Source: an uncultured Flavobacteriaceae bacterium (GTDB lineage: Bacteria; Bacteroidota; Bacteroidia; Flavobacteriales; Flavobacteriaceae). Taken from it: a stretch of DNA of 64,000 nucleotides. Position 1 is the stretch's first letter, and every line of letters starts with the position of its first letter. The stretch covers positions 1 to 64,000 of the forward strand of contig CANMFQ010000014.1 in the NCBI GenBank assembly GCA_947497145.1, given 5' to 3'. Both the position numbers and the translations under genes were made by a program. Shown here piece after piece: positions 1 to 64,000 of the stretch. The notes under the pieces were generated by a model. It did no database searches. It was not told the DNA's origin and saw only the letters and a list, made by a program, of their open reading frames with translations.

Positions 1-110
1 AGCTTACTAATGGTTCAAGGTGTCAACCCTGCCCATAAGGGACTTGCACCCTCTAGATTAATAAACTACTTTTAGGTTGTTTAAAAGATGCCCATGCTGG
101 GCACACACAA
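1..110. repeat. Cassette-boundary repeat A, copy 1
   Basis: These 110 bases recur at 3089-3198 in the same orientation with only about three substitutions, clustered in one small hairpin (AAACTAC...GTTGTTT here, AAACTAC...GTAGTTT in copy 2). A second hairpin, GCCC-ATGCT-GGGC, ends both copies just before the sequence CACACAA. In copy 2 the repeat is the last third of a longer non-coding module (2865-3198), so copy 1 is probably the end of another such module that begins outside the window. No protein is encoded. The similarity is seen directly; the role as a boundary between accessory gene cassettes is inferred. Confidence 0.9.
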
Positions 111-288
111 CGTGTATAAAACATAGCTAATAAGTGCTAAACATCAAGTTCAGTTCGTATTTGCGAAACCGCCAAATTTTTAAATTTGGCTTTTAAGATT
201 GATAAATTAAAAACAAAATATAAAAATTCGGCTCTGTGTTAATCCGAAAAGGTCGTGTCTTTTTGCACGCTACGTTTCATACACAAAC
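101..288. repeat. Left part of an IS-interrupted palindromic boundary element
   Basis: The sequence after repeat A, GCACACACAACG then GTGTATAAAACATAGC, is matched in inverted orientation by the sequence just before the IS (GCTACGTTTCATACACAAACCG, about 269-290) together with CGTTGTGTGC just after the IS (1956-1965). If the IS is removed, the flanks join as ACAAACCG plus TTGTGTGC and close an imperfect inverted repeat of about 190 bp. An inner hairpin (CCAAATTT/AAATTTGG, around 172-188) lies inside it. It looks like a structured recombination or insertion element rather than a gene. It does not match the canonical integron attC boxes. Confidence 0.6.
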
Positions 289-1957
289 CGTCAGACTGCG
301 CAAAAACCCTCCTTTAACACTTGCTAAACTCCTTTTATTTTTTTAACTTAAAGTATTAACCAACAATGCTTTAGTTATGGATTTTATAACAGGTTTTAAT
401 AGGGATCAGTTAGTGATGATGGATTTTGAATCTTGTCTGAGTCCTGATTCATGGGCACGAATAGTTGACATGTTTGTAGATATACTTCCAATGTCAAAAT
501 TAGGATTCAATGAGGTATTAAATAGTGAAGGGAGGCCGCCATACCGTTCATCTGATTTGCTCAAACTCTATCTATATGGCTATAAAAATAACTGCGATCC
601 TCTCGTCAACTAGAACATGCCTGTAAAGTTAACCTAGAGGTTATATGGCTCTTGAAAGGTCTTAGACCATCGGCAAGAAAAATAGCCTATTTCAGAAAAC
701 AAAATGCCCTCGCCTTTAAAAAAGCATTTAGGCATTTCGTAGTACTCCTAAAAGAATGGGAACTCATTGATGGGAAAACCATTGCCATTGATTCCTTTAA
801 GATTAGAGCTCAGAATGCCCTGAAAAACAATTTTAACCAAAAAAAGTTAGACCGACACATTAAATATATCGATGACAAAATCAAAGAATACCAAAATCAC
901 TTAGAACAAGGCGATGACGATTTAGATATAGTAGAACTAACACATAAGATTGCCTACCAAAAAGCTAAAAAACAAAAGTACCAAAGCATTGAAAAACAGC
1001 TACAACAAAGCGGAGAAAAACAAATTAGCCTTACTGATCCAGATGCTAAGTCTGTAGTGCTTCACCGTAACATCGTAAATGTAGGCTATAACATACAAGC
1101 AGGATGCGATGCAAAACACAAATTCTTTGTCAACAATGATACAGGAACCGTAAATGATACCCATGCGCTATCTCCAATGGCATTAGATGCTAAAGCGCTA
1201 CTAGGTGTTGAGCATATCAATACCCTTACAGACAAAGGCTATACTACAGCAAAGCATTTAGAGATATGTACCCAAAACGGTATAACACCATACTACGCTC
1301 CCAAAATGCACTCCTCTCAACATAATGGGCTATATCCCATGATTAACTTTAAATACGATAAACAAGCAGACTCCTATTGCTGCCCAAACCAGAAAACTTT
1401 ATCAACCAACGGTACCATTTACAATAAGAATGGCCATAAAGTAAAGCATTACAAAAACACGAAAGCCTGCAAATCATGCCCCGTTAGACACCTTTGTACC
1501 ACTAATAAAAAAGGACGGTTCATTGAACGCTCCATTTATCAAGAGGCATTGGAGGATAATCAAAAAAGAGTGGAACAAAACCCAGAATACTACAGACTAA
1601 GACAGCAAATAACAGAACATCAATTTGGAACATTAAAGAGACATTGGGGATTTACCTATACCCTGATCAAAGGAAAACAGCATGTACTGAGCGAGGTTAA
1701 TCTAATGATGATTTGTTATAATCTTAAAAGATTAATCTCCATAATTAATCCAAAAGTGCTAAAAAATAGGTTAAAAGCACTTGCTGTTGAAATTTTAGCC
1801 CTATTTAGTGCTGTGTTAAACGTTTTAAAAGACTTTCTTTTTCTTAATAAGAATAACTACCAATTAACAAAAACACATCAATCTTCGCTAATAGTAGCTT
1901 AAAATTGCTATTGAATCACTATTTTTAACATAAAAGGAGTTGCTGCGCAGACTCCCG
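289..1957 (+). mobile_element. IS1182-like insertion sequence
   Basis: The element carries one transposase gene broken by a frameshift. Imperfect terminal inverted repeats are visible: about CAGACTGCGCAAAAACCCTCC at the left and the complement of GGAGTTGCTGCGCAGACTC at the right, sharing the core CTGCGCA and CTCC. The exact ends are uncertain by a few bases. CCG lies next to both ends and could be a short target duplication. The IS sits inside the palindromic boundary element of the cassette array, which suggests that this structure served as its target. Confidence 0.65.
377..1902 (+). pseudogene. IS1182-family transposase, frameshifted
   Basis: A DDE transposase read in two frames. The N-terminal part (377-613) carries the helical DUF772-type domain and ends at a stop after about 70 family-like residues. 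Family-like sequence (RSSRQLEHACK...) resumes in the -1 frame at 595 and runs to 1902. Three acidic catalytic candidates are visible in the second part: Asp in AIDSFK, Asp in LTDKGY and Glu in TEHQFGTLKRHWG. The junction (TATAAAAATAACTGCG) has no proper X-XXY-YYZ slippery heptamer, so loss of one base is more likely than programmed frameshifting. The copy is probably inactive unless the shift is a sequencing error. Confidence 0.8.
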
Positions 1958-1999
1958 TTGTGTGCTATTTGACCAAAACAACATAGTAATAGAAAGAAA

Positions 2000-2851
2000 A
2001 TGAATAAAATTGAACTTAAAGAAAAATTCAGCAAATATAAATTGAATAGAGTTTGGACTTATTTAGAACCAAAGCTTAAAAACAGTATACAAATAACCCC
2101 AAAAATAACGAATGAAGAATCAATCGATATAGGGAAATCTAAAATTGGCGGAAGTCCAGACCTACCCAAAGATTTTGAATGGTTTGAATTTAAAGAAAAT
2201 CCTATGTCTTTTTTAGCTCAAATAAATTTAAACGAGATTTCCGATTACGATATTGAAAATAAGTTGCCTAATAAGGGTATTCTTTATTTCTTCTATGATT
2301 CAGAACAAAATGTTTGGGGATTTGACCCAAAAGACAAAGCTGGCTCAAAAGTTTTCTTTTATGATGGAGATGTTTCGAAATTAGAACGTAAAGAAAAACC
2401 AAACAGTTTAGATGAATACTCGTATTTTAATAGTTGTTCATTAAATTTTAAATCTTCTATAAATATGCTCGATTATCAAAGTAGTTTAATGGATGGTTTT
2501 ACATTAGAGGATGAAGAAGAAGGTAACTATGAAAATTTGATTGAAGAAATATATGAAGATGAAATTTTCAAATTACTCGGTCATTCAAATAATGTTCAAG
2601 GAGGTATGGAATTAGAATGTGAACTCGTAACAAATGGAATATATTGTGGAGGCCCAGAAGGCTATCAAAATCCTAAAAGGAAAAATTTAGAAGAAAATAA
2701 AGGTTTATGGAACCTTTTATTTCAAATGGATAGTTCAGATGATATAGGAACAATGTGGGGAGATTGTGGACGTATTTATTATTGGATTAGAGAAAATGAT
2801 TTAAAAGAGCGAAAATTTGAAAATAGTTGGGCTGTATTACAGTGTTATTAA
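2000..2851 (+). CDS. YwqG/DUF1963 family protein (cassette cargo)
   Basis: 283 residues, resembling the YwqG/DUF1963 family of unknown biochemical function. Family-like segments include GGSPDLPKDFEWF near residue 50, the FLAQINLNE strand, an acidic low-complexity loop (about 165-190), and a C-terminal region with LWNLLFQMDS and WGDCGRIYYWI. There is no signal peptide, so it is likely cytoplasmic. It is the only gene between the right end of the IS and the next boundary module at 2865, which makes it single-gene cargo of the array. The start at 2000 follows an A/G-rich stretch (GAAAGAAA). Proteins of this family occur widely as solitary accessory genes; no role is claimed here. Confidence 0.85.
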   Translation: MNKIELKEKFSKYKLNRVWTYLEPKLKNSIQITPKITNEESIDIGKSKIGGSPDLPKDFEWFEFKENPMSFLAQINLNEISDYDIENKLPNKGILYFFYDSEQNVWGFDPKDKAGSKVFFYDGDVSKLERKEKPNSLDEYSYFNSCSLNFKSSINMLDYQSSLMDGFTLEDEEEGNYENLIEEIYEDEIFKLLGHSNNVQGGMELECELVTNGIYCGGPEGYQNPKRKNLEENKGLWNLLFQMDSSDDIGTMWGDCGRIYYWIRENDLKERKFENSWAVLQCY

Positions 2852-2864
2852 AAAAACAGCACAC

Positions 2865-2956
2865 AATAACTAAGCCTTCGTGTGGTCGGTACGACCCAAC
2901 ATGATGGCGCTGTTGACTGAACCGGCTGCTTTGCCGATACTATGGGGATTGCTTTG
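2865..2956. repeat. Cassette-boundary repeat B, copy 1
   Basis: About 90 bases beginning AATAACTAAGCCTTCGTG recur almost perfectly at 3886-3977 (one G/A difference near the end). Each copy starts a dozen or so bases after the stop codon of the cargo gene. A tight hairpin GTCG-GTA-CGAC is present. Short frames crossing this repeat have no protein-like character. Together with the linker (2957-3088) and repeat A copy 2, it forms one continuous module of about 330 bp. Confidence 0.9.
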
Positions 2957-3088
2957 TTTTTTTGTATTTTATTGCATAAAACAGCGCAAAAAAGTGTCCG
3001 TCAGTAGTACCGAGTTTTGTAGTCGGTATTTGCTCATTATGCAATCGCAAATAATCTTCAGTCCTAACCTCACGGTTAGCAACCTTGC
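2957..3088. other. Hairpin-rich linker between repeats B and A
   Basis: Non-coding. Nested inverted repeats can be read directly: ATTGCATAA (2971-2979) pairs with TTATGCAAT (3037-3045), and inside it TACCGA (3008-3013) pairs with TCGGTA (3023-3028). A separate hairpin follows, CTAACC (3064-3069) with GGTTAG (3074-3079). With the hairpins in repeats A and B the whole 2865-3198 module could fold extensively as RNA or single-stranded DNA. Confidence 0.6.
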
Positions 3089-3198
3089 AGCTTACTAATG
3101 GTTCAAGGTGTCAACCCTGCCCATAAGGGACTTGCACCCTCTAGATTAATAAACTACTTTAAGGTAGTTTAAAAGATGCCCATGCTGGGCACACACAA
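3089..3198. repeat. Cassette-boundary repeat A, copy 2
   Basis: Second copy of the 110-base repeat at 1-110, same orientation. Here the internal hairpin AAACTAC/GTAGTTT is perfect. It ends in CACACAA followed by TGTATAAAA, as in copy 1, after which the sequences diverge into different cargo. It marks the left edge of the second cassette. Confidence 0.9.
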
Positions 3199-3252
3199 TG
3201 TATAAAATTCATAACGGCGGATTTTCCTAAACGGAAAATCACGCCTTTTTAC

Positions 3253-3260
3253 TATCTTTG
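3253..3260 (+). promoter_or_regulatory. Candidate Bacteroidetes -7 promoter box in cassette 2
   Basis: TATCTTTG fits the Bacteroidetes -7 consensus TAnnTTTG. It lies just upstream of the cassette-2 gene, and no convincing -33 TTG box is seen at the usual distance. If functional, transcription would begin near 3266 and the cassette would bring its own promoter. Confidence 0.4.
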
Positions 3261-3280
3261 AGAAACGACGGAAAGTACTC

Positions 3281-3715
3281 GTGTACTTTCCCGTTAAAAA
3301 TCTTATACTAGACCGTTGTAAAGACAAAGACATTTCTGAACTGAACGCAATTTTAAAATATAAAGAACTGATTTTTAAACTAATTGTTACTGCTTTGATT
3401 ATTGGCTCGTTCCTATTTTCAAGTGGAATACTAATCAAACCAAAATTTGATTCAGAAAAGTGGAAAAATTGGGTGGAAACCGAATCTGAACCTTCTCTAC
3501 GATGGGATATGATAAATAGTCTCAAAAGGACTCACGAATTAATTGGAATGCCAAAAGAAAAAGTTTTAGACTTTCTTGGTGAACCAAACTCAAAAACCGA
3601 TTCGACATTTAGCTATTATCTTGGTTACTCTAAAAATGGAATTAATACTGGAAACTTAACAATAAGATTTGACGAAAAGGGAAAGGTTTTGATTTATTTA
3701 ATTGGACAAGGTTAA
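3281..3715 (+). CDS. Small membrane-anchored BamE/SmpA-like protein (cassette cargo)
   Basis: 144 residues. An N-terminal cytoplasmic stretch is followed by one hydrophobic segment (about residues 31-50, LIFKLIVTALIIGSFLFSSG) and a soluble domain. Residues about 90-140 contain ELIGMPKEKVLDFLGEP followed by YYLGY and LTIRFDEKGKV, the pattern of the SmpA/OmlA/BamE fold (helix, G-P turn, beta strands). It lacks a lipobox, unlike true BamE, so it is a BamE-like accessory protein and not the assembly factor itself. The start is uncertain because the predicted promoter lies only about 20 bases upstream. It is the main gene of cassette 2. Confidence 0.6.
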   Translation: MYFPVKNLILDRCKDKDISELNAILKYKELIFKLIVTALIIGSFLFSSGILIKPKFDSEKWKNWVETESEPSLRWDMINSLKRTHELIGMPKEKVLDFLGEPNSKTDSTFSYYLGYSKNGINTGNLTIRFDEKGKVLIYLIGQG

Positions 3716-3716
3716 T

Positions 3717-3872
3717 ATGGTTTTCAAAAAAGAAACAAAGGATAATGAATTGTATGTTTATATGAACGGAAAACTGATTTATAAAAAGTGGCTGAATACA
3801 GGTGAATCTAAAATATTTGACTTAATAGCCTATGACAAATACACTCTGAAATCTATAAATGACAAAAAATAA
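3717..3872 (+). CDS. Short hypothetical protein, 51 residues
   Basis: This frame starts with ATG one base after the stop of the BamE-like gene and ends just before repeat B copy 2. The product is polar (MVFKKETKDNELYVYMNGK...) and has no recognised domain. Its tight placement behind the upstream gene suggests translational coupling, but it could also be the tail of that gene after a frameshift. Low certainty that it is a real separate protein. Confidence 0.35.
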   Translation: MVFKKETKDNELYVYMNGKLIYKKWLNTGESKIFDLIAYDKYTLKSINDKK

Positions 3873-3885
3873 AAAACTGTTTACA

Positions 3886-3977
3886 AATAACTAAGCCTTC
3901 GTGTGGTCGGTACGACCCAACATGATGGCGCTGTTGACTGAACCGGCTGCTTTGCCGATACTATGGAGATTGCTTTG
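3886..3977. repeat. Cassette-boundary repeat B, copy 2
   Basis: Near-identical to 2865-2956. After base 3977 the sequence diverges from the linker seen after copy 1, and no repeat A follows, so this appears to be the last, degraded boundary of the array before transposon debris. Confidence 0.9.
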
Positions 3978-4156
3978 GGTTTATGGTGTTTTATTATGTA
4001 GAGTGCTAGTGTAGCAGCTGTCTTTTCGGGCTAAATAATACCTACTAGCTTAGGGTTTCTTCTTATTTTGGGTCGCCATTGTGGCAATTTGTTTCGTTAA
4101 GCAGCTCTTTTTTGTCCTTATTTTAATTTTTAGGCATAGGTAAGCTCTTACGCTTT

Positions 4157-4378
4157 TTAAGACGTTGTATTTAGGGCATGCTGTTTTAATCGTTTTAACC
4201 ATATTTTGGGCGGACCACGACTATCAAATATAGTAACGGTAACCATACTCCCAAGCTTACAATACGGGCACTTACGGTGCTTTAATGGCGGGTGTTCTTT
4301 TACAATAGGCTTGCCTAGTTCTTTATGCAATAAGGGAACAATTATGTTAAAGCCAAAACTATCATTGAGCAATTTCAT
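4157..4378 (-). pseudogene. Transposase C-terminal fragment (possibly IS91-like)
   Basis: A 73-residue leftward frame with a zinc-ribbon half-site (CPYCKLGSM) followed by VTVTIFDSRGPPKIW. This resembles, from memory, the C-terminal tail of Bacteroidetes IS91-type transposases. No catalytic part is present, and it begins abruptly at 4378. I interpret it as a remnant left by an element inserted next to the cassette array. The family assignment is tentative. Confidence 0.4.
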
Positions 4379-4380
4379 AA

Positions 4381-4560
4381 AAGGTGACTTATGTAACGTA
4401 CCAGTTTAAGCACCTATCACAATGGTATATTTTTAAACAGGCTCTTACAAAGGCTGATTTGTATGAAATCTTAATTTCCCCTAACTCTAGCGAGCTGTTG
4501 GAGGAATTACATAAATCCAAATTAAGTCAATTATTAGGGGTTAATTCGACTAAACTGTAA
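4381..4560 (+). pseudogene. Unidentified gene fragment
   Basis: A frame open from just after a stop at 4378-4380 to TAA at 4558-4560 (59 codons) and without a good start codon. It reads like real protein (KADLYEILISPNSSELLEELHK is partly quoted by positions 4450-4515, ending QLLGVNSTKL). It is probably the C-terminal end of a truncated gene of unknown family, possibly also mobile-element derived. Confidence 0.35.
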
Positions 4561-4655
4561 TATCTGCAAAAAAAAAACCATTCGTTGAAGATTTGATTTC
4601 GGTTTCAGCTATTGCTGAAATTTCAATAAAAACTAGGCATAGTAGCGTGTGCGAC

Positions 4656-4712
4656 ATCCCCCCTAGCCCCCTTCAAAGGGGGATTTCCCCCTAACTCCCG
4701 AAGAGGGAATTG
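4656..4712. repeat. CCCCCTAG/CCTTCAAAGGGGG-type intergenic repeat
   Basis: Contains CCCCCTAGCCCCCTTC then AAAGGGGGATTTCCCCC, a G/C-run palindrome in otherwise AT-rich DNA. Such C-run/G-run dispersed repeats are familiar in Bacteroidetes intergenic regions. No gene is seen between 4561 and 4785. Confidence 0.5.
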
Positions 4713-4785
4713 TTACTACTGATGTTTAACGTGGAGTTCAACTAAATAAGAAGTAAAACTCATAAAAAATACGCAATGCATTGCC

Positions 4786-7700
4786 CTAAAACGAATTTAT
4801 TTTAAGTTGTATGTGATGTTTACCGGGCTCTAACCGTACTGATTTAAAAGCTGAAGGCACTTTTTTTCCATTATGGATTACATTCTTTCCGTTACGATTA
4901 TGTAAGGAAAACTCAGCTACCATATTGGCTGGTATTTCAATCTCATAAATTTGTAACCTTGCTCCCTTAACTTCGTATTTTCCTTTAATAGTGCCTAAAA
5001 CAGTAGGCACTTCAATGCTGCTAAATTTTAAACTGCTCATTTGTGGTTTAATAGTCGCTATTTCAAACCCCGGGGTTTTTGGTTTTATGCCCCACAAACG
5101 TCTAGGAATAACATTGGCTGGTACTGCCCCCCAAGCGTGATTCCAATCTAAGTTATTTTTATATTTTAAATCCCACGCTTCTAACGTCATAGTAGAACCT
5201 ACGCGAATCATGTTATACCAGCTTCTTTCTGCTTTGCTCGTTAATAATTCTAAAGCATAGTCTGCTTCTCCGGCTTTGTACAATGCATCCATTAAAAACT
5301 GTGAACCATACACACTGCATGCCATACCACGTGATTTAATAAATTCCACTACAGTATGAACATGTTCTTTAGGAACCATGCCAAAAGCCAAAGGCATCAT
5401 ATTTGCATGCAGCGAGGCGTGTTCTGTACCTATACCATCGATATAAACACCACGTTCTTTATCAAACATATTTTCATTAAGTGCTTTTTTTACCTTGGCT
5501 GCTCTTAATTCAAAATCTAAAACTTCCTGTGTTTTTCCCATTAGTTTGGCAAACCTTGCCATTATTTTCATATTCTTATAAAAAAAGGCATTAATAACGG
5601 TATTGTATGGTTTAAATACATAACCATCACGCTCGCCTTTATTATTAGGGTCTCCACCCCAACCTGCAGAAGGCCAATCGACAATGTCAGTGAGTGGTTT
5701 GTTGTACCCCTCTTTAAACCCAAGTTTATACATAAATTGAGGGGTTACTTTTTCAGAAGTAATTAAGCCTTCTTCATTAGACAATTCATAAAGTGTTTTA
5801 TGTTTTAACGCTTCGTAATACTTCTCAATCAGTTCTGTATTTCCGGTATACATATAATCTGCATAAAACAATAAGGCTACATGCTGTTGCCATTCTGTTG
5901 GCCATGTTGGGTGTTCCATAAAATACTCTATGGTGCGCCTTGCCATAGCATATTCCCTATCTGTGGTATAATGACTTAGTTGGTTTAAATAAGCATCTGC
6001 TTCATAAGGAATACGTTCTCTATCGCCATCTACATATAAACCATTAAATGTTGTTGCTTTTATGGTGTATTTACATAAATCCCATACTTGATTTAAGATT
6101 GTATCAGCACTTTCAAAACTACTAGCATTCTCATCCCAATACGTATGGTACGCTAACTGCTCAAAATTATTAGCTGTAATTGGTGCTTTTACACCTTCAA
6201 TTTCTAGATATCTAAATGGCATTAATACAGGAAAACCCTGTGGTAAAGGAACAGCTTTGTTTGGCAGCGTATTTCTCTTATCTGCTTTAATAGCAAGCTG
6301 GTATTTTGTTTTGCTAGGCGTTACAGCCATTTTAATCTCTTGGTAGCGAATATGACTTTTATGAAATGGTTTTCTGTTGATATTTTTACCATTCAATTCT
6401 TCACCTATTCTAAACGTTATTGTGTGGGGCGTTTTTGCTTTATAGGTGAAATCTACAGTTGCAAACGCTGCTTTTCCAAAATCGATAAAATAGAAATCAC
6501 CCCGATTTTCAAACTTTACAGGCTTAATTTTACTGATAACAAATTTATTTGCTGTAGCAATCATATTGTCATCACTTCTACCTATTGTAAATTGTTGTGG
6601 TTGCGAGTAATCAACAAGGCGATTTTCATTATCCCAAATACGTACTTTCCAGTAATAGGTTTTTCCTATTTCAAGTGTTTTGCCGTTGTATTCAACATTG
6701 GTTGATGCGCTTGACCGTACTTGACCACTATCCCAAACATCACCATTATTAGCGTCAATACTTGTTTTTGATGAAGCTACCAGTATTTGGTAAGCAGATT
6801 GAAACTTAGATTCTTTAGCAACCGTCCAACCAAATTCGGGCTTTTGATCTATTATAGTAACAACATTATCAGGCTCTCTTATAAGCTCTATTGTTAATTC
6901 TGTTGGTGCAGACCGGTACTTATTGCCGTTTTTCTTAATGAGTTCATCACATTTTGCACGAAGGGCAGCTGCCACTTTCTTATATTTTTTATCGCCTATG
7001 AGGTTTTTAATTTCTTTAGGGTCTTTTTTTAGGTTGTAAAGTTCTTCAATGGTTTTATCATTTACATATCTAAAATATTTCCATTCGCTAGTTCGCACTC
7101 CTTCACTGGGTGGTATTTCACTAAAATCCCAAATATGCTCTATCAAAATAGTATCTCTTTCAATAGTATTGGTTTGGTTTTTCACGAGCGGCAATAAGCT
7201 TTTTCCTTGCCATGTTTTGGGCGGGGTAAGTCCTGCAAAATCAACTATTGTCGCAGGCACATCAATATTTAATGCCATGTCATCAATATCTTGATGCATC
7301 TGCATTCGAGGGTCATAAATAATTAATGGTACACGAATAGAATTGTCATACATCAACCATTTACCAGCCATTTGACGCTCTCCTAAAAAATACCCATTAT
7401 CTCCCATGACAATGATGATGGTATTCTTTTCAAGCCCCTTTTCCTTTAATTTTTTTCTGATTTTAGTTATTTCCAAATCAATACCAGAAATCATTCGATA
7501 ATAGCCTTTTAAACTATGTTGATACTTTTCAGGGGTATCATAACGCCATGTCCAACGTAGTCTATTAAACCCATCTCTAACTATTTTTGGTTGCGCTTCA
7601 AAATATTTATCATCGGCAAGTTCGGGCTCAGGAATGGTCGTATTAGCGAGTAGCTTGTCAGTTTCTGCTTGCCAAAAATATTGATCTTTTGCACTGTCAT

Positions 7701-8328
7701 GGGCATGCGGTGCACTAAAACTTAATGACAAACAAAAAGGTTTATCACTTGAAGTATGCTCAATAAAATCAAGCGCCTTCTGCCCTGTATATCTTGTTAA
7801 ATGTACGGTATCGTTATTTATGGTTTTGTAGTAATATCCCCTTTTATCATTGTATTTACCATTTCTGTCATATGATTCATACACATCAAATTGTTTGTCC
7901 AATCCATCATACCGAACACCATACTTACCATAAAACCCCGTATAATAACCGTTGTTTTTAAGTAAGGTAGGATACGAATTTGTCATGTACTCTTCTCTTA
8001 TATTCCCTGTTTGAAAATTATAATTGTGCGCACGTTCATACAAACCTGTCAAAATACTAGCTCTACTGGCCGCACAAATAGGAGTGGTTACAATAGCATT
8101 GGAAAAATAAGTGCCCGATTTTGCCAAATTATCCATTTCGGGCGTTTCTACATACTTGTTTCCTGCATAGCCCAGAGCATCAAACCGCTGATCATCAGTT
8201 AAAATAAAAATGATATTGGGTTTGTTTGAGGGTACTGTTTTCTGCTGAGAAAAAACCGTAGTAAAACTGTTAAACACAAAAAATATAAGTACTAAAAAGG
8301 TGCTTTTGTTGGTATCGCTTATTTTCAT
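4786..8328 (-). CDS. Secreted sulfatase fused to GH78 alpha-L-rhamnosidase-like module
   Basis: 1180 residues. After a signal peptide (about 1-27) comes an S1-type sulfatase (about 36-480) with the metal-binding DD at 45-46 and the formylglycine motif CAASR starting at Cys85. A Fn3-like/Bac_rhamnosid_N region follows (about 495-600, with [13 protein letters not shown]), then an (alpha/alpha)6-barrel GH78-type domain. Its DGDRER at 767-772 corresponds to the family's general-acid region, and a C-terminal beta domain ends the protein. It would remove sulfate and then terminal L-rhamnose from an algal oligosaccharide in the periplasm. Bimodular S1-GH78 proteins are known from ulvan loci of marine flavobacteria. 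The gene is monocistronic and divergent from the sensor kinase at 8710. Cys85 needs conversion to formylglycine, which the enzyme at 24809 could perform. Confidence 0.9.
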
Positions 8329-8709
8329 TTGGTTATTTTTTACTCAAAATTTATGGTTGGCTAATCTTATTTTAACACTCTATAGTGGTTGGTTAAAAAA
8401 ATAGATGATTTTTCACAATTTGCTTCTTTTTCGGTATTTCTGACCAAGCATCCCATACAAATGTGCTGCTTTAAACAACCATACAGGCGTTAAGTGTATA
8501 AATATATTTTTATAAAACATAAATGCTATCCTGTACTATGCTGTATGGTGCTATTAAAATACGTAAAATCACTACATTTTTATAGTATTTGTAGGGCATT
8601 ATTGTTATTATACTTACTTTAGATTACATCAATTATGAGCTTATAACTGTTTTGAAAATGTACTTCTTTGTATAAAAACTCAAAACTCAATAGATCCACT
8701 TTGCTTTTT
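8329..8709. other. Divergent intergenic region, sulfatase-GH78 / sensor kinase
   Basis: AT-rich region without genes that must hold the promoters of both divergent genes. No clear operator, riboswitch or strong promoter box is identified. A frame opening with TTG at 8668 extends the kinase by 14 residues but is not preferred over ATG 8710. Confidence 0.5.
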
Positions 8710-10422
8710 ATGACTAAAAATTTACCTAAAAAAGTCTCGTTCGCCTTAGTATTCATATTTACATTTGCCAGTATTTCTTGTTTCTCACAAGACCTCCCTA
8801 CTGATTCTACAGCTCACAAACATCTTAAAAAAGGTGCCCTGCATATAAAGAAAAAGGAATACAGCAAAGCTTACAAAGAACTAAAACTTGCCGAAAAAGG
8901 GTTTCTAAAAAAACAAGATATAAGTGGTATTGCCAAAAGCTACTTAAACCTTAGTAGCCTATTTACCTATACTCAAGAACAAGACAGTGCTAATTTTTAT
9001 TTATTAAAATGCCAAACGGAGATTGAAAAAGTGGACAATAAATCGGTACAGGCGAACATCTATTTAAATATTGCCCACATCAATTATCAAAACAAAGATT
9101 ATGAAAAAGCCTTAGAGTTTGCCCATAGGTCTGAAGACATAAACCTCCTTTTAAAAGACACTATTGCTATTTCAAAGACCTATAACAATTTAGCTATATT
9201 ATACCGCAATATTGATAATTATGAAAGTGCGTTAGATTACAATTTTAAGTCGTTAAACCTAAACAAATTAAGTAAGGATTCTGTAGGGATAGCAAAATCG
9301 TACAACAACATTGGTTTAATCTATGAAAATATTGGTGATTTTAACCAAGCCATTAGCTATTATAAAAATGCTACGGCTCTTAATGCTCAAATAGACGCAA
9401 AAAACCCAAATCCATATAGAAATTTAGGTGCTTTACATTTACGTATGGGTAATTACAAAGAATCTAATGATTTTTATAAAAAGGCATTGACCATTGAAAA
9501 AGAGCAGAATATAACTACCCGCTTAAAAGACATCTACAATGTAATGCTGCACAACTACATTCAATTAAAAGACTTTGAAAAAGCAATAGAATTTCAAGAA
9601 AAACGAGATCAGATAGAAATTAAAGAGGTAGAAAACAAGAATAAAAAAAAGCTTGAAGCTTTAAAACAACAGCAAGAGCTATACTATAAAGAGCAAGAAT
9701 TAAAACACGCAAAAGCGGTAAGTGAAAAAAATAGCATTATTATTTTAATAGTTTCTGGTTTGCTTATTATTACACTACTCTTTTTCTTGCAATCTTTTCG
9801 CACCTCAAAATTAAAAAGAAAACAAGAGCAACTACTCTTGGAACGTAAAGTGCTACGAGCACAGATGAATCCGCATTTTATATTCAATGCTTTATCAGCC
9901 ATTCAAAATTCGTTAATGGATAATGACCCTTTAAAATCTGCTACATTTTTATCACGTTTTTCTAGATTAATACGTCAAAATTTTGAGTTTGTCAACAAAG
10001 AAACCATTTCACTCGCTGATGACCTCGACGCGCTTAAAAATTATATAGAAACACAGCAAATGCGCTTTAACAATAATTTCACCTATGAAATTGATATTGA
10101 CCCCCAATTGGATATTGATATGGCAAAAATACCACCACTATTAATTCAACCTTTTGTAGAAAATAGCATTGAACATGGTTTTAAAAACAAAGATGAACAT
10201 GGCTTATTACAGATTACGATAAAAAAAGAGCAGCGTTTTTTACATATTTGTATTAGTGATAATGGTAGTGGTTTTGATACCTCAAAACTAGGTAAAGGAG
10301 CGCATTCATTTTCGGTATTTAAAGAGCGATTACGTTTGCTGAGCAAAGCAGCAGAAAAGTCATTTAAAATAACATCGTCTAATGAAGGTACAGAAGTTCA
10401 ATTTAAAATAGGAAGTGTGTAA
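8710..10422 (+). CDS. TPR-containing LytS-type sensor histidine kinase
   Basis: 570 residues from ATG 8710, which places a signal peptide at the N-terminus (VSFALVFIFTFASISCFSQ). Several TPR repeats (about 35-300) would be periplasmic, followed by a coiled coil and one membrane helix (about 340-361). The cytoplasmic His_kinase domain (PF06580 type) has the phospho-acceptor His389 in QMNPHFIFNAL, and an HATPase domain has FVENSIEHG and DNGSGF. The next gene starts at the base after its stop, so kinase and LytTR regulator form a two-component pair. The upstream TTG start at 8668 would only add residues before the signal peptide. The stimulus is unknown. Confidence 0.9.
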   Translation: MTKNLPKKVSFALVFIFTFASISCFSQDLPTDSTAHKHLKKGALHIKKKEYSKAYKELKLAEKGFLKKQDISGIAKSYLNLSSLFTYTQEQDSANFYLLKCQTEIEKVDNKSVQANIYLNIAHINYQNKDYEKALEFAHRSEDINLLLKDTIAISKTYNNLAILYRNIDNYESALDYNFKSLNLNKLSKDSVGIAKSYNNIGLIYENIGDFNQAISYYKNATALNAQIDAKNPNPYRNLGALHLRMGNYKESNDFYKKALTIEKEQNITTRLKDIYNVMLHNYIQLKDFEKAIEFQEKRDQIEIKEVENKNKKKLEALKQQQELYYKEQELKHAKAVSEKNSIIILIVSGLLIITLLFFLQSFRTSKLKRKQEQLLLERKVLRAQMNPHFIFNALSAIQNSLMDNDPLKSATFLSRFSRLIRQNFEFVNKETISLADDLDALKNYIETQQMRFNNNFTYEIDIDPQLDIDMAKIPPLLIQPFVENSIEHGFKNKDEHGLLQITIKKEQRFLHICISDNGSGFDTSKLGKGAHSFSVFKERLRLLSKAAEKSFKITSSNEGTEVQFKIGSV

Positions 10423-11154
10423 ATGAAAGTACTAATTATTGAAGATGAGTTTCCCGTACGCTCAGCATTAAAAAAAATGCTACAACTCATTGCCCCAGAT
10501 ATAGAAGTTATAGCAGAAGCCGAAACAGTAAAAGAGAGTATTTCACTCTTAAATAGCCTATCGCCAGACCTAGTGTTTATGGATATTGAACTTAAAGACG
10601 GTATTAGTTTTGAAATATTAAAAAGCTTAACCAAAATCAATTTTCAAATTATATTCATAACAGCATTTAACCATTACGCTATAAAAGCATTTAAATTTAG
10701 TGCTGTAGATTATTTATTAAAACCCATAGACCCGCAAGAATTAAGAGAAGCAATAGCAAAGGCAAAATCACAAATAGAACGAGAGGTTGCCTACCAAAAC
10801 TCAATCATTGCGTTACAACAAAATATTGAGCAGCCAGAACAACTTGTAATTAAAACTACAGAAAACCGGTACATTATTCCTTTAGAAAACATCTTTAGAT
10901 TTGAAGCCGATGGGGCGTATACCTATGTACATTACACTGATGGCCATATTTTATGTTCAAAAAACTTAAAACATTATGAGAATTTACTTCCCAAAGAAAC
11001 GTTTTACCGCTGTCATCAATCGCACTTAGTACATTTAAAGCAAGTGGTTCAATATTCAAAAGATAGCATCTTACTAACCAATAATCATAGCATTCCTATT
11101 TCGCATCGCCGAAAAACCGAACTAAAAAAGCGGTTGAAAAACTACCTATCTTAA
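10423..11154 (+). CDS. LytTR-family response regulator
   Basis: 243 residues. A receiver domain (1-120) has the acidic pocket ED at 7-8, phospho-acceptor Asp54 (VFMDIE) and Lys in LLKPID. A LytTR DNA-binding domain follows (about 140-240; typical FRFEADGAYTYVHYTDG and FYRCHQSHLVHL). The start codon directly follows the stop of the kinase gene, indicating co-translation and partnership. It probably controls adjacent genes as well as its own operon, since a run of small same-strand genes follows from 11248. Targets are not known. Confidence 0.92.
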   Translation: MKVLIIEDEFPVRSALKKMLQLIAPDIEVIAEAETVKESISLLNSLSPDLVFMDIELKDGISFEILKSLTKINFQIIFITAFNHYAIKAFKFSAVDYLLKPIDPQELREAIAKAKSQIEREVAYQNSIIALQQNIEQPEQLVIKTTENRYIIPLENIFRFEADGAYTYVHYTDGHILCSKNLKHYENLLPKETFYRCHQSHLVHLKQVVQYSKDSILLTNNHSIPISHRRKTELKKRLKNYLS

Positions 11155-11247
11155 CAGTTATAAAACGAAATTATGCACTTATCAATTACATTTGATAGGC
11201 ATTCTCTTTCCTTTTAGTTTAGCCTCATAACTAAAAAACACATTATT

Positions 11248-11622
11248 ATGTTAGGAGCCATTATTGCTATTTTAGGAGGATTAATTGCAGCATCCCCGCT
11301 TATTATTACAAAAAAGCCCAATGCAAAAGAATTGCTTGACAAACTAGTACCGTTTCAAGGTGGTATTGGTGCTGTTTTACTAATTTGGAGCGTTTTGGGT
11401 GTCATTGGATTATTGAGCCATTTTTCAATTATTGCACTAGCCGTTATTGTAGTAGAATTTATTGTAGGCTTTCTTTTGGCGTACGGTCTGTTGTCAAAAT
11501 ATGTACTAAGCAAAAATGAAACAGCCAAAGAACAGGGACAAACACTAAGGCTAAAGATTGCTAAATATCAAATTCCAGCTGGTGCTATACTCGCTATTTT
11601 AGGCATACTATCTATATTTTAA
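11248..11622 (+). CDS. Small integral membrane protein, four helices
   Basis: 124 residues with four hydrophobic segments (about 2-20, 38-56, 59-82, 108-124) and a KKPNAKELLDKLVP loop. No catalytic motif is visible and I do not recognise a family. It begins 93 bases after the LytTR regulator and five bases before the next gene, so it is probably the first of a small operon that also includes 11628, 11880 and 12092. A role in envelope homeostasis is possible from context but unproven. Confidence 0.7.
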   Translation: MLGAIIAILGGLIAASPLIITKKPNAKELLDKLVPFQGGIGAVLLIWSVLGVIGLLSHFSIIALAVIVVEFIVGFLLAYGLLSKYVLSKNETAKEQGQTLRLKIAKYQIPAGAILAILGILSIF

Positions 11623-11627
11623 TAACT

Positions 11628-11828
11628 ATGAAAAAGATAGGGTCTACCATGGTTATTATTGGAGTACTAGCTGTACTCCTCAATTTCTTAAACCGCGTAC
11701 CTACAGTTATTGCATGGATTTATAACTGGGGCGAAACAACTGCTTGGGTCATTAAGATTGGCCTGATAGTACTGGGGGTAATACTCTATTTTTTAGCCTA
11801 TCCGAAAACAATCGCAGAAAGTGATTAA
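11628..11828 (+). CDS. Small membrane protein, two helices
   Basis: 66 residues: a basic N-terminus (MKKIGS), one helix at about 5-22, a short aromatic loop (RVPTVIAWIYNWGE) and a second helix at about 38-58. It starts five bases after the preceding membrane gene, so the two products may act together. The family is not recognised. Confidence 0.65.
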   Translation: MKKIGSTMVIIGVLAVLLNFLNRVPTVIAWIYNWGETTAWVIKIGLIVLGVILYFLAYPKTIAESD

Positions 11829-11879
11829 AAATTGAATAGTTGGCCAGACACTAGATTACTATTTTAAAGTCTTAAAAAA

Positions 11880-12089
11880 ATGAATAATCCCTTCAAAAAA
11901 ATTCAACAGAATGCAAAAGAGAGCAAAAAGGAATGGAATTCAGAAAAAGACACTGCTAAAATTTCTACTCGAAGTTGTGACTGTTGCGGAGCTCCAAGAC
12001 CTACAAACACCAATTTAACTCATTGTAGTTATTGCCAATTTCAATTTATGAATACTACAGAGACAATAAAACCAGACGACAATAAATAA
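11880..12089 (+). CDS. Small zinc-ribbon protein
   Basis: 69 residues. A lysine/glutamate-rich N-terminus is followed by two cysteine pairs, CDCCGAPRP (about 37-45) and CSYCQF (about 53-58), which form a rubredoxin-like or zinc-ribbon knuckle. It ends two bases before the next gene, which also carries a zinc ribbon, suggesting a functional pair. It has no enzymatic motif and the function is unknown. Confidence 0.65.
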   Translation: MNNPFKKIQQNAKESKKEWNSEKDTAKISTRSCDCCGAPRPTNTNLTHCSYCQFQFMNTTETIKPDDNK

Positions 12090-12091
12090 GT

Positions 12092-12868
12092 ATGACAACG
12101 CACGACCTCATAACCCGCTGGGATGCATTTTTATACAAAATGAATCAACGATTTCACGACTCGCTATTACAAGCCGAAGAGGCCTGTTTACAACAGCTAG
12201 AAGATAGCGATTATGATTACAACACTACCTATAGGTCGTGGCAAGCAATGAAGGCACAAATTTTTCAGTTATTTGAAAAAATTGACCAAACTTGGGATAC
12301 TACTGTGCAACCACAAATGCAAGAAGTTGGAGACTTTTGGATGGACGAAATGAAAAAATCAACAACACTAACCGATAAGCTGCACCGTCATTTACAACGC
12401 TTTGAAGTAGTCTTTGAAGGCAAACTATCGCAAAAATTTTACGACCATGCCATTGCCTTAGCCAACAAAAAACTAACATGTACGCAATGCCACGCCCCTA
12501 TAACAATTGTAAAAGACCTTTTTAGAGCACACTATATCAGCTGTAGCTTTTGCAATGCCGTAAATACATTTGAACCCGAAACCAAATACGCGCAAATAGG
12601 ATGGAGTATTATTGATAATATTGCAGCTTTACAAAGCTTACCCAGCTATGACGCCATGCAAAAAGCCCTTAACGAGCTACATCAACATAGACCTCCCCAG
12701 CCTGAATTACTATGGAACAATTACAAAACTGCCTATTATAACTACTATCAAACTTATTTTAAAGAACGTATAAAGCTAAAAAGTGATGCAGAAGACCGAT
12801 ACCAACAAGATATGGCTCGCAAACAAAAAGAATTTGAAGATTACGAAAAAATACACCGTAAAAGCTAG
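12092..12868 (+). CDS. Coiled-coil and zinc-ribbon protein of unknown function
   Basis: 258 residues, predicted soluble. Long amphipathic helices surround a central zinc ribbon with CTQCHAPI and CSFCNAVNTFEP (about 129-155). The C-terminal end is charged and coiled-coil-like (DRYQQDMARKQKEFEDYEK). Its start is two bases after the stop of the small zinc-ribbon gene, so the two are translationally coupled. It may act as a scaffold or regulator within the cluster; no homologous function is recognised. Confidence 0.65.
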   Translation: MTTHDLITRWDAFLYKMNQRFHDSLLQAEEACLQQLEDSDYDYNTTYRSWQAMKAQIFQLFEKIDQTWDTTVQPQMQEVGDFWMDEMKKSTTLTDKLHRHLQRFEVVFEGKLSQKFYDHAIALANKKLTCTQCHAPITIVKDLFRAHYISCSFCNAVNTFEPETKYAQIGWSIIDNIAALQSLPSYDAMQKALNELHQHRPPQPELLWNNYKTAYYNYYQTYFKERIKLKSDAEDRYQQDMARKQKEFEDYEKIHRKS

Positions 12869-13142
12869 TGTAACGTAAACATAAAATAGCACCTGTATTG
12901 CCTTTTTGTTTAGAACCGAGAATTATGGCGATTGTGCCACAACGAAGTTATTTTTTCATTCTATGGCCAGAGCTACAGAACTCAAAAAGGATAAAAATTA
13001 AGATGCTAAATATCTAATTTGCTGTAACAGAAAAAGTCACAATGAGTTCATAGTTAAAAAGGAGCGTTTCAATATTAAAACAATAATAGCATCAAAACGA
13101 TGCGCTATTTACACCACTTAAATACACATAAAAACAACAAAC

Positions 13143-13721
13143 ATGGAAACAATAAACGGAATAGATTTTACAAACTGGGCAGCCGCTTGCGCGCACTTAA
13201 CCCAAGGAATGAGTGAAGGTGAAATTTCAAAAATCTTAGGTATCGAAATACCTGTATGGCAAGAAACAACAGAAAAATGGGCTGCCAGACTTGGTGATTT
13301 AATGGCTGAAGATATGAACGTTGCCACCCAATATGGTGATATTTTTGCTAATCCTAAGGTTGGTAAATTTGCCAACGCAGGCACTGATACGCCAAGCCTT
13401 GATGAAGTATTGCAATTAGTTCCTGATTACAACGCCTACAAAAAGATTTTCTGGCATCAGTCAGTTGCCGCAAAATATGGTATAGATGCTGTTACAATTA
13501 TAGAAAGTTATGATTTAAATCTGCAAACGTGGAGTCAACTTAATATGCATTATATGAAATGGCATAATGAGTATATGAATATTCAATTAGGCGAAAGCGA
13601 CCCTGAAGAATACAACCGCCGTTATGAGGAAATTTTAGGTATTGAAGACACTTGGCGCAAGCATTGGGAAGCACACTACAAAGAAAATGCAGTCGATTTA
13701 GGGGGCGATATCGATTTTTAA
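13143..13721 (+). CDS. DUF6620-like protein
   Basis: 192 residues, acidic, rich in Trp and Tyr, no signal peptide. The N-terminal part METINGIDFTNWAAACA and the SKILGIEIPVWQETTEKW region resemble proteins I associate with DUF6620, an assignment I cannot verify here. It is separated from 12092-12868 by about 270 non-coding bases and ends at a strong hairpin terminator (13741-13776). Family members often lie near large effector or stress-related clusters, but no function is assigned. Confidence 0.55.
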   Translation: METINGIDFTNWAAACAHLTQGMSEGEISKILGIEIPVWQETTEKWAARLGDLMAEDMNVATQYGDIFANPKVGKFANAGTDTPSLDEVLQLVPDYNAYKKIFWHQSVAAKYGIDAVTIIESYDLNLQTWSQLNMHYMKWHNEYMNIQLGESDPEEYNRRYEEILGIEDTWRKHWEAHYKENAVDLGGDIDF

Positions 13722-13740
13722 ACTCAGATTTTGCTTTAAG

Positions 13741-13776
13741 ACTTCGTGATGAGGCGTAAAAGCTACATCACGAAGT
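13741..13776. terminator. Bidirectional hairpin terminator
   Basis: A perfect 11-bp inverted repeat, ACTTCGTGATG (13741-13751) and CATCACGAAGT (13766-13776), with a 14-base loop lies between the convergent genes ending at 13721 and 13863. Short A and T runs flank it. It can serve both strands. Confidence 0.75.
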
Positions 13777-13862
13777 TTAATTGCATTAAATTTCACCAAA
13801 TACTATCACAGCTAAAACCTATATGGTAGCATAAAAAATGTCGAACCAGTTTGCCCTTTAGG

Positions 13863-14318
13863 TTATTTTTTCAACCGTACCGTCCATTCAAAATTAAATG
13901 TAGACACCACTACCCCATCGGTATTTACACCAACAGATTTCATCCAAAAGGTTTGCCCTTCACCTGTAGCAATAGTTTTTTCTATAGCCTCATTAATCAA
14001 ATGACCATCTTCACAAGTAAACGTAATGCGCCCTGTTGCTTTTTTTGAAAAATTCGCATTGTTATTCTGCACGAGCATCGATATTTTTTTACCACTTGCT
14101 CTTATTTTTTGAATCACCATTGCGCCTGTTGAGAGTTCGGCAGCCATACCTTGCACAGCCCAAAACATAGAATTAAACGGGTTTTGATTTATCCATTTAT
14201 GCTTTACTGAAGTAACTGCACGCGAATCATTTAAAAATGTTAAACGTACGCCACACCACCATGCTGATGGTAATTTAAAGAAAAGAAAACTGTTGAATTT
14301 GCCTGCAGATGCTGCCAT
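13863..14318 (-). CDS. DUF4442 hotdog-fold thioesterase-like protein
   Basis: 151 residues resembling DUF4442 proteins, which have the hotdog fold of acyl-CoA thioesterases. Typical elements are the LPSAWWCGVRLTFLN strand, KHKWINQNPFNSMFWAVQGMAAELSTG (the long central helix of the fold) and the C-terminal VNTDGVVVSTFNFEWTVRLK strands. It is cytoplasmic and probably involved in acyl-CoA or fatty-acid turnover; the substrate is unknown. It is transcribed alone, divergently from the DUF4870 gene at 14452. Confidence 0.7.
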   Translation of the reverse strand: MAASAGKFNSFLFFKLPSAWWCGVRLTFLNDSRAVTSVKHKWINQNPFNSMFWAVQGMAAELSTGAMVIQKIRASGKKISMLVQNNNANFSKKATGRITFTCEDGHLINEAIEKTIATGEGQTFWMKSVGVNTDGVVVSTFNFEWTVRLKK

Positions 14319-14451
14319 TTGAGTATATATTTTGGCTAAAAGTAATGAAAATTATCAAAATCATAATTGTTAATATTATGTTAACTTTAGGTACTATGTG
14401 TTGCATAGTACCATTCTTTAGATATATATTTGCATAAGAAATTACTAAGCC

Positions 14452-14925
14452 ATGACAGATACTATAACAAAACACGAGCGAAATCTATCTTCTTTGATAC
14501 ATGCATCTACATTTTCAAAATTTTTCATTCCGTTTGGAAATTTTATCATTCCATTGGTATTGTGGTCTGCTAATAAGCAAGATTACAAGTTTGTAGATTA
14601 TAACGGTAAGCAAGCCTTAAATTTTCAAATCAGTTTACTACTATATTCCATGATACTAGGCGTTATCAGCATTCCATTTTTTGTGGGTTTCTTACCTAAT
14701 ATTTTCGATTTTAGTTTTAACAATTTAAGTCACTTCAACCATTGGAATTTTAATTTTAATAGTGACGATTTTACGTGGGGGTCTTGGTTATTGCCAATAG
14801 GAATCTCTGGCTTATTACAAGGAGCATTATCCATTACAAACATTATATATACCGTTTTGGCAACCATTCGCACCAATGAAGGGGAAACATTTGAATATCC
14901 ATTAACCATAAAATTCATCAAATAA
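14452..14925 (+). CDS. DUF4870 membrane protein
   Basis: 157 residues. The sequence HERNLSSLIHASTFSKFFIPFGNFIIPLVLW followed by YNGKQALNFQISLLLY is typical of DUF4870 (Tic20-like) small membrane proteins, with three or four hydrophobic helices. It precedes the PadR-PspC-DUF2807 genes on the same strand by about 170 bases. This is a common arrangement in Flavobacteriia and suggests a role in envelope stress or membrane homeostasis. Confidence 0.75.
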   Translation: MTDTITKHERNLSSLIHASTFSKFFIPFGNFIIPLVLWSANKQDYKFVDYNGKQALNFQISLLLYSMILGVISIPFFVGFLPNIFDFSFNNLSHFNHWNFNFNSDDFTWGSWLLPIGISGLLQGALSITNIIYTVLATIRTNEGETFEYPLTIKFIK

Positions 14926-15093
14926 TCATATACTATACTCGGGGTCTTAATCACACCTCACAGGAGTTTATTCATCAACAATCAAATCAAATCGGATGTT
15001 TATTTATCATTCAAAAAAACGAACAGTTAATCTATGCAAACACTTACAAAAAAAGCTTCAAAGACAGCTCAGCATAAAAAGCAAAAAGAAATT

Positions 15094-15423
15094 ATGAATG
15101 TAGAAAACACAAAAGCACAAATGCGAAAAGGAGTGCTTGAGTATTGCATATTGTCTATCTTAAATGGGCATGACAAATATGCCTCTGAAATTCTCAGCAC
15201 CCTAAAAGATGCAAAAATGCTAGTAGTAGAAGGCACTATCTATCCCCTACTGACAAGGCTAAAAAATGCCGGACTTCTCAATTATCGCTGGGAAGAATCA
15301 ACCTCAGGCCCCCCAAGAAAATACTATACATTAACAGAAACAGGCAAACTATTTTTAAAAGAGCTTGACACCACTTGGGATGAATTGCGAAATGCCACCA
15401 ATATAGTTACTAAAAACAAATAA
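15094..15423 (+). CDS. PadR-family transcriptional regulator
   Basis: 109 residues from ATG 15094; an upstream ATG at 15034 would add 20 basic residues unlike the family. It is a winged-helix repressor with QMRKGVLEYCILSILNGHDKYASEIL, then VVEGTIYPLLTRLKNAGLL (recognition helix) and the PPRKYYTLTETGK wing. It is followed by the PspC-domain gene at 15484 and the DUF2807 lipoprotein at 17405. PadR-PspC-DUF2807 is a recurrent Bacteroidetes arrangement, and this regulator probably represses that operon. Confidence 0.85.
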   Translation: MNVENTKAQMRKGVLEYCILSILNGHDKYASEILSTLKDAKMLVVEGTIYPLLTRLKNAGLLNYRWEESTSGPPRKYYTLTETGKLFLKELDTTWDELRNATNIVTKNK

Positions 15424-15483
15424 CAGCCGTTGCACGTTTTCATACCTATTTGAAGATTGCACAAGATTAAAAAACATCAAAAA

Positions 15484-17265
15484 ATGAACAAAACAGTCAA
15501 TATAAATCTCGCCAATATACTCTTTCATATTGATGAAGGAGCCTACAATAAGATGCGGCTTTATCTCGAATCAATAAAACGTTCTTTTGCCAATACTCCC
15601 GGTAACGATGAAATACTTGCCGATATTGAAGCACGAATAGCCGAGCTATTTCATGAAAAATTAGCCAACGAAAGACAAGTCATAACACAAAAAGAAGTTG
15701 ATGAAGTCATCGCTATAATGGGACAACCAGAAGACTATATGGTTGACGAAGATATTTTTGAAGATGAGCCAAAATACACCAATAAAGGAAATCAAAAAAG
15801 AGCTAAAAAACTCTATCGCGATACCGAAATAAAGTATGTCGCTGGTGTTTCTGCTGGTTTATCTCACTATATTGGTACCGATCCATTATGGATACGTTTA
15901 TTATGGGTACTACTTACTGTTTTTTCTGGCGGGGGTTTTATTCTTCTATACGGTTTGCTATGGATATTGATTCCTGAAGCAAAAACAACCTCGCAAAAAT
16001 TGGACATGCGGGGGGAGGATATCAACATCAGCAATATAGAACGTAAGGTCAAGGAAGGCTTTGATGATGTTGCAGAAAAAATAAAAAGTGTAGACTATGA
16101 AGGCGTTGGCAAAAAAGTAAAAAATAGTAGTAAAACCTTTTTTGATACTATAGGAGAACTCATTCTATTCTTATTCAAAATTTTTGGCAAGTTTATTGGT
16201 ATTATACTGGTCATAGTGGGCGCCACTACCATAATTGGTATCTTCATTGGCATGCTCACCACTAGCACCCTCGATTGGATACAATTTCCAGGAATGCAGC
16301 GTCTTTTTAATGGTATTACAGGAGCACCTATTTGGTTATTGTCATTACTATTCTTTTTTGTAATTGCTATTCCCTTCTTCTTTTTATTCTATTTAGGATT
16401 AAAAATATTAGTAAACAACCTTAAATCTATCGGTAATATTGCGAAATTTTCATTGCTTGGTTTATGGCTAATTTCATTGATATCTTTAATCGTAATTGGT
16501 GTGAGAGAAGCGGCTTCACATGCCTTTTCGGGTGTGATAACAACTGAAAATGAACTCTATATTAAAAACGAAATAGACACCTTAAACATTCAATTGGTAG
16601 CTTCTTCTTTCTATGACCATGATAATAACATACGCATGAACGATATGTTGGTGGTTTATGATAAAGATGGTAATTCTATTTACCAATCAGAAGATATTCG
16701 TTTTAATATAAAAAAATCAAAAGATACCATTGCCCGCATCGCTATTCGTAAAGAATCAAATGGAGCTTCTTCGTATGAAGCCCGTAATACGGCTAAAGAA
16801 ATTGACTATGCCTATACCTTACAAGGAAATAATCTACTTTTAGATAGTTATTTAACTACAGCCGTCAAAAGCCAATTTAATGGACAAGAAGTTAGAGTAA
16901 CTATTTATTTACCAGTTGGCACCATAGTAAAATATATCCCCTCAGAAAATAGAAATTGGATACTAAGAGCTCAAACAGATCAACATGTGTCCGGTTTAGC
17001 TGAACATATCTGGAAAATGGGTGCCGATGGCGAACTAAAATGCCAAGATTGCCCAGCAACAGATACCGATGATGATAACCAAAGAAATAAGGTAATTATT
17101 AACGGTGACGGTATTGATATTGACATTAAAGATGATGGAGATTCTTTTAAAATGAAAATTGATGAGAATGGTGTTAAAATCAAAGCTAATGATAATAATG
17201 ACGAAAATGTAAATATTAATATTGATGAAAAGGGTGTTAAGGTAAAAACAAACGATTCCTTATAA
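15484..17265 (+). CDS. PspC-domain membrane protein
   Basis: 593 residues from ATG 15484 (the longer TTG reading at 15457 is not needed). An N-terminal helical region (MNKTVNINLANILFHIDEGAY) is followed by a PspC domain (about 105-165: LYRDTEIKYVAGVSAGLSHYIGTDPLWIRLLWVL). Further membrane helices (about 225-350) precede a C-terminal extracytoplasmic beta region with Asp/Asn-rich repeats (DGIDIDIKDDG, DENGVKIKAND). It is related to phage-shock-protein C and probably senses or stabilises the membrane under stress. It lies between the PadR regulator and a DUF2807 lipoprotein, which it likely works with. Confidence 0.85.
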   Translation: MNKTVNINLANILFHIDEGAYNKMRLYLESIKRSFANTPGNDEILADIEARIAELFHEKLANERQVITQKEVDEVIAIMGQPEDYMVDEDIFEDEPKYTNKGNQKRAKKLYRDTEIKYVAGVSAGLSHYIGTDPLWIRLLWVLLTVFSGGGFILLYGLLWILIPEAKTTSQKLDMRGEDINISNIERKVKEGFDDVAEKIKSVDYEGVGKKVKNSSKTFFDTIGELILFLFKIFGKFIGIILVIVGATTIIGIFIGMLTTSTLDWIQFPGMQRLFNGITGAPIWLLSLLFFFVIAIPFFFLFYLGLKILVNNLKSIGNIAKFSLLGLWLISLISLIVIGVREAASHAFSGVITTENELYIKNEIDTLNIQLVASSFYDHDNNIRMNDMLVVYDKDGNSIYQSEDIRFNIKKSKDTIARIAIRKESNGASSYEARNTAKEIDYAYTLQGNNLLLDSYLTTAVKSQFNGQEVRVTIYLPVGTIVKYIPSENRNWILRAQTDQHVSGLAEHIWKMGADGELKCQDCPATDTDDDNQRNKVIINGDGIDIDIKDDGDSFKMKIDENGVKIKANDNNDENVNINIDEKGVKVKTNDSL

Positions 17266-17404
17266 GCACATCACATTCATTACACATATTGTGTTTGGTC
17301 AGCCATTAAAGCAACTCAAGCATTAAATTAATCAATTCAGTTATAAATAGTAGTATTTAGCAATCAAAAACAGCAACTTTACAACAATCAAAAAAACAAC
17401 AGTC

Positions 17405-18136
17405 ATGACAACACTAGTGAGAATTGCAATTGCTTTTTTAGTATCCATATTTTTATCTTCCTGCGGATTTGATATCCAAATTGGAGATTTTGGAACTGGA
17501 AAAAAGGGAAATGGAAATATCGTTACCGAAAATCGTACAATTACCGATGAGTTCACCAAAGTATCAGCATCAGAAGGGTTACAGGTTTACGTAACGCAAG
17601 CAGCTGATTTTAAAATTGACGTAGAGGCAGATGAAAACATAATTGACCTTATCGCCACCGATATTACGAATGGAAAACTACGTATTCATGCACGTGAAAA
17701 CATTGGTAATGCCACAAAAAAAATATACGTTTCTTTACCAAAAATAACGGCATTAGCTGGTTCTAGTGGCTCACATCTTAGCACAAAAAATACTATAAAC
17801 ACCAATAATTTAAGGGTTGATGGTTCTAGTGGTGCTATTTTAGACCTCGAAATAACTGCTTCTGAAATTGATATAGCGGCCAGCAGCGGTGCAAATTTAA
17901 ACGTATCAGGAACAACAGATGAAGCCGAAGTAGCTGTAAGCTCAGGAGGTAATATTAACGCTAAAGACCTACAAACCAACTATTGTAATGCTGAAGCCAG
18001 TAGCGGAGGTAACGTTAAAATTATGGTATCAAAATCCTTGACAGCTGATGCCAGCAGTGGCGGAAACATTTCGTATTCAGGTAATCCCACTGTTGAAAAA
18101 AAGAAATCACTATCAGGTAGTGTGCATCAGTATTAG
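17405..18136 (+). CDS. DUF2807 (head GIN domain) lipoprotein
   Basis: 243 residues. The lipobox LSSC places the acylated Cys at 20. The rest is a right-handed beta-helix-like DUF2807 domain with ladder repeats rich in SSG (AGSSGSHL, DGSSGAIL, AASSGANL, SSGGNI). It is probably anchored on the outer or inner membrane facing the periplasm. The function is unknown, but it is commonly encoded behind PspC and PadR genes, as here. A hairpin (18193-18217) follows. Confidence 0.85.
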   Translation: MTTLVRIAIAFLVSIFLSSCGFDIQIGDFGTGKKGNGNIVTENRTITDEFTKVSASEGLQVYVTQAADFKIDVEADENIIDLIATDITNGKLRIHARENIGNATKKIYVSLPKITALAGSSGSHLSTKNTINTNNLRVDGSSGAILDLEITASEIDIAASSGANLNVSGTTDEAEVAVSSGGNINAKDLQTNYCNAEASSGGNVKIMVSKSLTADASSGGNISYSGNPTVEKKKSLSGSVHQY

Positions 18137-18616
18137 TTTCACCCGCATTAATCGATATTTTTCACTACCATATACCGTATTCAATTACTATACTCCTACC
18201 ATTTTAAATGGTAGGAGCATACGTATGAAAGTGCTTTACTTAAATTAAAAACACACGCTATTTCACCCTTTTTCTATAATGTATCACAAAGTCATACCGC
18301 ATAATCTTACTAACTAATTGACTAGTAGAAAATAGATCAATCTTTACAATTTGAATTATTTTTTTAAGGTGATTCCTAACCATTGGAAATCAAAAACAAA
18401 TAGATAAAGCGCGTAAAGAAACAAAATTACCTTTAAGGTATTTTTGACCAAGTACTAACTACAACTAGCACAATCTATTACTGTTTTCATCAATTTAAAA
18501 CTTCATATTTCATAATTCCTGTTGATCGTTTTTTTTACAAAAATGACCTATTTTTTGATTGAATTTGCTTTTTAAATAGTAGGGAGTTTATATATTAGTG
18601 GAAATATTGACATCAG
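18137..18616. other. Intergenic region between DUF2807 and epimerase genes
   Basis: About 480 AT-rich bases. They contain the hairpin at 18193-18217 but no protein-like frame. Promoter elements for the epimerase gene should lie in the last 100 bases (TTTTTTG-rich); none is assigned with confidence. Confidence 0.5.
18193..18217 (+). terminator. Hairpin terminator after DUF2807 gene
   Basis: Perfect 10-bp stem CTCCTACCAT / ATGGTAGGAG with a 5-base loop, 57 bases after the stop codon. There is no long T tract, so termination may be weak or the hairpin may be an RNA-stability element. Confidence 0.5.
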
Positions 18617-19630
18617 ATGAAAATAAGTTTAAAAAAATATACGCTTTCCTTAAAACACACCTTTAGCATCTCACGTGAATCACATGATTTTCAAGATACT
18701 TTAATAGTTGCACTTTCTTTAAATGGAAAAACAGGCTATGGTGAAGCTACCTCCAATCCTTATTATGGTATATCTATTGAAAGCATGATGAGCGAGATTA
18801 ACTCCATATCATCAGAGTTAGAGACTTTCAATTTTACTACCCCCGAAATATTACACGCTTTTTTGGTTGGTAAAAAGCTTACCAACTTTACCATCTGCGC
18901 ATTAGATTTAGCAGCTCATGATTTATATGGGAAACTTTTAGAAAAACCGTTGTACGAAATTTGGAATACATCGATTGAAAATTATCCAATTACCAACTAT
19001 ACTATAGGTATTGCTTCTATAGATAAAATGGTAGAAAAGATGAAAGAAACTCCCTGGCCTTTGTACAAAATAAAATTAGGTACTGCGGATGATTTAGCCA
19101 TTATTAAGGCTCTTAGAAAACATACAGATGCTATTTTTCGTATTGACGCCAATTGCGCTTGGACAGCCAGGGAAACCATTTTTAATGCACCACAATTAAA
19201 AGATTTAGGGGTAGAATTTTTAGAACAACCCCTAAAAGCAGATAATTGGGAAGGCATGGAGCTCATCATGCATGATAGCGTGCTACCTGTAATAGCTGAT
19301 GAGAGCTGCATTGTAGAAAGTGATGTAGAAAAATGTGGTCTTCATTTTTCAGGAATCAATATTAAACTTACCAAATGTGGCGGTCTTACCCCTGCCCTAC
19401 GTATGATAAAGAAAGCCAAGGAACTAGGGCTTAAAGTTATGGTAGGTTGTATGACAGAATCTACTGTAGGTATATCAGCAATTGCACAGCTTTTACCACA
19501 ATTAGATTATGTAGATATGGATGGTGCCATGCTGCTTAAAGAAGATATAGCGCAAGGCGTGAAAATTGCTTCTGATGGCAAAGTAATTTTCCCAACTTTA
19601 GGAGGGTCGGGTATAACCTTAAACGAATGA
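18617..19630 (+). CDS. Dipeptide epimerase (L-Ala-D/L-Glu epimerase type), enolase superfamily
   Basis: 337 residues. It has the muconate-lactonizing subgroup pattern: KIK at 151-153, metal ligands Asp177 (RIDAN), Glu203 (LEQP) and Asp228 (ADES), and the opposite catalytic Lys250 (INIKL). These correspond to the Ala-Glu epimerase catalytic set. It would interconvert dipeptide stereochemistry, probably for reuse of murein peptides, though other specificities (for example cationic dipeptides) occur in this family. Its stop codon overlaps the start of the next gene by four bases, so the PLP enzyme at 19627 is translationally coupled. Confidence 0.85.
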   Translation: MKISLKKYTLSLKHTFSISRESHDFQDTLIVALSLNGKTGYGEATSNPYYGISIESMMSEINSISSELETFNFTTPEILHAFLVGKKLTNFTICALDLAAHDLYGKLLEKPLYEIWNTSIENYPITNYTIGIASIDKMVEKMKETPWPLYKIKLGTADDLAIIKALRKHTDAIFRIDANCAWTARETIFNAPQLKDLGVEFLEQPLKADNWEGMELIMHDSVLPVIADESCIVESDVEKCGLHFSGINIKLTKCGGLTPALRMIKKAKELGLKVMVGCMTESTVGISAIAQLLPQLDYVDMDGAMLLKEDIAQGVKIASDGKVIFPTLGGSGITLNE

Positions 19631-20676
19631 CCTACCCCATTGATTCCTTTCCCGGAAGAGAAATAACCATTGCAGAAAAAAAATACCGCTATTTTGGAGG
19701 TACCGCCTATTTAGGGCTTCAAACCGATACCGAGTTTCAAGAATTGTTCATCAAGAACATAAGAAAATATGGTACAAACTACGGAGCATCTAGAAAATCG
19801 AACGTACAGATTGAAATTTTTAAGAAAACAGAGCAATATTTAGCGCATTTTATTGGTAGCCAAGATTGCATTACGCTATCCTCTGGCTTTTTAGCAGGTC
19901 AAGTTGTTGCAAAAACCTTATATGATTCCAATGCGTATACCTTTTTTTATTCGCCAGATACGCATGCAGCTTTACACCTTCCTAATCACAAACCTTTTGC
20001 TTCATTTGATGATTTAAATAACGCCCTACGAAAACATCTGTCTGTACAAAAAACAACCCCAGTAGTTTTTTTAGACACCATTGATACTGCTGGTGAAAAC
20101 TACCCGAATTTTGATGCTATAAAAAAACTACCCTTAAATAAAATTATACTCGTAGCAGATGACTCTCATGGTATTGGTATAGTGGGAGACAATGGTAGCG
20201 GTGCTTACAAAAAACTAGCAGCACTTTTACCAAAAGAACTTATTGTATGTTGTTCATTAGGAAAAGGATTTGGCATTCAAGCAGGTGCAGTTTTTGGTAC
20301 AAAGCAACGAATTTCTGAATGTTCTGATTCTGAATTGTTTGGTGGAGCAAGCCCTGCTTCTCCCGCTGCGCTAGCCACCCTTATAGAAGGAGAGCGTATT
20401 TTTAGTAAAAAAAGAAAGCGCTTACAGGAAAATATTGCATTGTTTTTAAAAACGCTACACCGTACACAACAACTTAACTACCTTCAAAACCATCCTGCCT
20501 TTTACTTTTACTCACCTAAAATGGCTGCCCATCTTGAGCAACATAATATCGTAATAACACACTTCAACTACCCAAACAAAAAGGGCAATCTTATCAGTAG
20601 AATAGTACTCTCGGCTGCGCATACCCAAGAAGATATTGAATTTTTATCAAATGCGATAAACAGCTTCAAAAATTAG
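19627..20676 (+). CDS. PLP-dependent aminotransferase class I/II (KBL/AONS-like)
   Basis: 349 residues, fold type I. The cofactor-binding signatures are VADDSHGIGIVG (about 177-188) and the Schiff-base Lys213 in SLGKGFGIQAG. The NYGASRKSN region (51-59) resembles the alpha-oxoamine synthase group (2-amino-3-ketobutyrate CoA ligase, 8-amino-7-oxononanoate synthase), but the protein is about 40 residues shorter than those. Overlap of the start with the epimerase stop suggests a two-step pathway on an amino acid or dipeptide. The actual substrate is unknown. Confidence 0.75.
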   Translation: MTYPIDSFPGREITIAEKKYRYFGGTAYLGLQTDTEFQELFIKNIRKYGTNYGASRKSNVQIEIFKKTEQYLAHFIGSQDCITLSSGFLAGQVVAKTLYDSNAYTFFYSPDTHAALHLPNHKPFASFDDLNNALRKHLSVQKTTPVVFLDTIDTAGENYPNFDAIKKLPLNKIILVADDSHGIGIVGDNGSGAYKKLAALLPKELIVCCSLGKGFGIQAGAVFGTKQRISECSDSELFGGASPASPAALATLIEGERIFSKKRKRLQENIALFLKTLHRTQQLNYLQNHPAFYFYSPKMAAHLEQHNIVITHFNYPNKKGNLISRIVLSAAHTQEDIEFLSNAINSFKN

Positions 20677-20796
20677 ATATTCGCAAAATAAACACCTCAT
20701 TTTAAAAATCAAATAATTTTATAGCTAAAAAATTATCAATCTGACATTTTTTTCGTAACTTAATGGTATTCAAGTATAACGCTAAAAACTACAACT

Positions 20797-21246
20797 ATGA
20801 AAAAACTACTCGGATTGTGTTTTTTGATGTTAATTTTGATTTCTTCAACAAAATTAACACCTTCTAAACTACAGACAAAAGCAAACTCTTTAGAGGGAAC
20901 TTGGGAACTTATGAATCGTTTCAATTGGGACGACGGTAATGTAACAGATACCATTTATAATACTAATGGATATCGTCAAATAAAAATTTATAGTAAAGGT
21001 AAAGTAATGTGGACGCGCCATTCTCCTGATGATCCAAATGAATGGTTTGGCTATGGCTCTTATTCAAATACCGAAAACTCACTAAAAGAACAATTAGAAT
21101 ACGCATCAAAAACAATGATGGCTATTCAAGATACCGTTCAAGTTTTCAAATTTAAATTGGAGTTACATGAAGATTCGTATAGTCAAATTTCTTTAGACAA
21201 AAATGGCAACCCTTATTTTTCTGAAAACTATCGGCGCATTGATTAG
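20797..21246 (+). CDS. Secreted lipocalin-like hypothetical protein
   Basis: 149 residues with a signal peptide (MKKLLGLCFLMLILISSTKL). It has a small beta-rich domain opening with LEGTWELMNRF, a typical first strand of lipocalin-like DUFs, and ending YFSENYRRID. Probably periplasmic. It is followed by a bidirectional terminator shared with trxB. No further function can be read. Confidence 0.6.
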   Translation: MKKLLGLCFLMLILISSTKLTPSKLQTKANSLEGTWELMNRFNWDDGNVTDTIYNTNGYRQIKIYSKGKVMWTRHSPDDPNEWFGYGSYSNTENSLKEQLEYASKTMMAIQDTVQVFKFKLELHEDSYSQISLDKNGNPYFSENYRRID

Positions 21247-21472
21247 GGAAGAAATCGCGAATACTATTTTCTTTTATTTAGAAAAAGCAAAAAAGCATAT
21301 TGTATGTAACTATGCTATAACGGCTTTGCAATGCTAGAATTTTATCTTTTACCTTGGCTACAAATCTTTTCATAGCGTTGGTATGCTTAAATTAACAAAC
21401 GCAATACAGCGACTAATTTTGGTACTGCAATAGTTTTAATACAGATAATTAAAGTTAAGAGATATACTACTA

Positions 21473-21507
21473 AAAACCGCCACTATGCAACGCATAATGG
21501 CGGTTTT
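21473..21507. terminator. Bidirectional terminator
   Basis: A 15-bp near-perfect stem AAAACCGCCACTATG / CATAATGGCGGTTTT (one mismatch) with a 5-base loop, A tract on the left and T tract on the right. It lies between the convergent lipocalin-like gene and trxB. Confidence 0.85.
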
Positions 21508-21528
21508 CTATATCATTTATAACATACT

Positions 21529-22494
21529 TTAAGCAACTTCCTCTGCGCTTTCAACAGTCGCCAAATAACGTTCAGCATCTAGCGCTGCCATACAACCTGT
21601 ACCAGCAGCAGTTACTGCCTGACGGTATTCTTTATCTTGGGCATCACCACAAGCGAAAACCCCTGGTAAATTAGTTTTAGTTGATTTTCCTTTGGTAATC
21701 AAATACCCAGTTTCGTCCATTTCTAATTGTCCCGCAAAAATATCAGTATTGGGTTTGTGCCCAATTGCGATAAACAAACCAGTAATAGCAATATCTTCCT
21801 TTTCACCTGTTTTATTATTCACCATACGTAGTCCTTCAACAACTTGATCTCCTAAAACCTCATCTACTTCGGTATTATAGCGAACTTCAATATTTTCAAG
21901 ACTATTTACTCTATGTTGCATTGCCTTTGAAGCTCTCATATAATCCTTACGCACCAACATAGTAACCTTGTTGCAAATATTGGCCAAATAAGAAGCCTCT
22001 TCAGCTGCAGTATCACCAGCACCTACAATAGCTACATCTTGGTTTTTATAGAAAAAACCATCGCATACAGCACAGGCAGAAACACCGCCTCCTCGTAGTT
22101 TTTGCTCACTAGGAATATTCAAATACTTAGCAGTAGCCCCTGTTGATATAATTACTGTTTCGGCTTCTATAACCGTTGAATTATCAATGGTTGCTTTATG
22201 AATTCCGCCAACCTCTTTACTCAATTCAACGGCAGTAACCATACCTATACGAACTTCAGTACCAAAACGCTCTGCTTGTTGCTGTAACTGTACCATCATC
22301 GTAGGGCCATCAATACCCTCAGGATACCCTGGAAAATTATCGACCTCTGTAGTGGTTGTTAATTGCCCTCCAGGTTCCATACCTGTATATAACAAAGGTT
22401 TTAAATCAGCTCTTGCTGCATAAATTGCTGCAGTATATCCCGCAGGCCCCGATCCTATTATTAATGTTTTTACTCTTTCTACTTGCTCTGACAT
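21529..22494 (-). CDS. trxB: Thioredoxin-disulfide reductase
   Basis: 321 residues, the normal length. It is an FAD/NADPH flavoenzyme that reduces thioredoxin. The FAD-binding motif GSGPAGYTAAIYAARA is at 14-29, the redox-active CAVC at 141-144, the NADPH-binding GAGDTAAEEA region at about 157-167, and the C-terminal FAD motif FACGDAQDKEYRQAVTAAGTG near 285-305. Cytoplasmic and monocistronic, ending at the terminator at 21473-21507. Confidence 0.96.
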   Translation of the reverse strand: MSEQVERVKTLIIGSGPAGYTAAIYAARADLKPLLYTGMEPGGQLTTTTEVDNFPGYPEGIDGPTMMVQLQQQAERFGTEVRIGMVTAVELSKEVGGIHKATIDNSTVIEAETVIISTGATAKYLNIPSEQKLRGGGVSACAVCDGFFYKNQDVAIVGAGDTAAEEASYLANICNKVTMLVRKDYMRASKAMQHRVNSLENIEVRYNTEVDEVLGDQVVEGLRMVNNKTGEKEDIAITGLFIAIGHKPNTDIFAGQLEMDETGYLITKGKSTKTNLPGVFACGDAQDKEYRQAVTAAGTGCMAALDAERYLATVESAEEVA

Positions 22495-22925
22495 AGTTCC
22501 AATTCTTCTAAAAAAATTATAGCGTAAAAGTAGGTTTTTTACAAAAAACCTTACGTTTTAGTTATAAAAAGTTTTCGACCATTTTTTTGCAAAAGTATGC
22601 ATTTTCGTAAGAAAATTCTTATTATTTGATAATCCAACCATATTTTTTAGTTTTTTTTTGAATTTTAACTTAAAAATTTGCCGTTCATCGGGATCCCTAT
22701 AAAAAAACAGGCGCACAAGAATTTCACCTCGAAAATTAGACCCTATTCAGACCCATTTTAAATAAAAAAATACCTACAGTCAAATATTTAACAGTAGAAA
22801 AAAGCCTATTTCTGCTATCTTTGGCAAGAAAGTTGCACTTAAAATATATATAAGACAACCATATATTTTAAGAATTTTAATCGCCTTACCAACAAACAAA
22901 ATGGTGGTTATAATAACGTTGACCA
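22495..22925. other. Divergent intergenic region, trxB / LytTR regulator
   Basis: About 430 AT-rich bases with no protein-like frame. It holds the promoters of trxB (leftward) and of the LytTR gene (rightward). A TAnnTTTG match lies at 22816-22823. Confidence 0.5.
22816..22823 (+). promoter_or_regulatory. Candidate -7 box upstream of LytTR regulator
   Basis: TATCTTTG matches the Bacteroidetes -7 consensus TAnnTTTG, about 100 bases before the start codon at 22926. No clear -33 element is seen, so this is only a candidate. Confidence 0.4.
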
Positions 22926-23642
22926 ATGCAAATAAACAAACTGAGAACAATTATTATTGATGATTCGACACTGCAAAGAATGGCTATTAGCAAACTTGTT
23001 GTTGATAACCCTGCGCTAGACTTAGTTGCCGAATACAATAACGGAATGGAAGCCCATAAAAATGTTGAGAGCAAACAAATCGATTTGATTTTTCTTGATA
23101 TTGAAATGCCTATTTTAAACGGCTTTGAATTCATAGAATCTTTAGCTGCTATTCCGCAAATCATTCTGATTACTGGAAAACCAGAGTATGCCCTTAAAGC
23201 CTTTGATTATGATGTTACCGATTATCTGCTCAAACCAATTACGAAAGAACGTTTTGAAAATGCAGTAAAAAAAGCGCAATTGAAAGCAATTCAATTAACC
23301 GCTAATAGAAATGATGAACCCTATATTTACGTTAATAGTAATCTTAAAAAGGTAAAAGTCGTCATTAGTGAGATTAAATGGATTGAAGGTTTGGGTGATT
23401 ATATCAAATTGGTTACCGAAAGTAGTAACATTTTGGTACTCTCTACCATGAAAGCATTTATTGAAAAATTACCTCAAGATAAATTTCTCCGCGTTCACAA
23501 GAGTTATATTGTAAATCTTGAAAAGGTTGAAAAATTTAATAGCGCACTAATTGAAGTAAGTGGACAAAAAATTCCGTTGAGTAGATATAAAAAAGGTCAA
23601 TTGGAAGAAGCCCTGTTGAGCACTTCCGAAAATGCGAATTAA
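22926..23642 (+). CDS. LytTR-family response regulator (orphan)
   Basis: 238 residues. The receiver domain has IDD at 11-13, phospho-acceptor Asp58 (IFLDIE) and Lys in LLKPIT; the LytTR DNA-binding domain is at about 135-235 (IEGLGDYIKL and FLRVHKSYIVNL). No histidine kinase lies next to it, so its partner is encoded elsewhere or it is served by another LytS-type kinase. It is convergent with galK with only 16 bases between stops. Confidence 0.92.
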   Translation: MQINKLRTIIIDDSTLQRMAISKLVVDNPALDLVAEYNNGMEAHKNVESKQIDLIFLDIEMPILNGFEFIESLAAIPQIILITGKPEYALKAFDYDVTDYLLKPITKERFENAVKKAQLKAIQLTANRNDEPYIYVNSNLKKVKVVISEIKWIEGLGDYIKLVTESSNILVLSTMKAFIEKLPQDKFLRVHKSYIVNLEKVEKFNSALIEVSGQKIPLSRYKKGQLEEALLSTSENAN

Positions 23643-23658
23643 AATTTGCTCTTTTCAC

Positions 23659-24789
23659 CTATACTGTCACAACACTGGTTCCCCCGCTGGGTTGTACCTC
23701 AAAGGCTTCTAACGCTATGTTAAATGCTGATTTATAAGCCTCAGTAGCTTCTTTAATAAAACGATCAACATCGTTTTCGTGAACAATATTTAACGTACAA
23801 CCACCAAAGCCACCTCCTGTTTGTCGCGCTCCTAAAACGGTATCATATTTTTTGGAGAATGCCACTAAAAAATCTGACTCCGGACAGCTTACCTCATACA
23901 ACTTACTAATTCCCTCATGCGCCTCGTATAAAATACGTCCTACCGCATCAAGTTTATTTTCTTTCAACGCCTTTACCATAGCTAATACACGTTCATTTTC
24001 AGCAACAATGAAAGCACATCTATTATACACAGTTGCTGTCATTGCCGTTTTAGCGGCTTCCAACATTGGCATAGTAACATCTCGTAAAGAACCAATAGTA
24101 GGATTTACTTTTTGTAAAATGGCAACACCCTCTTCACACTCTTTCTTTCGCGTATTGTATTCACTCGAAGCCAAATTATGTGACACCTTAGTATTTAGCA
24201 TGACCAACTTATAAGGACTAATAGCTATAGGAATATGCTCATAAGCCAACGATTGGCAATCTAACAGTATAACATGCCCCTCTTTGCTCATTACGGAGGC
24301 AAATTGATCCATAATACCGCATTGCGTACCTACAAAGCTATGCTCTGCCCTTTGCGAAAGGGTAACCATTTCCTTTCTTTCAAGACCAAGATCAAACAAT
24401 GTATTTAAAGCAAATGCCAAACCACACTCCATAGCGGCTGAAGAGCTTAGGCCTGAACCTAATGGTAGATTGCTTTCTATGGTACAATCAAACCCTCGGA
24501 GCTTATCAGTTAGTTTTGATAATTCATTTAACGTACCCAAAACATAATTTTGCCATTCAACATCACTAATAGCTAGCTCATTTAGGTTTAAGGAAAAACC
24601 TTCATAACCCACCGAATACACGTTACAAATAGTATCTGATTGATTTTTAGCAACCTTAAAAGTTATACTATTTTCAATAGCTGTAGGCAAAACATAGCCC
24701 ATATTATAATCCGTATGTTCTCCAATAAAATTGATTCTTCCTGGAGATTTTATGGTATACTGAGGTGTGAAATTTTCTAGAAATTGCAT
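23659..24789 (-). CDS. galK: Galactokinase
   Basis: 376 residues from ATG 24789; a longer reading from 24825 would overlap the upstream stop and adds a non-family tail. It phosphorylates D-galactose at C1 with ATP (Leloir pathway). GHMP-kinase motifs are present: SPGRINFIGEHTDYN near the N-terminus (galactose-binding signature), GSGLSSSAAMECG (ATP-binding loop) and RQTGGGFGGCT near the C-terminus. It is the last gene of a leftward operon after the FGE (20 bases upstream), the sulfatase and the Gfo/Idh gene. This placement links desulfation of a galactan with galactose use. Confidence 0.95.
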   Translation of the reverse strand: MQFLENFTPQYTIKSPGRINFIGEHTDYNMGYVLPTAIENSITFKVAKNQSDTICNVYSVGYEGFSLNLNELAISDVEWQNYVLGTLNELSKLTDKLRGFDCTIESNLPLGSGLSSSAAMECGLAFALNTLFDLGLERKEMVTLSQRAEHSFVGTQCGIMDQFASVMSKEGHVILLDCQSLAYEHIPIAISPYKLVMLNTKVSHNLASSEYNTRKKECEEGVAILQKVNPTIGSLRDVTMPMLEAAKTAMTATVYNRCAFIVAENERVLAMVKALKENKLDAVGRILYEAHEGISKLYEVSCPESDFLVAFSKKYDTVLGARQTGGGFGGCTLNIVHENDVDRFIKEATEAYKSAFNIALEAFEVQPSGGTSVVTV

Positions 24790-24808
24790 TTTAAAAAAAT
24801 AAGATTGT

Positions 24809-25945
24809 TTATTTTGACTTTTCAATCATATCAACTGTCGCTACTGTTCTAAAGCCCAAGTGTTCTAATGAAGAATCTAAACTTGTTGCCATACGCGATG
24901 AGATACGATAACTAGCGCAATACGAGGCATTGCATAAAAAAGAACCGCCTTTCATTACCTTTTCTTTGGCATAAGGATCGCGTTCATTAAAAGGTGTTGT
25001 CGCACCCTTAGGGTTTTTAATTTGCTCATTAGCTTCAAAAACCTCTTGATAATATCGGGTATTATACCAGTCGCTTGTCCATTCCCATACATTACCCGCC
25101 ATATCATATAGACCAAAATCATTTGGAGGATATGATTTTACAGGAGCTCGGCGTTCATAACCATCTATTTTGGTATTTGTGGTAGGAAACTGTCCCTCCC
25201 AACTGTTAGCCATTTTAGACAATTTTGATTCATCATCCCCCCAAAAATAAACAGTATTGGTGTGATTACCTTTAGCGGCTCGCTCCCACTCTGCCTCTGT
25301 AGGAAGTCTTCTTCCTGCCCATTCACAATACGCTTGGGCATCTTCATAAGCGATATGAACTACAGGATAATCATCTTTCCCTTTAATAGAACTTTTAGGG
25401 CCATTAGGTTTTTTCCAATTGGCACCAATTGTCCATCTCCACCATTGCGAAAAATCATACAAGTTAGCTACAGGGCTTTTTGTCTTCTTAAAAGTAAGAG
25501 AACCCGGCTGCATGATAGAATCATGTGGTTTTGGTGTCCCTTCAGGCAATTGTTTTTTCATTTCTTCCCAATCAATGGCTCGCTCTGCAATAGTTTTATA
25601 CCCCGTTGCCTGTACAAATTTTGCGAATTGGGCATTTGTTACCTCGGTAGCATCCATAAAAAAACCATCAACGGTAACCTCGTGTGCTGGTTTTTCATGG
25701 CTCATTGCCATTTTATCTTGCGGTACAGCACCTTGATTTATGGTTCCTCCTGGTACCCAAACCATTCCCTCTGGGGTAGTAATGCCAGCTGGTTTTTCTT
25801 TAATTACAACCAGGTCTTGCTTCGGTTTTTGTACCTCCTTTACTGTTACTACTTTTTCGGCTACTTGTACATTATCCTTTTTTTCAGATTTGCATTGTTG
25901 TAAAAAAGGAACAAGAATAAGTGAAAATAAAAGCTTTGGTTTCAT
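24809..25945 (-). CDS. Formylglycine-generating enzyme family lipoprotein (putative sulfatase maturase)
   Basis: 378 residues from ATG 25945. The N-terminus KPKLLFSLILVPFLQQC is a lipoprotein signal with Cys18, followed by a Lys-rich linker and an FGE-sulfatase (SUMF1) domain (about 60-370: WVPGGTINQGA, VTNAQFAKFV, RLPTEAEWERAAKG, GNVWEWTSDWY). The two cysteines that bind copper in true FGE are both present, at 338 and 343, in GGSFLCNASYC. GldK-like and other non-catalytic relatives lack this pair. It should oxidise the motif Cys of the sulfatases at 4786, 25991 and 29084 to formylglycine. Its predicted location outside the cytoplasm is unusual, because maturation normally precedes folding. 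It is 30 bases downstream of a sulfatase and 20 upstream of galK. Confidence 0.75.
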   Translation of the reverse strand: MKPKLLFSLILVPFLQQCKSEKKDNVQVAEKVVTVKEVQKPKQDLVVIKEKPAGITTPEGMVWVPGGTINQGAVPQDKMAMSHEKPAHEVTVDGFFMDATEVTNAQFAKFVQATGYKTIAERAIDWEEMKKQLPEGTPKPHDSIMQPGSLTFKKTKSPVANLYDFSQWWRWTIGANWKKPNGPKSSIKGKDDYPVVHIAYEDAQAYCEWAGRRLPTEAEWERAAKGNHTNTVYFWGDDESKLSKMANSWEGQFPTTNTKIDGYERRAPVKSYPPNDFGLYDMAGNVWEWTSDWYNTRYYQEVFEANEQIKNPKGATTPFNERDPYAKEKVMKGGSFLCNASYCASYRISSRMATSLDSSLEHLGFRTVATVDMIEKSK

Positions 25946-25990
25946 CTGAATATTGATCATAAATTCAATTAATGGACGGGCAAATGTAAC

Positions 25991-27562
25991 TTATTTTTCA
26001 TTTAATAAACCGTGCTGTAGTATAGGAATTTTAAAATTCTCTAACTCAGGGGAATCCCTTTCTCTTTCAAAAATTTCTGCAGCCTTTTGCAATATTTCGG
26101 GGTGTTCTTCGGCTACATTTATTTGTTCTGTAGGGTCGTTTTTTAAATTATATAACTCTAAGGTAGGCGGCTTTTTATCTTTAAGATGACGACGTACCAC
26201 TTTCCAATCTCCCATTCGCATGGCTACTTGCCCTCCATAACTAGGAAACTCCCAATACATAAACTCATGTATCGCTTGCTTTTCATTAGCCAAAAGCGTA
26301 GGCAATAGGCTGATACCATCTGTATCTGTAGCTTCATAGCCACTTACTTCACCAAAAGTTGCGAACATATCGTAATGCGAAGAAATAAGATCACTCTTGG
26401 TTCCAGGGGCTATATGATTAGGCCAAGTCGCTATCATGGGTACTCGAATACCGCCTTCATATAAAAACCCTTTTCCCCTGCCATAGTTTCCATCAAAAGG
26501 CTTGGCACTTTCAAAATATTCTGGATCAGCACCACCATTATACGTAGGGCCATTGTCTGAAGTAAAAACAAGAAGTGTATTTTCGTAAATACCTTCATCT
26601 TTTAATTGCTGTACTAATTTTCCAATATTCTCATCTAAATAAGAAACCATTGCGGCATATGCGGCATGCGGATTCTTATGGGGAAAGTATCCTTTTTTAC
26701 CCAAATACGGTTTTTCATCACCAAACTTTTTGATATAATAATTGAGCCATTTTTCTGGTGCCTGTAGCGCTACATGCGGAATAGGAGTTGCCCAATACAA
26801 AAAGAAGGGATTGTCTTTATTTGATGCTACAAAGTTAGTGAGCTCATTAAACATCAAATCAGGCGAATAATCAGTTAAGGTATACGCCGCATAACTTGCA
26901 GGGTCATTAGGGTCTGCTCCTTTAGGTAATTTTGTATTGGGAGCAACCGTATCATTGGCTAAATGCACCCGTTTTCTATTTTTATATAAATGCAAAGGAT
27001 AATAAGTATGCGCTTGACGTTGGCAATTATAACCGTAGAAAAAATCAAAACCCATATCATTTGGAACAGAATGCGTATGCGGAGCACCTAATCCCCATTT
27101 ACCTACAACACCGGTAGTATAGCCCACTTCTTTCAATTTATGCGCCATAGTAATCGTATTAGCAGGCATTGGCCCTTGTCCTTCAAGTGTTGAGTCTTTA
27201 GCCATGGCGCGGTAATTCCATACATCGCCACGTTCCTTCCATTCACTATTACTTCGTATATAAGCATGGCCTGCGTGTTTACCCGTAAGTAACATATGAC
27301 GTGCTGGGGCACAAACTGGGGCACTAGAATAATGCTGTGTAAAAAGCATCCCCGATTGCGCCAAAGCATCAATATTAGGAGTTTCTATTTTTTCTTGTCC
27401 ATAAGCGCCTAATTCTGCGTAACCCAAATCATCAGCTAAAATATAAATGATATTAGGCTTAATAACCTCATTGGCAATTGGCTTTGATTTTTCGGTTTCT
27501 TTACAAGACAAAAAGAATGTCCCTACTAAAAGTAAGGACACTAGTGATTTTTTTAAATACAT
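25991..27562 (-). CDS. S1-family sulfatase lipoprotein
   Basis: 523 residues. The lipoprotein signal has Cys20 (TFFLSC). The alkaline-phosphatase-like sulfatase fold starts IKPNIIYILADDLGYAELG with DD near 43-44, and the formylglycine motif CAPAR begins at Cys84, a textbook C-x-P-x-R. Further metal and active-site segments are GKWGLG, TPIPHV and FTSDNGP. It resembles arylsulfatase A-type enzymes acting on algal galactans or glycans. The gene is in a leftward operon between the Gfo/Idh gene (19 bases upstream) and the FGE gene, so enzyme and maturase are co-expressed. Exact substrate unknown. Confidence 0.92.
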   Translation of the reverse strand: MYLKKSLVSLLLVGTFFLSCKETEKSKPIANEVIKPNIIYILADDLGYAELGAYGQEKIETPNIDALAQSGMLFTQHYSSAPVCAPARHMLLTGKHAGHAYIRSNSEWKERGDVWNYRAMAKDSTLEGQGPMPANTITMAHKLKEVGYTTGVVGKWGLGAPHTHSVPNDMGFDFFYGYNCQRQAHTYYPLHLYKNRKRVHLANDTVAPNTKLPKGADPNDPASYAAYTLTDYSPDLMFNELTNFVASNKDNPFFLYWATPIPHVALQAPEKWLNYYIKKFGDEKPYLGKKGYFPHKNPHAAYAAMVSYLDENIGKLVQQLKDEGIYENTLLVFTSDNGPTYNGGADPEYFESAKPFDGNYGRGKGFLYEGGIRVPMIATWPNHIAPGTKSDLISSHYDMFATFGEVSGYEATDTDGISLLPTLLANEKQAIHEFMYWEFPSYGGQVAMRMGDWKVVRRHLKDKKPPTLELYNLKNDPTEQINVAEEHPEILQKAAEIFERERDSPELENFKIPILQHGLLNEK

Positions 27563-27581
27563 ATATAGTGAGGTTGATTAT

Positions 27582-28919
27582 TTACATTACGATACTCTTT
27601 CCTGGCATTGGAATTGTATACGAGCCATCAGGATTGGGTTGTACAGGAGCTTTGGAATTCCATGTTAAATTTTCAGGAACAAGAGCCAGATTAGACTTCA
27701 TAGCTTCATCCCATTTTATCACTTTCCCTGAGTAGGTTGCCATTCTTCCTATAATCGCACTCATTGTACTTTTGGCGCCATATTCGGCATTAGAAATAAC
27801 CCCTCCATTTCTAATAGATTCAAAAAGCTTAATATGCTCCACTTGATAAGGGTTTGGGTCATCTTTACCACGGTGTTCAAATAAAGTAGATCCATCCCAA
27901 GCTTTCATTTCAACACTATCTCCAGCTGTTGAAACCGTGCCTTTTGTACCTTGAAAGAATTCTGACACTCTTCGCATAGTATCGGGTTGATGTCTACATT
28001 GACTTGCAATAACAGCACCACTTGGGTAGGTATATTCTACAAAATGGTGATCATAGATTTCACCTGTATCTTTACCTGTACGCACCTGTCTACCCCCCAT
28101 ACCTTGAGCAGAGATAGGATATTCGCCAATAAACCAGTTAGCAACATCTATATTATGAATATGCTGTTCTAAAATATGATCGCCACACAACCAGTTAAAA
28201 TAATACCAGTTGCGCATTTGATATTCAAGTTCGGTTTGTCCTGGTTTACGCTCACGTACCCATACTCCCGCACTATTCCAATATACCTGTCCAGAAACTA
28301 TTTTGCCTATTTTATCTTGTTTTAATTGATCTAATGCTGCCAAATAGCTATCTTGATAATGACGTTGCAAACCTACAACTACATTCAGCTTTTTGTCTTT
28401 CGCCATTTTTGCAGCAGCCAATACTTTACGTACACCAGGCACATCTGTAGCAACAGGCTTTTCCATAAACACATGCTTTCCATTATTTATGGCATACTCA
28501 AAGTGTTGTGGACGAAAACCAGGAGGCGTCGCCAAAATAACAACATCTGCCAAATCCATCGCTTTTTTAGCTGCATCAAAACCTACAAATTGATGTTTGT
28601 CTGCAACATTAACCTTTTTGCTTCCTCCCATTTCTTTTGAAATATTAGCAAGACTTCCTTTTAATCTATCTTCAAAAGCATCAGCCATGGCAACCAACTC
28701 TACATTGTCATCTGCATTTAAAGCTTGTACCGCAGCACCTGTACCACGACCACCACATCCTACAAGGGCTATCTTTAATTTTTTATCATTAAACACATTT
28801 ACCATAGCGTTCATTTGCATGTTTGGCATAAGCATAGCTCCTCCAGTAAATAAGGCTGAGTTTTTCACAAAATCTCTTCTCGATTTTTTCAAATCGCTGT
28901 TTTTTTTAACATTTTTCAT
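27582..28919 (-). CDS. Tat-exported Gfo/Idh/MocA oxidoreductase
   Basis: 445 residues. The N-terminus carries a twin-arginine signal (KSRRDFVKNSALFTGG). A Rossmann domain follows with IALVGCGGRGTGA, and the family Lys in EKPVATD; the C-terminal domain is an alpha/beta dehydrogenase fold. Some relatives with the same GGRG motif and Tat signal are NAD-dependent glycosidases (GH109-like), others are sugar dehydrogenases. It is the first gene of the operon that continues with sulfatase, FGE and galK, so a periplasmic activity on a galactan-derived sugar is plausible. I would not assign a precise reaction. Confidence 0.8.
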   Translation of the reverse strand: MKNVKKNSDLKKSRRDFVKNSALFTGGAMLMPNMQMNAMVNVFNDKKLKIALVGCGGRGTGAAVQALNADDNVELVAMADAFEDRLKGSLANISKEMGGSKKVNVADKHQFVGFDAAKKAMDLADVVILATPPGFRPQHFEYAINNGKHVFMEKPVATDVPGVRKVLAAAKMAKDKKLNVVVGLQRHYQDSYLAALDQLKQDKIGKIVSGQVYWNSAGVWVRERKPGQTELEYQMRNWYYFNWLCGDHILEQHIHNIDVANWFIGEYPISAQGMGGRQVRTGKDTGEIYDHHFVEYTYPSGAVIASQCRHQPDTMRRVSEFFQGTKGTVSTAGDSVEMKAWDGSTLFEHRGKDDPNPYQVEHIKLFESIRNGGVISNAEYGAKSTMSAIIGRMATYSGKVIKWDEAMKSNLALVPENLTWNSKAPVQPNPDGSYTIPMPGKSIVM

Positions 28920-29083
28920 TGGTATTGTTTGTTTTTTGGCTGTTGATGTTCTTTATTATCAAGTATATCGTGAATATAATAAGAAATAATCATTTCATAA
29001 AAAAGAGTTTCCAAATTTTCCAGTAATTTAGGCATTGATACAACCGTATGAATCCATCGAGCCCTCGTAAAATATAACTAACC

Positions 29084-30592
29084 ATGAAAAACATCATCTA
29101 TTTATTAGCCCTTTTAGTATTATCAGCCTGTACCTCTACGGAGGAACAAAAACCTATAAAGCCAAATATCGTTTTTGTCTTTGCTGATGATTTAACCTAC
29201 ACTGCCATCAATGCATTAGGAAATAATGAGGTACAAACGCCCAATTTAGATCGCTTAGTTAACAATGGCACCACTTTTACACATGCCTACAATATGGGTG
29301 CATGGAATGGTGCTGTTTGTGCAGCCTCAAGAGCCATGCTTATTTCGGGTAGAAGCGTTTGGGATGCAAACAGTTATCGACAAGTATGGAAAAAAAATAA
29401 TGGTTATGATAAAACTTGGGGAAAACTAATGGAAGGTGCAGGTTATGATACTTATATGACAGGCAAATGGCATGTAGACGCCCCTGCGGATAGTGTTTTT
29501 CAAAATGTAGTGCATATTAGACCTGGTATGCCAAGAGACGCGTGGAGCCATAACGGAAAGATTTCGTATTTCAATAAAATGCTTGCCCAAGGTAAATCTA
29601 AAGAAGAAATTAGGGCTATCGGGTATAATAGACCACAGGATAAGAATGATACCACATGGACACCTACCAACAAAAAATTTGGTGGCTTTTGGGAGGGAGG
29701 TAAGCACTGGAGCGAAGTATTAAAAGACGATGCTTTAGGTTTTATTGAGCAAACAAAAAAGAGTGACAAACCATTCTTTATATATTTGGCTTTTAACGCT
29801 CCCCATGACCCCAGACAATCACCTCAACGCTTTTTAGACAAATACCCTATAGACAACATAAGCGTACCTAAAAGCTTCATGTCCATGTACCCTTTTAAAG
29901 ATAGTATTGGTAATGGTCCAGGTTTACGTGACGAAGCTTTAGCTCCTTTTCCAAGAACTGAATACGCTATTAAAACGCATATACGTGAATATTATGCACT
30001 AATCACCCATTTAGACGAGCAAATTGGAGTTATCTTAAAAGAGCTTGAAGCAACAGGAAAAATGGACAACACCTATATTATATTCACATCAGATCATGGT
30101 TTGGCTATGGGGCGTCATGGCCTTTTGGGAAAACAAACACAATTTGATCACAGTATTCGCCCTCCGTTTATGATCACAGGACCTTCTATTCCGAAAGGCA
30201 AAAAAGTAGATGCAGATATCTATTTACAAGACGCTATGGCAACAAGCTTAGAACTGGCTGGTATTGAAAAACCTAATTATGTATTTTTCAATAGTGTGCT
30301 CGATCTCGCTACAGGAAAACAAACAAAAAGCAATTACGATGCCATATACAATGGGTATATAAAATACCAACGTATGATTAGAAAAGATGGTTTTAAATTA
30401 ATTGTTTATCCTAAAATAAAGAAGGTGTTGCTTTTTGATTTAGCAAATGACCCTGAAGAAATGAATGATTTAGCTGAAATGCCTGCATACAAAGACAAGG
30501 TAAAAACACTTTTTAAAGAGCTCTTACAATTACAAAAACAAATGAGAGATCATCTTGATATTTCTGATGTAGGGCGCACCTTAAATTTATAG
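29084..30592 (+). CDS. S1-family sulfatase lipoprotein
   Basis: 502 residues. Lipobox LSAC with Cys16, a sulfatase fold starting KPNIVFVFADDLTYTAINALG, and formylglycine motif CAASR at Cys79. Other active-site features are TGKWHVD, FNAPHDPRQ and FTSDHGLAMG. It has the choline-sulfatase/iduronate-sulfatase-like look of several marine S1 subfamilies. It is divergent from the Gfo/Idh operon, with which it shares a 164-bp promoter region, and convergent with the AraC gene ending at 30631. Probably matured by the FGE at 24809. Confidence 0.92.
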   Translation: MKNIIYLLALLVLSACTSTEEQKPIKPNIVFVFADDLTYTAINALGNNEVQTPNLDRLVNNGTTFTHAYNMGAWNGAVCAASRAMLISGRSVWDANSYRQVWKKNNGYDKTWGKLMEGAGYDTYMTGKWHVDAPADSVFQNVVHIRPGMPRDAWSHNGKISYFNKMLAQGKSKEEIRAIGYNRPQDKNDTTWTPTNKKFGGFWEGGKHWSEVLKDDALGFIEQTKKSDKPFFIYLAFNAPHDPRQSPQRFLDKYPIDNISVPKSFMSMYPFKDSIGNGPGLRDEALAPFPRTEYAIKTHIREYYALITHLDEQIGVILKELEATGKMDNTYIIFTSDHGLAMGRHGLLGKQTQFDHSIRPPFMITGPSIPKGKKVDADIYLQDAMATSLELAGIEKPNYVFFNSVLDLATGKQTKSNYDAIYNGYIKYQRMIRKDGFKLIVYPKIKKVLLFDLANDPEEMNDLAEMPAYKDKVKTLFKELLQLQKQMRDHLDISDVGRTLNL

Positions 30593-30630
30593 GTTATTAA
30601 TCTTTATCGCTTTTTCACATAGCCTCACTA

Positions 30631-31494
30631 TTAAATCATACGTCTTTCTTGGCGGAATTTAGCAGGGGTTTGCCCCGTTGTTTTCTTAAATACTCGGGTG
30701 AAGTATGACACATTATCCCAGCCTGTTTTTTCAGCAATTTCGGCAAGCGTATTGTTAGTGGTTAACAACAACGTTTCAGAGCGTTCAATGCGTTTGGTTT
30801 GAATATACTTGCTAGGTCGTATGCCAAATTTTTGTTGAAAAACTCTAGAGAAATGATCGGGGCTAAGATTACATCGTTTTGCTAAATCGGCAATATTTAA
30901 AGGCTCATGAAGGTGTTCTTTAATGTAATTAATGAGTTCATAAAAATCACTTCTAGCAAACATTTTTGAGCTTTTATTGTTTTGGATAAACCGTGATAAC
31001 AACAATTGCAATAGGGCTTGAGTTTCAATAAACGTACTTGCTGGTAAAACATCGTTTTCTTCTTCAATTTTAGCAATTTTACTTCGATGATCATAAGATC
31101 GCGGATCTTCATTCACCAAACTTCGATGTGAATGCAACTCTTGTATCCGTTTAAAGCATTTTATGTCGAATGCAGAAGCTTTTAGTTCATAATGAAAAGC
31201 TCTTAAATCATAAATAGAAATACCATCGCCCACCTCTTCTAAAAAATGAATATAATACTGTTCATGCATTGCATCACACTTATACCTACTATAGGTAAAA
31301 CTAGGTACCAAATACATATACCCCGGTTTTAAATCAATTTCTTTGTACGTATGGAATACCTTAGCAGTACCTTCAGTAGCCAAATAAAGTCGAGAAAATG
31401 GACTTATCACATTGTCATAATCCCACGATGTATCAAGCTTAGCATACCCTACATGTAATAAACTTAGTTTTAATGATTGAAATATTTTATTCAT
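30631..31494 (-). CDS. AraC-family transcriptional regulator
   Basis: 287 residues. An N-terminal cupin-like sensing domain (about 20-100) precedes two helix-turn-helix motifs at the C-terminus (NIADLAKRCNLSPDHFSRVFQQKFG and LAEIAEKTGWDNVSYFTRVFKKTTGQTP). It probably binds a sugar or oligosaccharide and activates neighbouring catabolic genes. The 230-bp intergenic region to the DUF1549/1553 gene at 31724 contains paired inverted copies of ATCCTAATTTA/TAAATTAGGAT, a possible operator also echoed at two other promoters of the region. Confidence 0.9.
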   Translation of the reverse strand: MNKIFQSLKLSLLHVGYAKLDTSWDYDNVISPFSRLYLATEGTAKVFHTYKEIDLKPGYMYLVPSFTYSRYKCDAMHEQYYIHFLEEVGDGISIYDLRAFHYELKASAFDIKCFKRIQELHSHRSLVNEDPRSYDHRSKIAKIEEENDVLPASTFIETQALLQLLLSRFIQNNKSSKMFARSDFYELINYIKEHLHEPLNIADLAKRCNLSPDHFSRVFQQKFGIRPSKYIQTKRIERSETLLLTTNNTLAEIAEKTGWDNVSYFTRVFKKTTGQTPAKFRQERRMI

Positions 31495-31534
31495 AATGCT
31501 TCAACTGTATCGGATTTAAAACATCGTTTTTAAA

Positions 31535-31581
31535 ATCCTAATTTAGAGAAAAGCAGCTACAAATACTATTTAAATTAGGAT
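31535..31581. promoter_or_regulatory. Candidate AraC-type operator, inverted repeat
   Basis: ATCCTAATTTA (31535-31545) and TAAATTAGGAT (31571-31581) are perfect inverted copies of 11 bases, 25 bases apart, just upstream of the AraC gene and opposite the PSD1 gene. A related AAATAGGATATTAAT sequence lies before the ADH at 57637, and another inverted pair lies at 59650-59709. Function inferred from location only. Confidence 0.4.
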
Positions 31582-31650
31582 ATTAATCACAAATTAGAAA
31601 AACCTAACAGATAAAACAACTTTTGTATAATATCGGAAAAGTACTATTCA

Positions 31651-31667
31651 TTGTCTGATTTAGACAA
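31651..31667. promoter_or_regulatory. Small inverted repeat in promoter region of PSD1 gene
   Basis: TTGTCT-GATTT-AGACAA has 6-bp perfect arms and lies about 22 bases upstream of a TAnnTTTG match (TAGCTTTG, 31689-31696), with the start codon at 31724. It could be an operator overlapping the -33 region. Confidence 0.35.
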
Positions 31668-31723
31668 TAATTAACTTTATAAAAATTATAGCTTTGATTA
31701 AAACCTAAATTGTTGTAATACAA

Positions 31724-34700
31724 ATGACACGAATCAACAACCGCAACCCAAGGGTACGAGGTGTGCTCTCGAAAAAACAGTTACCATTTCGAGGCAACAC
31801 TCCTGTAATTCAATTCTTGAACATTGCCCTGCGATTAAAAAATTGTGTAGCGCTTACAACCTTGATGTTTATTTTTTCATGTGGTGGCCCTGATTTACCC
31901 GAAGATGTGCAATTGGCCTATGAGAAACTACCTGAAAAGATTGATTTTAATCAACATGTAAAACCTATTTTATCAGACAAGTGTTTTATTTGTCACGGAC
32001 CTGACAAGGCTAAGGTGGCTGCAGGTTTGCAATTGCATGACCCTCAACTTGCGTATACGGAGTCTGAAAATACGCCAGGCACCTACGCCATAGTTCCTGG
32101 AAATTTGAGTAAAAGTGAAACGGTACGTCGTATTTTAACCGATGATCCTGAAATTATAATGCCCGAACCCTCATCGCATCTTTCCTTATCTTCTCGTGAA
32201 AAAGCGATGCTGGTACGGTGGATTGAAGAAGGTGCCGAATACAAAGATCATTGGGCTTTTATTCCGCCTGCTAAACAACAGCCGCCAGAGGTCACCTTTC
32301 AAGATAAAATAGCAAACCCAATAGATAATTTTATTTTAGCAAAATTAGAAGACCAAGGCTTGCAACCCAGCCCCAAAGCAAGCAAAGAAATTTTACTCAG
32401 AAGGTTGAGTTTTGATTTAACAGGCTTACCTCCTACCCTTGAAGAAATTGATGCTTTTTTAAAGGATGATAGCCCAAATGCCTATGAAAAGCAGATAGAT
32501 CGCTTATTAGCATCACCACATTATGGCGAACAAATGACCTTAGACTGGATGGATCTTTCTCGTTACGCTGATACCCATGGATATACGGTAGATCGTTACC
32601 GCGATGTTTCTGATTGGCGTGATTGGGTGATAAAAGCTTTTAACGAAAACATGCCTTATGATGAATTCATACGCTGGCAATTAGCCGGTGATATGATGCC
32701 AAACGCATCTAAAGAACAAATTTTAGCAACTACTTTCAATAGGTTACACCCGCAAAACTCAGAAGGCGGTATTGTTGATGAAGAGTTTCGTTCTGAGTAT
32801 GTTTCCGATCGCACCAATGTAGTTAGTGAAGGATTGATGGGCATTACCATGGCATGCGCCAAGTGTCACGATCACAAATACGATCCCATTTCTCAAAAAA
32901 ACTATTACGAAATGTATAGTTTTTTTAATAATGTAAACGAATCTGGCCAAATATCTTATGATTCGTCTATGCCCGTACCTACTTTAATGCTTCCCAACAA
33001 AGAACAAGAGCAATTTCTTTCATACGTAGATGGATTAATTCAAGAAGAAGAAAAAGCGATAACCGATATTGTAAAATCTGAAAATACGGAGGCTGAAAAA
33101 TGGCTATCATCTGAAGGCTATAAAAAAATCAATCCCAATGAAAAGCCAAGCCAATTAATTGCAGCCATCGATTTTACCAATGGTAGCCTTACCAACAACC
33201 TAAACCCTAATCAAAAAGGAACAATGAAGCGGCAACACGCCACCAAACAGACCGCCAATATTGTAGCAGGTTATAAAGGCAAAGGATTGCTATTGGATGG
33301 TGATGCATGGTTAGATCTTGATCGCATTGGTGTTTTTCAACGTCACCAAGCCTTTAGTATTGGTATTCGAGTATTCATTCCTGATGATTTAGAATCGGGG
33401 GTAATTTTTCACAAAAATGTAGGTACAAGACTTTATAATTACCGAGGGTATCATTTGGCTTTAAAAGACAATAAAATTGAAGCCATGCTGGCCCATGTTT
33501 GGCCCGATAATTCTATTGTGAAACTCAGTACGCAGGAAATTCCAAAAAATAAATGGGTACAACTAACCATGACCTATGATGGCTCAAGCAAAGCAAATGG
33601 GCTTGATATTTATATGAATGGAGAAAAACTTGAAACGGACGTTAAAGTAGATAACCTTTATAAAGATATTATCTTTAACGGTATTGGTGAATCTGTTGAA
33701 CCAGGACTTCAAATAGGTGCCCGATGGCGTGGAAAAGGTATTGGGGGAGCCACTGTTGACGATATTCTTGTTTTTACTAAAAAACTAACTCCTATTGAGG
33801 TTTTACAAATTTCAACACCTGAAACACTACAGGCACTGTTAGCAAAATCGGCAAATGAGCTTTCGACAGCGCAAAAACATAATTTAAAACATTATTATAC
33901 TTCAACACAGAGCAACACCTATAAAAAAGCTATAGCATCACTTACAAAAATTCGCAAAACTTTGGTAGATAGTACCGATAAGGTTAAGGAAATAATGGTG
34001 ATGAAAGAAATGCCAGAACCCAGAGAAACTTTTATTCTAGAGCGTGGGCAGTATGATGTGTATGGGGAACAAGTTTTTCCCAATACACCAGAAAAGATAT
34101 TCCCCTACCCTGATAGTCTTCCTAAAAATCGTTTAGGATTGGCGCAATGGGTAACTAGTAAAGACAATCCGTTAACTGCTAGAGTTGCTGTTAACCGCTA
34201 TTGGCAACATATGTTTGGAACAGGTATTGTACGTACCGCTGAAGATTTTGGCAACCAAGGAGAACTCCCTAGTCACCCTGCCTTATTAGATTGGCTTGCC
34301 ATTGAATTTATGGAATCTGGATGGGATGTGAAAGCACTACACAAGCTAATGGCACTATCAAACACCTATCAGCAATCATCCTTGGCTAGTGAAGAATTGC
34401 TTGCACAAGACAAAAAGAATCGTTTATTAGCCCGTGGCCCTTCAAAACGATTAACAGGTGAAATGCTGCGTAACAATGTTTTAGTAGCTTCTGGTTTAAT
34501 GAACAACAAAATTGGAGGGCCAAGTGTAAAACCCTATCAACCTGAGGGTTTATGGAAAATAAATGGAGCCGCTTACCAACAAGATAAGGGCGACAAACTC
34601 TATAGAAAAAGTATGTATACCATATGGAAAAGGTCTGTACCTCACCCTACTATTGCTACTTTTGATGCTCCTGAGCGCTCTTTTTGCACCGTAAGAAGGC

Positions 34701-35053
34701 AAGAAACAAATACGCCTTTACAAGCACTTGTCATGTTAAATGACCCCACCTATGTAGAAGCTTCTCGGGTATTAGGATACAGCATGTTATCATTTGAAGA
34801 CCCTAAAAAAGGAATTGCCACTGTTTTTAGAAAACTTACAGGTAGAAAAATAGAAGATAAAGAACTTGACCTTTTAGCAGCCCTGCAAGAAGAAGAATAT
34901 AGCAAGTTTAAAACAAATACCGCTAAAACCGATGGCTGGTTAAATTCTGGAGAATTTAAAATCACCAATATAAAAGATAAGGCATTGGTTGCTGCCAATG
35001 CGGTAGTAGCAAGCACCATAATGAATGCTGATGCCACCATAACAAAAAGATAA
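31724..35053 (+). CDS. PSD1-type cytochrome c / DUF1549 / LamG / DUF1553 protein
   Basis: 1109 residues. A PSCyt1-type cytochrome motif CFICH (Cys87, Cys90, His91) is followed by DUF1549 (about 195-400, NPIDNFILAKLEDQGLQP). A LamG/concanavalin-like domain follows (about 500-680, FSIGIRVFIPDDLESG), then DUF1553 (about 790-1090, LGLAQWVTSKDNPLTARVAVNRYW). A possible lipobox (IFSC, Cys53) suggests the true start is downstream of the annotated ATG, near residue 30-45. The family is abundant in Planctomycetes and occurs in marine Bacteroidetes near sulfatases; it is suspected to act in polysaccharide oxidation or desulfation, but no reaction is proven. The DUF1501 partner follows after nine bases. 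Confidence 0.88.
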   Translation: MTRINNRNPRVRGVLSKKQLPFRGNTPVIQFLNIALRLKNCVALTTLMFIFSCGGPDLPEDVQLAYEKLPEKIDFNQHVKPILSDKCFICHGPDKAKVAAGLQLHDPQLAYTESENTPGTYAIVPGNLSKSETVRRILTDDPEIIMPEPSSHLSLSSREKAMLVRWIEEGAEYKDHWAFIPPAKQQPPEVTFQDKIANPIDNFILAKLEDQGLQPSPKASKEILLRRLSFDLTGLPPTLEEIDAFLKDDSPNAYEKQIDRLLASPHYGEQMTLDWMDLSRYADTHGYTVDRYRDVSDWRDWVIKAFNENMPYDEFIRWQLAGDMMPNASKEQILATTFNRLHPQNSEGGIVDEEFRSEYVSDRTNVVSEGLMGITMACAKCHDHKYDPISQKNYYEMYSFFNNVNESGQISYDSSMPVPTLMLPNKEQEQFLSYVDGLIQEEEKAITDIVKSENTEAEKWLSSEGYKKINPNEKPSQLIAAIDFTNGSLTNNLNPNQKGTMKRQHATKQTANIVAGYKGKGLLLDGDAWLDLDRIGVFQRHQAFSIGIRVFIPDDLESGVIFHKNVGTRLYNYRGYHLALKDNKIEAMLAHVWPDNSIVKLSTQEIPKNKWVQLTMTYDGSSKANGLDIYMNGEKLETDVKVDNLYKDIIFNGIGESVEPGLQIGARWRGKGIGGATVDDILVFTKKLTPIEVLQISTPETLQALLAKSANELSTAQKHNLKHYYTSTQSNTYKKAIASLTKIRKTLVDSTDKVKEIMVMKEMPEPRETFILERGQYDVYGEQVFPNTPEKIFPYPDSLPKNRLGLAQWVTSKDNPLTARVAVNRYWQHMFGTGIVRTAEDFGNQGELPSHPALLDWLAIEFMESGWDVKALHKLMALSNTYQQSSLASEELLAQDKKNRLLARGPSKRLTGEMLRNNVLVASGLMNNKIGGPSVKPYQPEGLWKINGAAYQQDKGDKLYRKSMYTIWKRSVPHPTIATFDAPERSFCTVRRQETNTPLQALVMLNDPTYVEASRVLGYSMLSFEDPKKGIATVFRKLTGRKIEDKELDLLAALQEEEYSKFKTNTAKTDGWLNSGEFKITNIKDKALVAANAVVASTIMNADATITKR

Positions 35054-35062
35054 AACTGTATT

Positions 35063-36586
35063 ATGTGTCACAATAACAAAATACTAAAGTCAACCAATAA
35101 AGACCTTCAAGCGGTAGAACACCAACTAGATCGTCGCAATTTTTTAACAAAAAGCTCTTTGGGTATTGGTGCCCTTGCGTTGAGTTCTTTGTTAAATGCA
35201 GACAAAGCATGGTCTGCAGTAAAAGGAAATACTATGGATGCATCAAAAGCCGATGCCATTTTAGCCTCCTATAACAAAAACCGATTGGGACTACCACACC
35301 ATTTACCAAAAGCAAAACGTGTAGTTTATTTATTTCAAAGTGGAGGACCTTCGCAGCTAGATATGTGGGATTATAAACCCAAACTTAAAAAGTATTTTGG
35401 TCAAGATTTGCCTCCTTCGGTAAGACAAGGGCAGCGATTAACTGCTATGAGTGCCGAACAGTCTACCTTTCCTATCGCCCCTTCCATTATGGATTTTAAG
35501 CAATATGGTGAGTCTAGAGCGTGGGTAAGTGAACTAATGCCGCATACGGCAGAAGTCGTAGATGATTTGTGTTTCATTAAATCGATGCAAACAGATGCTA
35601 TAAATCATGACCCTGCCATAACATTTTTACAAACAGGAAATCAGCTACCAGGCAGACCATCTATAGGCTCTTGGTTAAGTTATGGCTTAGGTTCTGACAA
35701 TGAAAATCTTCCTACTTTCATTACGTTGATTACCAAAAACATGGGTGGACAACCTTTGTATTCTCGTTTATGGGGCAACGGTTTTTTACCTACAGAACAT
35801 CAAGGAGTACAGTTTAGATCAGGAAAAGACCCTGTACTTTATCTTAGTGACCCTGAAAATTATGACGGTAATGATCGTAGACAAATGTTAGATTATTTAG
35901 GAAAGCTTAATGGCGTTCAACACGATATTTATGGCGACCCCGAAATAAATGCTAGAATGGCGCAATATGAAATGGCTTTTCGTATGCAAACCTCTGTACC
36001 CGAAGTGACCGATATGTCTGATGAACCCGACTATATTTTTGACATGTATGGTAAAGATAGTCGTGACCCTGGCACCTATGCGGCAAATTGTTTAATGGCT
36101 CGAAAATTATTAGAAAAAGATGTGAAATTTGTACAGTTGTATCATCAAGGGTGGGATCAGCATATTGGATGTCCTGGCGGTGTTCGCAGTCAAAACAAGT
36201 TAACCGACCAGGCAAATGCGGCGCTTATCAAAGATTTAAAACAACGTGGGATGCTAGAAGACACCCTAGTGATTTGGGGTGGAGAGTTTGGCAGAACCGT
36301 ATATTCTCAAGGGCAGTTAACCCCAGAAAATTACGGGCGTGATCATCACCCAAAAGCCTTCACCATGTGGATGGCAGGAGCTGGCGTGAAACCAGGCTTC
36401 ACCTATGGAGAAACTGATGATTTCAGCTATAATGTAGTGAAAGACCCCGTACATGTACATGATTTTCATGCAACCTTATTGCATTTGTTTGGTATAAATC
36501 ATGAGTTATTAACATTCAAACATCAAGGTCGTCGCTATCGACTTACGGATGTTCATGGGAATGTGGTAAAAGATTTATTAACGTAA
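35063..36586 (+). CDS. DUF1501 domain protein with Tat-like signal
   Basis: 507 residues. The N-terminal [19 protein letters not shown] is a twin-arginine-type signal. The rest is a DUF1501 domain with an alkaline-phosphatase/sulfatase-like fold ([49 protein letters not shown]). It lacks the Cys/Ser-x-x-x-Arg formylglycine motif, so it is not an ordinary sulfatase. DUF1501 genes nearly always follow DUF1549/1553 cytochromes, as here, which implies a two-protein exported complex. Biochemical role unknown. Confidence 0.88.
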
Positions 36587-36759
36587 TAACTAAAAAAGAA
36601 TCTATGAATACGGACAGAAATTCAATCAAAACCACTTTTGCAATTTCATCTCAATTTCACATGGCAATAAGCGTATAATTTCGAAACTCAAGAAGGGAAA
36701 TACCTGAATATAAAAATGAGAAATTGTGAAAAATGTACCAATCTTAAAAACCCGTTTTT

Positions 36760-36858
36760 AATCACGGTAATGATGTATTTGTTGATAGAAGTGAAAATCT
36801 TTATACATGTCAATGGAATACACATTACACTCCCCCAGTGAAATTAAAACGGGTTTAA
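36760..36858 (+). pseudogene. Possible remnant of an NHL/beta-propeller protein C-terminus
   Basis: An open frame without a start codon reads NHGNDVFVDRSENLYTCQWN, then a short tail VKLKRV and a stop. The pattern D-x-x-x-N-L-Y-x-x-Q-W-N with a terminal KLxR resembles the last blade of NHL-type six-bladed propeller proteins. It lies downstream of the PSD1-DUF1501 pair and may be what remains of a third gene of that operon. Only about 33 residues support this. Confidence 0.35.
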
Positions 36859-37078
36859 TACCTATATAATAGCCATCAAATTACACATTCGAACTTGTTC
36901 ATTTTTCATTCTATTTTCTTGTTCTTCATTTCCGTAACTATATTATGCAAATTAATTACGCGGTCTAGAAAAAAGCAACTTCGTTTTCTGTATGTCATTT
37001 GATGGCTAAATTGGTTTTAGTATCTTCATAGAAAAGTCAAAGACAAACCAACCCATCAAAAAATAATTACAAAGAAAA

Positions 37079-37107
37079 AAGCTGCAATCAATAAAGATTA
37101 CAGCTTT
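37079..37107. terminator. Bidirectional terminator
   Basis: AAGCTGCAATC and GATTACAGCTT form an 11-bp stem with one mismatch, with an A tract before and a T tract after. It lies 26 bases beyond the stop of the leftward T9SS gene. Confidence 0.8.
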
Positions 37108-37132
37108 TTAAAATTAGAAATCAAATAAAAAC

Positions 37133-40100
37133 TTATTCAACAATAATATTCTTACTGTCGGACCAAGTTCCTCCTTGAGTTCTCAAGATATAACTACCCG
37201 CCTGAATGTGATCTAGGCTAAAGTGAATAGTTACATTACCATTCTCCATTACAAACGATTTTGGCACGCCAATCATTCTACCTGTAATGTCATACAATGC
37301 TACTTGTATATCTTCTTTTCTATCTACAAAATCAGCACTACCCTTCAAAGAAATTGCGGTGAGTGAACCATCAGTATCTGGCGCTTCTTCTCTATGCAAC
37401 TCTACAGTCAATATGCCTCCAGCTTTAACTGGTATAGGGTATACGTTCTTGATTCTTGAAGGACGTGGACCTTTAGACTCTGTATAACAGAATTTACGTG
37501 TTACTATAATAGTATCTGTTGCTTCACAATCAATACAATTCTCAACTGTTACAACATAGGTACCAGCTTTGTTAATACTGATAGTCTTTTGATTAGGATT
37601 TCCTACTATCTCTCCGTCTACAGTTGACCATACGTAACTTACGTTTTGCTCTACACATTCCTCTAATGGAATATTCACATCACCATTAGTATAAAAACCA
37701 TCACCTCCAGTTACATAGAACCAACCTGAAGCTCCTAAACCTGTACGTACAACATCAGCTCCTACACCTAATTGAAATGCACTACCTTTTACTGATAGGT
37801 TGAACACCCCATGGTTTTGAGAGTTTATTGTTCCTGACCAAGTTGTCCAGTACTCCCAGCTAGATGTATCAAAATCTTGACAAGAGTTTAGATTTGGACT
37901 ACCTACTGGTGCTATTGTTGTATTTCCTGTTAATAAAGCATCAATAGTAATCACATCAGTACCATTGCTGGCTGTAGCTGTATATCTAGCTGATCCGTTA
38001 GATAACTTTTGGAAGCTTTGTGTTGAAGCTTTGAATTTGAAATTATCATAATCACCACCTGCATTTGCAGTTGAGACTAAGAAGATTTCGAAGTCACCAG
38101 CAGGACCAAAACATCTGTCTCTTGTTGTTATTGGATACTGACATCCACCTGGACATTCAGCTGTTTCATCTTCAACATCAGCTGTAATCATAATAGTTTC
38201 GCCTGGGCATATTCTGATATCATTACCAGCATCTACACTTATTTGACAAATCTCTACTAAACCAGCATCGATTGTAGGTATATCTTCTCTTTCTACTTCA
38301 AAACATTGTGTTTGTCCGTTCTGGTTTGCATCTGAATCTACAGCATCATCAAGACCCATATTTCTTTGCGTGAACTCTAAACCATCTGGAATATCACTAA
38401 ATACTACATAGTAAAAACCAGAATCAGGACATACTCTAAAGTTATATGCTCCTGCTTCGCCAGCTGCATTATTTGCTGTAGTTGTAGTAGCCACCTGAGT
38501 GCCATCACAGTGGTATAAAGTGGCTGTTACACCATTAACACCAGTTTCATTGGCATCTTGAACTCCATTTCGGTTTTCATCTGTCCAAACATAATCACCA
38601 ATGGTTACTTTTCTATCTACATTAACTACTACACTATCAGAAACCGTACAACCATCTTTGGTTAACGATACCGTATAGGTTGTTGTCACTGATGGATTTA
38701 CCGTAATAGAAGATGTTGTTTCTCCTGTGCTCCATAAATAAGTTCCCTCATCACCAGTAGCTGTAAGAACAGTATCTTCAGCTTCACAGATAGTAACATC
38801 TGCACTAGCCATAACTTCTATTTGAGGTCTAACTGTAACAACTACCTCATCAGTAACTGTACAACCATCAACAGTGACAGCAACTGTCAAGGTTGTAGTC
38901 TCCATTAAGTTTACAGTAATTGTAGGTGTTGTTTCGCCTGTACTCCATAAGTATGTTCCTCCTCCTGTTGCAGTAAGAACGGTATCTTCGGCGTAACAAA
39001 CAGTAACATCAGCTCCTGCATTAGCGTTGATTCTTGGCTTAACTGTTACCACTACCTCATCGGTAACGGTACAACCATCAACAGTAACAGCTACTGTGTA
39101 TGTTGTTGTTTCAGTTGGATTAACCGTAATAGTAGACGTTGTTTCACCAGTACTCCATAAGTATGTTCCTCCTCCTGTTGCAGTAAGAACAGTATTTTCT
39201 CCGTAACAAATAACAACATCGCTACCTGCATTAGCATCAATTTCTGGTTTAACCGTCACAACTACCTCATCAGTAACCGTACAACCATCAACGGTAACGG
39301 CCACTGTAAATGTCGTCGTCTCCATTAAATTTACGGTGATAGAAGGTGTTGTTTCTCCTGTACTCCATAAGTACGTTCCCCCTCCTGTTGCAGTAAGAAC
39401 AGTATCTTCAGCATAACAAACGGTAACATCAGCACCTGCATTAGCTTCAACTCTTGGTTTAACTGTTACTACTACCTCATCAGTAACTGTACAACCATCA
39501 ACAGTAACGGCTACTGTGTATGTTGTTGTTTCAGTTGGATTAACCGTAATAGAAGATGTTGTTTCTCCTGTACTCCATAAGTATGTTCCTCCACCTGTTG
39601 CTGTAAGAACGGTATCTTCGGCATAACAGGCGATAACATCATCACCTGCATTGGCATTGATTCTTGGTTTAACCGTTACTACTACCTCGTCAGTAGCTGT
39701 ACAACCATTTGCCGTAACTGTAACAGAATATGTTGTTGTTTCTGTTGGATTAACCGTAATAGTAGACGTTGTTTCACCAGTACTCCATAAGTATGTTCCT
39801 CCTCCTGTTGCAGTAAGAACAGTATTTTCTCCGTAACAAATAACAACATCGCTACCTGCATTAGCATCAATTTCTTCTTTAACTGTTACAACTACTTCAT
39901 CAGTAATTGAACATTGATTATCACAACCAGTTACAGTAACTGAATACGTACCTGACGTTGAAACTGTAATTGTTGGTGTAGTTGCTCCTGTTGACCATAA
40001 GTAAGAAACGTTCTCACCTGTATCACATCCAGTATATCCACTAACCTGTGGCGTAAGGGTTACTTCTTCATCTGCACATATTACAGCATTGCTACCTAAA

Positions 40101-41722
40101 TCTACTTCGAATGATGGTCTAACCAAAATTAAATCAGATGCAGTACAACCATTACAATTTCGTGCAGTAACACTATAAACACCAGGCATCGTTACACTCA
40201 ATGTTTGACCAGTTGCGCCTGCTATTACTTGATCATCTTTTTTCCACTCATATGTTACTTGATCAGTACATGGGGCTGTAATTGTATTAGATACAATTCT
40301 TGCTGTAAGTGTTTTTGAAGCATCACCACATAAAGACACGTCATTACCTAAATCTACTTGAAGAGAACTAACAGTTACTGTAACTGTATCGGTATCTTGA
40401 CAACTCCCTTTGGTAACAACAACTGAGTATGTAGTTGTTTGTGTAGGTGATACTGTTATTGTAGCAGTTGTTTCACCTGTACTCCATAAATACGTACCGC
40501 CACCAGAAGCAGTAAGTGTTGTAGAATCTTTATCATCACATATTAATTTGTCAGGGCCAGCATCAGCATGCACTTGCTCTAAAACATTCACCCTAACTGA
40601 ATCGCTATCTTGGCAACTACCATTTGAAACGGTTACAGTATAGGTTGTACTTTGATTTGGAGATACTGTTATAGTAGCTGTTCGCTCCCCCGTACTCCAT
40701 AAATATGTACCGCCACCACTAGCAGTAAGCGTTGTGCTTGTACCACCACAAATAGTTTTATCTGGTCCTGCTTGTGCAGTAACATTTAATACGTTTACAT
40801 AAACATAATCAGTTTTTGAACAGCTACCTGATGTAGCTGTTACACTATATCTTGTACGTGTTGTAGGACTTACTCTAATTGTTCTAGAGGTTTCACCTGT
40901 ACTCCATCTAAAGCTTCCAGTTCCTGTAGCCGTAAGTGTTACAGAATCACCAGCACAAATAGTTTTGTCTGGCCCTGCATTTACACTACATGGGTTATAG
41001 GGTAGTAAAACGCCAAAAACTTCGTTACAACGCTTACCCCAACCATCGTTCCACATACCAAAGCCCATTTTACCACTACCATCATTACCGGCATTAGTTC
41101 CCATAATGAAAGGCTTGTTATTTTGATCTTTACGAATACTATAGCTTCTTCCTCCTTCATTAACACTACCAGAAAAGTTACTATAGTAATATTGTCCACG
41201 TATTCTATTTTGATAACATGGATTAGGCCAAGTAGAACCCGAACCAGTTTTACCAGACATATTAATAGTAATCTGAGCTATTCTACCATTATTGTGCAGA
41301 CGTCCTCTAAGTACAGCAGTACCATTAGTATATTCCGTTAATCTGAGATCCGAATAAGCATGCCATGTTTCATAACTAGAATGCCCACATCCCACGACAT
41401 TTCTAAAGAAAACGGCAGAACCTGGAAAAGGGCCGCAACTGGCTGGCGAATCTTGTACTTTCCATTCTCGCCATACGGCAAATGGCGCAGTACTTTCTGA
41501 AGCCGTTTTAGCCGCTACCGGTTGCTTGCTCCATATGTGCGATAAATATGAAATAGCAGATCTGTCGTTTACAGTTTCAGTGTCATTCTCTGATATGTTA
41601 AAGAACGTCTCATTTCCACTAGTTACTGTAGTAAAAGCAACTGCATTTAAAGCACCACCAAATAGACAGACTATTATTACGGTTAGCCTACAGAGTTGAA
41701 AGTTGAATAGTTTTTTAATCAT
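37133..41722 (-). CDS. Large T9SS-secreted repeat protein (adhesin-like)
   Basis: 1529 residues. A signal peptide (about 1-29) precedes an N-terminal domain (about 50-245). Eleven Ig/PKD-like repeats of about 70 residues follow (about 246-1035; core LTATGGGTYLWSTGETT and a terminal TDEVVVTVKP). Then come an SdrD-B-like domain (about 1037-1130, IGDYVWTDENRNGVQD), another lectin-like region and a type IX sorting domain (about last 90 residues, NVYPIPVKAGG ... GSYILRT). It should be exported by T9SS and displayed or released, with a role in adhesion or gliding. Copies 6-11 repeat in DNA with an exact 210-bp period. Isolated transcription, ending at the terminator at 37079-37107. Confidence 0.9.
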   Translation of the reverse strand: MIKKLFNFQLCRLTVIIVCLFGGALNAVAFTTVTSGNETFFNISENDTETVNDRSAISYLSHIWSKQPVAAKTASESTAPFAVWREWKVQDSPASCGPFPGSAVFFRNVVGCGHSSYETWHAYSDLRLTEYTNGTAVLRGRLHNNGRIAQITINMSGKTGSGSTWPNPCYQNRIRGQYYYSNFSGSVNEGGRSYSIRKDQNNKPFIMGTNAGNDGSGKMGFGMWNDGWGKRCNEVFGVLLPYNPCSVNAGPDKTICAGDSVTLTATGTGSFRWSTGETSRTIRVSPTTRTRYSVTATSGSCSKTDYVYVNVLNVTAQAGPDKTICGGTSTTLTASGGGTYLWSTGERTATITVSPNQSTTYTVTVSNGSCQDSDSVRVNVLEQVHADAGPDKLICDDKDSTTLTASGGGTYLWSTGETTATITVSPTQTTTYSVVVTKGSCQDTDTVTVTVSSLQVDLGNDVSLCGDASKTLTARIVSNTITAPCTDQVTYEWKKDDQVIAGATGQTLSVTMPGVYSVTARNCNGCTASDLILVRPSFEVDLGSNAVICADEEVTLTPQVSGYTGCDTGENVSYLWSTGATTPTITVSTSGTYSVTVTGCDNQCSITDEVVVTVKEEIDANAGSDVVICYGENTVLTATGGGTYLWSTGETTSTITVNPTETTTYSVTVTANGCTATDEVVVTVKPRINANAGDDVIACYAEDTVLTATGGGTYLWSTGETTSSITVNPTETTTYTVAVTVDGCTVTDEVVVTVKPRVEANAGADVTVCYAEDTVLTATGGGTYLWSTGETTPSITVNLMETTTFTVAVTVDGCTVTDEVVVTVKPEIDANAGSDVVICYGENTVLTATGGGTYLWSTGETTSTITVNPTETTTYTVAVTVDGCTVTDEVVVTVKPRINANAGADVTVCYAEDTVLTATGGGTYLWSTGETTPTITVNLMETTTLTVAVTVDGCTVTDEVVVTVRPQIEVMASADVTICEAEDTVLTATGDEGTYLWSTGETTSSITVNPSVTTTYTVSLTKDGCTVSDSVVVNVDRKVTIGDYVWTDENRNGVQDANETGVNGVTATLYHCDGTQVATTTTANNAAGEAGAYNFRVCPDSGFYYVVFSDIPDGLEFTQRNMGLDDAVDSDANQNGQTQCFEVEREDIPTIDAGLVEICQISVDAGNDIRICPGETIMITADVEDETAECPGGCQYPITTRDRCFGPAGDFEIFLVSTANAGGDYDNFKFKASTQSFQKLSNGSARYTATASNGTDVITIDALLTGNTTIAPVGSPNLNSCQDFDTSSWEYWTTWSGTINSQNHGVFNLSVKGSAFQLGVGADVVRTGLGASGWFYVTGGDGFYTNGDVNIPLEECVEQNVSYVWSTVDGEIVGNPNQKTISINKAGTYVVTVENCIDCEATDTIIVTRKFCYTESKGPRPSRIKNVYPIPVKAGGILTVELHREEAPDTDGSLTAISLKGSADFVDRKEDIQVALYDITGRMIGVPKSFVMENGNVTIHFSLDHIQAGSYILRTQGGTWSDSKNIIVE
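38630..39900. repeat. Tandem 210-bp coding repeats
   Basis: The marker string ACTACCTCAT (or a one-base variant) recurs at 38841, 39051, 39261, 39471, 39681 and 39891, exactly 210 bases apart. These are copies 6-11 of the repeat domain of the T9SS protein. Units alternate between two flavours (SDVVICYGEN and ADVTVCYAED), so copies 6 and 9, and 8 and 10, are closest to each other. Confidence 0.92.
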
Positions 41723-42213
41723 GAACTTTGTATTTAATTAAATTCTTTGTTGGGAGTTATTAAGAGTAAAATATATTTTTATTAGTTGATTTTAAATAAC
41801 CTTTACCAGCAGCTATTTGAACATGCATGGCGTTGAAAATTTATAAGATATATTTTGTGAAATTGTAGTTTCTTAATAATCATATTGTTGTATTTACAAA
41901 ACTTCGAACTGTTAATCACCACCCTAAAAACCCCGTACATACCATGCCTTTTTAAAAAGAAAAAACATGATACTAAGATTTCCGAATTAGGACATTCAGT
42001 TGTTTTAACAACCAAAATTAGCTGTAGCAAAAGGGAAAGAAAGAGAAAAAAATCAATATTCGATAAACATGATAAAATCTTCTACAACCGTAATATCAGC
42101 ATGCATTTCAACAACCATCATTATCGATTAAATACAACTTTAGATCTGACTCATATTTTAGAAAAAAATCAAACTAAGGAGAATTTATTTTAAGAGAAGA
42201 GAACTAGTGTGTA
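41723..42213. other. Intergenic region upstream of T9SS gene
   Basis: About 490 AT-rich bases between the start of the T9SS gene and the end of the hybrid kinase gene (both leftward). An ORF of 102 codons at 41885-42193 (rightward) is Lys/Asn/His-rich with no recognisable domain and is not called. No regulatory site is recognised. Confidence 0.5.
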
Positions 42214-44412
42214 TCATACTGCCATAGTTAAGTAATGAATTTGAGTTATCAAATCCTCCTTTTTAAAAGGCTTCGTTAAAATTGAACTGATATTACTAAT
42301 TTTTGCTTTTACCTGTACCTCATTAAAATCAAGTGCAGTTAAAGCAATTATAGGCAAGGAAGGTTGTAGACTGGTAATAATTACCGACGCTTCATACCCA
42401 TTCATAACATCCATATTTATATCCATTAACACAATATCATACTCGTTTTGCTTAACAAGTTCAATTGCTGCTTCACCCGACATTGCACTATCACAGATAC
42501 AGCCCTCTTTTTCAAGCGTTTTTTTGGTGACAATTACATTGATTCGGTTATCATCAACAACAAGTACTTTTTTATTTTTAATAACAGGCCGTTCTTCTTG
42601 ATTTTCAAGTAACCCCCTACTTCTAGGCAATTCAACAGTAAAGAAAAAAGTTGCACCTTCATTTTTTGCTGATTGTAAATAGATTTTACTATCAAATAAA
42701 GACAATAAATTCTTAACTATATACAAGCCCAAACCAGTACTATCGCCAAAATTATTATTCACACCTTTAAAGGCGTTAAAAATGAATTCTTGATCTTCTT
42801 TTTGTATTCCTATACCGTCATCCTTTACTTTTAAAGTCACTTTAGCAGCGGTTTCGGTTTTATCTTCTAAGCTAGCTATAACCCATATATTGCCATTTGT
42901 CGTATACTTTATAGCATTTCCTATTAGGTTTATTAAAATTTGAGATAAAATAGATTGATCGGTGTTTACCTCTGGAATGTTACTATCAAAAGAAAGATGA
43001 ATCTTACAATTCTCATTTTTTGCGTTGTTTGAAAATGAATTTACTACCGACTGAATGAGTGCTTTTAAATTGGTCTCCTCGCTTTTTAACTGTATTTTTT
43101 CAAGTTCAAAGCGAGAATACTGCAACATATTATTGATAAGCGTTTTTAAATGTGTTGACGAATAGCTTATTATGTTCAAATAATTTGATATTTCCTTTTC
43201 ATTTTCTTCTTTTTCAAGCAAATTTGCCGCAGAATAAATTCCGTGGATGGGTGTTCGTAATTCATGACTCATTACTGAAAAAAACCTTAAACGCTGCTCA
43301 TCAATATTTTTTAACACTCCATTTTTTTGGACTAAAACCTTGTTAAGATCTTTCTGTTTTCTGAACGATTTTATGATAAAGAAAATGAGTAATATGAGCA
43401 AACCTACCAAAAAGGATATCAAGGTAATTATGATTTTGGTATTTTTTAGTTCATTTATTTTGTTTTGCTGAAGCAATTGCTCTTTCTGTATCTCTTGCTC
43501 TTTTACAAAATATTTCCAGTTGTACTTTCTTAATTCTACTTTTATTGAATCAATAATACTAATGGTAGTATTGGTGTTCTTAAAAACCAATTTTCTGTAA
43601 TGCTCTAATGAGTCATTGTTGCGTTTTGTTATATCAAAATACTGAAATTTGTAGTTATTAATTTTTGCTTGTACGAAGTAATCATCCCACACGGAAAGTT
43701 CCAGGTCTCCAAATGAATATTCATCCAAAATACGATTAGCTTCATTCAAATCTTTATTGAGTTCAAATAACGCAAAAGCCTTTAACAACATAATTCGCTT
43801 TAGAATTCGATTAGGAATTCTTTTTTTTACAATTTCAGATTCATTTGCAAAATCATAGGTTTGGAATTCAGCATAAGCTTCATCACACAAATCAATAGTT
43901 TCATTATAGTAACCTCGCTCAAGATAAGTTTCAGCTAAAGCACGATACGAAAAAAAAACTCTGTTATAGTGTAGCTTGTTTAATCTTTTTATACAATATA
44001 GCAACAGACTATCGCTTTTTGCATACTCCTTTTTCTTTTTGTAATTAATAGCAATATTACCTAAAACCATAAGCGATCGCTTGGTAGGTTCATCATCGTC
44101 AGTTTTTATCTGACTATCGTAAAATTGCCTACTCTTGTTATAAAGTTTATTTGATAACTCATAATTTCCTGTAGCATTATAAAAAACCCCTTTTACATTG
44201 TACAAATACGCCAGCGCTATAGTGTCATTAAGCTTTAATGCGTCTTTTTCTAACTGATTTAATAGGTTGTGCGACTGTACCAAATACGTCTTACTCATTA
44301 AATTATACGCTTCAAATACTCCCGCAATAATTGAATCTTTTGTAACAGTTTGACCTTGTACAATAGATAGACTAATGCAAATAAAACTAATCAGAAAAAT
44401 TATTTTTTTCAT
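42214..44412 (-). CDS. TPR-containing hybrid sensor histidine kinase / response regulator
   Basis: 732 residues from ATG 44412. A signal peptide (MKKIIFLISFICISLSIVQG) is followed by periplasmic TPR-like helical repeats (about 30-300) and one membrane helix (about 325-347). HisKA has His383 in MSHELRTPIHG; HATPase_c has GNAIKYT, DDGIGI and GDSTGLGLYIVK. A C-terminal receiver domain has Asp664 (VLMDIN). The architecture matches flavobacterial hybrid kinases, which usually pass phosphate to a separate DNA-binding partner; no output domain is fused here. It lies upstream of the T9SS gene on the same strand but about 490 bases away, so co-regulation is unproven. Confidence 0.92.
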   Translation of the reverse strand: MKKIIFLISFICISLSIVQGQTVTKDSIIAGVFEAYNLMSKTYLVQSHNLLNQLEKDALKLNDTIALAYLYNVKGVFYNATGNYELSNKLYNKSRQFYDSQIKTDDDEPTKRSLMVLGNIAINYKKKKEYAKSDSLLLYCIKRLNKLHYNRVFFSYRALAETYLERGYYNETIDLCDEAYAEFQTYDFANESEIVKKRIPNRILKRIMLLKAFALFELNKDLNEANRILDEYSFGDLELSVWDDYFVQAKINNYKFQYFDITKRNNDSLEHYRKLVFKNTNTTISIIDSIKVELRKYNWKYFVKEQEIQKEQLLQQNKINELKNTKIIITLISFLVGLLILLIFFIIKSFRKQKDLNKVLVQKNGVLKNIDEQRLRFFSVMSHELRTPIHGIYSAANLLEKEENEKEISNYLNIISYSSTHLKTLINNMLQYSRFELEKIQLKSEETNLKALIQSVVNSFSNNAKNENCKIHLSFDSNIPEVNTDQSILSQILINLIGNAIKYTTNGNIWVIASLEDKTETAAKVTLKVKDDGIGIQKEDQEFIFNAFKGVNNNFGDSTGLGLYIVKNLLSLFDSKIYLQSAKNEGATFFFTVELPRSRGLLENQEERPVIKNKKVLVVDDNRINVIVTKKTLEKEGCICDSAMSGEAAIELVKQNEYDIVLMDINMDVMNGYEASVIITSLQPSLPIIALTALDFNEVQVKAKISNISSILTKPFKKEDLITQIHYLTMAV

Positions 44413-45553
44413 AATCATAACTAACCCAACTTGGTATTTTGTCTATTTTTTATTTGGGAATTATCTTTTTGTATTAGGAACGCACAACATGACTTAACCA
44501 TAACACTATCATACACTTAAAAATACCTTTTACACATTTTAAAGTAAAGTCTTTTCGCTTTTATGCAATTTAAAATCGTTATATCATGTCAAATATTCTT
44601 TCTATTACCTATTTCCTACCATTTATATCAGTAATCAAAAAAGTCTTGTCAAATTTTTAATACTCCTTTTATCTTCAGTTATGGCGCTCTCATTTAATAG
44701 GTCAAATACATTTGAATACTTAAGTTATAGGAAATGAATATTTTCTGTGAAGGATTTACAAGAGTTATTTCAATAGAAATTTTTTGGTGCTTTTTGAAAA
44801 CCTTTTGTGTCTTTTGCTTATAACACAATTAGCTGTATATGTTTATGATTTCATATTCGCTTAATTCAAAGCTTTTTACCGATAAAACTTCGCTTATACT
44901 AACACTGAACTTTTGATTGTACTCTTTTTCAATTACAAACCATTTTCACTTTTACATTCTCAATCCTGCTTCTAACAAGTTATTTTTATTTCACCCAATA
45001 CTAAATTTCATATCAAGCAATGTATAAAGTTAGTAAAACAGATTTAATATTCGACGTATAAATTTAATAAAAGACTACAAAATTACCAATAAAAGACTAC
45101 AAGAAAAGAAAGTGTTCTATAAATCAACAATACAGAGGCTCTATTTTATCATTGATTGAATACATAAACCAACTATAACCGAGAATCAATCACCCTGTAA
45201 TAGGTAAATTTTAAAAGACAAACCTAATCTGCTGTCATAATAAACAACAACGCTAACATCTACTTAATACATTTAAATTCACAAAATAATCGCAGCCAAT
45301 TCATTATAAGATGTTTATGTTATTTTTAGTATTTTCACCTCACTTGACAGTAAGTTTACATAATGAACTCATTTTGACTTTTTGTTTGAAAGCGAGAATT
45401 ATGACTTTTATAGGTAAAAGAAAAAGCTAAGATGAGCTCAATACAAATCAAAGTATTAATTTCAATAGTAATTAAAGCGGTAGTTCAACTAATTATAAAA
45501 CAGCTTAATTGTAAGTAGAACATCAAGTAATGCTACTAAAATAAAAAAAGGTA
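44413..45553. other. 1.1-kb non-coding region
   Basis: Very AT-rich with many stops in all frames. No protein-like reading, tRNA, repeat or terminator is recognised. It is the longest gene-free stretch of the window and would contain the promoters of the hybrid kinase (left) and the membrane protein at 45554 (right). Possibly decayed genes. Confidence 0.5.
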
Positions 45554-46231
45554 ATGACGGAATTACAGCAATCAACTTATCGCATTAGAAAACTTATTGG
45601 TTTTCTTGGCATATCATTGCCTCTGGCACTACCCTTATTGGCTAGTAACATGATAGTATCCTCAATAAGTCATTATTATTACCTAACGGCACCATCACTA
45701 TACTTCATTATTGTGTTATCATCATTAGCGCTTTTTCTAATTTCATACAAAGGCCACCCTATAGAGACGGATGAGTTTATTAATGATGATTGGCTAACCA
45801 ACCTGGCAGGCTTTGCCGCCTTATTGGTTGTATTAATTCCAACGGCATGTAATGATAGTGGAAATGCTACTATAAATGAAATATGTAGTAGTTGTAACCT
45901 CCCCTTATTTGGACACTTAAATGACCTCACAAGCACCTATCATTTTGTTGCCGCAGGAGTCTTTGTATTTTTAATGGGTTGGATGTCTTTTTTTAAGTTT
46001 TCAAGAGGTCAAGATCGTACAAGTTGGCAATACAAACTATACAAAACTTGCGGCTTAATCACTTGGCTAGCCATTAGCCTACTCATCATCTATTTCTTGT
46101 CTGATTTTAAAATAAATAATTTTGTTTTTTGGATGGAAACCTTAGCCATTTTGCCTTTTGGACTATCATGGTTAGTAAAAGGTGAAACGATTAAGGATAT
46201 TAAAGCAATGCACAAAAAGATGTTTGGATAA
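45554..46231 (+). CDS. Integral membrane protein of unknown function
   Basis: 225 residues with about six hydrophobic segments (about 16-33, 46-65, 84-100, 130-146, 168-187, 192-208). A conserved-looking HYYYL motif follows helix 1, and a cysteine cluster (CNDSGNATINEICSSCNLP) sits in an extracytoplasmic loop. I do not recognise the family with confidence; it resembles DUF998/Frag1-type small polytopic proteins. Single gene, convergent with the permease gene ending at 46344. Confidence 0.6.
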   Translation: MTELQQSTYRIRKLIGFLGISLPLALPLLASNMIVSSISHYYYLTAPSLYFIIVLSSLALFLISYKGHPIETDEFINDDWLTNLAGFAALLVVLIPTACNDSGNATINEICSSCNLPLFGHLNDLTSTYHFVAAGVFVFLMGWMSFFKFSRGQDRTSWQYKLYKTCGLITWLAISLLIIYFLSDFKINNFVFWMETLAILPFGLSWLVKGETIKDIKAMHKKMFG

Positions 46232-46343
46232 CATATCACTCAGTACAAGCTACAACGTTTTCTCGTAGGTGCTTATACTATGCATCATCAATTTCTTGCA
46301 TTCCAGAAATAATCAATACCCTATCAATGCTTGCAAAAGCTAC

Positions 46344-47687
46344 TTACGCACTTTGCGCTTTGGTCACCTTAAAAGCATACAAACCATAAAAGGCTACAAA
46401 TATCAAACAGATTAAAGGCAAAATAAACGAAAAATGTATTTCTGGTATACCAGCAGCCACTACATCGCCAAAAACTTCTTGTCCGTTTACTTGATCTCCA
46501 TAATCCATTATTTTGGCTTGTAGTTTGGGTAAAAATGCCCCTCCAACAATAGCCATTATTAAACCTGATGAAGCTAATTTTGCCTCCTCACCCATATCTT
46601 TAAGTGCGAGTCCGTAAATAGTAGGAAACATAATGGACATGAACACCGATACCAAGACAAGAAAAATAATACTCATCAAGCCTGATGAAAACATCACCCC
46701 TGCGCACATTAGCGAAGCCGCCAAACCAAAAATAGCGAGCATTTTGGCAGGATTTATTTTTCGCATCATAGCGGTACCTATAAATCTAGTGGTTACAAAT
46801 GATATCATAGCTGCAATATTCCACCAAGTTGCATCTATTCCTAAGTTTGACGATTCATTCAAATATTCTACCAATTGAAAAATAGCTGTCCAGCACATAA
46901 TTTGTGCACCCACGTAGAACATTTGGGCAACAACCCCCAACAGGTAGGTTTTACTTTTAAAAATTCGACTTACCGATTCCTTAATTGATAGATGATCACC
47001 CATAGTCATTGCAGGAATCTTAGTTTTCCATATCACGAAAAAAACCACCGCCACAAAAATGCCCACAGCAATATAAGGTACACTAATTACATTTAGGTCA
47101 AAGGCCTTAATTTCAGCAGCCTTTTCTGCACCTAGTGCTGCAATTTCAGCACTATCAGCATAATCTGTTGAAAGTAGCCTATCTAAAACAATGAATTTTG
47201 CTATTAACATACCTGTTAACGAACCTATAGGATTGAAGGACTGGGCAAGGTTTAAACGACGTGTGGCCGTTACCTTATCCCCCATGGATAAAATTAATGG
47301 GTTTGAGGTGGTTTCTAAAAATCCAAGACCGCAGGTAATTACAAAAAGGGAGATTAAAAAATAGGTATAGGACCCATTCTCTGCCGCAGGGTAGAAAAGA
47401 ATTGCTCCAAGCGCATATAACCCTAAGCCTAGTAACAAGCCCGATTTATAACTGAACTTTCGAATAAAAAGTGCCGCAGGAATAGCCATTACCCCATATC
47501 CAAAATAAAAAGCAAACTGTACATTATAAGCTTCCTCATTTGAAAGTATCATTACCTTTTTAAAGGCAGCAACCATAGGATTGGTTAAATCATTGGCAAA
47601 TCCCCATAGAGCAAAGATGGATGTTGCGGCGATAAAAGGCACCAAAAGTTCTTTGGGCACTACAGGTATTTTCAATGATTTGCTCAT
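46344..47687 (-). CDS. fucP: L-fucose/L-galactose permease-like MFS transporter
   Basis: 447 residues, 12 membrane helices, of the FucP (L-fucose:proton symporter) group of the MFS. Typical features: FALWGFANDLTNPMVAAFKKVM in helix 1, KFSYKSGLLLGLGLYALGA in the 2-4 region, and LETTSNPLILSMGD. FucP of E. coli also carries L-galactose. It is the last gene of the leftward eight-gene operon and should bring the deoxy- or L-galactose substrate into the cytoplasm for the dehydrogenase, lactonase and later enzymes. Substrate assignment is inferred from the neighbours. Confidence 0.85.
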   Translation of the reverse strand: MSKSLKIPVVPKELLVPFIAATSIFALWGFANDLTNPMVAAFKKVMILSNEEAYNVQFAFYFGYGVMAIPAALFIRKFSYKSGLLLGLGLYALGAILFYPAAENGSYTYFLISLFVITCGLGFLETTSNPLILSMGDKVTATRRLNLAQSFNPIGSLTGMLIAKFIVLDRLLSTDYADSAEIAALGAEKAAEIKAFDLNVISVPYIAVGIFVAVVFFVIWKTKIPAMTMGDHLSIKESVSRIFKSKTYLLGVVAQMFYVGAQIMCWTAIFQLVEYLNESSNLGIDATWWNIAAMISFVTTRFIGTAMMRKINPAKMLAIFGLAASLMCAGVMFSSGLMSIIFLVLVSVFMSIMFPTIYGLALKDMGEEAKLASSGLIMAIVGGAFLPKLQAKIMDYGDQVNGQEVFGDVVAAGIPEIHFSFILPLICLIFVAFYGLYAFKVTKAQSA

Positions 47688-47738
47688 AATTTAATTGGCT
47701 TAAAAATTTATTGGATTTATTTGGTATTTGCTTTTGTA

Positions 47739-48530
47739 TTATTCCGTTAAAAGTGATCTATCTAAATGTACATATCCACCATCTACAGTAATAAATTGTC
47801 CGGTAGTGTGCGATGCTCTTTCTGAGATAGTAAACAGGCATGTATCGGCAATTTCTTGCGTAGTGGTCATACGATTTTCAAGGGGTATCTTTTTTATTAT
47901 GGATTTTAATTTTTCTTCTCCGTTTTCTAAGGTTTTTATCCATGTATCATAAGAGGGGGTCCAGCTCTCTGCAATGATAATAGCATTTGAACGAATGCCT
48001 TCCTTTATTAAATCTACAGCCCATTCTCTTGTCAAACCCAATACACCACCCTTGGAAGCAGCGTAACCCGATGTTCTTCCTTGCCCTGTTAAGGCAACCT
48101 TAGAACCTATATTGAGAATATTTCCTTTTGATTTTAGTAAAGCTGGCAAGGCATATTTAACGACCAAAAAGTAACTCACCATATTCAATTTTAACGAGTT
48201 CATGAATTCCTCATAAGATGCATCAAGCCCTACTCCATCATTTACCCCTACATTATTGATAATAGCATCTACCCTTCCATATTTTTCTACAATGGTTTGC
48301 ACTGCGTTTTTTATTTGCTCAGGATCCATAACATCGGTTTTACAGAAAATAGCATCTATTCCATTTGCTTTAATCTTATCTACATAACCATAACCGCGGT
48401 CATTTCTATCAATTACTGCAGGGATTGCCTCTTCAGCTGCTAATGATTGTAAAATGGTATGCCCAATGCTACCCTCTTTACCAGCAGCTCCTGTAATAAT
48501 AACCACTTTTCCTTTTAAACCTAAATCCAT
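47739..48530 (-). CDS. SDR, L-fucose/L-galactose dehydrogenase-like
   Basis: 263 residues, classical short-chain dehydrogenase. The cofactor loop is TGAAGKEGSIG (13-23), and the catalytic residues are Ser143, Tyr156 and Lys160 (GYAASKGG). The segment after the active site (IIIAESWTPSYDTWI) resembles L-fucose dehydrogenases, which oxidise L-fucose and L-galactose at C1 to the lactone. It is followed by the FucP-like permease (51 bases) and preceded by the COG3618 lactonase, giving a sugar to lactone to acid sequence. NAD versus NADP preference cannot be told with confidence. Confidence 0.8.
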   Translation of the reverse strand: MDLGLKGKVVIITGAAGKEGSIGHTILQSLAAEEAIPAVIDRNDRGYGYVDKIKANGIDAIFCKTDVMDPEQIKNAVQTIVEKYGRVDAIINNVGVNDGVGLDASYEEFMNSLKLNMVSYFLVVKYALPALLKSKGNILNIGSKVALTGQGRTSGYAASKGGVLGLTREWAVDLIKEGIRSNAIIIAESWTPSYDTWIKTLENGEEKLKSIIKKIPLENRMTTTQEIADTCLFTISERASHTTGQFITVDGGYVHLDRSLLTE

Positions 48531-48626
48531 TGTATCTATTTTAATTCAACACCACGCTGTTTTATTGCTGTTTAAAACAGGCATACAAACTATGTAAGCT
48601 TCTTTAAACAGCCTTTACACTAGTGC

Positions 48627-49454
48627 TTATAAGTTATAAAAATCTATTGCATTTTTCCCCATCACAGCTTGCTGTTCAGCTGTATTAAGGTTTTGAATAT
48701 AGTCTGTAACTACAGCCTTAACCTGAGCATAATTTCCTGCCACCAAACATACTGGCCAATCAGAACCATACATCATTCTATCAGTACCAAAAACTTCAAA
48801 TACCAAATCTAAATACCGCTGTAATTGCGTTGTTGTCCATGTAGTATACTCTGCTTCAGTAATCATACCTGATGCTTTACAGTATACATTTTCATGCTTT
48901 GCAATTTCTTTCATTAAAACGCTCCATCCATCGTAAAAACCATCTTTAATATAGGGTTTTGCTATATGGTCAATGACAAACTTTTGATTCGGAAATCGTT
49001 TTACAAACTCCAAAGTAGCCCCCAATTGATGTGGAAAAACTAAAATATCATAGGCAGTTTCATACTTTTCTAAAGAAGAAATTCCTTGTAAGAAATCGGG
49101 TCGTAATAAAAAATTATGGTCTGCTTCCTCTTGCACAACATGTCGCCACCCTTTTATTTTCTCCTGCTGATGATATTTTTCAAGCGTACTATCAACGGTA
49201 GGGTCACGCAAATCAACCCAACCGACAACACCTTTAATAAAATCGTTTTCATTAGCAAGGCTTAGAAGAAAATCTGTTTCTGCTAGTGTTTGGTCTGCTT
49301 GAACGGCAACACAACCATCTACGCCATTCTCAGCATAGACCTTTTGTAAATCGGCAGGTAAAAAATCTTTTTTGATAGCTGACATGCTATCATCTATCCA
49401 GGCATGTTTTACAGGGTTGTATTCCCAAAAATGTTGGTGTGAATCAATTGTCAT
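48627..49454 (-). CDS. COG3618 sugar-lactone hydrolase
   Basis: 275 residues, amidohydrolase superfamily, COG3618 group, which includes L-fucono-1,5-lactonase and L-rhamnonate/L-galactonate lactonases. H-x-H metal motif at His6 and His8 (DSHQHFW), with later FVIDHIAKP and RMMYGSDWPVC segments. It should hydrolyse the lactone made by the SDR to L-galactonate (or L-fuconate). Its start overlaps the end of the tagaturonate reductase gene by 11 bases, tight coupling in the operon. Confidence 0.85.
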   Translation of the reverse strand: MTIDSHQHFWEYNPVKHAWIDDSMSAIKKDFLPADLQKVYAENGVDGCVAVQADQTLAETDFLLSLANENDFIKGVVGWVDLRDPTVDSTLEKYHQQEKIKGWRHVVQEEADHNFLLRPDFLQGISSLEKYETAYDILVFPHQLGATLEFVKRFPNQKFVIDHIAKPYIKDGFYDGWSVLMKEIAKHENVYCKASGMITEAEYTTWTTTQLQRYLDLVFEVFGTDRMMYGSDWPVCLVAGNYAQVKAVVTDYIQNLNTAEQQAVMGKNAIDFYNL

Positions 49455-50907
49455 TTTCTGTTATTTTTTTAATAGTTTCCCGTATTCCAATACTTTCAAT
49501 CGAATGAATGTTTTGTGTCAGTTGCTCTACCAGTCCGTTAAACAAAGTAAGGTCAGCACCCCAAATGGTAGTATTACTTAAAACAACACCCACTAAGATA
49601 TCTAATTCCATTTCATTTTTAGCAACTTTTTTCCAATTTGAAGCAAAGAAGTTTATTACCTGCGGACTGTCATTCAATGCAATTCGTTCACCTTCAAAAT
49701 CTCCTTTGTAAAAACGGATAAGTGCCGCAAGCGCAAAAACAATACGCTTAGGCAACTTTCTTTCAGTAAGATAATAATCTTTAAAAGTAGGCAACAAACG
49801 GGTAACAAATTTGCTGGTACTGTTTAATGAAATACTTATTAGTTGATGCTTTAAAAGCGGATTTCTAAATCGGTCTAAAACATCATTTGTAAATTTATTT
49901 AAAACAGCATCAGAAAAAGGTAGAGTCTTACTTATCTCTTCTTTTAAAAGTGATTTAACAAAACCACTTACAACCGTATCATCCATTACTTCCTTTACAA
50001 AACGAATGCCTGCTAAATATCCTACTGGTACCATAGCGGTATGGGCACCATTTAAAATACGGACTTTCATCTCACGATACCTTGCCAAATCATCTACAAA
50101 TTGAACATTCAAAGCCGTTTTAGCAAAAGGCAATTTTGCTTGAATACTAGTATCCCCCTCAATTACCCAACTATGGTAATACTCCCCCGCTACCAGTAGC
50201 TTGTCTTCATAACCTAAATTAGATTGAATTTCTAAGGCGCTATCCGTAGGATATCCAGAAACAATTCTATCTACCAACGTACTGCAAAAATGATTTGCTG
50301 TATATATCCAATGTACAAACTCCTTTCCAAGATGCCATAGCTCGGCATATTTTAAAATAGTATTTTTCAGGGCTACACCGTTATCTTCAATCAATTCACA
50401 AGGCAATAGCACGCATCCTTTTGAAATATCTTTATCAAAATGCAAAAAACGATGGTAAAGCCAGAGGGTTAATTTAGCAGGAAATTCTTTGGGCGGACAA
50501 TCATCAATAGCATCATTTTCATCATATTTGATACCGGCTTCGGTAGTATTGGAAACAATAAATTGAATATCAGGGTTTTTAGCTAATTCTAAATAGGTTT
50601 CCCATGCTGTATAGGGGTTTACAATTTCTTGAATACAATGAACAAGCCTTTTCTCAGCAATCAGTTTTCCATTTTTTATACCGTCTAAAACAACTGTAAA
50701 CAGTCCTTCTTGCTCCTTTAATGCATGGTAATCACCACCTGGCGTAGGTTTAACCACCGCCACACCCCCATTGAAATCGGTTTCATCATTTAATACCTGA
50801 ATCATCCAATCTACAAAGGCACGTAGAAAATTACCTCCTCCAAATTGTAGTACTTTTAAGGGAACTTTTTTGGTTTTGTTTGTGGTTTTTCGGTCTAAAT
50901 TTTTCAT
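49444..50907 (-). CDS. uxaB: Tagaturonate reductase (altronate oxidoreductase)
   Basis: 487 residues, mannitol dehydrogenase superfamily. N-terminal LQFGGGNFLRAFVDWM, then NTTEAGIKYD and KVRILNGAHTAMVPVGYL typical of UxaB. It reduces D-tagaturonate to D-altronate with NADH. No uronate isomerase (UxaC) is encoded beside it. Instead the neighbouring Zn-ADH could make tagaturonate from L-galactonate, and the altronate dehydratase six bases upstream takes the product. Start ATG 50907 follows the altronate dehydratase stop directly. Confidence 0.92.
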   Translation of the reverse strand: MKNLDRKTTNKTKKVPLKVLQFGGGNFLRAFVDWMIQVLNDETDFNGGVAVVKPTPGGDYHALKEQEGLFTVVLDGIKNGKLIAEKRLVHCIQEIVNPYTAWETYLELAKNPDIQFIVSNTTEAGIKYDENDAIDDCPPKEFPAKLTLWLYHRFLHFDKDISKGCVLLPCELIEDNGVALKNTILKYAELWHLGKEFVHWIYTANHFCSTLVDRIVSGYPTDSALEIQSNLGYEDKLLVAGEYYHSWVIEGDTSIQAKLPFAKTALNVQFVDDLARYREMKVRILNGAHTAMVPVGYLAGIRFVKEVMDDTVVSGFVKSLLKEEISKTLPFSDAVLNKFTNDVLDRFRNPLLKHQLISISLNSTSKFVTRLLPTFKDYYLTERKLPKRIVFALAALIRFYKGDFEGERIALNDSPQVINFFASNWKKVAKNEMELDILVGVVLSNTTIWGADLTLFNGLVEQLTQNIHSIESIGIRETIKKITENDN

Positions 50908-50913
50908 AAATAG

Positions 50914-52566
50914 CTATAAAGAAATACCTCGTTTCCAAGGAATAAAATCATCTTGCGCCAAGCGAACAGAGGCGGTAAGAGCTTCTCCACTTGCTACGGC
51001 AATTATATATTCTAACAATGCTTCACCCTTAGAAGCAATGGTATCTTCTCCTGTGATAATAGTACCTGTATTAAAATCAATAATATCACTCATTTTCTCT
51101 GTTAGTGCTGTATTACTAGACACCTTAATTACAGGCGCTACTGGGTTTCCTGTTGGCGTACCCAAACCGGTTGTAAAAGCGATTACATTACAGCCTGACC
51201 CCGCAAGCCCCGTAGTACTTTCAACATCATTACCGGGCGTACATAACAGGTTTAGCCCTTTTTTTGTGCATTTCTCCGTGTAATCCAAAACATCGGTAAT
51301 TACCGAAGTACCTCCTTTTTTTGCCGCTCCTGCCGATTTCATCGCATCTGTAATTAAACCATCTTTAATATTTCCTGGGGATGGATTATTTTTAAACCCT
51401 GACCCCAAGGCAACCGCTCTGGCGGCATAGGTATCCATAAGATGTGTAAATTTCTTTTTATTTTCTTCAGATGCACATCGATTAATGAGTTCTTGCTCTA
51501 CGCCATTCAGTTCAGGAAACTCTGATAATACTGTTGTTGCGCCTAAAGCAACCAACAAATCAGAAGTATACCCCAAAGTAGGGTTTGCCGAAATACCCGA
51601 AAACCCATCTGAACCACCGCATTCTAATCCCAAGGTTAAATGCTGTAAAGATGCTGGTTTTCGCTCAATTTTATTTGCCTCAATAAGGCCTAAAAAGGTC
51701 TTTTTTACAGCCTCAGCAATAAAATGACGTTCACTTTTACTTTTTTGTTGTTCTAAAACATGTAGCGGTTTAGAAAAATTTGCATCACGCTCATGAATAC
51801 TACTCAAGAGGTTTTTAACCTCAGCATTTTGGCAACCCAAACTTAAAATTGTAGCTCCAGCAACATTAGCATTCGTAATGTACCCCGCTAATAGACTTGT
51901 TAAGGTTTCAGAATCTAAACGAAAACCACCACAGCCACCATCATGTGTTAAAAACTTAATGCCATCAACATTGGCGAAGGTTCTATTTTGCTTAATTTCT
52001 TCAGGTGTGCGGATGATTTCGGTATTCATTATATCAGCAGCAGAAGCTCCATTTTGGTACTGGTTTACCAAACTATCAGTATCTACAATAAAGTCTATTG
52101 TGGTATGATATCCTAATGATTCTTGTAATGCCGATTTTAATACTTCTACATTACGGTTCTCACAAAAAACCATGGGAATAACAAGCCAATAATTTGCTGT
52201 ACCCACACTACCATCTGCTCTATGATAGCCATTAAAAGTTCGGTTTTTCCATTTACTAACATCAGGAGCTTGCCAGGTATATTTTTCACCACCCACCCCG
52301 TAATTTGCAGAGGCATGAACACAGTTTTCTATTGAAATACGCGCTCCTTTAGCAATATTTTTGATTGCTTTTCCAACCAAAACACCGTACATAATCACTT
52401 CATCGCCTGCTTTAAAATCATGCAAGGCAAATTTATGCTTAGCAGCAATAGGTTCTACAGCACTAAAAGAATCAGTCTCCGTAGTGATTACATCACCACT
52501 TTCAATATCTTGAAGCGCTGCTAAAATATTGTCATTAGGGTGGATTTTAAGGAATTTCTGCTTCAT
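50914..52566 (-). CDS. uxaA: Altronate dehydratase
   Basis: 550 residues. N-terminal SAF domain (about 1-95, HPNDNILAALQDIESGDVI) and a large UxaA/GarD dehydratase domain (about 105-545) with the conserved FLTHDGGCGG, LGLECGGSDGFSGI and LLCTPGNDVESTTGLAGSGCN. It dehydrates D-altronate to 2-keto-3-deoxy-D-gluconate, an iron-dependent reaction. It is located between uxaB and the KDPG aldolase gene with gaps of six and seven bases. Confidence 0.93.
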   Translation of the reverse strand: MKQKFLKIHPNDNILAALQDIESGDVITTETDSFSAVEPIAAKHKFALHDFKAGDEVIMYGVLVGKAIKNIAKGARISIENCVHASANYGVGGEKYTWQAPDVSKWKNRTFNGYHRADGSVGTANYWLVIPMVFCENRNVEVLKSALQESLGYHTTIDFIVDTDSLVNQYQNGASAADIMNTEIIRTPEEIKQNRTFANVDGIKFLTHDGGCGGFRLDSETLTSLLAGYITNANVAGATILSLGCQNAEVKNLLSSIHERDANFSKPLHVLEQQKSKSERHFIAEAVKKTFLGLIEANKIERKPASLQHLTLGLECGGSDGFSGISANPTLGYTSDLLVALGATTVLSEFPELNGVEQELINRCASEENKKKFTHLMDTYAARAVALGSGFKNNPSPGNIKDGLITDAMKSAGAAKKGGTSVITDVLDYTEKCTKKGLNLLCTPGNDVESTTGLAGSGCNVIAFTTGLGTPTGNPVAPVIKVSSNTALTEKMSDIIDFNTGTIITGEDTIASKGEALLEYIIAVASGEALTASVRLAQDDFIPWKRGISL

Positions 52567-52573
52567 AAGTGAA

Positions 52574-53242
52574 CTACTTCCGCAACTTTTTAATCAAGCT
52601 CAACGCCTCTTTTACTTTAGTTTCTAAACCTTTAAAATCTTTATTAGCTAAAATATCCTTACTAATTAATTGCGACCCCATACCCACACAAGTTACACCA
52701 GCATCAAACCATGCTTTTAAATTTTCTTCATTAGGTGCAACGCCACCTGTTGGCATTATACTCGTCCACGGTTGCGGACCTTTTATCCCTTTTACAAATT
52801 TAGGGCCGTAAATATCACCTGGAAAAAGTTTTACTATTTCGCACCCCAATTCTTCTGCTTTGGCTATTTCTGTCAAAGACCCGCAGCCAGGTGACCACAA
52901 TACTTTTCGTCGGTTACAAGCAATAGCAATATCTTCTCGCAATACAGGAGTGACTACAAAATTAGCTCCTAAAAGCATATAGGTAGATGCTGCTCCGGCA
53001 TCGGTTATTGAACCCACTCCTAAAATCATACCTGGTAATTCGGCAATGGCATATTTGTTTAGTTCGCCAAATATTTCGTGAGCAAAATCACCCCTTGAGG
53101 TAAATTCTAGTAAACGTGCTCCGCCATCATAGCAGGCTTTTAACACTTTTTTACCTAACTCAATATCTGAATGAAAAAACAATGGAATCATTCCCGTTTC
53201 CTTCATTACAGATGCAACTTCAATTCTTGTATATTGTGCCAT
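52574..53242 (-). CDS. eda: KDPG/KHG aldolase
   Basis: 222 residues, class I aldolase TIM barrel. Schiff-base Lys138 in CEIVKLFPGD and Glu46 in LLEFTSR correspond to E. coli Eda Lys133 and Glu45. It cleaves 2-keto-3-deoxy-6-phosphogluconate to pyruvate and glyceraldehyde-3-phosphate, and some homologues also accept the galactonate epimer. It lies between KDG kinase and altronate dehydratase. Confidence 0.93.
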   Translation of the reverse strand: MAQYTRIEVASVMKETGMIPLFFHSDIELGKKVLKACYDGGARLLEFTSRGDFAHEIFGELNKYAIAELPGMILGVGSITDAGAASTYMLLGANFVVTPVLREDIAIACNRRKVLWSPGCGSLTEIAKAEELGCEIVKLFPGDIYGPKFVKGIKGPQPWTSIMPTGGVAPNEENLKAWFDAGVTCVGMGSQLISKDILANKDFKGLETKVKEALSLIKKLRK

Positions 53243-53320
53243 AAAATATCAATATATTATTGTTCTGGTGTCTCTACTATCACATAAAGACACCAGACTA
53301 TTTAATTCGTTATTACTTTT

Positions 53321-54361
53321 TTAACGAGCTACTCTACCAGAGGCATCACCGCTCATTAATTTTTCTACTTCTGCTACGGTAACCAAATTAGCATCTCCTT
53401 TAATGGTATGTTTTAAACAAGAAGCTGCCACGGCAAAATTCAATGCATTCTGGGTATCTTCTGGGTACGTTAGTAATCCATAAATTAAGCCACCCATAAA
53501 AGAATCTCCACCACCTACTCTATCAACGATATCAGTAATTTGATACTGCGGCGATTGGTACATTTGTTTGCCATCATATAAAACACCAGCCCATGTATTA
53601 TGAGAAGCTGAAATTGAACCTCTTAAGGTTGTAATTACCTTTTGCGCCTTTGGAAACTTCTGCATCATCTGCTTACAAACCGATAAAAAAGCTTCTGCGG
53701 TAACATCATGCCCCTGTGTTGTAATATCAAGCCCTTCTGGTTTGATTCCAAAGTGTTTTTCTGCATCTTCTTCATTACCCAAAATAACATCGCAATATGA
53801 GGTCAACTCGGTCATAATGCCTTCTGGCTCTACGCCGTATTTCCACAATTTTGCACGGTAATTTAAATCTGTTGAAATGGTTATTCCCAAATCACTAGCC
53901 GCCTTTACAGCTTCTAAACAAACATCAGCAGCAGCCTGAGAAATAGCTGGCGTTATCCCCGTCCAATGAAACCAACCAGCACCATCAAATACCTTTTCCC
54001 AATCTATCATTCCTGTTTTTATTTCAGAAATAGCAGAATGTGCACGGTCATACACCACCTTACTCCCACGAGATACAGCACCTGTTTCTAGAAAATAAAT
54101 CCCTAAACGGTCACCTCCAAAAATAATATTATCCGTATTTACACCACGCTTTCGCATTTCCATTAAGGCACATTGCCCTATATCGTTATTAGGTAAACGG
54201 GTAACAAAATCTACAGGAATACCATAATTGGCTAAAGATACCGCTACGTTTGATTCACCACCACCGTAAACCACATCAAAAGAGGTTGCTTGAGAGAATC
54301 TTAAAAATCCCGGAGGAGCTAAACGAAGCATAATCTCTCCGAAAGTTACTACTTTTTTCAT
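53321..54361 (-). CDS. kdgK: 2-keto-3-deoxygluconate kinase
   Basis: 346 residues from ATG 54361, which gives the family start (M)KKVVTFGEIMLRLAPPG. A longer reading from 54424 overlaps the upstream gene and adds a foreign tail. PfkB/ribokinase fold: substrate-binding GGGESNVAVSLA and the ATP/anion-hole motif VGGGDSFMGGLIYGL. It phosphorylates KDG at C6 to KDPG. It follows the Zn-ADH (14 bases) and precedes eda. Confidence 0.9.
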   Translation of the reverse strand: MKKVVTFGEIMLRLAPPGFLRFSQATSFDVVYGGGESNVAVSLANYGIPVDFVTRLPNNDIGQCALMEMRKRGVNTDNIIFGGDRLGIYFLETGAVSRGSKVVYDRAHSAISEIKTGMIDWEKVFDGAGWFHWTGITPAISQAAADVCLEAVKAASDLGITISTDLNYRAKLWKYGVEPEGIMTELTSYCDVILGNEEDAEKHFGIKPEGLDITTQGHDVTAEAFLSVCKQMMQKFPKAQKVITTLRGSISASHNTWAGVLYDGKQMYQSPQYQITDIVDRVGGGDSFMGGLIYGLLTYPEDTQNALNFAVAASCLKHTIKGDANLVTVAEVEKLMSGDASGRVAR

Positions 54362-54375
54362 ATTACTAAAATGTA

Positions 54376-55389
54376 TTAAAAATTTATTGTTGCTTTTATT
54401 ACTCCTGTAGCTGGATTTACCCAACTATCAAAATTTGCTATCATTGCTGTATAATCGACCGTATGGGTAATGAAAGAGTCTACAGGAAATTCACCTTTTT
54501 CCAGCACTGAAATTACATATTTAAAATCAGCTACAGTAGCATTTCTACTACACATTATAGTTGTTTCTTTTGCATGAATCGCAGGGTGCGTAAACGTTAA
54601 TTCTCCTTTTGACAAACCTACTAAAACATACCGTCCGCCATGTGACATATAATCTGGTCCCGATTCTAAAGCTCCTTTATGCCCTGTAGCATCAAAAACA
54701 GCTGCTGCCATATCACCATTGGTAAGGACATTAATTTCATCTACAGTATTAGCACCCGCCAAAACTACATGATTAACCCCTATTTTATCTTTTGCATAAT
54801 TGAGTCGGTCTTGATTTACATCTATGGCGATAATTGTAGCACCTGCTAGTTGCGCTAACTTCATAATACCAATACCGATGGGGCCGCAACCTATTACCAC
54901 AATTGTCTCTCCTTGCTGTAAGCCTGCACGCCTAATAGCGTGTGCACCAATAGCTAGCGGCTCAACTATAGCCATTTGATTGTGTGTGAGATTTTTTGCA
55001 GGAATCAATATATCAACAGGAACAGTAATTTTCTCTTGCATACCGCCATCTGTATGAATACCCAACACTTGAATGCTTGTACAGCAATTGGTTTTACATT
55101 TTTTACACGCAACACAATTATTGCAGCTTAAATACGGCATCACAACAACATGGTCACCTGCTTGTATACCAGCTTCATTACTATCTATTTCTTCAACTAC
55201 GGTTGCCAATTCATGCCCCAAAATTCTGGGGTACGTAAAAAAAGGTTGATTACCAGCATAGGCATGTAAATCGGTGCCGCAAACACCAACTTTAGTCACT
55301 TTCAATAAAGCCTCTCCTGTTTTTCTTTTTGGTGCTTCCTTTTCCTTTAAAACAAATTCTCCCGGCTTTTCACAAACAATGTATTTCAT
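54376..55389 (-). CDS. Zinc alcohol dehydrogenase, candidate L-galactonate dehydrogenase
   Basis: 337 residues, medium-chain dehydrogenase. Catalytic zinc ligands Cys37, His59 and Glu60 (GHELATV); structural zinc Cys89, Cys92, Cys95 and Cys103; NAD motif VVIGCGPIGIGIMKLA. It is the first gene of the eight-gene operon. E. coli LgoD (YjjN), a similar enzyme, oxidises L-galactonate at C5 to D-tagaturonate. Placement with a lactonase upstream of that step and uxaB downstream supports the same reaction here. RspB-like or sorbitol-dehydrogenase specificity cannot be excluded. Confidence 0.75.
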   Translation of the reverse strand: MKYIVCEKPGEFVLKEKEAPKRKTGEALLKVTKVGVCGTDLHAYAGNQPFFTYPRILGHELATVVEEIDSNEAGIQAGDHVVVMPYLSCNNCVACKKCKTNCCTSIQVLGIHTDGGMQEKITVPVDILIPAKNLTHNQMAIVEPLAIGAHAIRRAGLQQGETIVVIGCGPIGIGIMKLAQLAGATIIAIDVNQDRLNYAKDKIGVNHVVLAGANTVDEINVLTNGDMAAAVFDATGHKGALESGPDYMSHGGRYVLVGLSKGELTFTHPAIHAKETTIMCSRNATVADFKYVISVLEKGEFPVDSFITHTVDYTAMIANFDSWVNPATGVIKATINF

Positions 55390-55688
55390 GTAGTCTTTAT
55401 TTTTTTACTTAGCGCCTAATCAACAACACCCAAGTAGTAAATCTACTTCTGTTTCTGACCAACACTACGCATTAGTTTCAGATATACCTGATTTTTAACT
55501 AGTGCATGCCAATCGCTATGCTGAATTGCTTCAATCACATTTGAAGTCAAAAGTAAATGAACCCAAAAGGAAAAGCTACCACAAATCATCCAATTTACGA
55601 TACTATATTTGCCCAATACAATTATTTAATTCTAAATTAGCTTTTAAAATGTTAGATTGCAATCAAATTTAATCATAAACTATACCTA
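55390..55688. other. Divergent intergenic region, catabolic operon / AraC regulator
   Basis: About 300 bases with no gene. It carries the promoters for the leftward L-galactose-type operon and the rightward AraC gene. A short TAAATTAG sequence near 55640 is shared with the operator candidate at 31571 but is too short to rely on. Confidence 0.5.
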
Positions 55689-56558
55689 TTGAAATTACAT
55701 CTACTTCATAGAGAAAACCCTGAAAACAGTTCTTTTATGGTCACGCATCATGTAGAACCTTTCTTTTTAAAAGTATGGCATTACCACCCCGAATTAGAAC
55801 TGGTTTTAACCATAAAAAGTTCGGGCACCCGTTTTGTTGGTGATAGCATAAAAAAGTTTGAGGCTGGTGATGTTGTTTTAATTGGAAAGAATTTACCGCA
55901 TATGTGGCTTAATGATGATGCCTATTTTCAAAAAAACAATGCACTAGTTGCAGAAGATATTGCCATTCATTTTAATAAGGATTTTTTAGGGCCTGATTTT
56001 TTAAAAGTAAATGAAATGAAAGCCATATCAAACTTGTTATATCAGTCAAGATATGGCATCAAATTTTGTAACCCTAGCAAAAAAATAAGCAAAGGAATTT
56101 TAAAAATTAATGCCTTAAAACCGAGTATAGAGCGAACACTAAAATTCATTAAAGTATTACATCACTTGTCTAAACATACAGATTACGAGCTTTTGGTTAG
56201 CGAAGGTTTTGTAAATACCTTCAAACAAAATCAAAATGAAAGTTTAGACCGAACCTATGAGTTTATTTTTGAAAATTTTGCTAAGCCCATTACGCTAAAA
56301 GATGTTGCTGAAATTGCTAAAATGAATCCGTCGGCTTTTAGTCGTTTTTTTAAAAGAGTAAATCGCAAAACTTTTTCAAAATACCTTAATGAACTTCGCA
56401 TAGGGTACGCGTGCAAATTACTGATAGAAAACAAAAGTAAGATAGCCACTATTTGTTACGAATGTGGCTATAATAATATTTCAAATTTCAATCGGCAGTT
56501 TAGAGCTATAAAACAAATGTCTCCCTCAGAATATTTAGAGCAGCAGCGAAGTAAGTAG
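55689..56558 (+). CDS. AraC-family regulator of the sugar operon (TTG start)
   Basis: 289 residues. A cupin-type N-terminal domain (FFLKVWHYHPELELVLTIKSSGTRFVGDS) is followed by two HTH motifs (TLKDVAEIAKMNPSAFSRFFKRV and IATICYECGYNNISNFNRQFRAI). The start is TTG; the first ATG (55737) would lose 16 residues that align with the N-terminus of the paralogue at 57564, so TTG is preferred. It is divergent from the eight-gene operon and very probably its activator. Ligand likely a pathway sugar or acid. Confidence 0.88.
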   Translation: MKLHLLHRENPENSSFMVTHHVEPFFLKVWHYHPELELVLTIKSSGTRFVGDSIKKFEAGDVVLIGKNLPHMWLNDDAYFQKNNALVAEDIAIHFNKDFLGPDFLKVNEMKAISNLLYQSRYGIKFCNPSKKISKGILKINALKPSIERTLKFIKVLHHLSKHTDYELLVSEGFVNTFKQNQNESLDRTYEFIFENFAKPITLKDVAEIAKMNPSAFSRFFKRVNRKTFSKYLNELRIGYACKLLIENKSKIATICYECGYNNISNFNRQFRAIKQMSPSEYLEQQRSK

Positions 56559-56703
56559 CAGCTGGTAGGAAATATTTAAAAAACAAATGTGCTCCTATTT
56601 TTGATGAGACACTACAACTAAAGCTTATTGTTTTGCGAAAAATATTCTATTTTATGATTTACCAATATTTTACATAAACTACTAACATTACCCCTCTGTT
56701 TTA

Positions 56704-57564
56704 TTAAGAGAACACCCGCTGATACTTTTTTTGATATACTAAAGGAGAGCAACCAATAAACTTTTTAAACTGTCTATAAAAAAAAGGCAAACTCTCATAA
56801 CCACATAAAAAGGCAATTTCAGAAACCTGTTTTTGCGTTTCAATAAGCTCCTTACAGGCCAATTTCACTTTATATTCATTTAAAAAAGTAAAAAAGGACT
56901 TATTAAAAGTACGCTTAAAAAATCTGCAAAAAGTTTCTTCACTCATCCCTACAAGCTTTGCAACCTCTGTTAGTGTTAGCTGTCGGTGGTAATTAGCACT
57001 CACATAATTTTGAATTAAATCTATTTTTGCTGTGGACCCCTGATTTAAAGTAACGCTAAAATTATCACCAGAAAGCAATTCATATTCCTTTTCATTTGCT
57101 AGTCTTTGCAATAATTGTAAGAACGCGATGATTTTCTCAAAAGGAGGTAAATCTAACATCCGCTGTAATTCTGGAAGAACCTCATCAGTTGTTGCAGTAA
57201 AAAAACGTATTCCTCTAGAAGCATTTTTCAGTAGCTTGCGTATGGCAATGAACTCCGTTTTAGCTAACCACCCCTCACCTAAAACATCCGTATGCCATTG
57301 CACCACAATAGATTCTGCCTCCTCCTTTTGATGTTCTGTATTCTTCCAACAATGCGGTAAGTTACTACCCAATAATACCAAATCTCCCTTTTCAAATTCC
57401 ATCACACTATCACCTACATAGCGCATGCCTGTACTCTTCAAAATACAGGTAAGCTCAAACTCAGGGTGGAAATGCCAAGGGGCATCAAATTTTTTATCCT
57501 GAAAATGAAAAGCACTAAATGAGCCTTGTGCAGGGCGTAATATTTTTTCTAATTGTGGTTTCAA
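56704..57564 (-). CDS. AraC-family regulator, paralogue
   Basis: 286 residues, same architecture and clear similarity to 55689-56558 (WHFHPEFELTCILKSTGMRYVGDSVMEFEKGDLVLLG versus the paralogue's cupin). Two HTH motifs are present (LTEVAKLVGMSEETFCRFFKRTF and VSEIAFLCGYESLPFFYRQFKKF). It is divergent from the ADH-esterase genes beginning at 57729, so it probably controls them. The paralogous pair sits back to back between the two halves of the sugar cluster. Confidence 0.88.
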   Translation of the reverse strand: MKPQLEKILRPAQGSFSAFHFQDKKFDAPWHFHPEFELTCILKSTGMRYVGDSVMEFEKGDLVLLGSNLPHCWKNTEHQKEEAESIVVQWHTDVLGEGWLAKTEFIAIRKLLKNASRGIRFFTATTDEVLPELQRMLDLPPFEKIIAFLQLLQRLANEKEYELLSGDNFSVTLNQGSTAKIDLIQNYVSANYHRQLTLTEVAKLVGMSEETFCRFFKRTFNKSFFTFLNEYKVKLACKELIETQKQVSEIAFLCGYESLPFFYRQFKKFIGCSPLVYQKKYQRVFS

Positions 57565-57636
57565 TTCTAGTTTCGTTTTAAAAAATATACTCTAAATTTA
57601 ACTATTTATGGTACACAAAGCTTATTCATAAACAAA

Positions 57637-57651
57637 ATAGGATATTAATTT
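57637..57651. promoter_or_regulatory. Candidate operator upstream of ADH gene
   Basis: AAATAGGATATTAAT differs by one base from the AAATTAGGATATTAAT sequence upstream of the AraC gene at 31572, and resembles AAAATAGGGTATTATT at 59697. All three lie in intergenic regions next to AraC genes or the genes they flank. A suggested, unproven, shared binding site. Confidence 0.35.
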
Positions 57652-57728
57652 GTTTATTTAGGCTAAACTAATTGGGAAAAAAAATCCTAGATTTCGAACA
57701 AAATGTAACGCTAACAAACCACTTATAT

Positions 57729-58853
57729 ATGTCAATAACTTGCCAAGCCGCAATTGCAACAGGAAAAGGAAATTTTAGTATTGATACCATCGAGGTTCAA
57801 AACCCGCTAGCTGATGAAGTACTGGTGGCCGTAAAAGCCGCTGGCCTTTGCCATACCGACCATGACTCGCTACACTGGGGCAAACCTATTGTTATGGGGC
57901 ATGAAGGGGCGGGTATTGTTAAAGCCATAGGGAAAGATGTACATCATGTTAGTATTGGTGATTCAGTAATATTGAATTGGGCTACCCCTTGTGGTACTTG
58001 TTTGCAGTGTAATTTAGGTAACCAACATATCTGCGAAAATAACTCTCCCGTGGTTGCTGGTGGCAATGGGTATACTAATGGTCATGCTCATTTAGATGGC
58101 ACTCTATGGAACAAAAAGCCTATTGAACGCTCATTTAATATAGGTACACTTTCAGAATATACTTTGGTAAAAGCTTCTGCTGTGGTAAAAAACAACGCCA
58201 AAACAATGCCCTATCCATCGGCTAGTATTATTAGTTGTGGTGTGATGACTGGGTATGGCTCTGTTGTAAATTCTGCAAAAGTAAAACAAGATAGTTCTGT
58301 GGTTGTTCTAGGTACTGGAGGAGTTGGCTTAAGTGTTATTCAAGGAGCTAGAGTTAACAGAGCTGCAAAAATTATAGCTATTGATATTAATGAAAAGCGT
58401 TTAGAAATGGCTAAAACATTTGGTGCTACGCATCTTATAAAGGCAGACAAAGCAGATAAAGGCCTATTGGCTGCTGCTGAAAAAGTAAAAACACTTACCG
58501 ACGGAAGAGGTGCTGACTATGCCTTTGAATGCACTGCTGTTCCTGAACTGGGGGCTGCCCCTTTGGCCATGATACGCAATGCAGGAACAGCTGTACAAGT
58601 AAGCGGAATAGAACAGGAGATAACCATAGACATGAATCTCTTTGAATGGGACAAAATATACATAAACCCACTTTACGGAGGTTGTAATCCGCAAACTGAT
58701 TTTCCTAAAATCATTTCCCATTATCAATCAGGAGAACTCAAATTAGATGAAATGATTACCAAAACCTATGCCTTACATGAACTGCAAAATGCTTTTGACG
58801 ATATGCTATCAGGAAAAAATGCAAAAGGTGTTATTGTATTTGATACATTATAA
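57729..58853 (+). CDS. Zinc alcohol dehydrogenase, class III / formaldehyde-dehydrogenase-like
   Basis: 374 residues from ATG 57729 (MSITCQAAIA). Catalytic zinc ligands in GLCHTDHDS and MGHEGAGIV, structural zinc CGTCLQCNLGNQHIC, NAD motif VVLGTGGVGLSVIQG. Size and layout fit class III ADH (S-hydroxymethyl-thiol dehydrogenase). It is three bases upstream of an esterase similar to S-formylglutathione hydrolase, the pairing used for formaldehyde removal. Whether this organism uses glutathione or another thiol is not visible. An ordinary sugar or alcohol substrate is also possible. Confidence 0.75.
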   Translation: MSITCQAAIATGKGNFSIDTIEVQNPLADEVLVAVKAAGLCHTDHDSLHWGKPIVMGHEGAGIVKAIGKDVHHVSIGDSVILNWATPCGTCLQCNLGNQHICENNSPVVAGGNGYTNGHAHLDGTLWNKKPIERSFNIGTLSEYTLVKASAVVKNNAKTMPYPSASIISCGVMTGYGSVVNSAKVKQDSSVVVLGTGGVGLSVIQGARVNRAAKIIAIDINEKRLEMAKTFGATHLIKADKADKGLLAAAEKVKTLTDGRGADYAFECTAVPELGAAPLAMIRNAGTAVQVSGIEQEITIDMNLFEWDKIYINPLYGGCNPQTDFPKIISHYQSGELKLDEMITKTYALHELQNAFDDMLSGKNAKGVIVFDTL

Positions 58854-58855
58854 TT

Positions 58856-59647
58856 ATGTTTAGAACTACTGAAATATCCAATCCAGCATTTGAAAGTAAT
58901 CACCTGAGATTTATAACCATTAAGAGTGAAAACCTCAAAGGCCGGGGCGACATTTGTGTTTTTGTACCGCCAAACACCAATTTAAAAGATGTTCCCATCG
59001 TTATTTTACTTCATGGCGTATATGGCAGTGCTTGGGTTTGGTCACAAAAAGCAGGTGTTCATCTAACCGCCTTAAAAATGATAGAAAATGGTGAACTAGC
59101 ACCTATGGTAATTGCCATGCCTTCCGATGGGTTATGGGGTGATGGCTCTGGATATCTTGCTCACAATAACAGGGATTTTGAAAAATGGATTGTAGATGAT
59201 GTTCCCCAAGCTCTGTTTGAAAACATATCATTGGTAAGTAAAAAATCTAGTTTGTTTATTTCAGGACTTTCAATGGGCGGTTTTGGTGCTTTGCGTATTG
59301 GCATAAAATATGGTAATCACTTTAAAGCCATATCAGCACATTCTGCAATTACTGACATTGAACAGATGCCCTTATTTGTAGCGGAAGACGTAGCCCATTA
59401 TACACAAGAAGACCCTAGTGAAAATTCAGTTTGGGGCGTACTACAAAAACATAAAACCACACTCCCTAAAATCCGCTTTGATTGCGGTACAGAAGACACC
59501 CTAATTACCTACAACCGCACATTGCATCAACAGCTAAAAAAAGCAACTATTCCCCATGAATATGAAGAATTTAAGGGAGCTCATGAATGGATATATTGGC
59601 AAGAACATATTAAAGATAGTCTACGGTTTTTTGACAAAAATCGCTAA
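58856..59647 (+). CDS. Alpha/beta-hydrolase esterase (PF00756, esterase-D-like)
   Basis: 263 residues, putative esterase fold. LLHGVYGSAWVW oxyanion loop, nucleophile in GLSMGGFGALRIG, Asp/His in the last third (CGTEDTLITYN, GAHEWIYW). Similar proteins are S-formylglutathione hydrolases or feruloyl/acetyl esterases of the FrmB/EstD type. No signal peptide, so cytoplasmic. Co-transcribed with the ADH three bases upstream. Substrate not assignable from sequence. Confidence 0.75.
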   Translation: MFRTTEISNPAFESNHLRFITIKSENLKGRGDICVFVPPNTNLKDVPIVILLHGVYGSAWVWSQKAGVHLTALKMIENGELAPMVIAMPSDGLWGDGSGYLAHNNRDFEKWIVDDVPQALFENISLVSKKSSLFISGLSMGGFGALRIGIKYGNHFKAISAHSAITDIEQMPLFVAEDVAHYTQEDPSENSVWGVLQKHKTTLPKIRFDCGTEDTLITYNRTLHQQLKKATIPHEYEEFKGAHEWIYWQEHIKDSLRFFDKNR

Positions 59648-59649
59648 TT

Positions 59650-59709
59650 AACACCCTATTTTAAAACAAAAACTACACTAAAATAAAAAATTAATCAAAA
59701 TAGGGTATT
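59650..59709. promoter_or_regulatory. Candidate operator, inverted pair
   Basis: AACACCCTATTTT (59650-59662) and AAAATAGGGTATT (59697-59709) are inverted with one mismatch, in the 184-bp gap before the PhyH gene. The arrangement (two inverted half-sites some 35-45 bases apart) parallels the pair at 31535-31581. Possible AraC target. Confidence 0.35.
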
Positions 59710-59831
59710 ATTTAAACAATATTGATGAAAAGTAAAAAACGTTCAAAACTTATTTTTGTCACACATAACCAAGCTTATGTATTAAGCCTTATCAAATAGT
59801 CTTATTATATAACCTCTTAATATATTCAATT

Positions 59832-60719
59832 ATGGCAGCAGTAGTAGACTTAGCAGATAAACACCAACTTGTATCTGATATTTTCAAACTTCCAAAAAGT
59901 ACAGAAGAATGGGAACAGTATCGTTTAACGGACGAACAAGTAGCCCACTTTCATGAATATGGTTACCTCTCAGGAATAAAGTTATTAGATGATACACAAA
60001 TAGCCATTTTACGTAAAGAGTTGGCCGAGATTAGAGACCCAAAACATCCGGCTCATGAGTTGTTTTATGAGTTTCATAGTAATGAGTCTGAAGACCCAAA
60101 TTCTGTATTGTTTCACTCACTTGGGCACTGGCGCATTACCAATGGTTTTCATGATGTTTTGTGGAATCCTGCATTTGTTATGGCGGCGCATCAATTATTA
60201 GAAAACAAACCCGTACGTTTTTGGCATGACCAATTATTTTGTAAACCTGCTAAACACGGCGGTGTAGTAGCTTGGCATCAAGATTATTCGTACTGGACAA
60301 GAACTATAGCCATGCAACACCTTACCTGTTGGACAGGATTGGATGATGCTACCACCAAAAATGGCTGTTTGCACTATATCCCCAAGAGTCATAAATGGGG
60401 CCTTTTAGATGCGCCTTCTTTGGCAGGTGATATGAACGGTTTGATGAATTATTTATCTGAAGAGCAAAAAGAAATGTTTAAAAACCCTGTAGCTATAGAA
60501 CTCAAAAAAGGCTATGCTAGTTTTCATCATCCACTCATGGTACATGGTTCTTATGAAAATAAATCCGAAATAAGCCGTAGAGCCTTTGTGCTTAATGTTT
60601 TTGCTGATGGTACGGTTAGTAATACAGACGATGAATTACTACGTGGCGTACCCCCTATTGCCAAAGGAAATAAAATGGAAGGCAAATTTTTTCCACTATT
60701 ATTTGATCGTGTTCAATAA
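59832..60719 (+). CDS. PhyH-type Fe(II)/2-oxoglutarate dioxygenase
   Basis: 295 residues. The iron facial triad is visible: His149 and Asp151 (WHQDYSYW) and His238 (LMVHGSYEN), with Arg250 (SRRAF) as 2-oxoglutarate ligand. Family members hydroxylate or demethylate diverse small molecules and sugars. It precedes the galactonate dehydratase by 31 bases, so the substrate is probably a galactose-derived sugar or substituent. Combined with an upstream ADH-esterase pair, oxidative O-demethylation releasing formaldehyde is one attractive but untested reading. Confidence 0.85.
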   Translation: MAAVVDLADKHQLVSDIFKLPKSTEEWEQYRLTDEQVAHFHEYGYLSGIKLLDDTQIAILRKELAEIRDPKHPAHELFYEFHSNESEDPNSVLFHSLGHWRITNGFHDVLWNPAFVMAAHQLLENKPVRFWHDQLFCKPAKHGGVVAWHQDYSYWTRTIAMQHLTCWTGLDDATTKNGCLHYIPKSHKWGLLDAPSLAGDMNGLMNYLSEEQKEMFKNPVAIELKKGYASFHHPLMVHGSYENKSEISRRAFVLNVFADGTVSNTDDELLRGVPPIAKGNKMEGKFFPLLFDRVQ

Positions 60720-60750
60720 ATTGTAGTAGATTTCTGGAAACAATTGCAAG

Positions 60751-61908
60751 GTGAAATCACTCATAATTGAAAACATAACACTTTATAAAGTACCTCCACG
60801 GTGGCTATTTTTAAAAATAACCACTAAAGAAGGTATTATTGGCTGGGGAGAGCCTGTAGTTGAAGGAAAAGCAGCTACAGTTGAAGCCTGCGTGAAAGAA
60901 TTGCAACACTACATTATTGGCAAATCTGCCAACAATATAGAAGATATTTGGCAGGTTTTATACCGTGGCGGATTTTACCGTGGAGGCCCTATTTTAATGA
61001 GTGCATTATCTGGTATTGACCAAGCCTTATGGGATATTAAAGGAAAAGCATTAGGCGTACCTGTTTATGAACTTTTAGGTGGAGCTGTGCGTCATAAAAT
61101 GAAAATGTACTGTTGGATTGGTGGTGACAATCCTGATGTTGTTCTTGAACAAGCTCATGAAAAAGCAAAACAAGGCTACCAAGCAGTAAAAATGAATGCG
61201 ACTGGAGGAATGGATTGGATTTCTTCTTTAAAAGACATTAAACAGGTTGCCAACAACATTAAATTATTACGCGAAACATTTGGAAACGACCTTGATATTG
61301 GCTTAGACTTTCATGGTCGTATTCATAAAGGAATGGTCAAAAGGCTTATTGACGAAGTTGCTCCATATCATCCCATGTTTATAGAAGAACCTGTTTTGAG
61401 CGAAAATAATGACGCTTTAGAACACATTTACAGCTATACCAGCATCCCAATTGCAACAGGAGAACGGTTATTTTCTCGCTGGGATTTTAAAACTATTTTA
61501 CACCGTGGTCTTGTTGATATCATTCAGCCAGACCTTAGTCACGCTGGTGGAATTTCAGAAGTGAGGCGTATTGCTGCTATGGCTGAGGCTTATGACGTAG
61601 CAATTGCTCCCCATTGCCCACTAGGTCCTATTTCTTTGGCGGCTGCACTACAGGTAGATTTTGTATCGGCAAATGCTTGTATTCAAGAAAGTAGCTTAGG
61701 TATTCATTACAATCAAGGTTTTGACCTACTTGATTATGTTTCAAACCCTGAAGATTTTGATGTTAAAGACGGCTATGTTCACCTTTTTAAAAAACCAGGT
61801 CTTGGGGTTGAAATTAATGAAGAAAAACTAAAAGAAGCCCATAAAATAGGTCACAACTGGTCAAACCCCATTTGGCGTGGCAAAGATGGTAATTTTACAG
61901 AATGGTAA
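60751..61908 (+). CDS. dgoD: D-galactonate dehydratase
   Basis: 385 residues with a GTG start. Mandelate-racemase branch of the enolase superfamily and close to E. coli DgoD along its length: PPRWLFLKI, GGFYRGGPILMSALSGIDQALWDIKGKALGVP, FGLDFHGR (here IGLDFHGR), MFIEEPVL, TGERLFSRWDFK, PHCPLGPISLAAALQ and the terminal GDG/EW tail. It dehydrates D-galactonate to 2-keto-3-deoxy-D-galactonate. No DgoK or DgoA is adjacent, so the KDG kinase and KDPG aldolase at 52.6-54.4 kb may handle the product. Confidence 0.92.
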   Translation: MKSLIIENITLYKVPPRWLFLKITTKEGIIGWGEPVVEGKAATVEACVKELQHYIIGKSANNIEDIWQVLYRGGFYRGGPILMSALSGIDQALWDIKGKALGVPVYELLGGAVRHKMKMYCWIGGDNPDVVLEQAHEKAKQGYQAVKMNATGGMDWISSLKDIKQVANNIKLLRETFGNDLDIGLDFHGRIHKGMVKRLIDEVAPYHPMFIEEPVLSENNDALEHIYSYTSIPIATGERLFSRWDFKTILHRGLVDIIQPDLSHAGGISEVRRIAAMAEAYDVAIAPHCPLGPISLAAALQVDFVSANACIQESSLGIHYNQGFDLLDYVSNPEDFDVKDGYVHLFKKPGLGVEINEEKLKEAHKIGHNWSNPIWRGKDGNFTEW

Positions 61909-61948
61909 ATATACCTGCCAAAAAGCGGATTTAAACCAAATAATGCCT

Positions 61949-63955
61949 TTAAAAATTTTCAAGTTGCTTCAAGGCTGCTGCTACAGTTTTTACAGGTAGT
62001 TTACAGCTTTGATTTTGGCATACATAAATATAGGTAGCGTCTTCAAAATAACGATCTTTAAAAAGTGGACGCTCACTGGCTTGAGTAGTGCCCACTATTA
62101 GCGTATTTGGCACATATTGTTTACCCAATTCTTTCACAAGACGCTCCGCTTCTTTGCCCACAACAGCAACCTCATAATACGGGTGCGCAACTTTTAAAAA
62201 TAAGCTTCCCCAATTCGCGTAGCTATCAGTATATTCAGTAACTAAAGGTAAAACGGTAGTTAACATGGTCTTTGATTGATTTAAAAAACCAAGATTGTAA
62301 TTGATATGCCCCAATTGTAACAGATTATTTGCCATTACAGAATTAGGTGATGGAATATCGCCGTCATTTGTTTTTATGATTTTTGAAATTAATTGCTGGT
62401 CTTTATTAAAAGCAAACATACCCGAATCAGTATCAGAAAAATCTCTTTCTACAATAGCGGTTAAGCGCGTAGCGAAATCAATATATTTTGCATTTAATGT
62501 AGCTCGATATAGTGCTAAACTACCTGCTGTTAAAAAAGCGTAATCTTCTAAAAAACCTTCTGTTCGCTTACTGTTTGGTTTATACGAGTGTACTAAATGC
62601 TCCTTATCATAACTATTTGCTTCTATAAAATTGTACGTTGCAACAGCGCTATCTAAAAAAGAAGCATCTCCAAATACCGCATAAGCATCTGCCAAGCCCT
62701 TAATTAAAAGTGCATTCCATGACGTAATAATCTTATCATCAGTATTGGGTCGAACTCTATTTGATTTTGCGGCTAATAACTTTTCTTTCCACTTTTGTTT
62801 TAAAGCGTCAAATACTTCCGTTGTAAGTTTATGCGTTTTTAAAAAATCGGTCTCATTACCACTTTTATAAAGCACGTAATTATCATCTTCCCACACATTA
62901 GCGGATTCAATATTATAATAAGCACTAAATAATGGCATATCATCACCCAAAATAGTGCTTAACTCATCAGCAGTCCAAACATAGTACTTCCCTTCTTTAC
63001 CTTCACTATCGGCATCAAGAGTGGCATAGTACCCCCCTTTTGTATTTTTCATTTCTCGCTCTAAGAAACCTATAGTTTCATAAACAATCGTTTTATAAGC
63101 AGGCTCTTTAAAAACAGAATACGCCTTGGCATATAAACTTATAGCTTGGGCATTATCATAAAGCATTTTTTCAAAATGTGGTACTTTCCACTTCGCATCA
63201 GTGCTATACCTAAAAAAACCACCTCCAATATGATCATAGATACCGCCATTTGCCACCTTATCTAAGGTATTTTTCACATGTTTTAATGCGGTCTTGTCTT
63301 CATTTAGCAAAGCGTAATCTAGTAAAAACATCAAATTACTAGATGTCATAAATTTTTGCTGGCCTATATTACCTCCCAAATCTAAATCCCAACGTTGCTG
63401 CCAATTTTCAACCCCTGTTTTTAAGGTTTCTTTGGTTAATTTTTCAAAATCAGAAGAAGGTTCTAAAAAATTGGTTTCTTGTATTCCCGCTGCCAATTGA
63501 TCTGCATATGTCTTGGCATTATCCGGGTCATCAGTATACATTTGATTTATTTTTGACAATACCTCACTCCATTGCTTTTTAGGCAAATACGTGCCCAAAT
63601 ACAATGGTTTCCCGCTAGGCAAGGCTATTACGTTTAAAGGCCAACCTCCATTTTGACCCAATAACTGAATGGCTGTTTGATATACTTGATCTACATCTGG
63701 TCGCTCTTCACGGTCTACTTTAATGCTGATAAAGTTCTCATTCATCAATTTGGCCACTTCTTCATCTTCAAAAGTTTCATGCTCCATTACATGACACCAG
63801 TGGCATGAAGAATAACCAATGCTTATTAATACTAACTTGTTGTCTTTCTTAGCAGTATCAAATAATTCAGGACTCCATGCTTTCCACTCCACAGGATTGT
63901 GTGCATGCTGCAATAAATAAGGGCTTGTTTCATGAACCAAATCATTGGTAAACAT
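61949..63955 (-). CDS. DUF255/YyaL thioredoxin-domain protein
   Basis: 668 residues, the usual size of the YyaL (SPATA20) family. N-terminal thioredoxin-like domain with [20 protein letters not shown] (about 50-70), then an (alpha/alpha)6-barrel domain related to N-acylglucosamine 2-epimerase ([34 protein letters not shown]), and a C-terminal part with CQNQSCKLP. Function is not established; redox and sugar-related roles have been suggested. Complete within the window; transcribed convergently with dgoD and not clearly part of the sugar pathway. Confidence 0.88.
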
Positions 63956-64000
63956 GTGCTCACTTTGGGTTTTAGCAACCCTTTTACATGAAAAAAATAC

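Follow-up and report, generated by a model that had tools for sequence, protein, structure and literature searches.

Few bacterial routes for L-galactose, a sugar of red-algal galactans and of pectin RG-II, have to our knowledge been described. The pathway of Phocaeicola (Bacteroides) vulgatus (Bvu0219-0222), reportedly set out by Hobbs in 2014, includes a COG3618 lactonase and is said to leave the later steps to the uronate pathway. According to the accessible text of PMC12632266, BVU_0219 groups with plant GALDH, and the first enzyme of the P. vulgatus pathway is therefore not an SDR; the same text describes the lguABCDEF cluster of Luteolibacter sp. LG18, the function of which was tested by assay and gene disruption. 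The operon considered here, from an uncultured Flavobacteriaceae bacterium, is likened to the P. vulgatus system by description rather than by sequence, and differs from it in having an SDR in place of a GALDH-like first enzyme.

In the ORF list of the window (the whole stretch of 64,000 nucleotides that was analysed), eight genes stand consecutively on the minus strand between positions 46344 and 55389, transcribed in the order Zn-ADH, KDG kinase, Eda, UxaA, UxaB, lactonase, SDR and FucP (Table 1); the consecutive eight-gene operon claimed in an earlier note on this DNA is borne out, positions included. The families of tagaturonate reductase, altronate dehydratase, KDG kinase and KDPG aldolase are all represented (UxaA and the kinase through Pfam only, no NCBIfam model scoring above its cut-off for UxaA), and the ORFs in and around the operon include neither an SDR2 nor a FAH hydrolase. 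The Zn-ADH is 39% identical to E. coli LgoD versus 33% to RspB, and its best NCBIfam model, PRK10083, gives 196.3 bits, under the cut-off of 376. Translation of the kinase from the ATG at 54361 yields 346 residues, the listed TTG start at 54424 running into the Zn-ADH gene; family scans were made on 53321-54355, two residues shorter than the ATG form, and the protein is 86% identical to that of locus L086 and 69% and 50% identical to the two copies of locus L217. The lactonase, which we take to carry the COG3618 label, scores 271.9 bits against NF052480 (fuconolactonase), under that model's cut-off of 400, and has a PDB relative in 4dlf (E 2.4e-50). The SDR (PDB relative 4gkb, E 7.9e-74) falls within the L-fucose dehydrogenase family of oxidative L-fucose clusters and not in the AKR class, while the permease is 34% identical to E. 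coli FucP. The gene order from Zn-ADH to SDR is identical in L086, up to the end of its contig, so that the arrangement is not a product of chance.

Table 1. Features of the operon and its predicted control region (window coordinates).
Feature	Position	Strand	Basis
FucP-family permease	46344..47687	-	TIGR00885, 467.5 bits (cut-off 280.4)
SDR aldose 1-dehydrogenase, proposed L-galactose oxidiser	47739..48530	-	NF052481 L-fucose dehydrogenase, 356 bits (cut-off 300)
COG3618-type lactonase, proposed L-galactono-1,5-lactonase	48627..49454	-	Pfam Amidohydro_2 above cut-off
UxaB, tagaturonate reductase	49444..50907	-	NF002969, 653.6 bits (cut-off 359)
UxaA/GarD-superfamily dehydratase, proposed D-altronate dehydratase	50914..52566	-	Pfam GD_AH domains
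KDPG aldolase (Eda)	52574..53242	-	NF005499, 380.3 bits (cut-off 275)
KDG kinase (PfkB family)	53321..54361	-	Pfam PfkB
Zn-ADH, proposed L-galactonate 5-dehydrogenase (LgoD-like)	54376..55389	-	Family scans, E. coli identity, tree
Predicted AraC-type operator, 38 bp, GGCAAANANAGTAT-N18-TGGTAG, facing operon	55576..55613	-	Motif beside AraC1 orthologues
AraC1, divergent AraC-family regulator, predicted to act on operator	55689..56558	+	Pfam HTH_18

We consider it likely that the operon serves to take up L-galactose and to break it down fully by an oxidative route, all substrates being assigned from sequence. The permease would import L-galactose, the SDR would oxidise it at C1 to L-galactono-1,5-lactone and the COG3618-type enzyme would open the lactone to L-galactonate, which the LgoD-like Zn-ADH would oxidise at C5 to D-tagaturonate; UxaB would reduce this at the same C5, with opposite stereochemistry, to D-altronate, UxaA would dehydrate the latter to KDG, and the kinase and aldolase would convert KDG to pyruvate and glyceraldehyde 3-phosphate. 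L-galactonate and D-altronate are C5 epimers, and L-fuconate is without a C6 hydroxyl for the kinase, both of which count for L-galactose. The chain from L-galactose through L-galactonate, tagaturonate, altronate and KDG to KDPG, as the earlier note had proposed it, appears to be supported by gene-order swaps, by trees and by replacement of the dehydrogenase.

The gene-order swaps are seen in 80 named loci found via the lactonase, the best 80 of the 579 stretches that were confirmed. In these relatives the permease-SDR-lactonase block occurs either with an L-fucose tail of dehydratase, SDR2 and FAH hydrolase (F-type loci) or with Zn-ADH, UxaA and UxaB; carriers of the L-galactose set (G-type loci) include Seonamhaeicola algicola and Aquimarina sp. 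RZ0. UxaB is present in 7 of the best 80 of 579, none of which has a fucose tail (scored as an FAH or SDR2 match of at least 45% identity), versus 47 of the 73 others (Fisher p = 1.3e-3). When any SDR2 match is counted, the latter figure becomes 49 of 73 (p = 8e-4), and if only the 49 loci that span 20.8 kb or more are considered, again from the best 80 of 579, a fucose tail accompanies UxaB in 0 of 4 cases versus 33 of 45 without it (p = 9e-3); since the loci are related, these p values serve as a guide only. Counting against the L-galactose reading is a mixed locus, L098, in which Zn-ADH and UxaA occur together with SDR2 and FAH. Partial sets in the stretches examined count against it as well: the SDR was not seen in L104, L107 or L087 (the contig of which starts immediately upstream of the Zn-ADH gene), the lactonase was not seen in L030, and UxaA/UxaB were not seen in L090, L100 and L104.

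Replacement of the dehydrogenase concerns the AKR class, to which characterised L-galactose dehydrogenases belong. The plasmid cluster of Persicobacter sp. JZB09 (CP012861.1, a record without annotation) comprises, one after another, lactonase, AKR, Zn-ADH, FucP, mutarotase, UxaA, UxaB, two kinases and Eda; it has in common with the operon the enzyme set including kinase and aldolase, whereas it has an AKR where the operon has an SDR, plus a mutarotase and a second kinase. Five of nine PDB matches of the JZB09 AKR bear the name L-galactose dehydrogenase (E 1e-17 to 4e-12); counting against the L-galactose reading, the AKR of locus L217, whose place the SDR takes in the operon, lies under every NCBIfam cut-off and has a generically named best PDB match. 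Plasmid pPP8 of P. psychrovividus carries lactonase, Zn-ADH, FucP, mutarotase, UxaA and UxaB and, at another site, an AKR of 72% identity. On plasmid pSD15 of a Microscilla agar degrader, an SDR relative split over two reading frames lies near a beta-agarase and sulfatases, in a stretch with no UxaA, UxaB or lactonase match.

The absence of a uronate isomerase, asserted in the earlier note, holds for the operon, which thereby differs from a D-galacturonate (UxaCAB) operon with the isomerase in the cluster, but not for the genome, in which UxaC (52% identity to E. coli UxaC) is encoded at positions 244094-245476 of contig C4. Because PF08125 and PF20629 each match a single protein in the genome, namely UxaB and UxaA of the operon, respectively, and UxaC is present elsewhere, D-galacturonate may also use these two enzymes. 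These facts favour a composite operon, in which permease, SDR and lactonase would be devoted to L-fucose alone and D-galacturonate would be handled by UxaB, UxaA, kinase and aldolase with the isomerase elsewhere, as do the L-fucose family names of the SDR and lactonase (that of the SDR also counting directly against L-galactose) and a fucose-type tail on other contigs (SDR2 and FAH relatives on C2 and C3), for which no second SDR or lactonase was found (8 of 27 first-look SDR candidates scored). In addition, the untyped locus L120, which has lactonase and SDR, carries a UxaC at a distance of about 9 kb. A composite is nonetheless unlikely: it would leave without a role the Zn-ADH, which at 60% identity or more accompanies UxaB in six of seven loci (from the best 80 of 579), UxaC was found in none of the stretches examined from nine G-type sequences and two Persicobacter loci, and the AKR replacement suits L-galactose. 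A second Eda lies on C10, and 7 of 10 first-look candidates were scored in the genome search for Zn-ADH.

Trees were built from rows above an identity floor and 80% query coverage (SDR 73/74, UxaA 32/33 and Zn-ADH 29/31 retained). All eight G-type SDR rows fall in one clade of 19 and none among the other 54, but this is not a single-sugar clade, as six F rows also lie inside it; in the Zn-ADH tree the operon's enzyme falls in a clade of 13 that holds all eight G-type rows, and E. coli LgoD is a long branch. The UxaA tree has a side of 12 rows (7 G-type and 2 Persicobacter) and one of 24 (22 F-type), with the operon's UxaA on the former. This enzyme bears on an inverted order of steps, in which it would act first, converting L-galactonate to 2-keto-3-deoxy-L-galactonate, after which Zn-ADH and UxaB would invert C5 to yield KDG, as in 3,6-anhydro-L-galactose catabolism. 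Such an order would suit the 52-64% identity of the operon's UxaA to dehydratases of F-type and mixed loci (presumed L-fuconate dehydratases) versus 31% to E. coli UxaA, which also counts against the proposed chain, and the C2-C5 configuration common to L-fuconate and L-galactonate; available portions of two papers mention an unpublished L-galactonate dehydratase of the UxaA/GarD superfamily (PMC6336799) and an anhydrogalactose route from 2-keto-3-deoxy-L-galactonate to KDG (PMC5943477). We regard it as quite improbable, given that UxaB lies far over the tagaturonate reductase cut-off, that G-type UxaAs are separate from F-type ones except L091, and that the assayed Luteolibacter enzymes favoured tagaturonate and altronate (PMC12632266, accessible text). 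It is very hard to credit another sugar of like configuration as the true substrate, since the hexonate route is closed to a pentose such as D-arabinose, although SDR relatives oxidise it, and L-glucose, also taken by the Luteolibacter pathway in the same accessible text, requires a C4 epimerase (LguG) of which there is none in the operon.

Of the sulfatases that the earlier note had placed near the operon, two are present in the window (25991-27562 and 29084-30592) but 16-20 kb distant, and nothing found in the genome supports the suggested porphyran link. Porphyran was set aside as the sugar source: PF18206 has no match in the genome, control genomes being likewise silent so that absence is not established, and the two GH16 genes sit in clusters that by eye look laminarin-type. 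An approximate GH29/GH95-like motif was absent from the window and eight further stretches of the source genome. Separately, among proteins picked by eye, with F-type loci outside the scan, GH29 or GH95 domains occur in L089, L090, L096, L097 and L102.

The predicted operator motif adjoins all ten AraC1 orthologues (50% identity or more) at up to three mismatches, and nine of the ten at up to two, while beside more distant AraC genes it is absent at up to three mismatches (0/22 rows). Chance origin of the motif was rejected, three mononucleotide shuffles producing no matches at up to two mismatches and six at three. AraC1 probably acts from the predicted site, its effector and action being presumptive. 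The operator is common to the operon and to L-fucose clusters, including one in the source genome, and AraC1 is 53% identical to the regulator of that genome's own fucose-type tail; together with the family names of the SDR and lactonase and the tail itself, this L-fucose link was overlooked in the earlier note. Because the genome's fucose cluster was found without a dehydrogenase or lactonase and shares the operator, the two sugars may share the permease, SDR and lactonase. The operon apparently originated as an L-fucose cluster that acquired a new downstream gene set while its control site was retained. Quite possibly, though we put it forward tentatively, a single AraC operator controls a regulon with two tails in which permease, SDR and lactonase form a common front end for L-fucose and L-galactose, the L-galactonate tail lying in the operon and its L-fuconate counterpart on other contigs; the operon would have arisen from an L-fucose cluster by tail exchange, with the L-fucose-type SDR displacing an AKR as L-galactose dehydrogenase.

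Compared with oxidative L-fucose clusters (the Bacteroidota F-type and the Burkholderia multivorans pathway), the operon has in common the SDR, lactonase and FucP (there often with mutarotase) and, with some of them, the AraC regulator and operator, whereas the dehydratase, SDR2 and FAH hydrolase of the L-fucose tail are replaced by Zn-ADH, UxaB, UxaA, kinase and aldolase. Automatic names such as 'L-fucose dehydrogenase' and 'fuconolactonase' may mask another sugar, and the predicted operator offers a new DNA motif with which such regulons could be sought. A literature search, with most subscription journals outside it, recognised no prior bacterial SDR L-galactose dehydrogenase or Flavobacteriaceae L-galactose operon. 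As far as the accessible text of PMC12632266 extends, Luteolibacter lguABCDEF and, by its proposed functions, the operon each group a dehydrogenase and an L-galactonate dehydrogenase with tagaturonate reductase, altronate dehydratase and KDPG aldolase, but LguA groups with GALDH and BVU_0219 where the operon has an SDR, the active KDG kinase, LguH, is encoded outside the cluster rather than inside, and the L-glucose-using cluster has, in the figure legend, a gene list without lactonase or permease. The L-galactose pathway is already known from Phocaeicola vulgatus and Luteolibacter, and the operon described here is a new, self-contained variant of it, with relatives in named strains and a second enzyme class as candidate L-galactose dehydrogenase.

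Family scans bore out all eight enzyme families that the earlier note had named in the operon, which are encoded by consecutive ORFs in the order Zn-ADH, KDG kinase, Eda, UxaA, UxaB, lactonase, SDR and FucP (5' to 3' in transcription), with the divergent AraC-family regulator gene AraC1 lying upstream. The order from Zn-ADH to SDR recurs, at 68-86% identity, in another uncultured Flavobacteriaceae contig (L086), where AraC1 (74%) as well as a gene for PhyH (86%) adjoin the operon genes and which stops after the SDR. In the window, L086 and the Persicobacter plasmid locus L217, the cluster itself includes KDG kinase and aldolase; within the stretches examined, the remaining loci with UxaB (G-type) lack the kinase and hold at most a weak aldolase match (L096, 36%). 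A mutarotase gene follows FucP in the G-type loci L030, L089, L092, L096, L097 and L102, and is absent from the operon of the window.

L-galactonate, L-fuconate and D-altronate share their C2-C4 configuration. L-galactonate and D-altronate are C5 epimers, and Zn-ADH and UxaB would therefore constitute a two-step inversion at C5. KDG kinase requires a C6 hydroxyl, which L-fuconate lacks.

Judged only by their sequences, both SDR and lactonase would count as L-fucose enzymes, but a wider survey shifts that reading. A lactonase alignment of 16 rows served as the query, and the best 80 of 579 confirmed loci were kept. Among these 80, two layouts have in common the lactonase and mostly also SDR, FucP and mutarotase; F-type loci further contain the fucose-tail enzymes SDR2 and FAH, in many cases together with a dehydratase of the UxaA or the enolase family, and G-type loci further contain UxaB, in most cases accompanied by Zn-ADH and UxaA. 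The same 80 comprise 46 F-type loci, 7 G-type, 4 with a close Zn-ADH and no UxaB, 1 mixed (L098) and 22 untyped. SDR2 or FAH, at 45% identity, was found in none of the 7 UxaB loci versus 47 of the 73 others among these best 80 of 579, a set with many short loci and with related genomes that do not count as independent observations. In the tree, Zn-ADH relatives at 43-51%, some of them from F-type loci, form a separate clade.

The predicted operator is shared with fucose-type clusters. The 299-bp gap in front of the operon has a 46-bp stretch in common with the region upstream of an enolase-family gene on contig C3 of the same genome; L086 carries this stretch too, with identical spacing. The pattern GGCAAANANAGTAT-N18-TGGTAG, at no more than 2 mismatches, occurs 12 times in 218 sequences (the window and 217 partly overlapping loci, 2.78 Mb; one match duplicates that of the window), each time beside an AraC1 orthologue, with no match in three shuffles. 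It accompanies 9 of the 10 AraC1 orthologues of at least 50% identity (10 of 10 at up to 3 mismatches), 3 of which had served to derive it, and none of the 22 AraC rows below 50% at up to 3 mismatches, three of these rows being genes that occur twice in the set. Seven of the 10 orthologues are placed in F-type clusters or the single mixed one, two in G-type operons and one in the fucose-type tail of this genome. By eye, LacI-type genes apparently adjoin the cluster instead of AraC1 in L089 and L090.

The fucose-type tail of this genome comprises FAH (63%), an enolase-family protein, an LldD-like protein and an AraC on C3, and SDR2 (64%) on contig C2. It is called 'fucose' by its likeness to F-type loci because NCBIfam gave no match over cut-off for FAH, whose best model is a rhamnonate-type hydrolase, or for the enolase-family protein. 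PF08125 and PF20629 each have a single genome match, in the operon, and PF01081 has two; the SDR (E 1e-50; 8 of 27 candidates scored) and the lactonase (E 1e-30) likewise have one apiece. The operon has no uronate isomerase, as the earlier note stated; the genome has UxaC on contig C4.

The AraC2-accompanied genes of the window could effect a putative oxidative methyl-group removal with formaldehyde clearance; AraC2, PhyH, ADH and esterase are found together again in one genome (L189).

Coordinates of features in the window and in surveyed loci
Sequence	Position	Strand	Feature
Window	4786-8328		Single ORF fusing sulfatase with GH78-type alpha-L-rhamnosidase
Window	31724-36586		PSCyt/DUF1549/DUF1553 protein adjoining DUF1501 protein; neighbours are two sulfatases and a Gfo/Idh gene
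Window	37133-41722		1529-aa protein with many near-identical repeats, by look apparently secreted
Window	46344-55389	-	Eight-gene operon
Window	55576-55613	-	Predicted operator, reading towards operon
Window	55689-56558	+	AraC1
Window	56704-57564		AraC2, second AraC gene, accompanying the genes at 57672-61908
Window	57672-61908		Class III-like ADH, esterase (weak S-formylglutathione hydrolase match), PhyH dioxygenase, D-galactonate dehydratase (55% to E. coli DgoD)
L026 (C4)	10080-11486		UxaC; by eye, no recognisable uronate genes adjoining
L086	922-2904		PhyH (86% identical) and SMP-30-like-looking protein, adjoining AraC1 and conserved operon
L216 (Microscilla pSD15)	12001-12770		SDR relative lying in two reading frames, near beta-agarase, sulfatases and genes resembling anhydrogalactose catabolism

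An AKR appears in the place of the SDR on the Persicobacter sp. JZB09 plasmid (L217, CP012861.1), where lactonase, AKR, Zn-ADH, FucP, mutarotase, UxaA, UxaB, two kinases and Eda are consecutive. Five of the nine PDB matches of this AKR are named L-galactose dehydrogenase, the top match is generically named, and no NCBIfam cut-off is exceeded. P. psychrovividus pPP8 carries lactonase, Zn-ADH, FucP, mutarotase, UxaA and UxaB, followed by an alpha-L-fucosidase, with an AKR 72% identical to that of JZB09 elsewhere on the plasmid, and in a Chloroflexota locus (L130) lactonase and Zn-ADH adjoin a weak AKR match (25%).

An L-galactose pathway is reportedly already known in P. vulgatus (Bvu0219-0222). 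Statements in PMC12632266 also cover the P. vulgatus pathway and describe that of Luteolibacter LG18, whose authors state there that they found no organism lacking lguG while carrying the other six orthologues. SDR L-fucose dehydrogenases are stated to accept L-galactose too, which is a poorer substrate than L-fucose for the mammalian enzyme (PMC11293516, PMC10746189). The pathway itself is known; what is new, as read from gene content, is a self-contained variant whose first enzyme is an SDR and whose predicted operator is of the fucose type.
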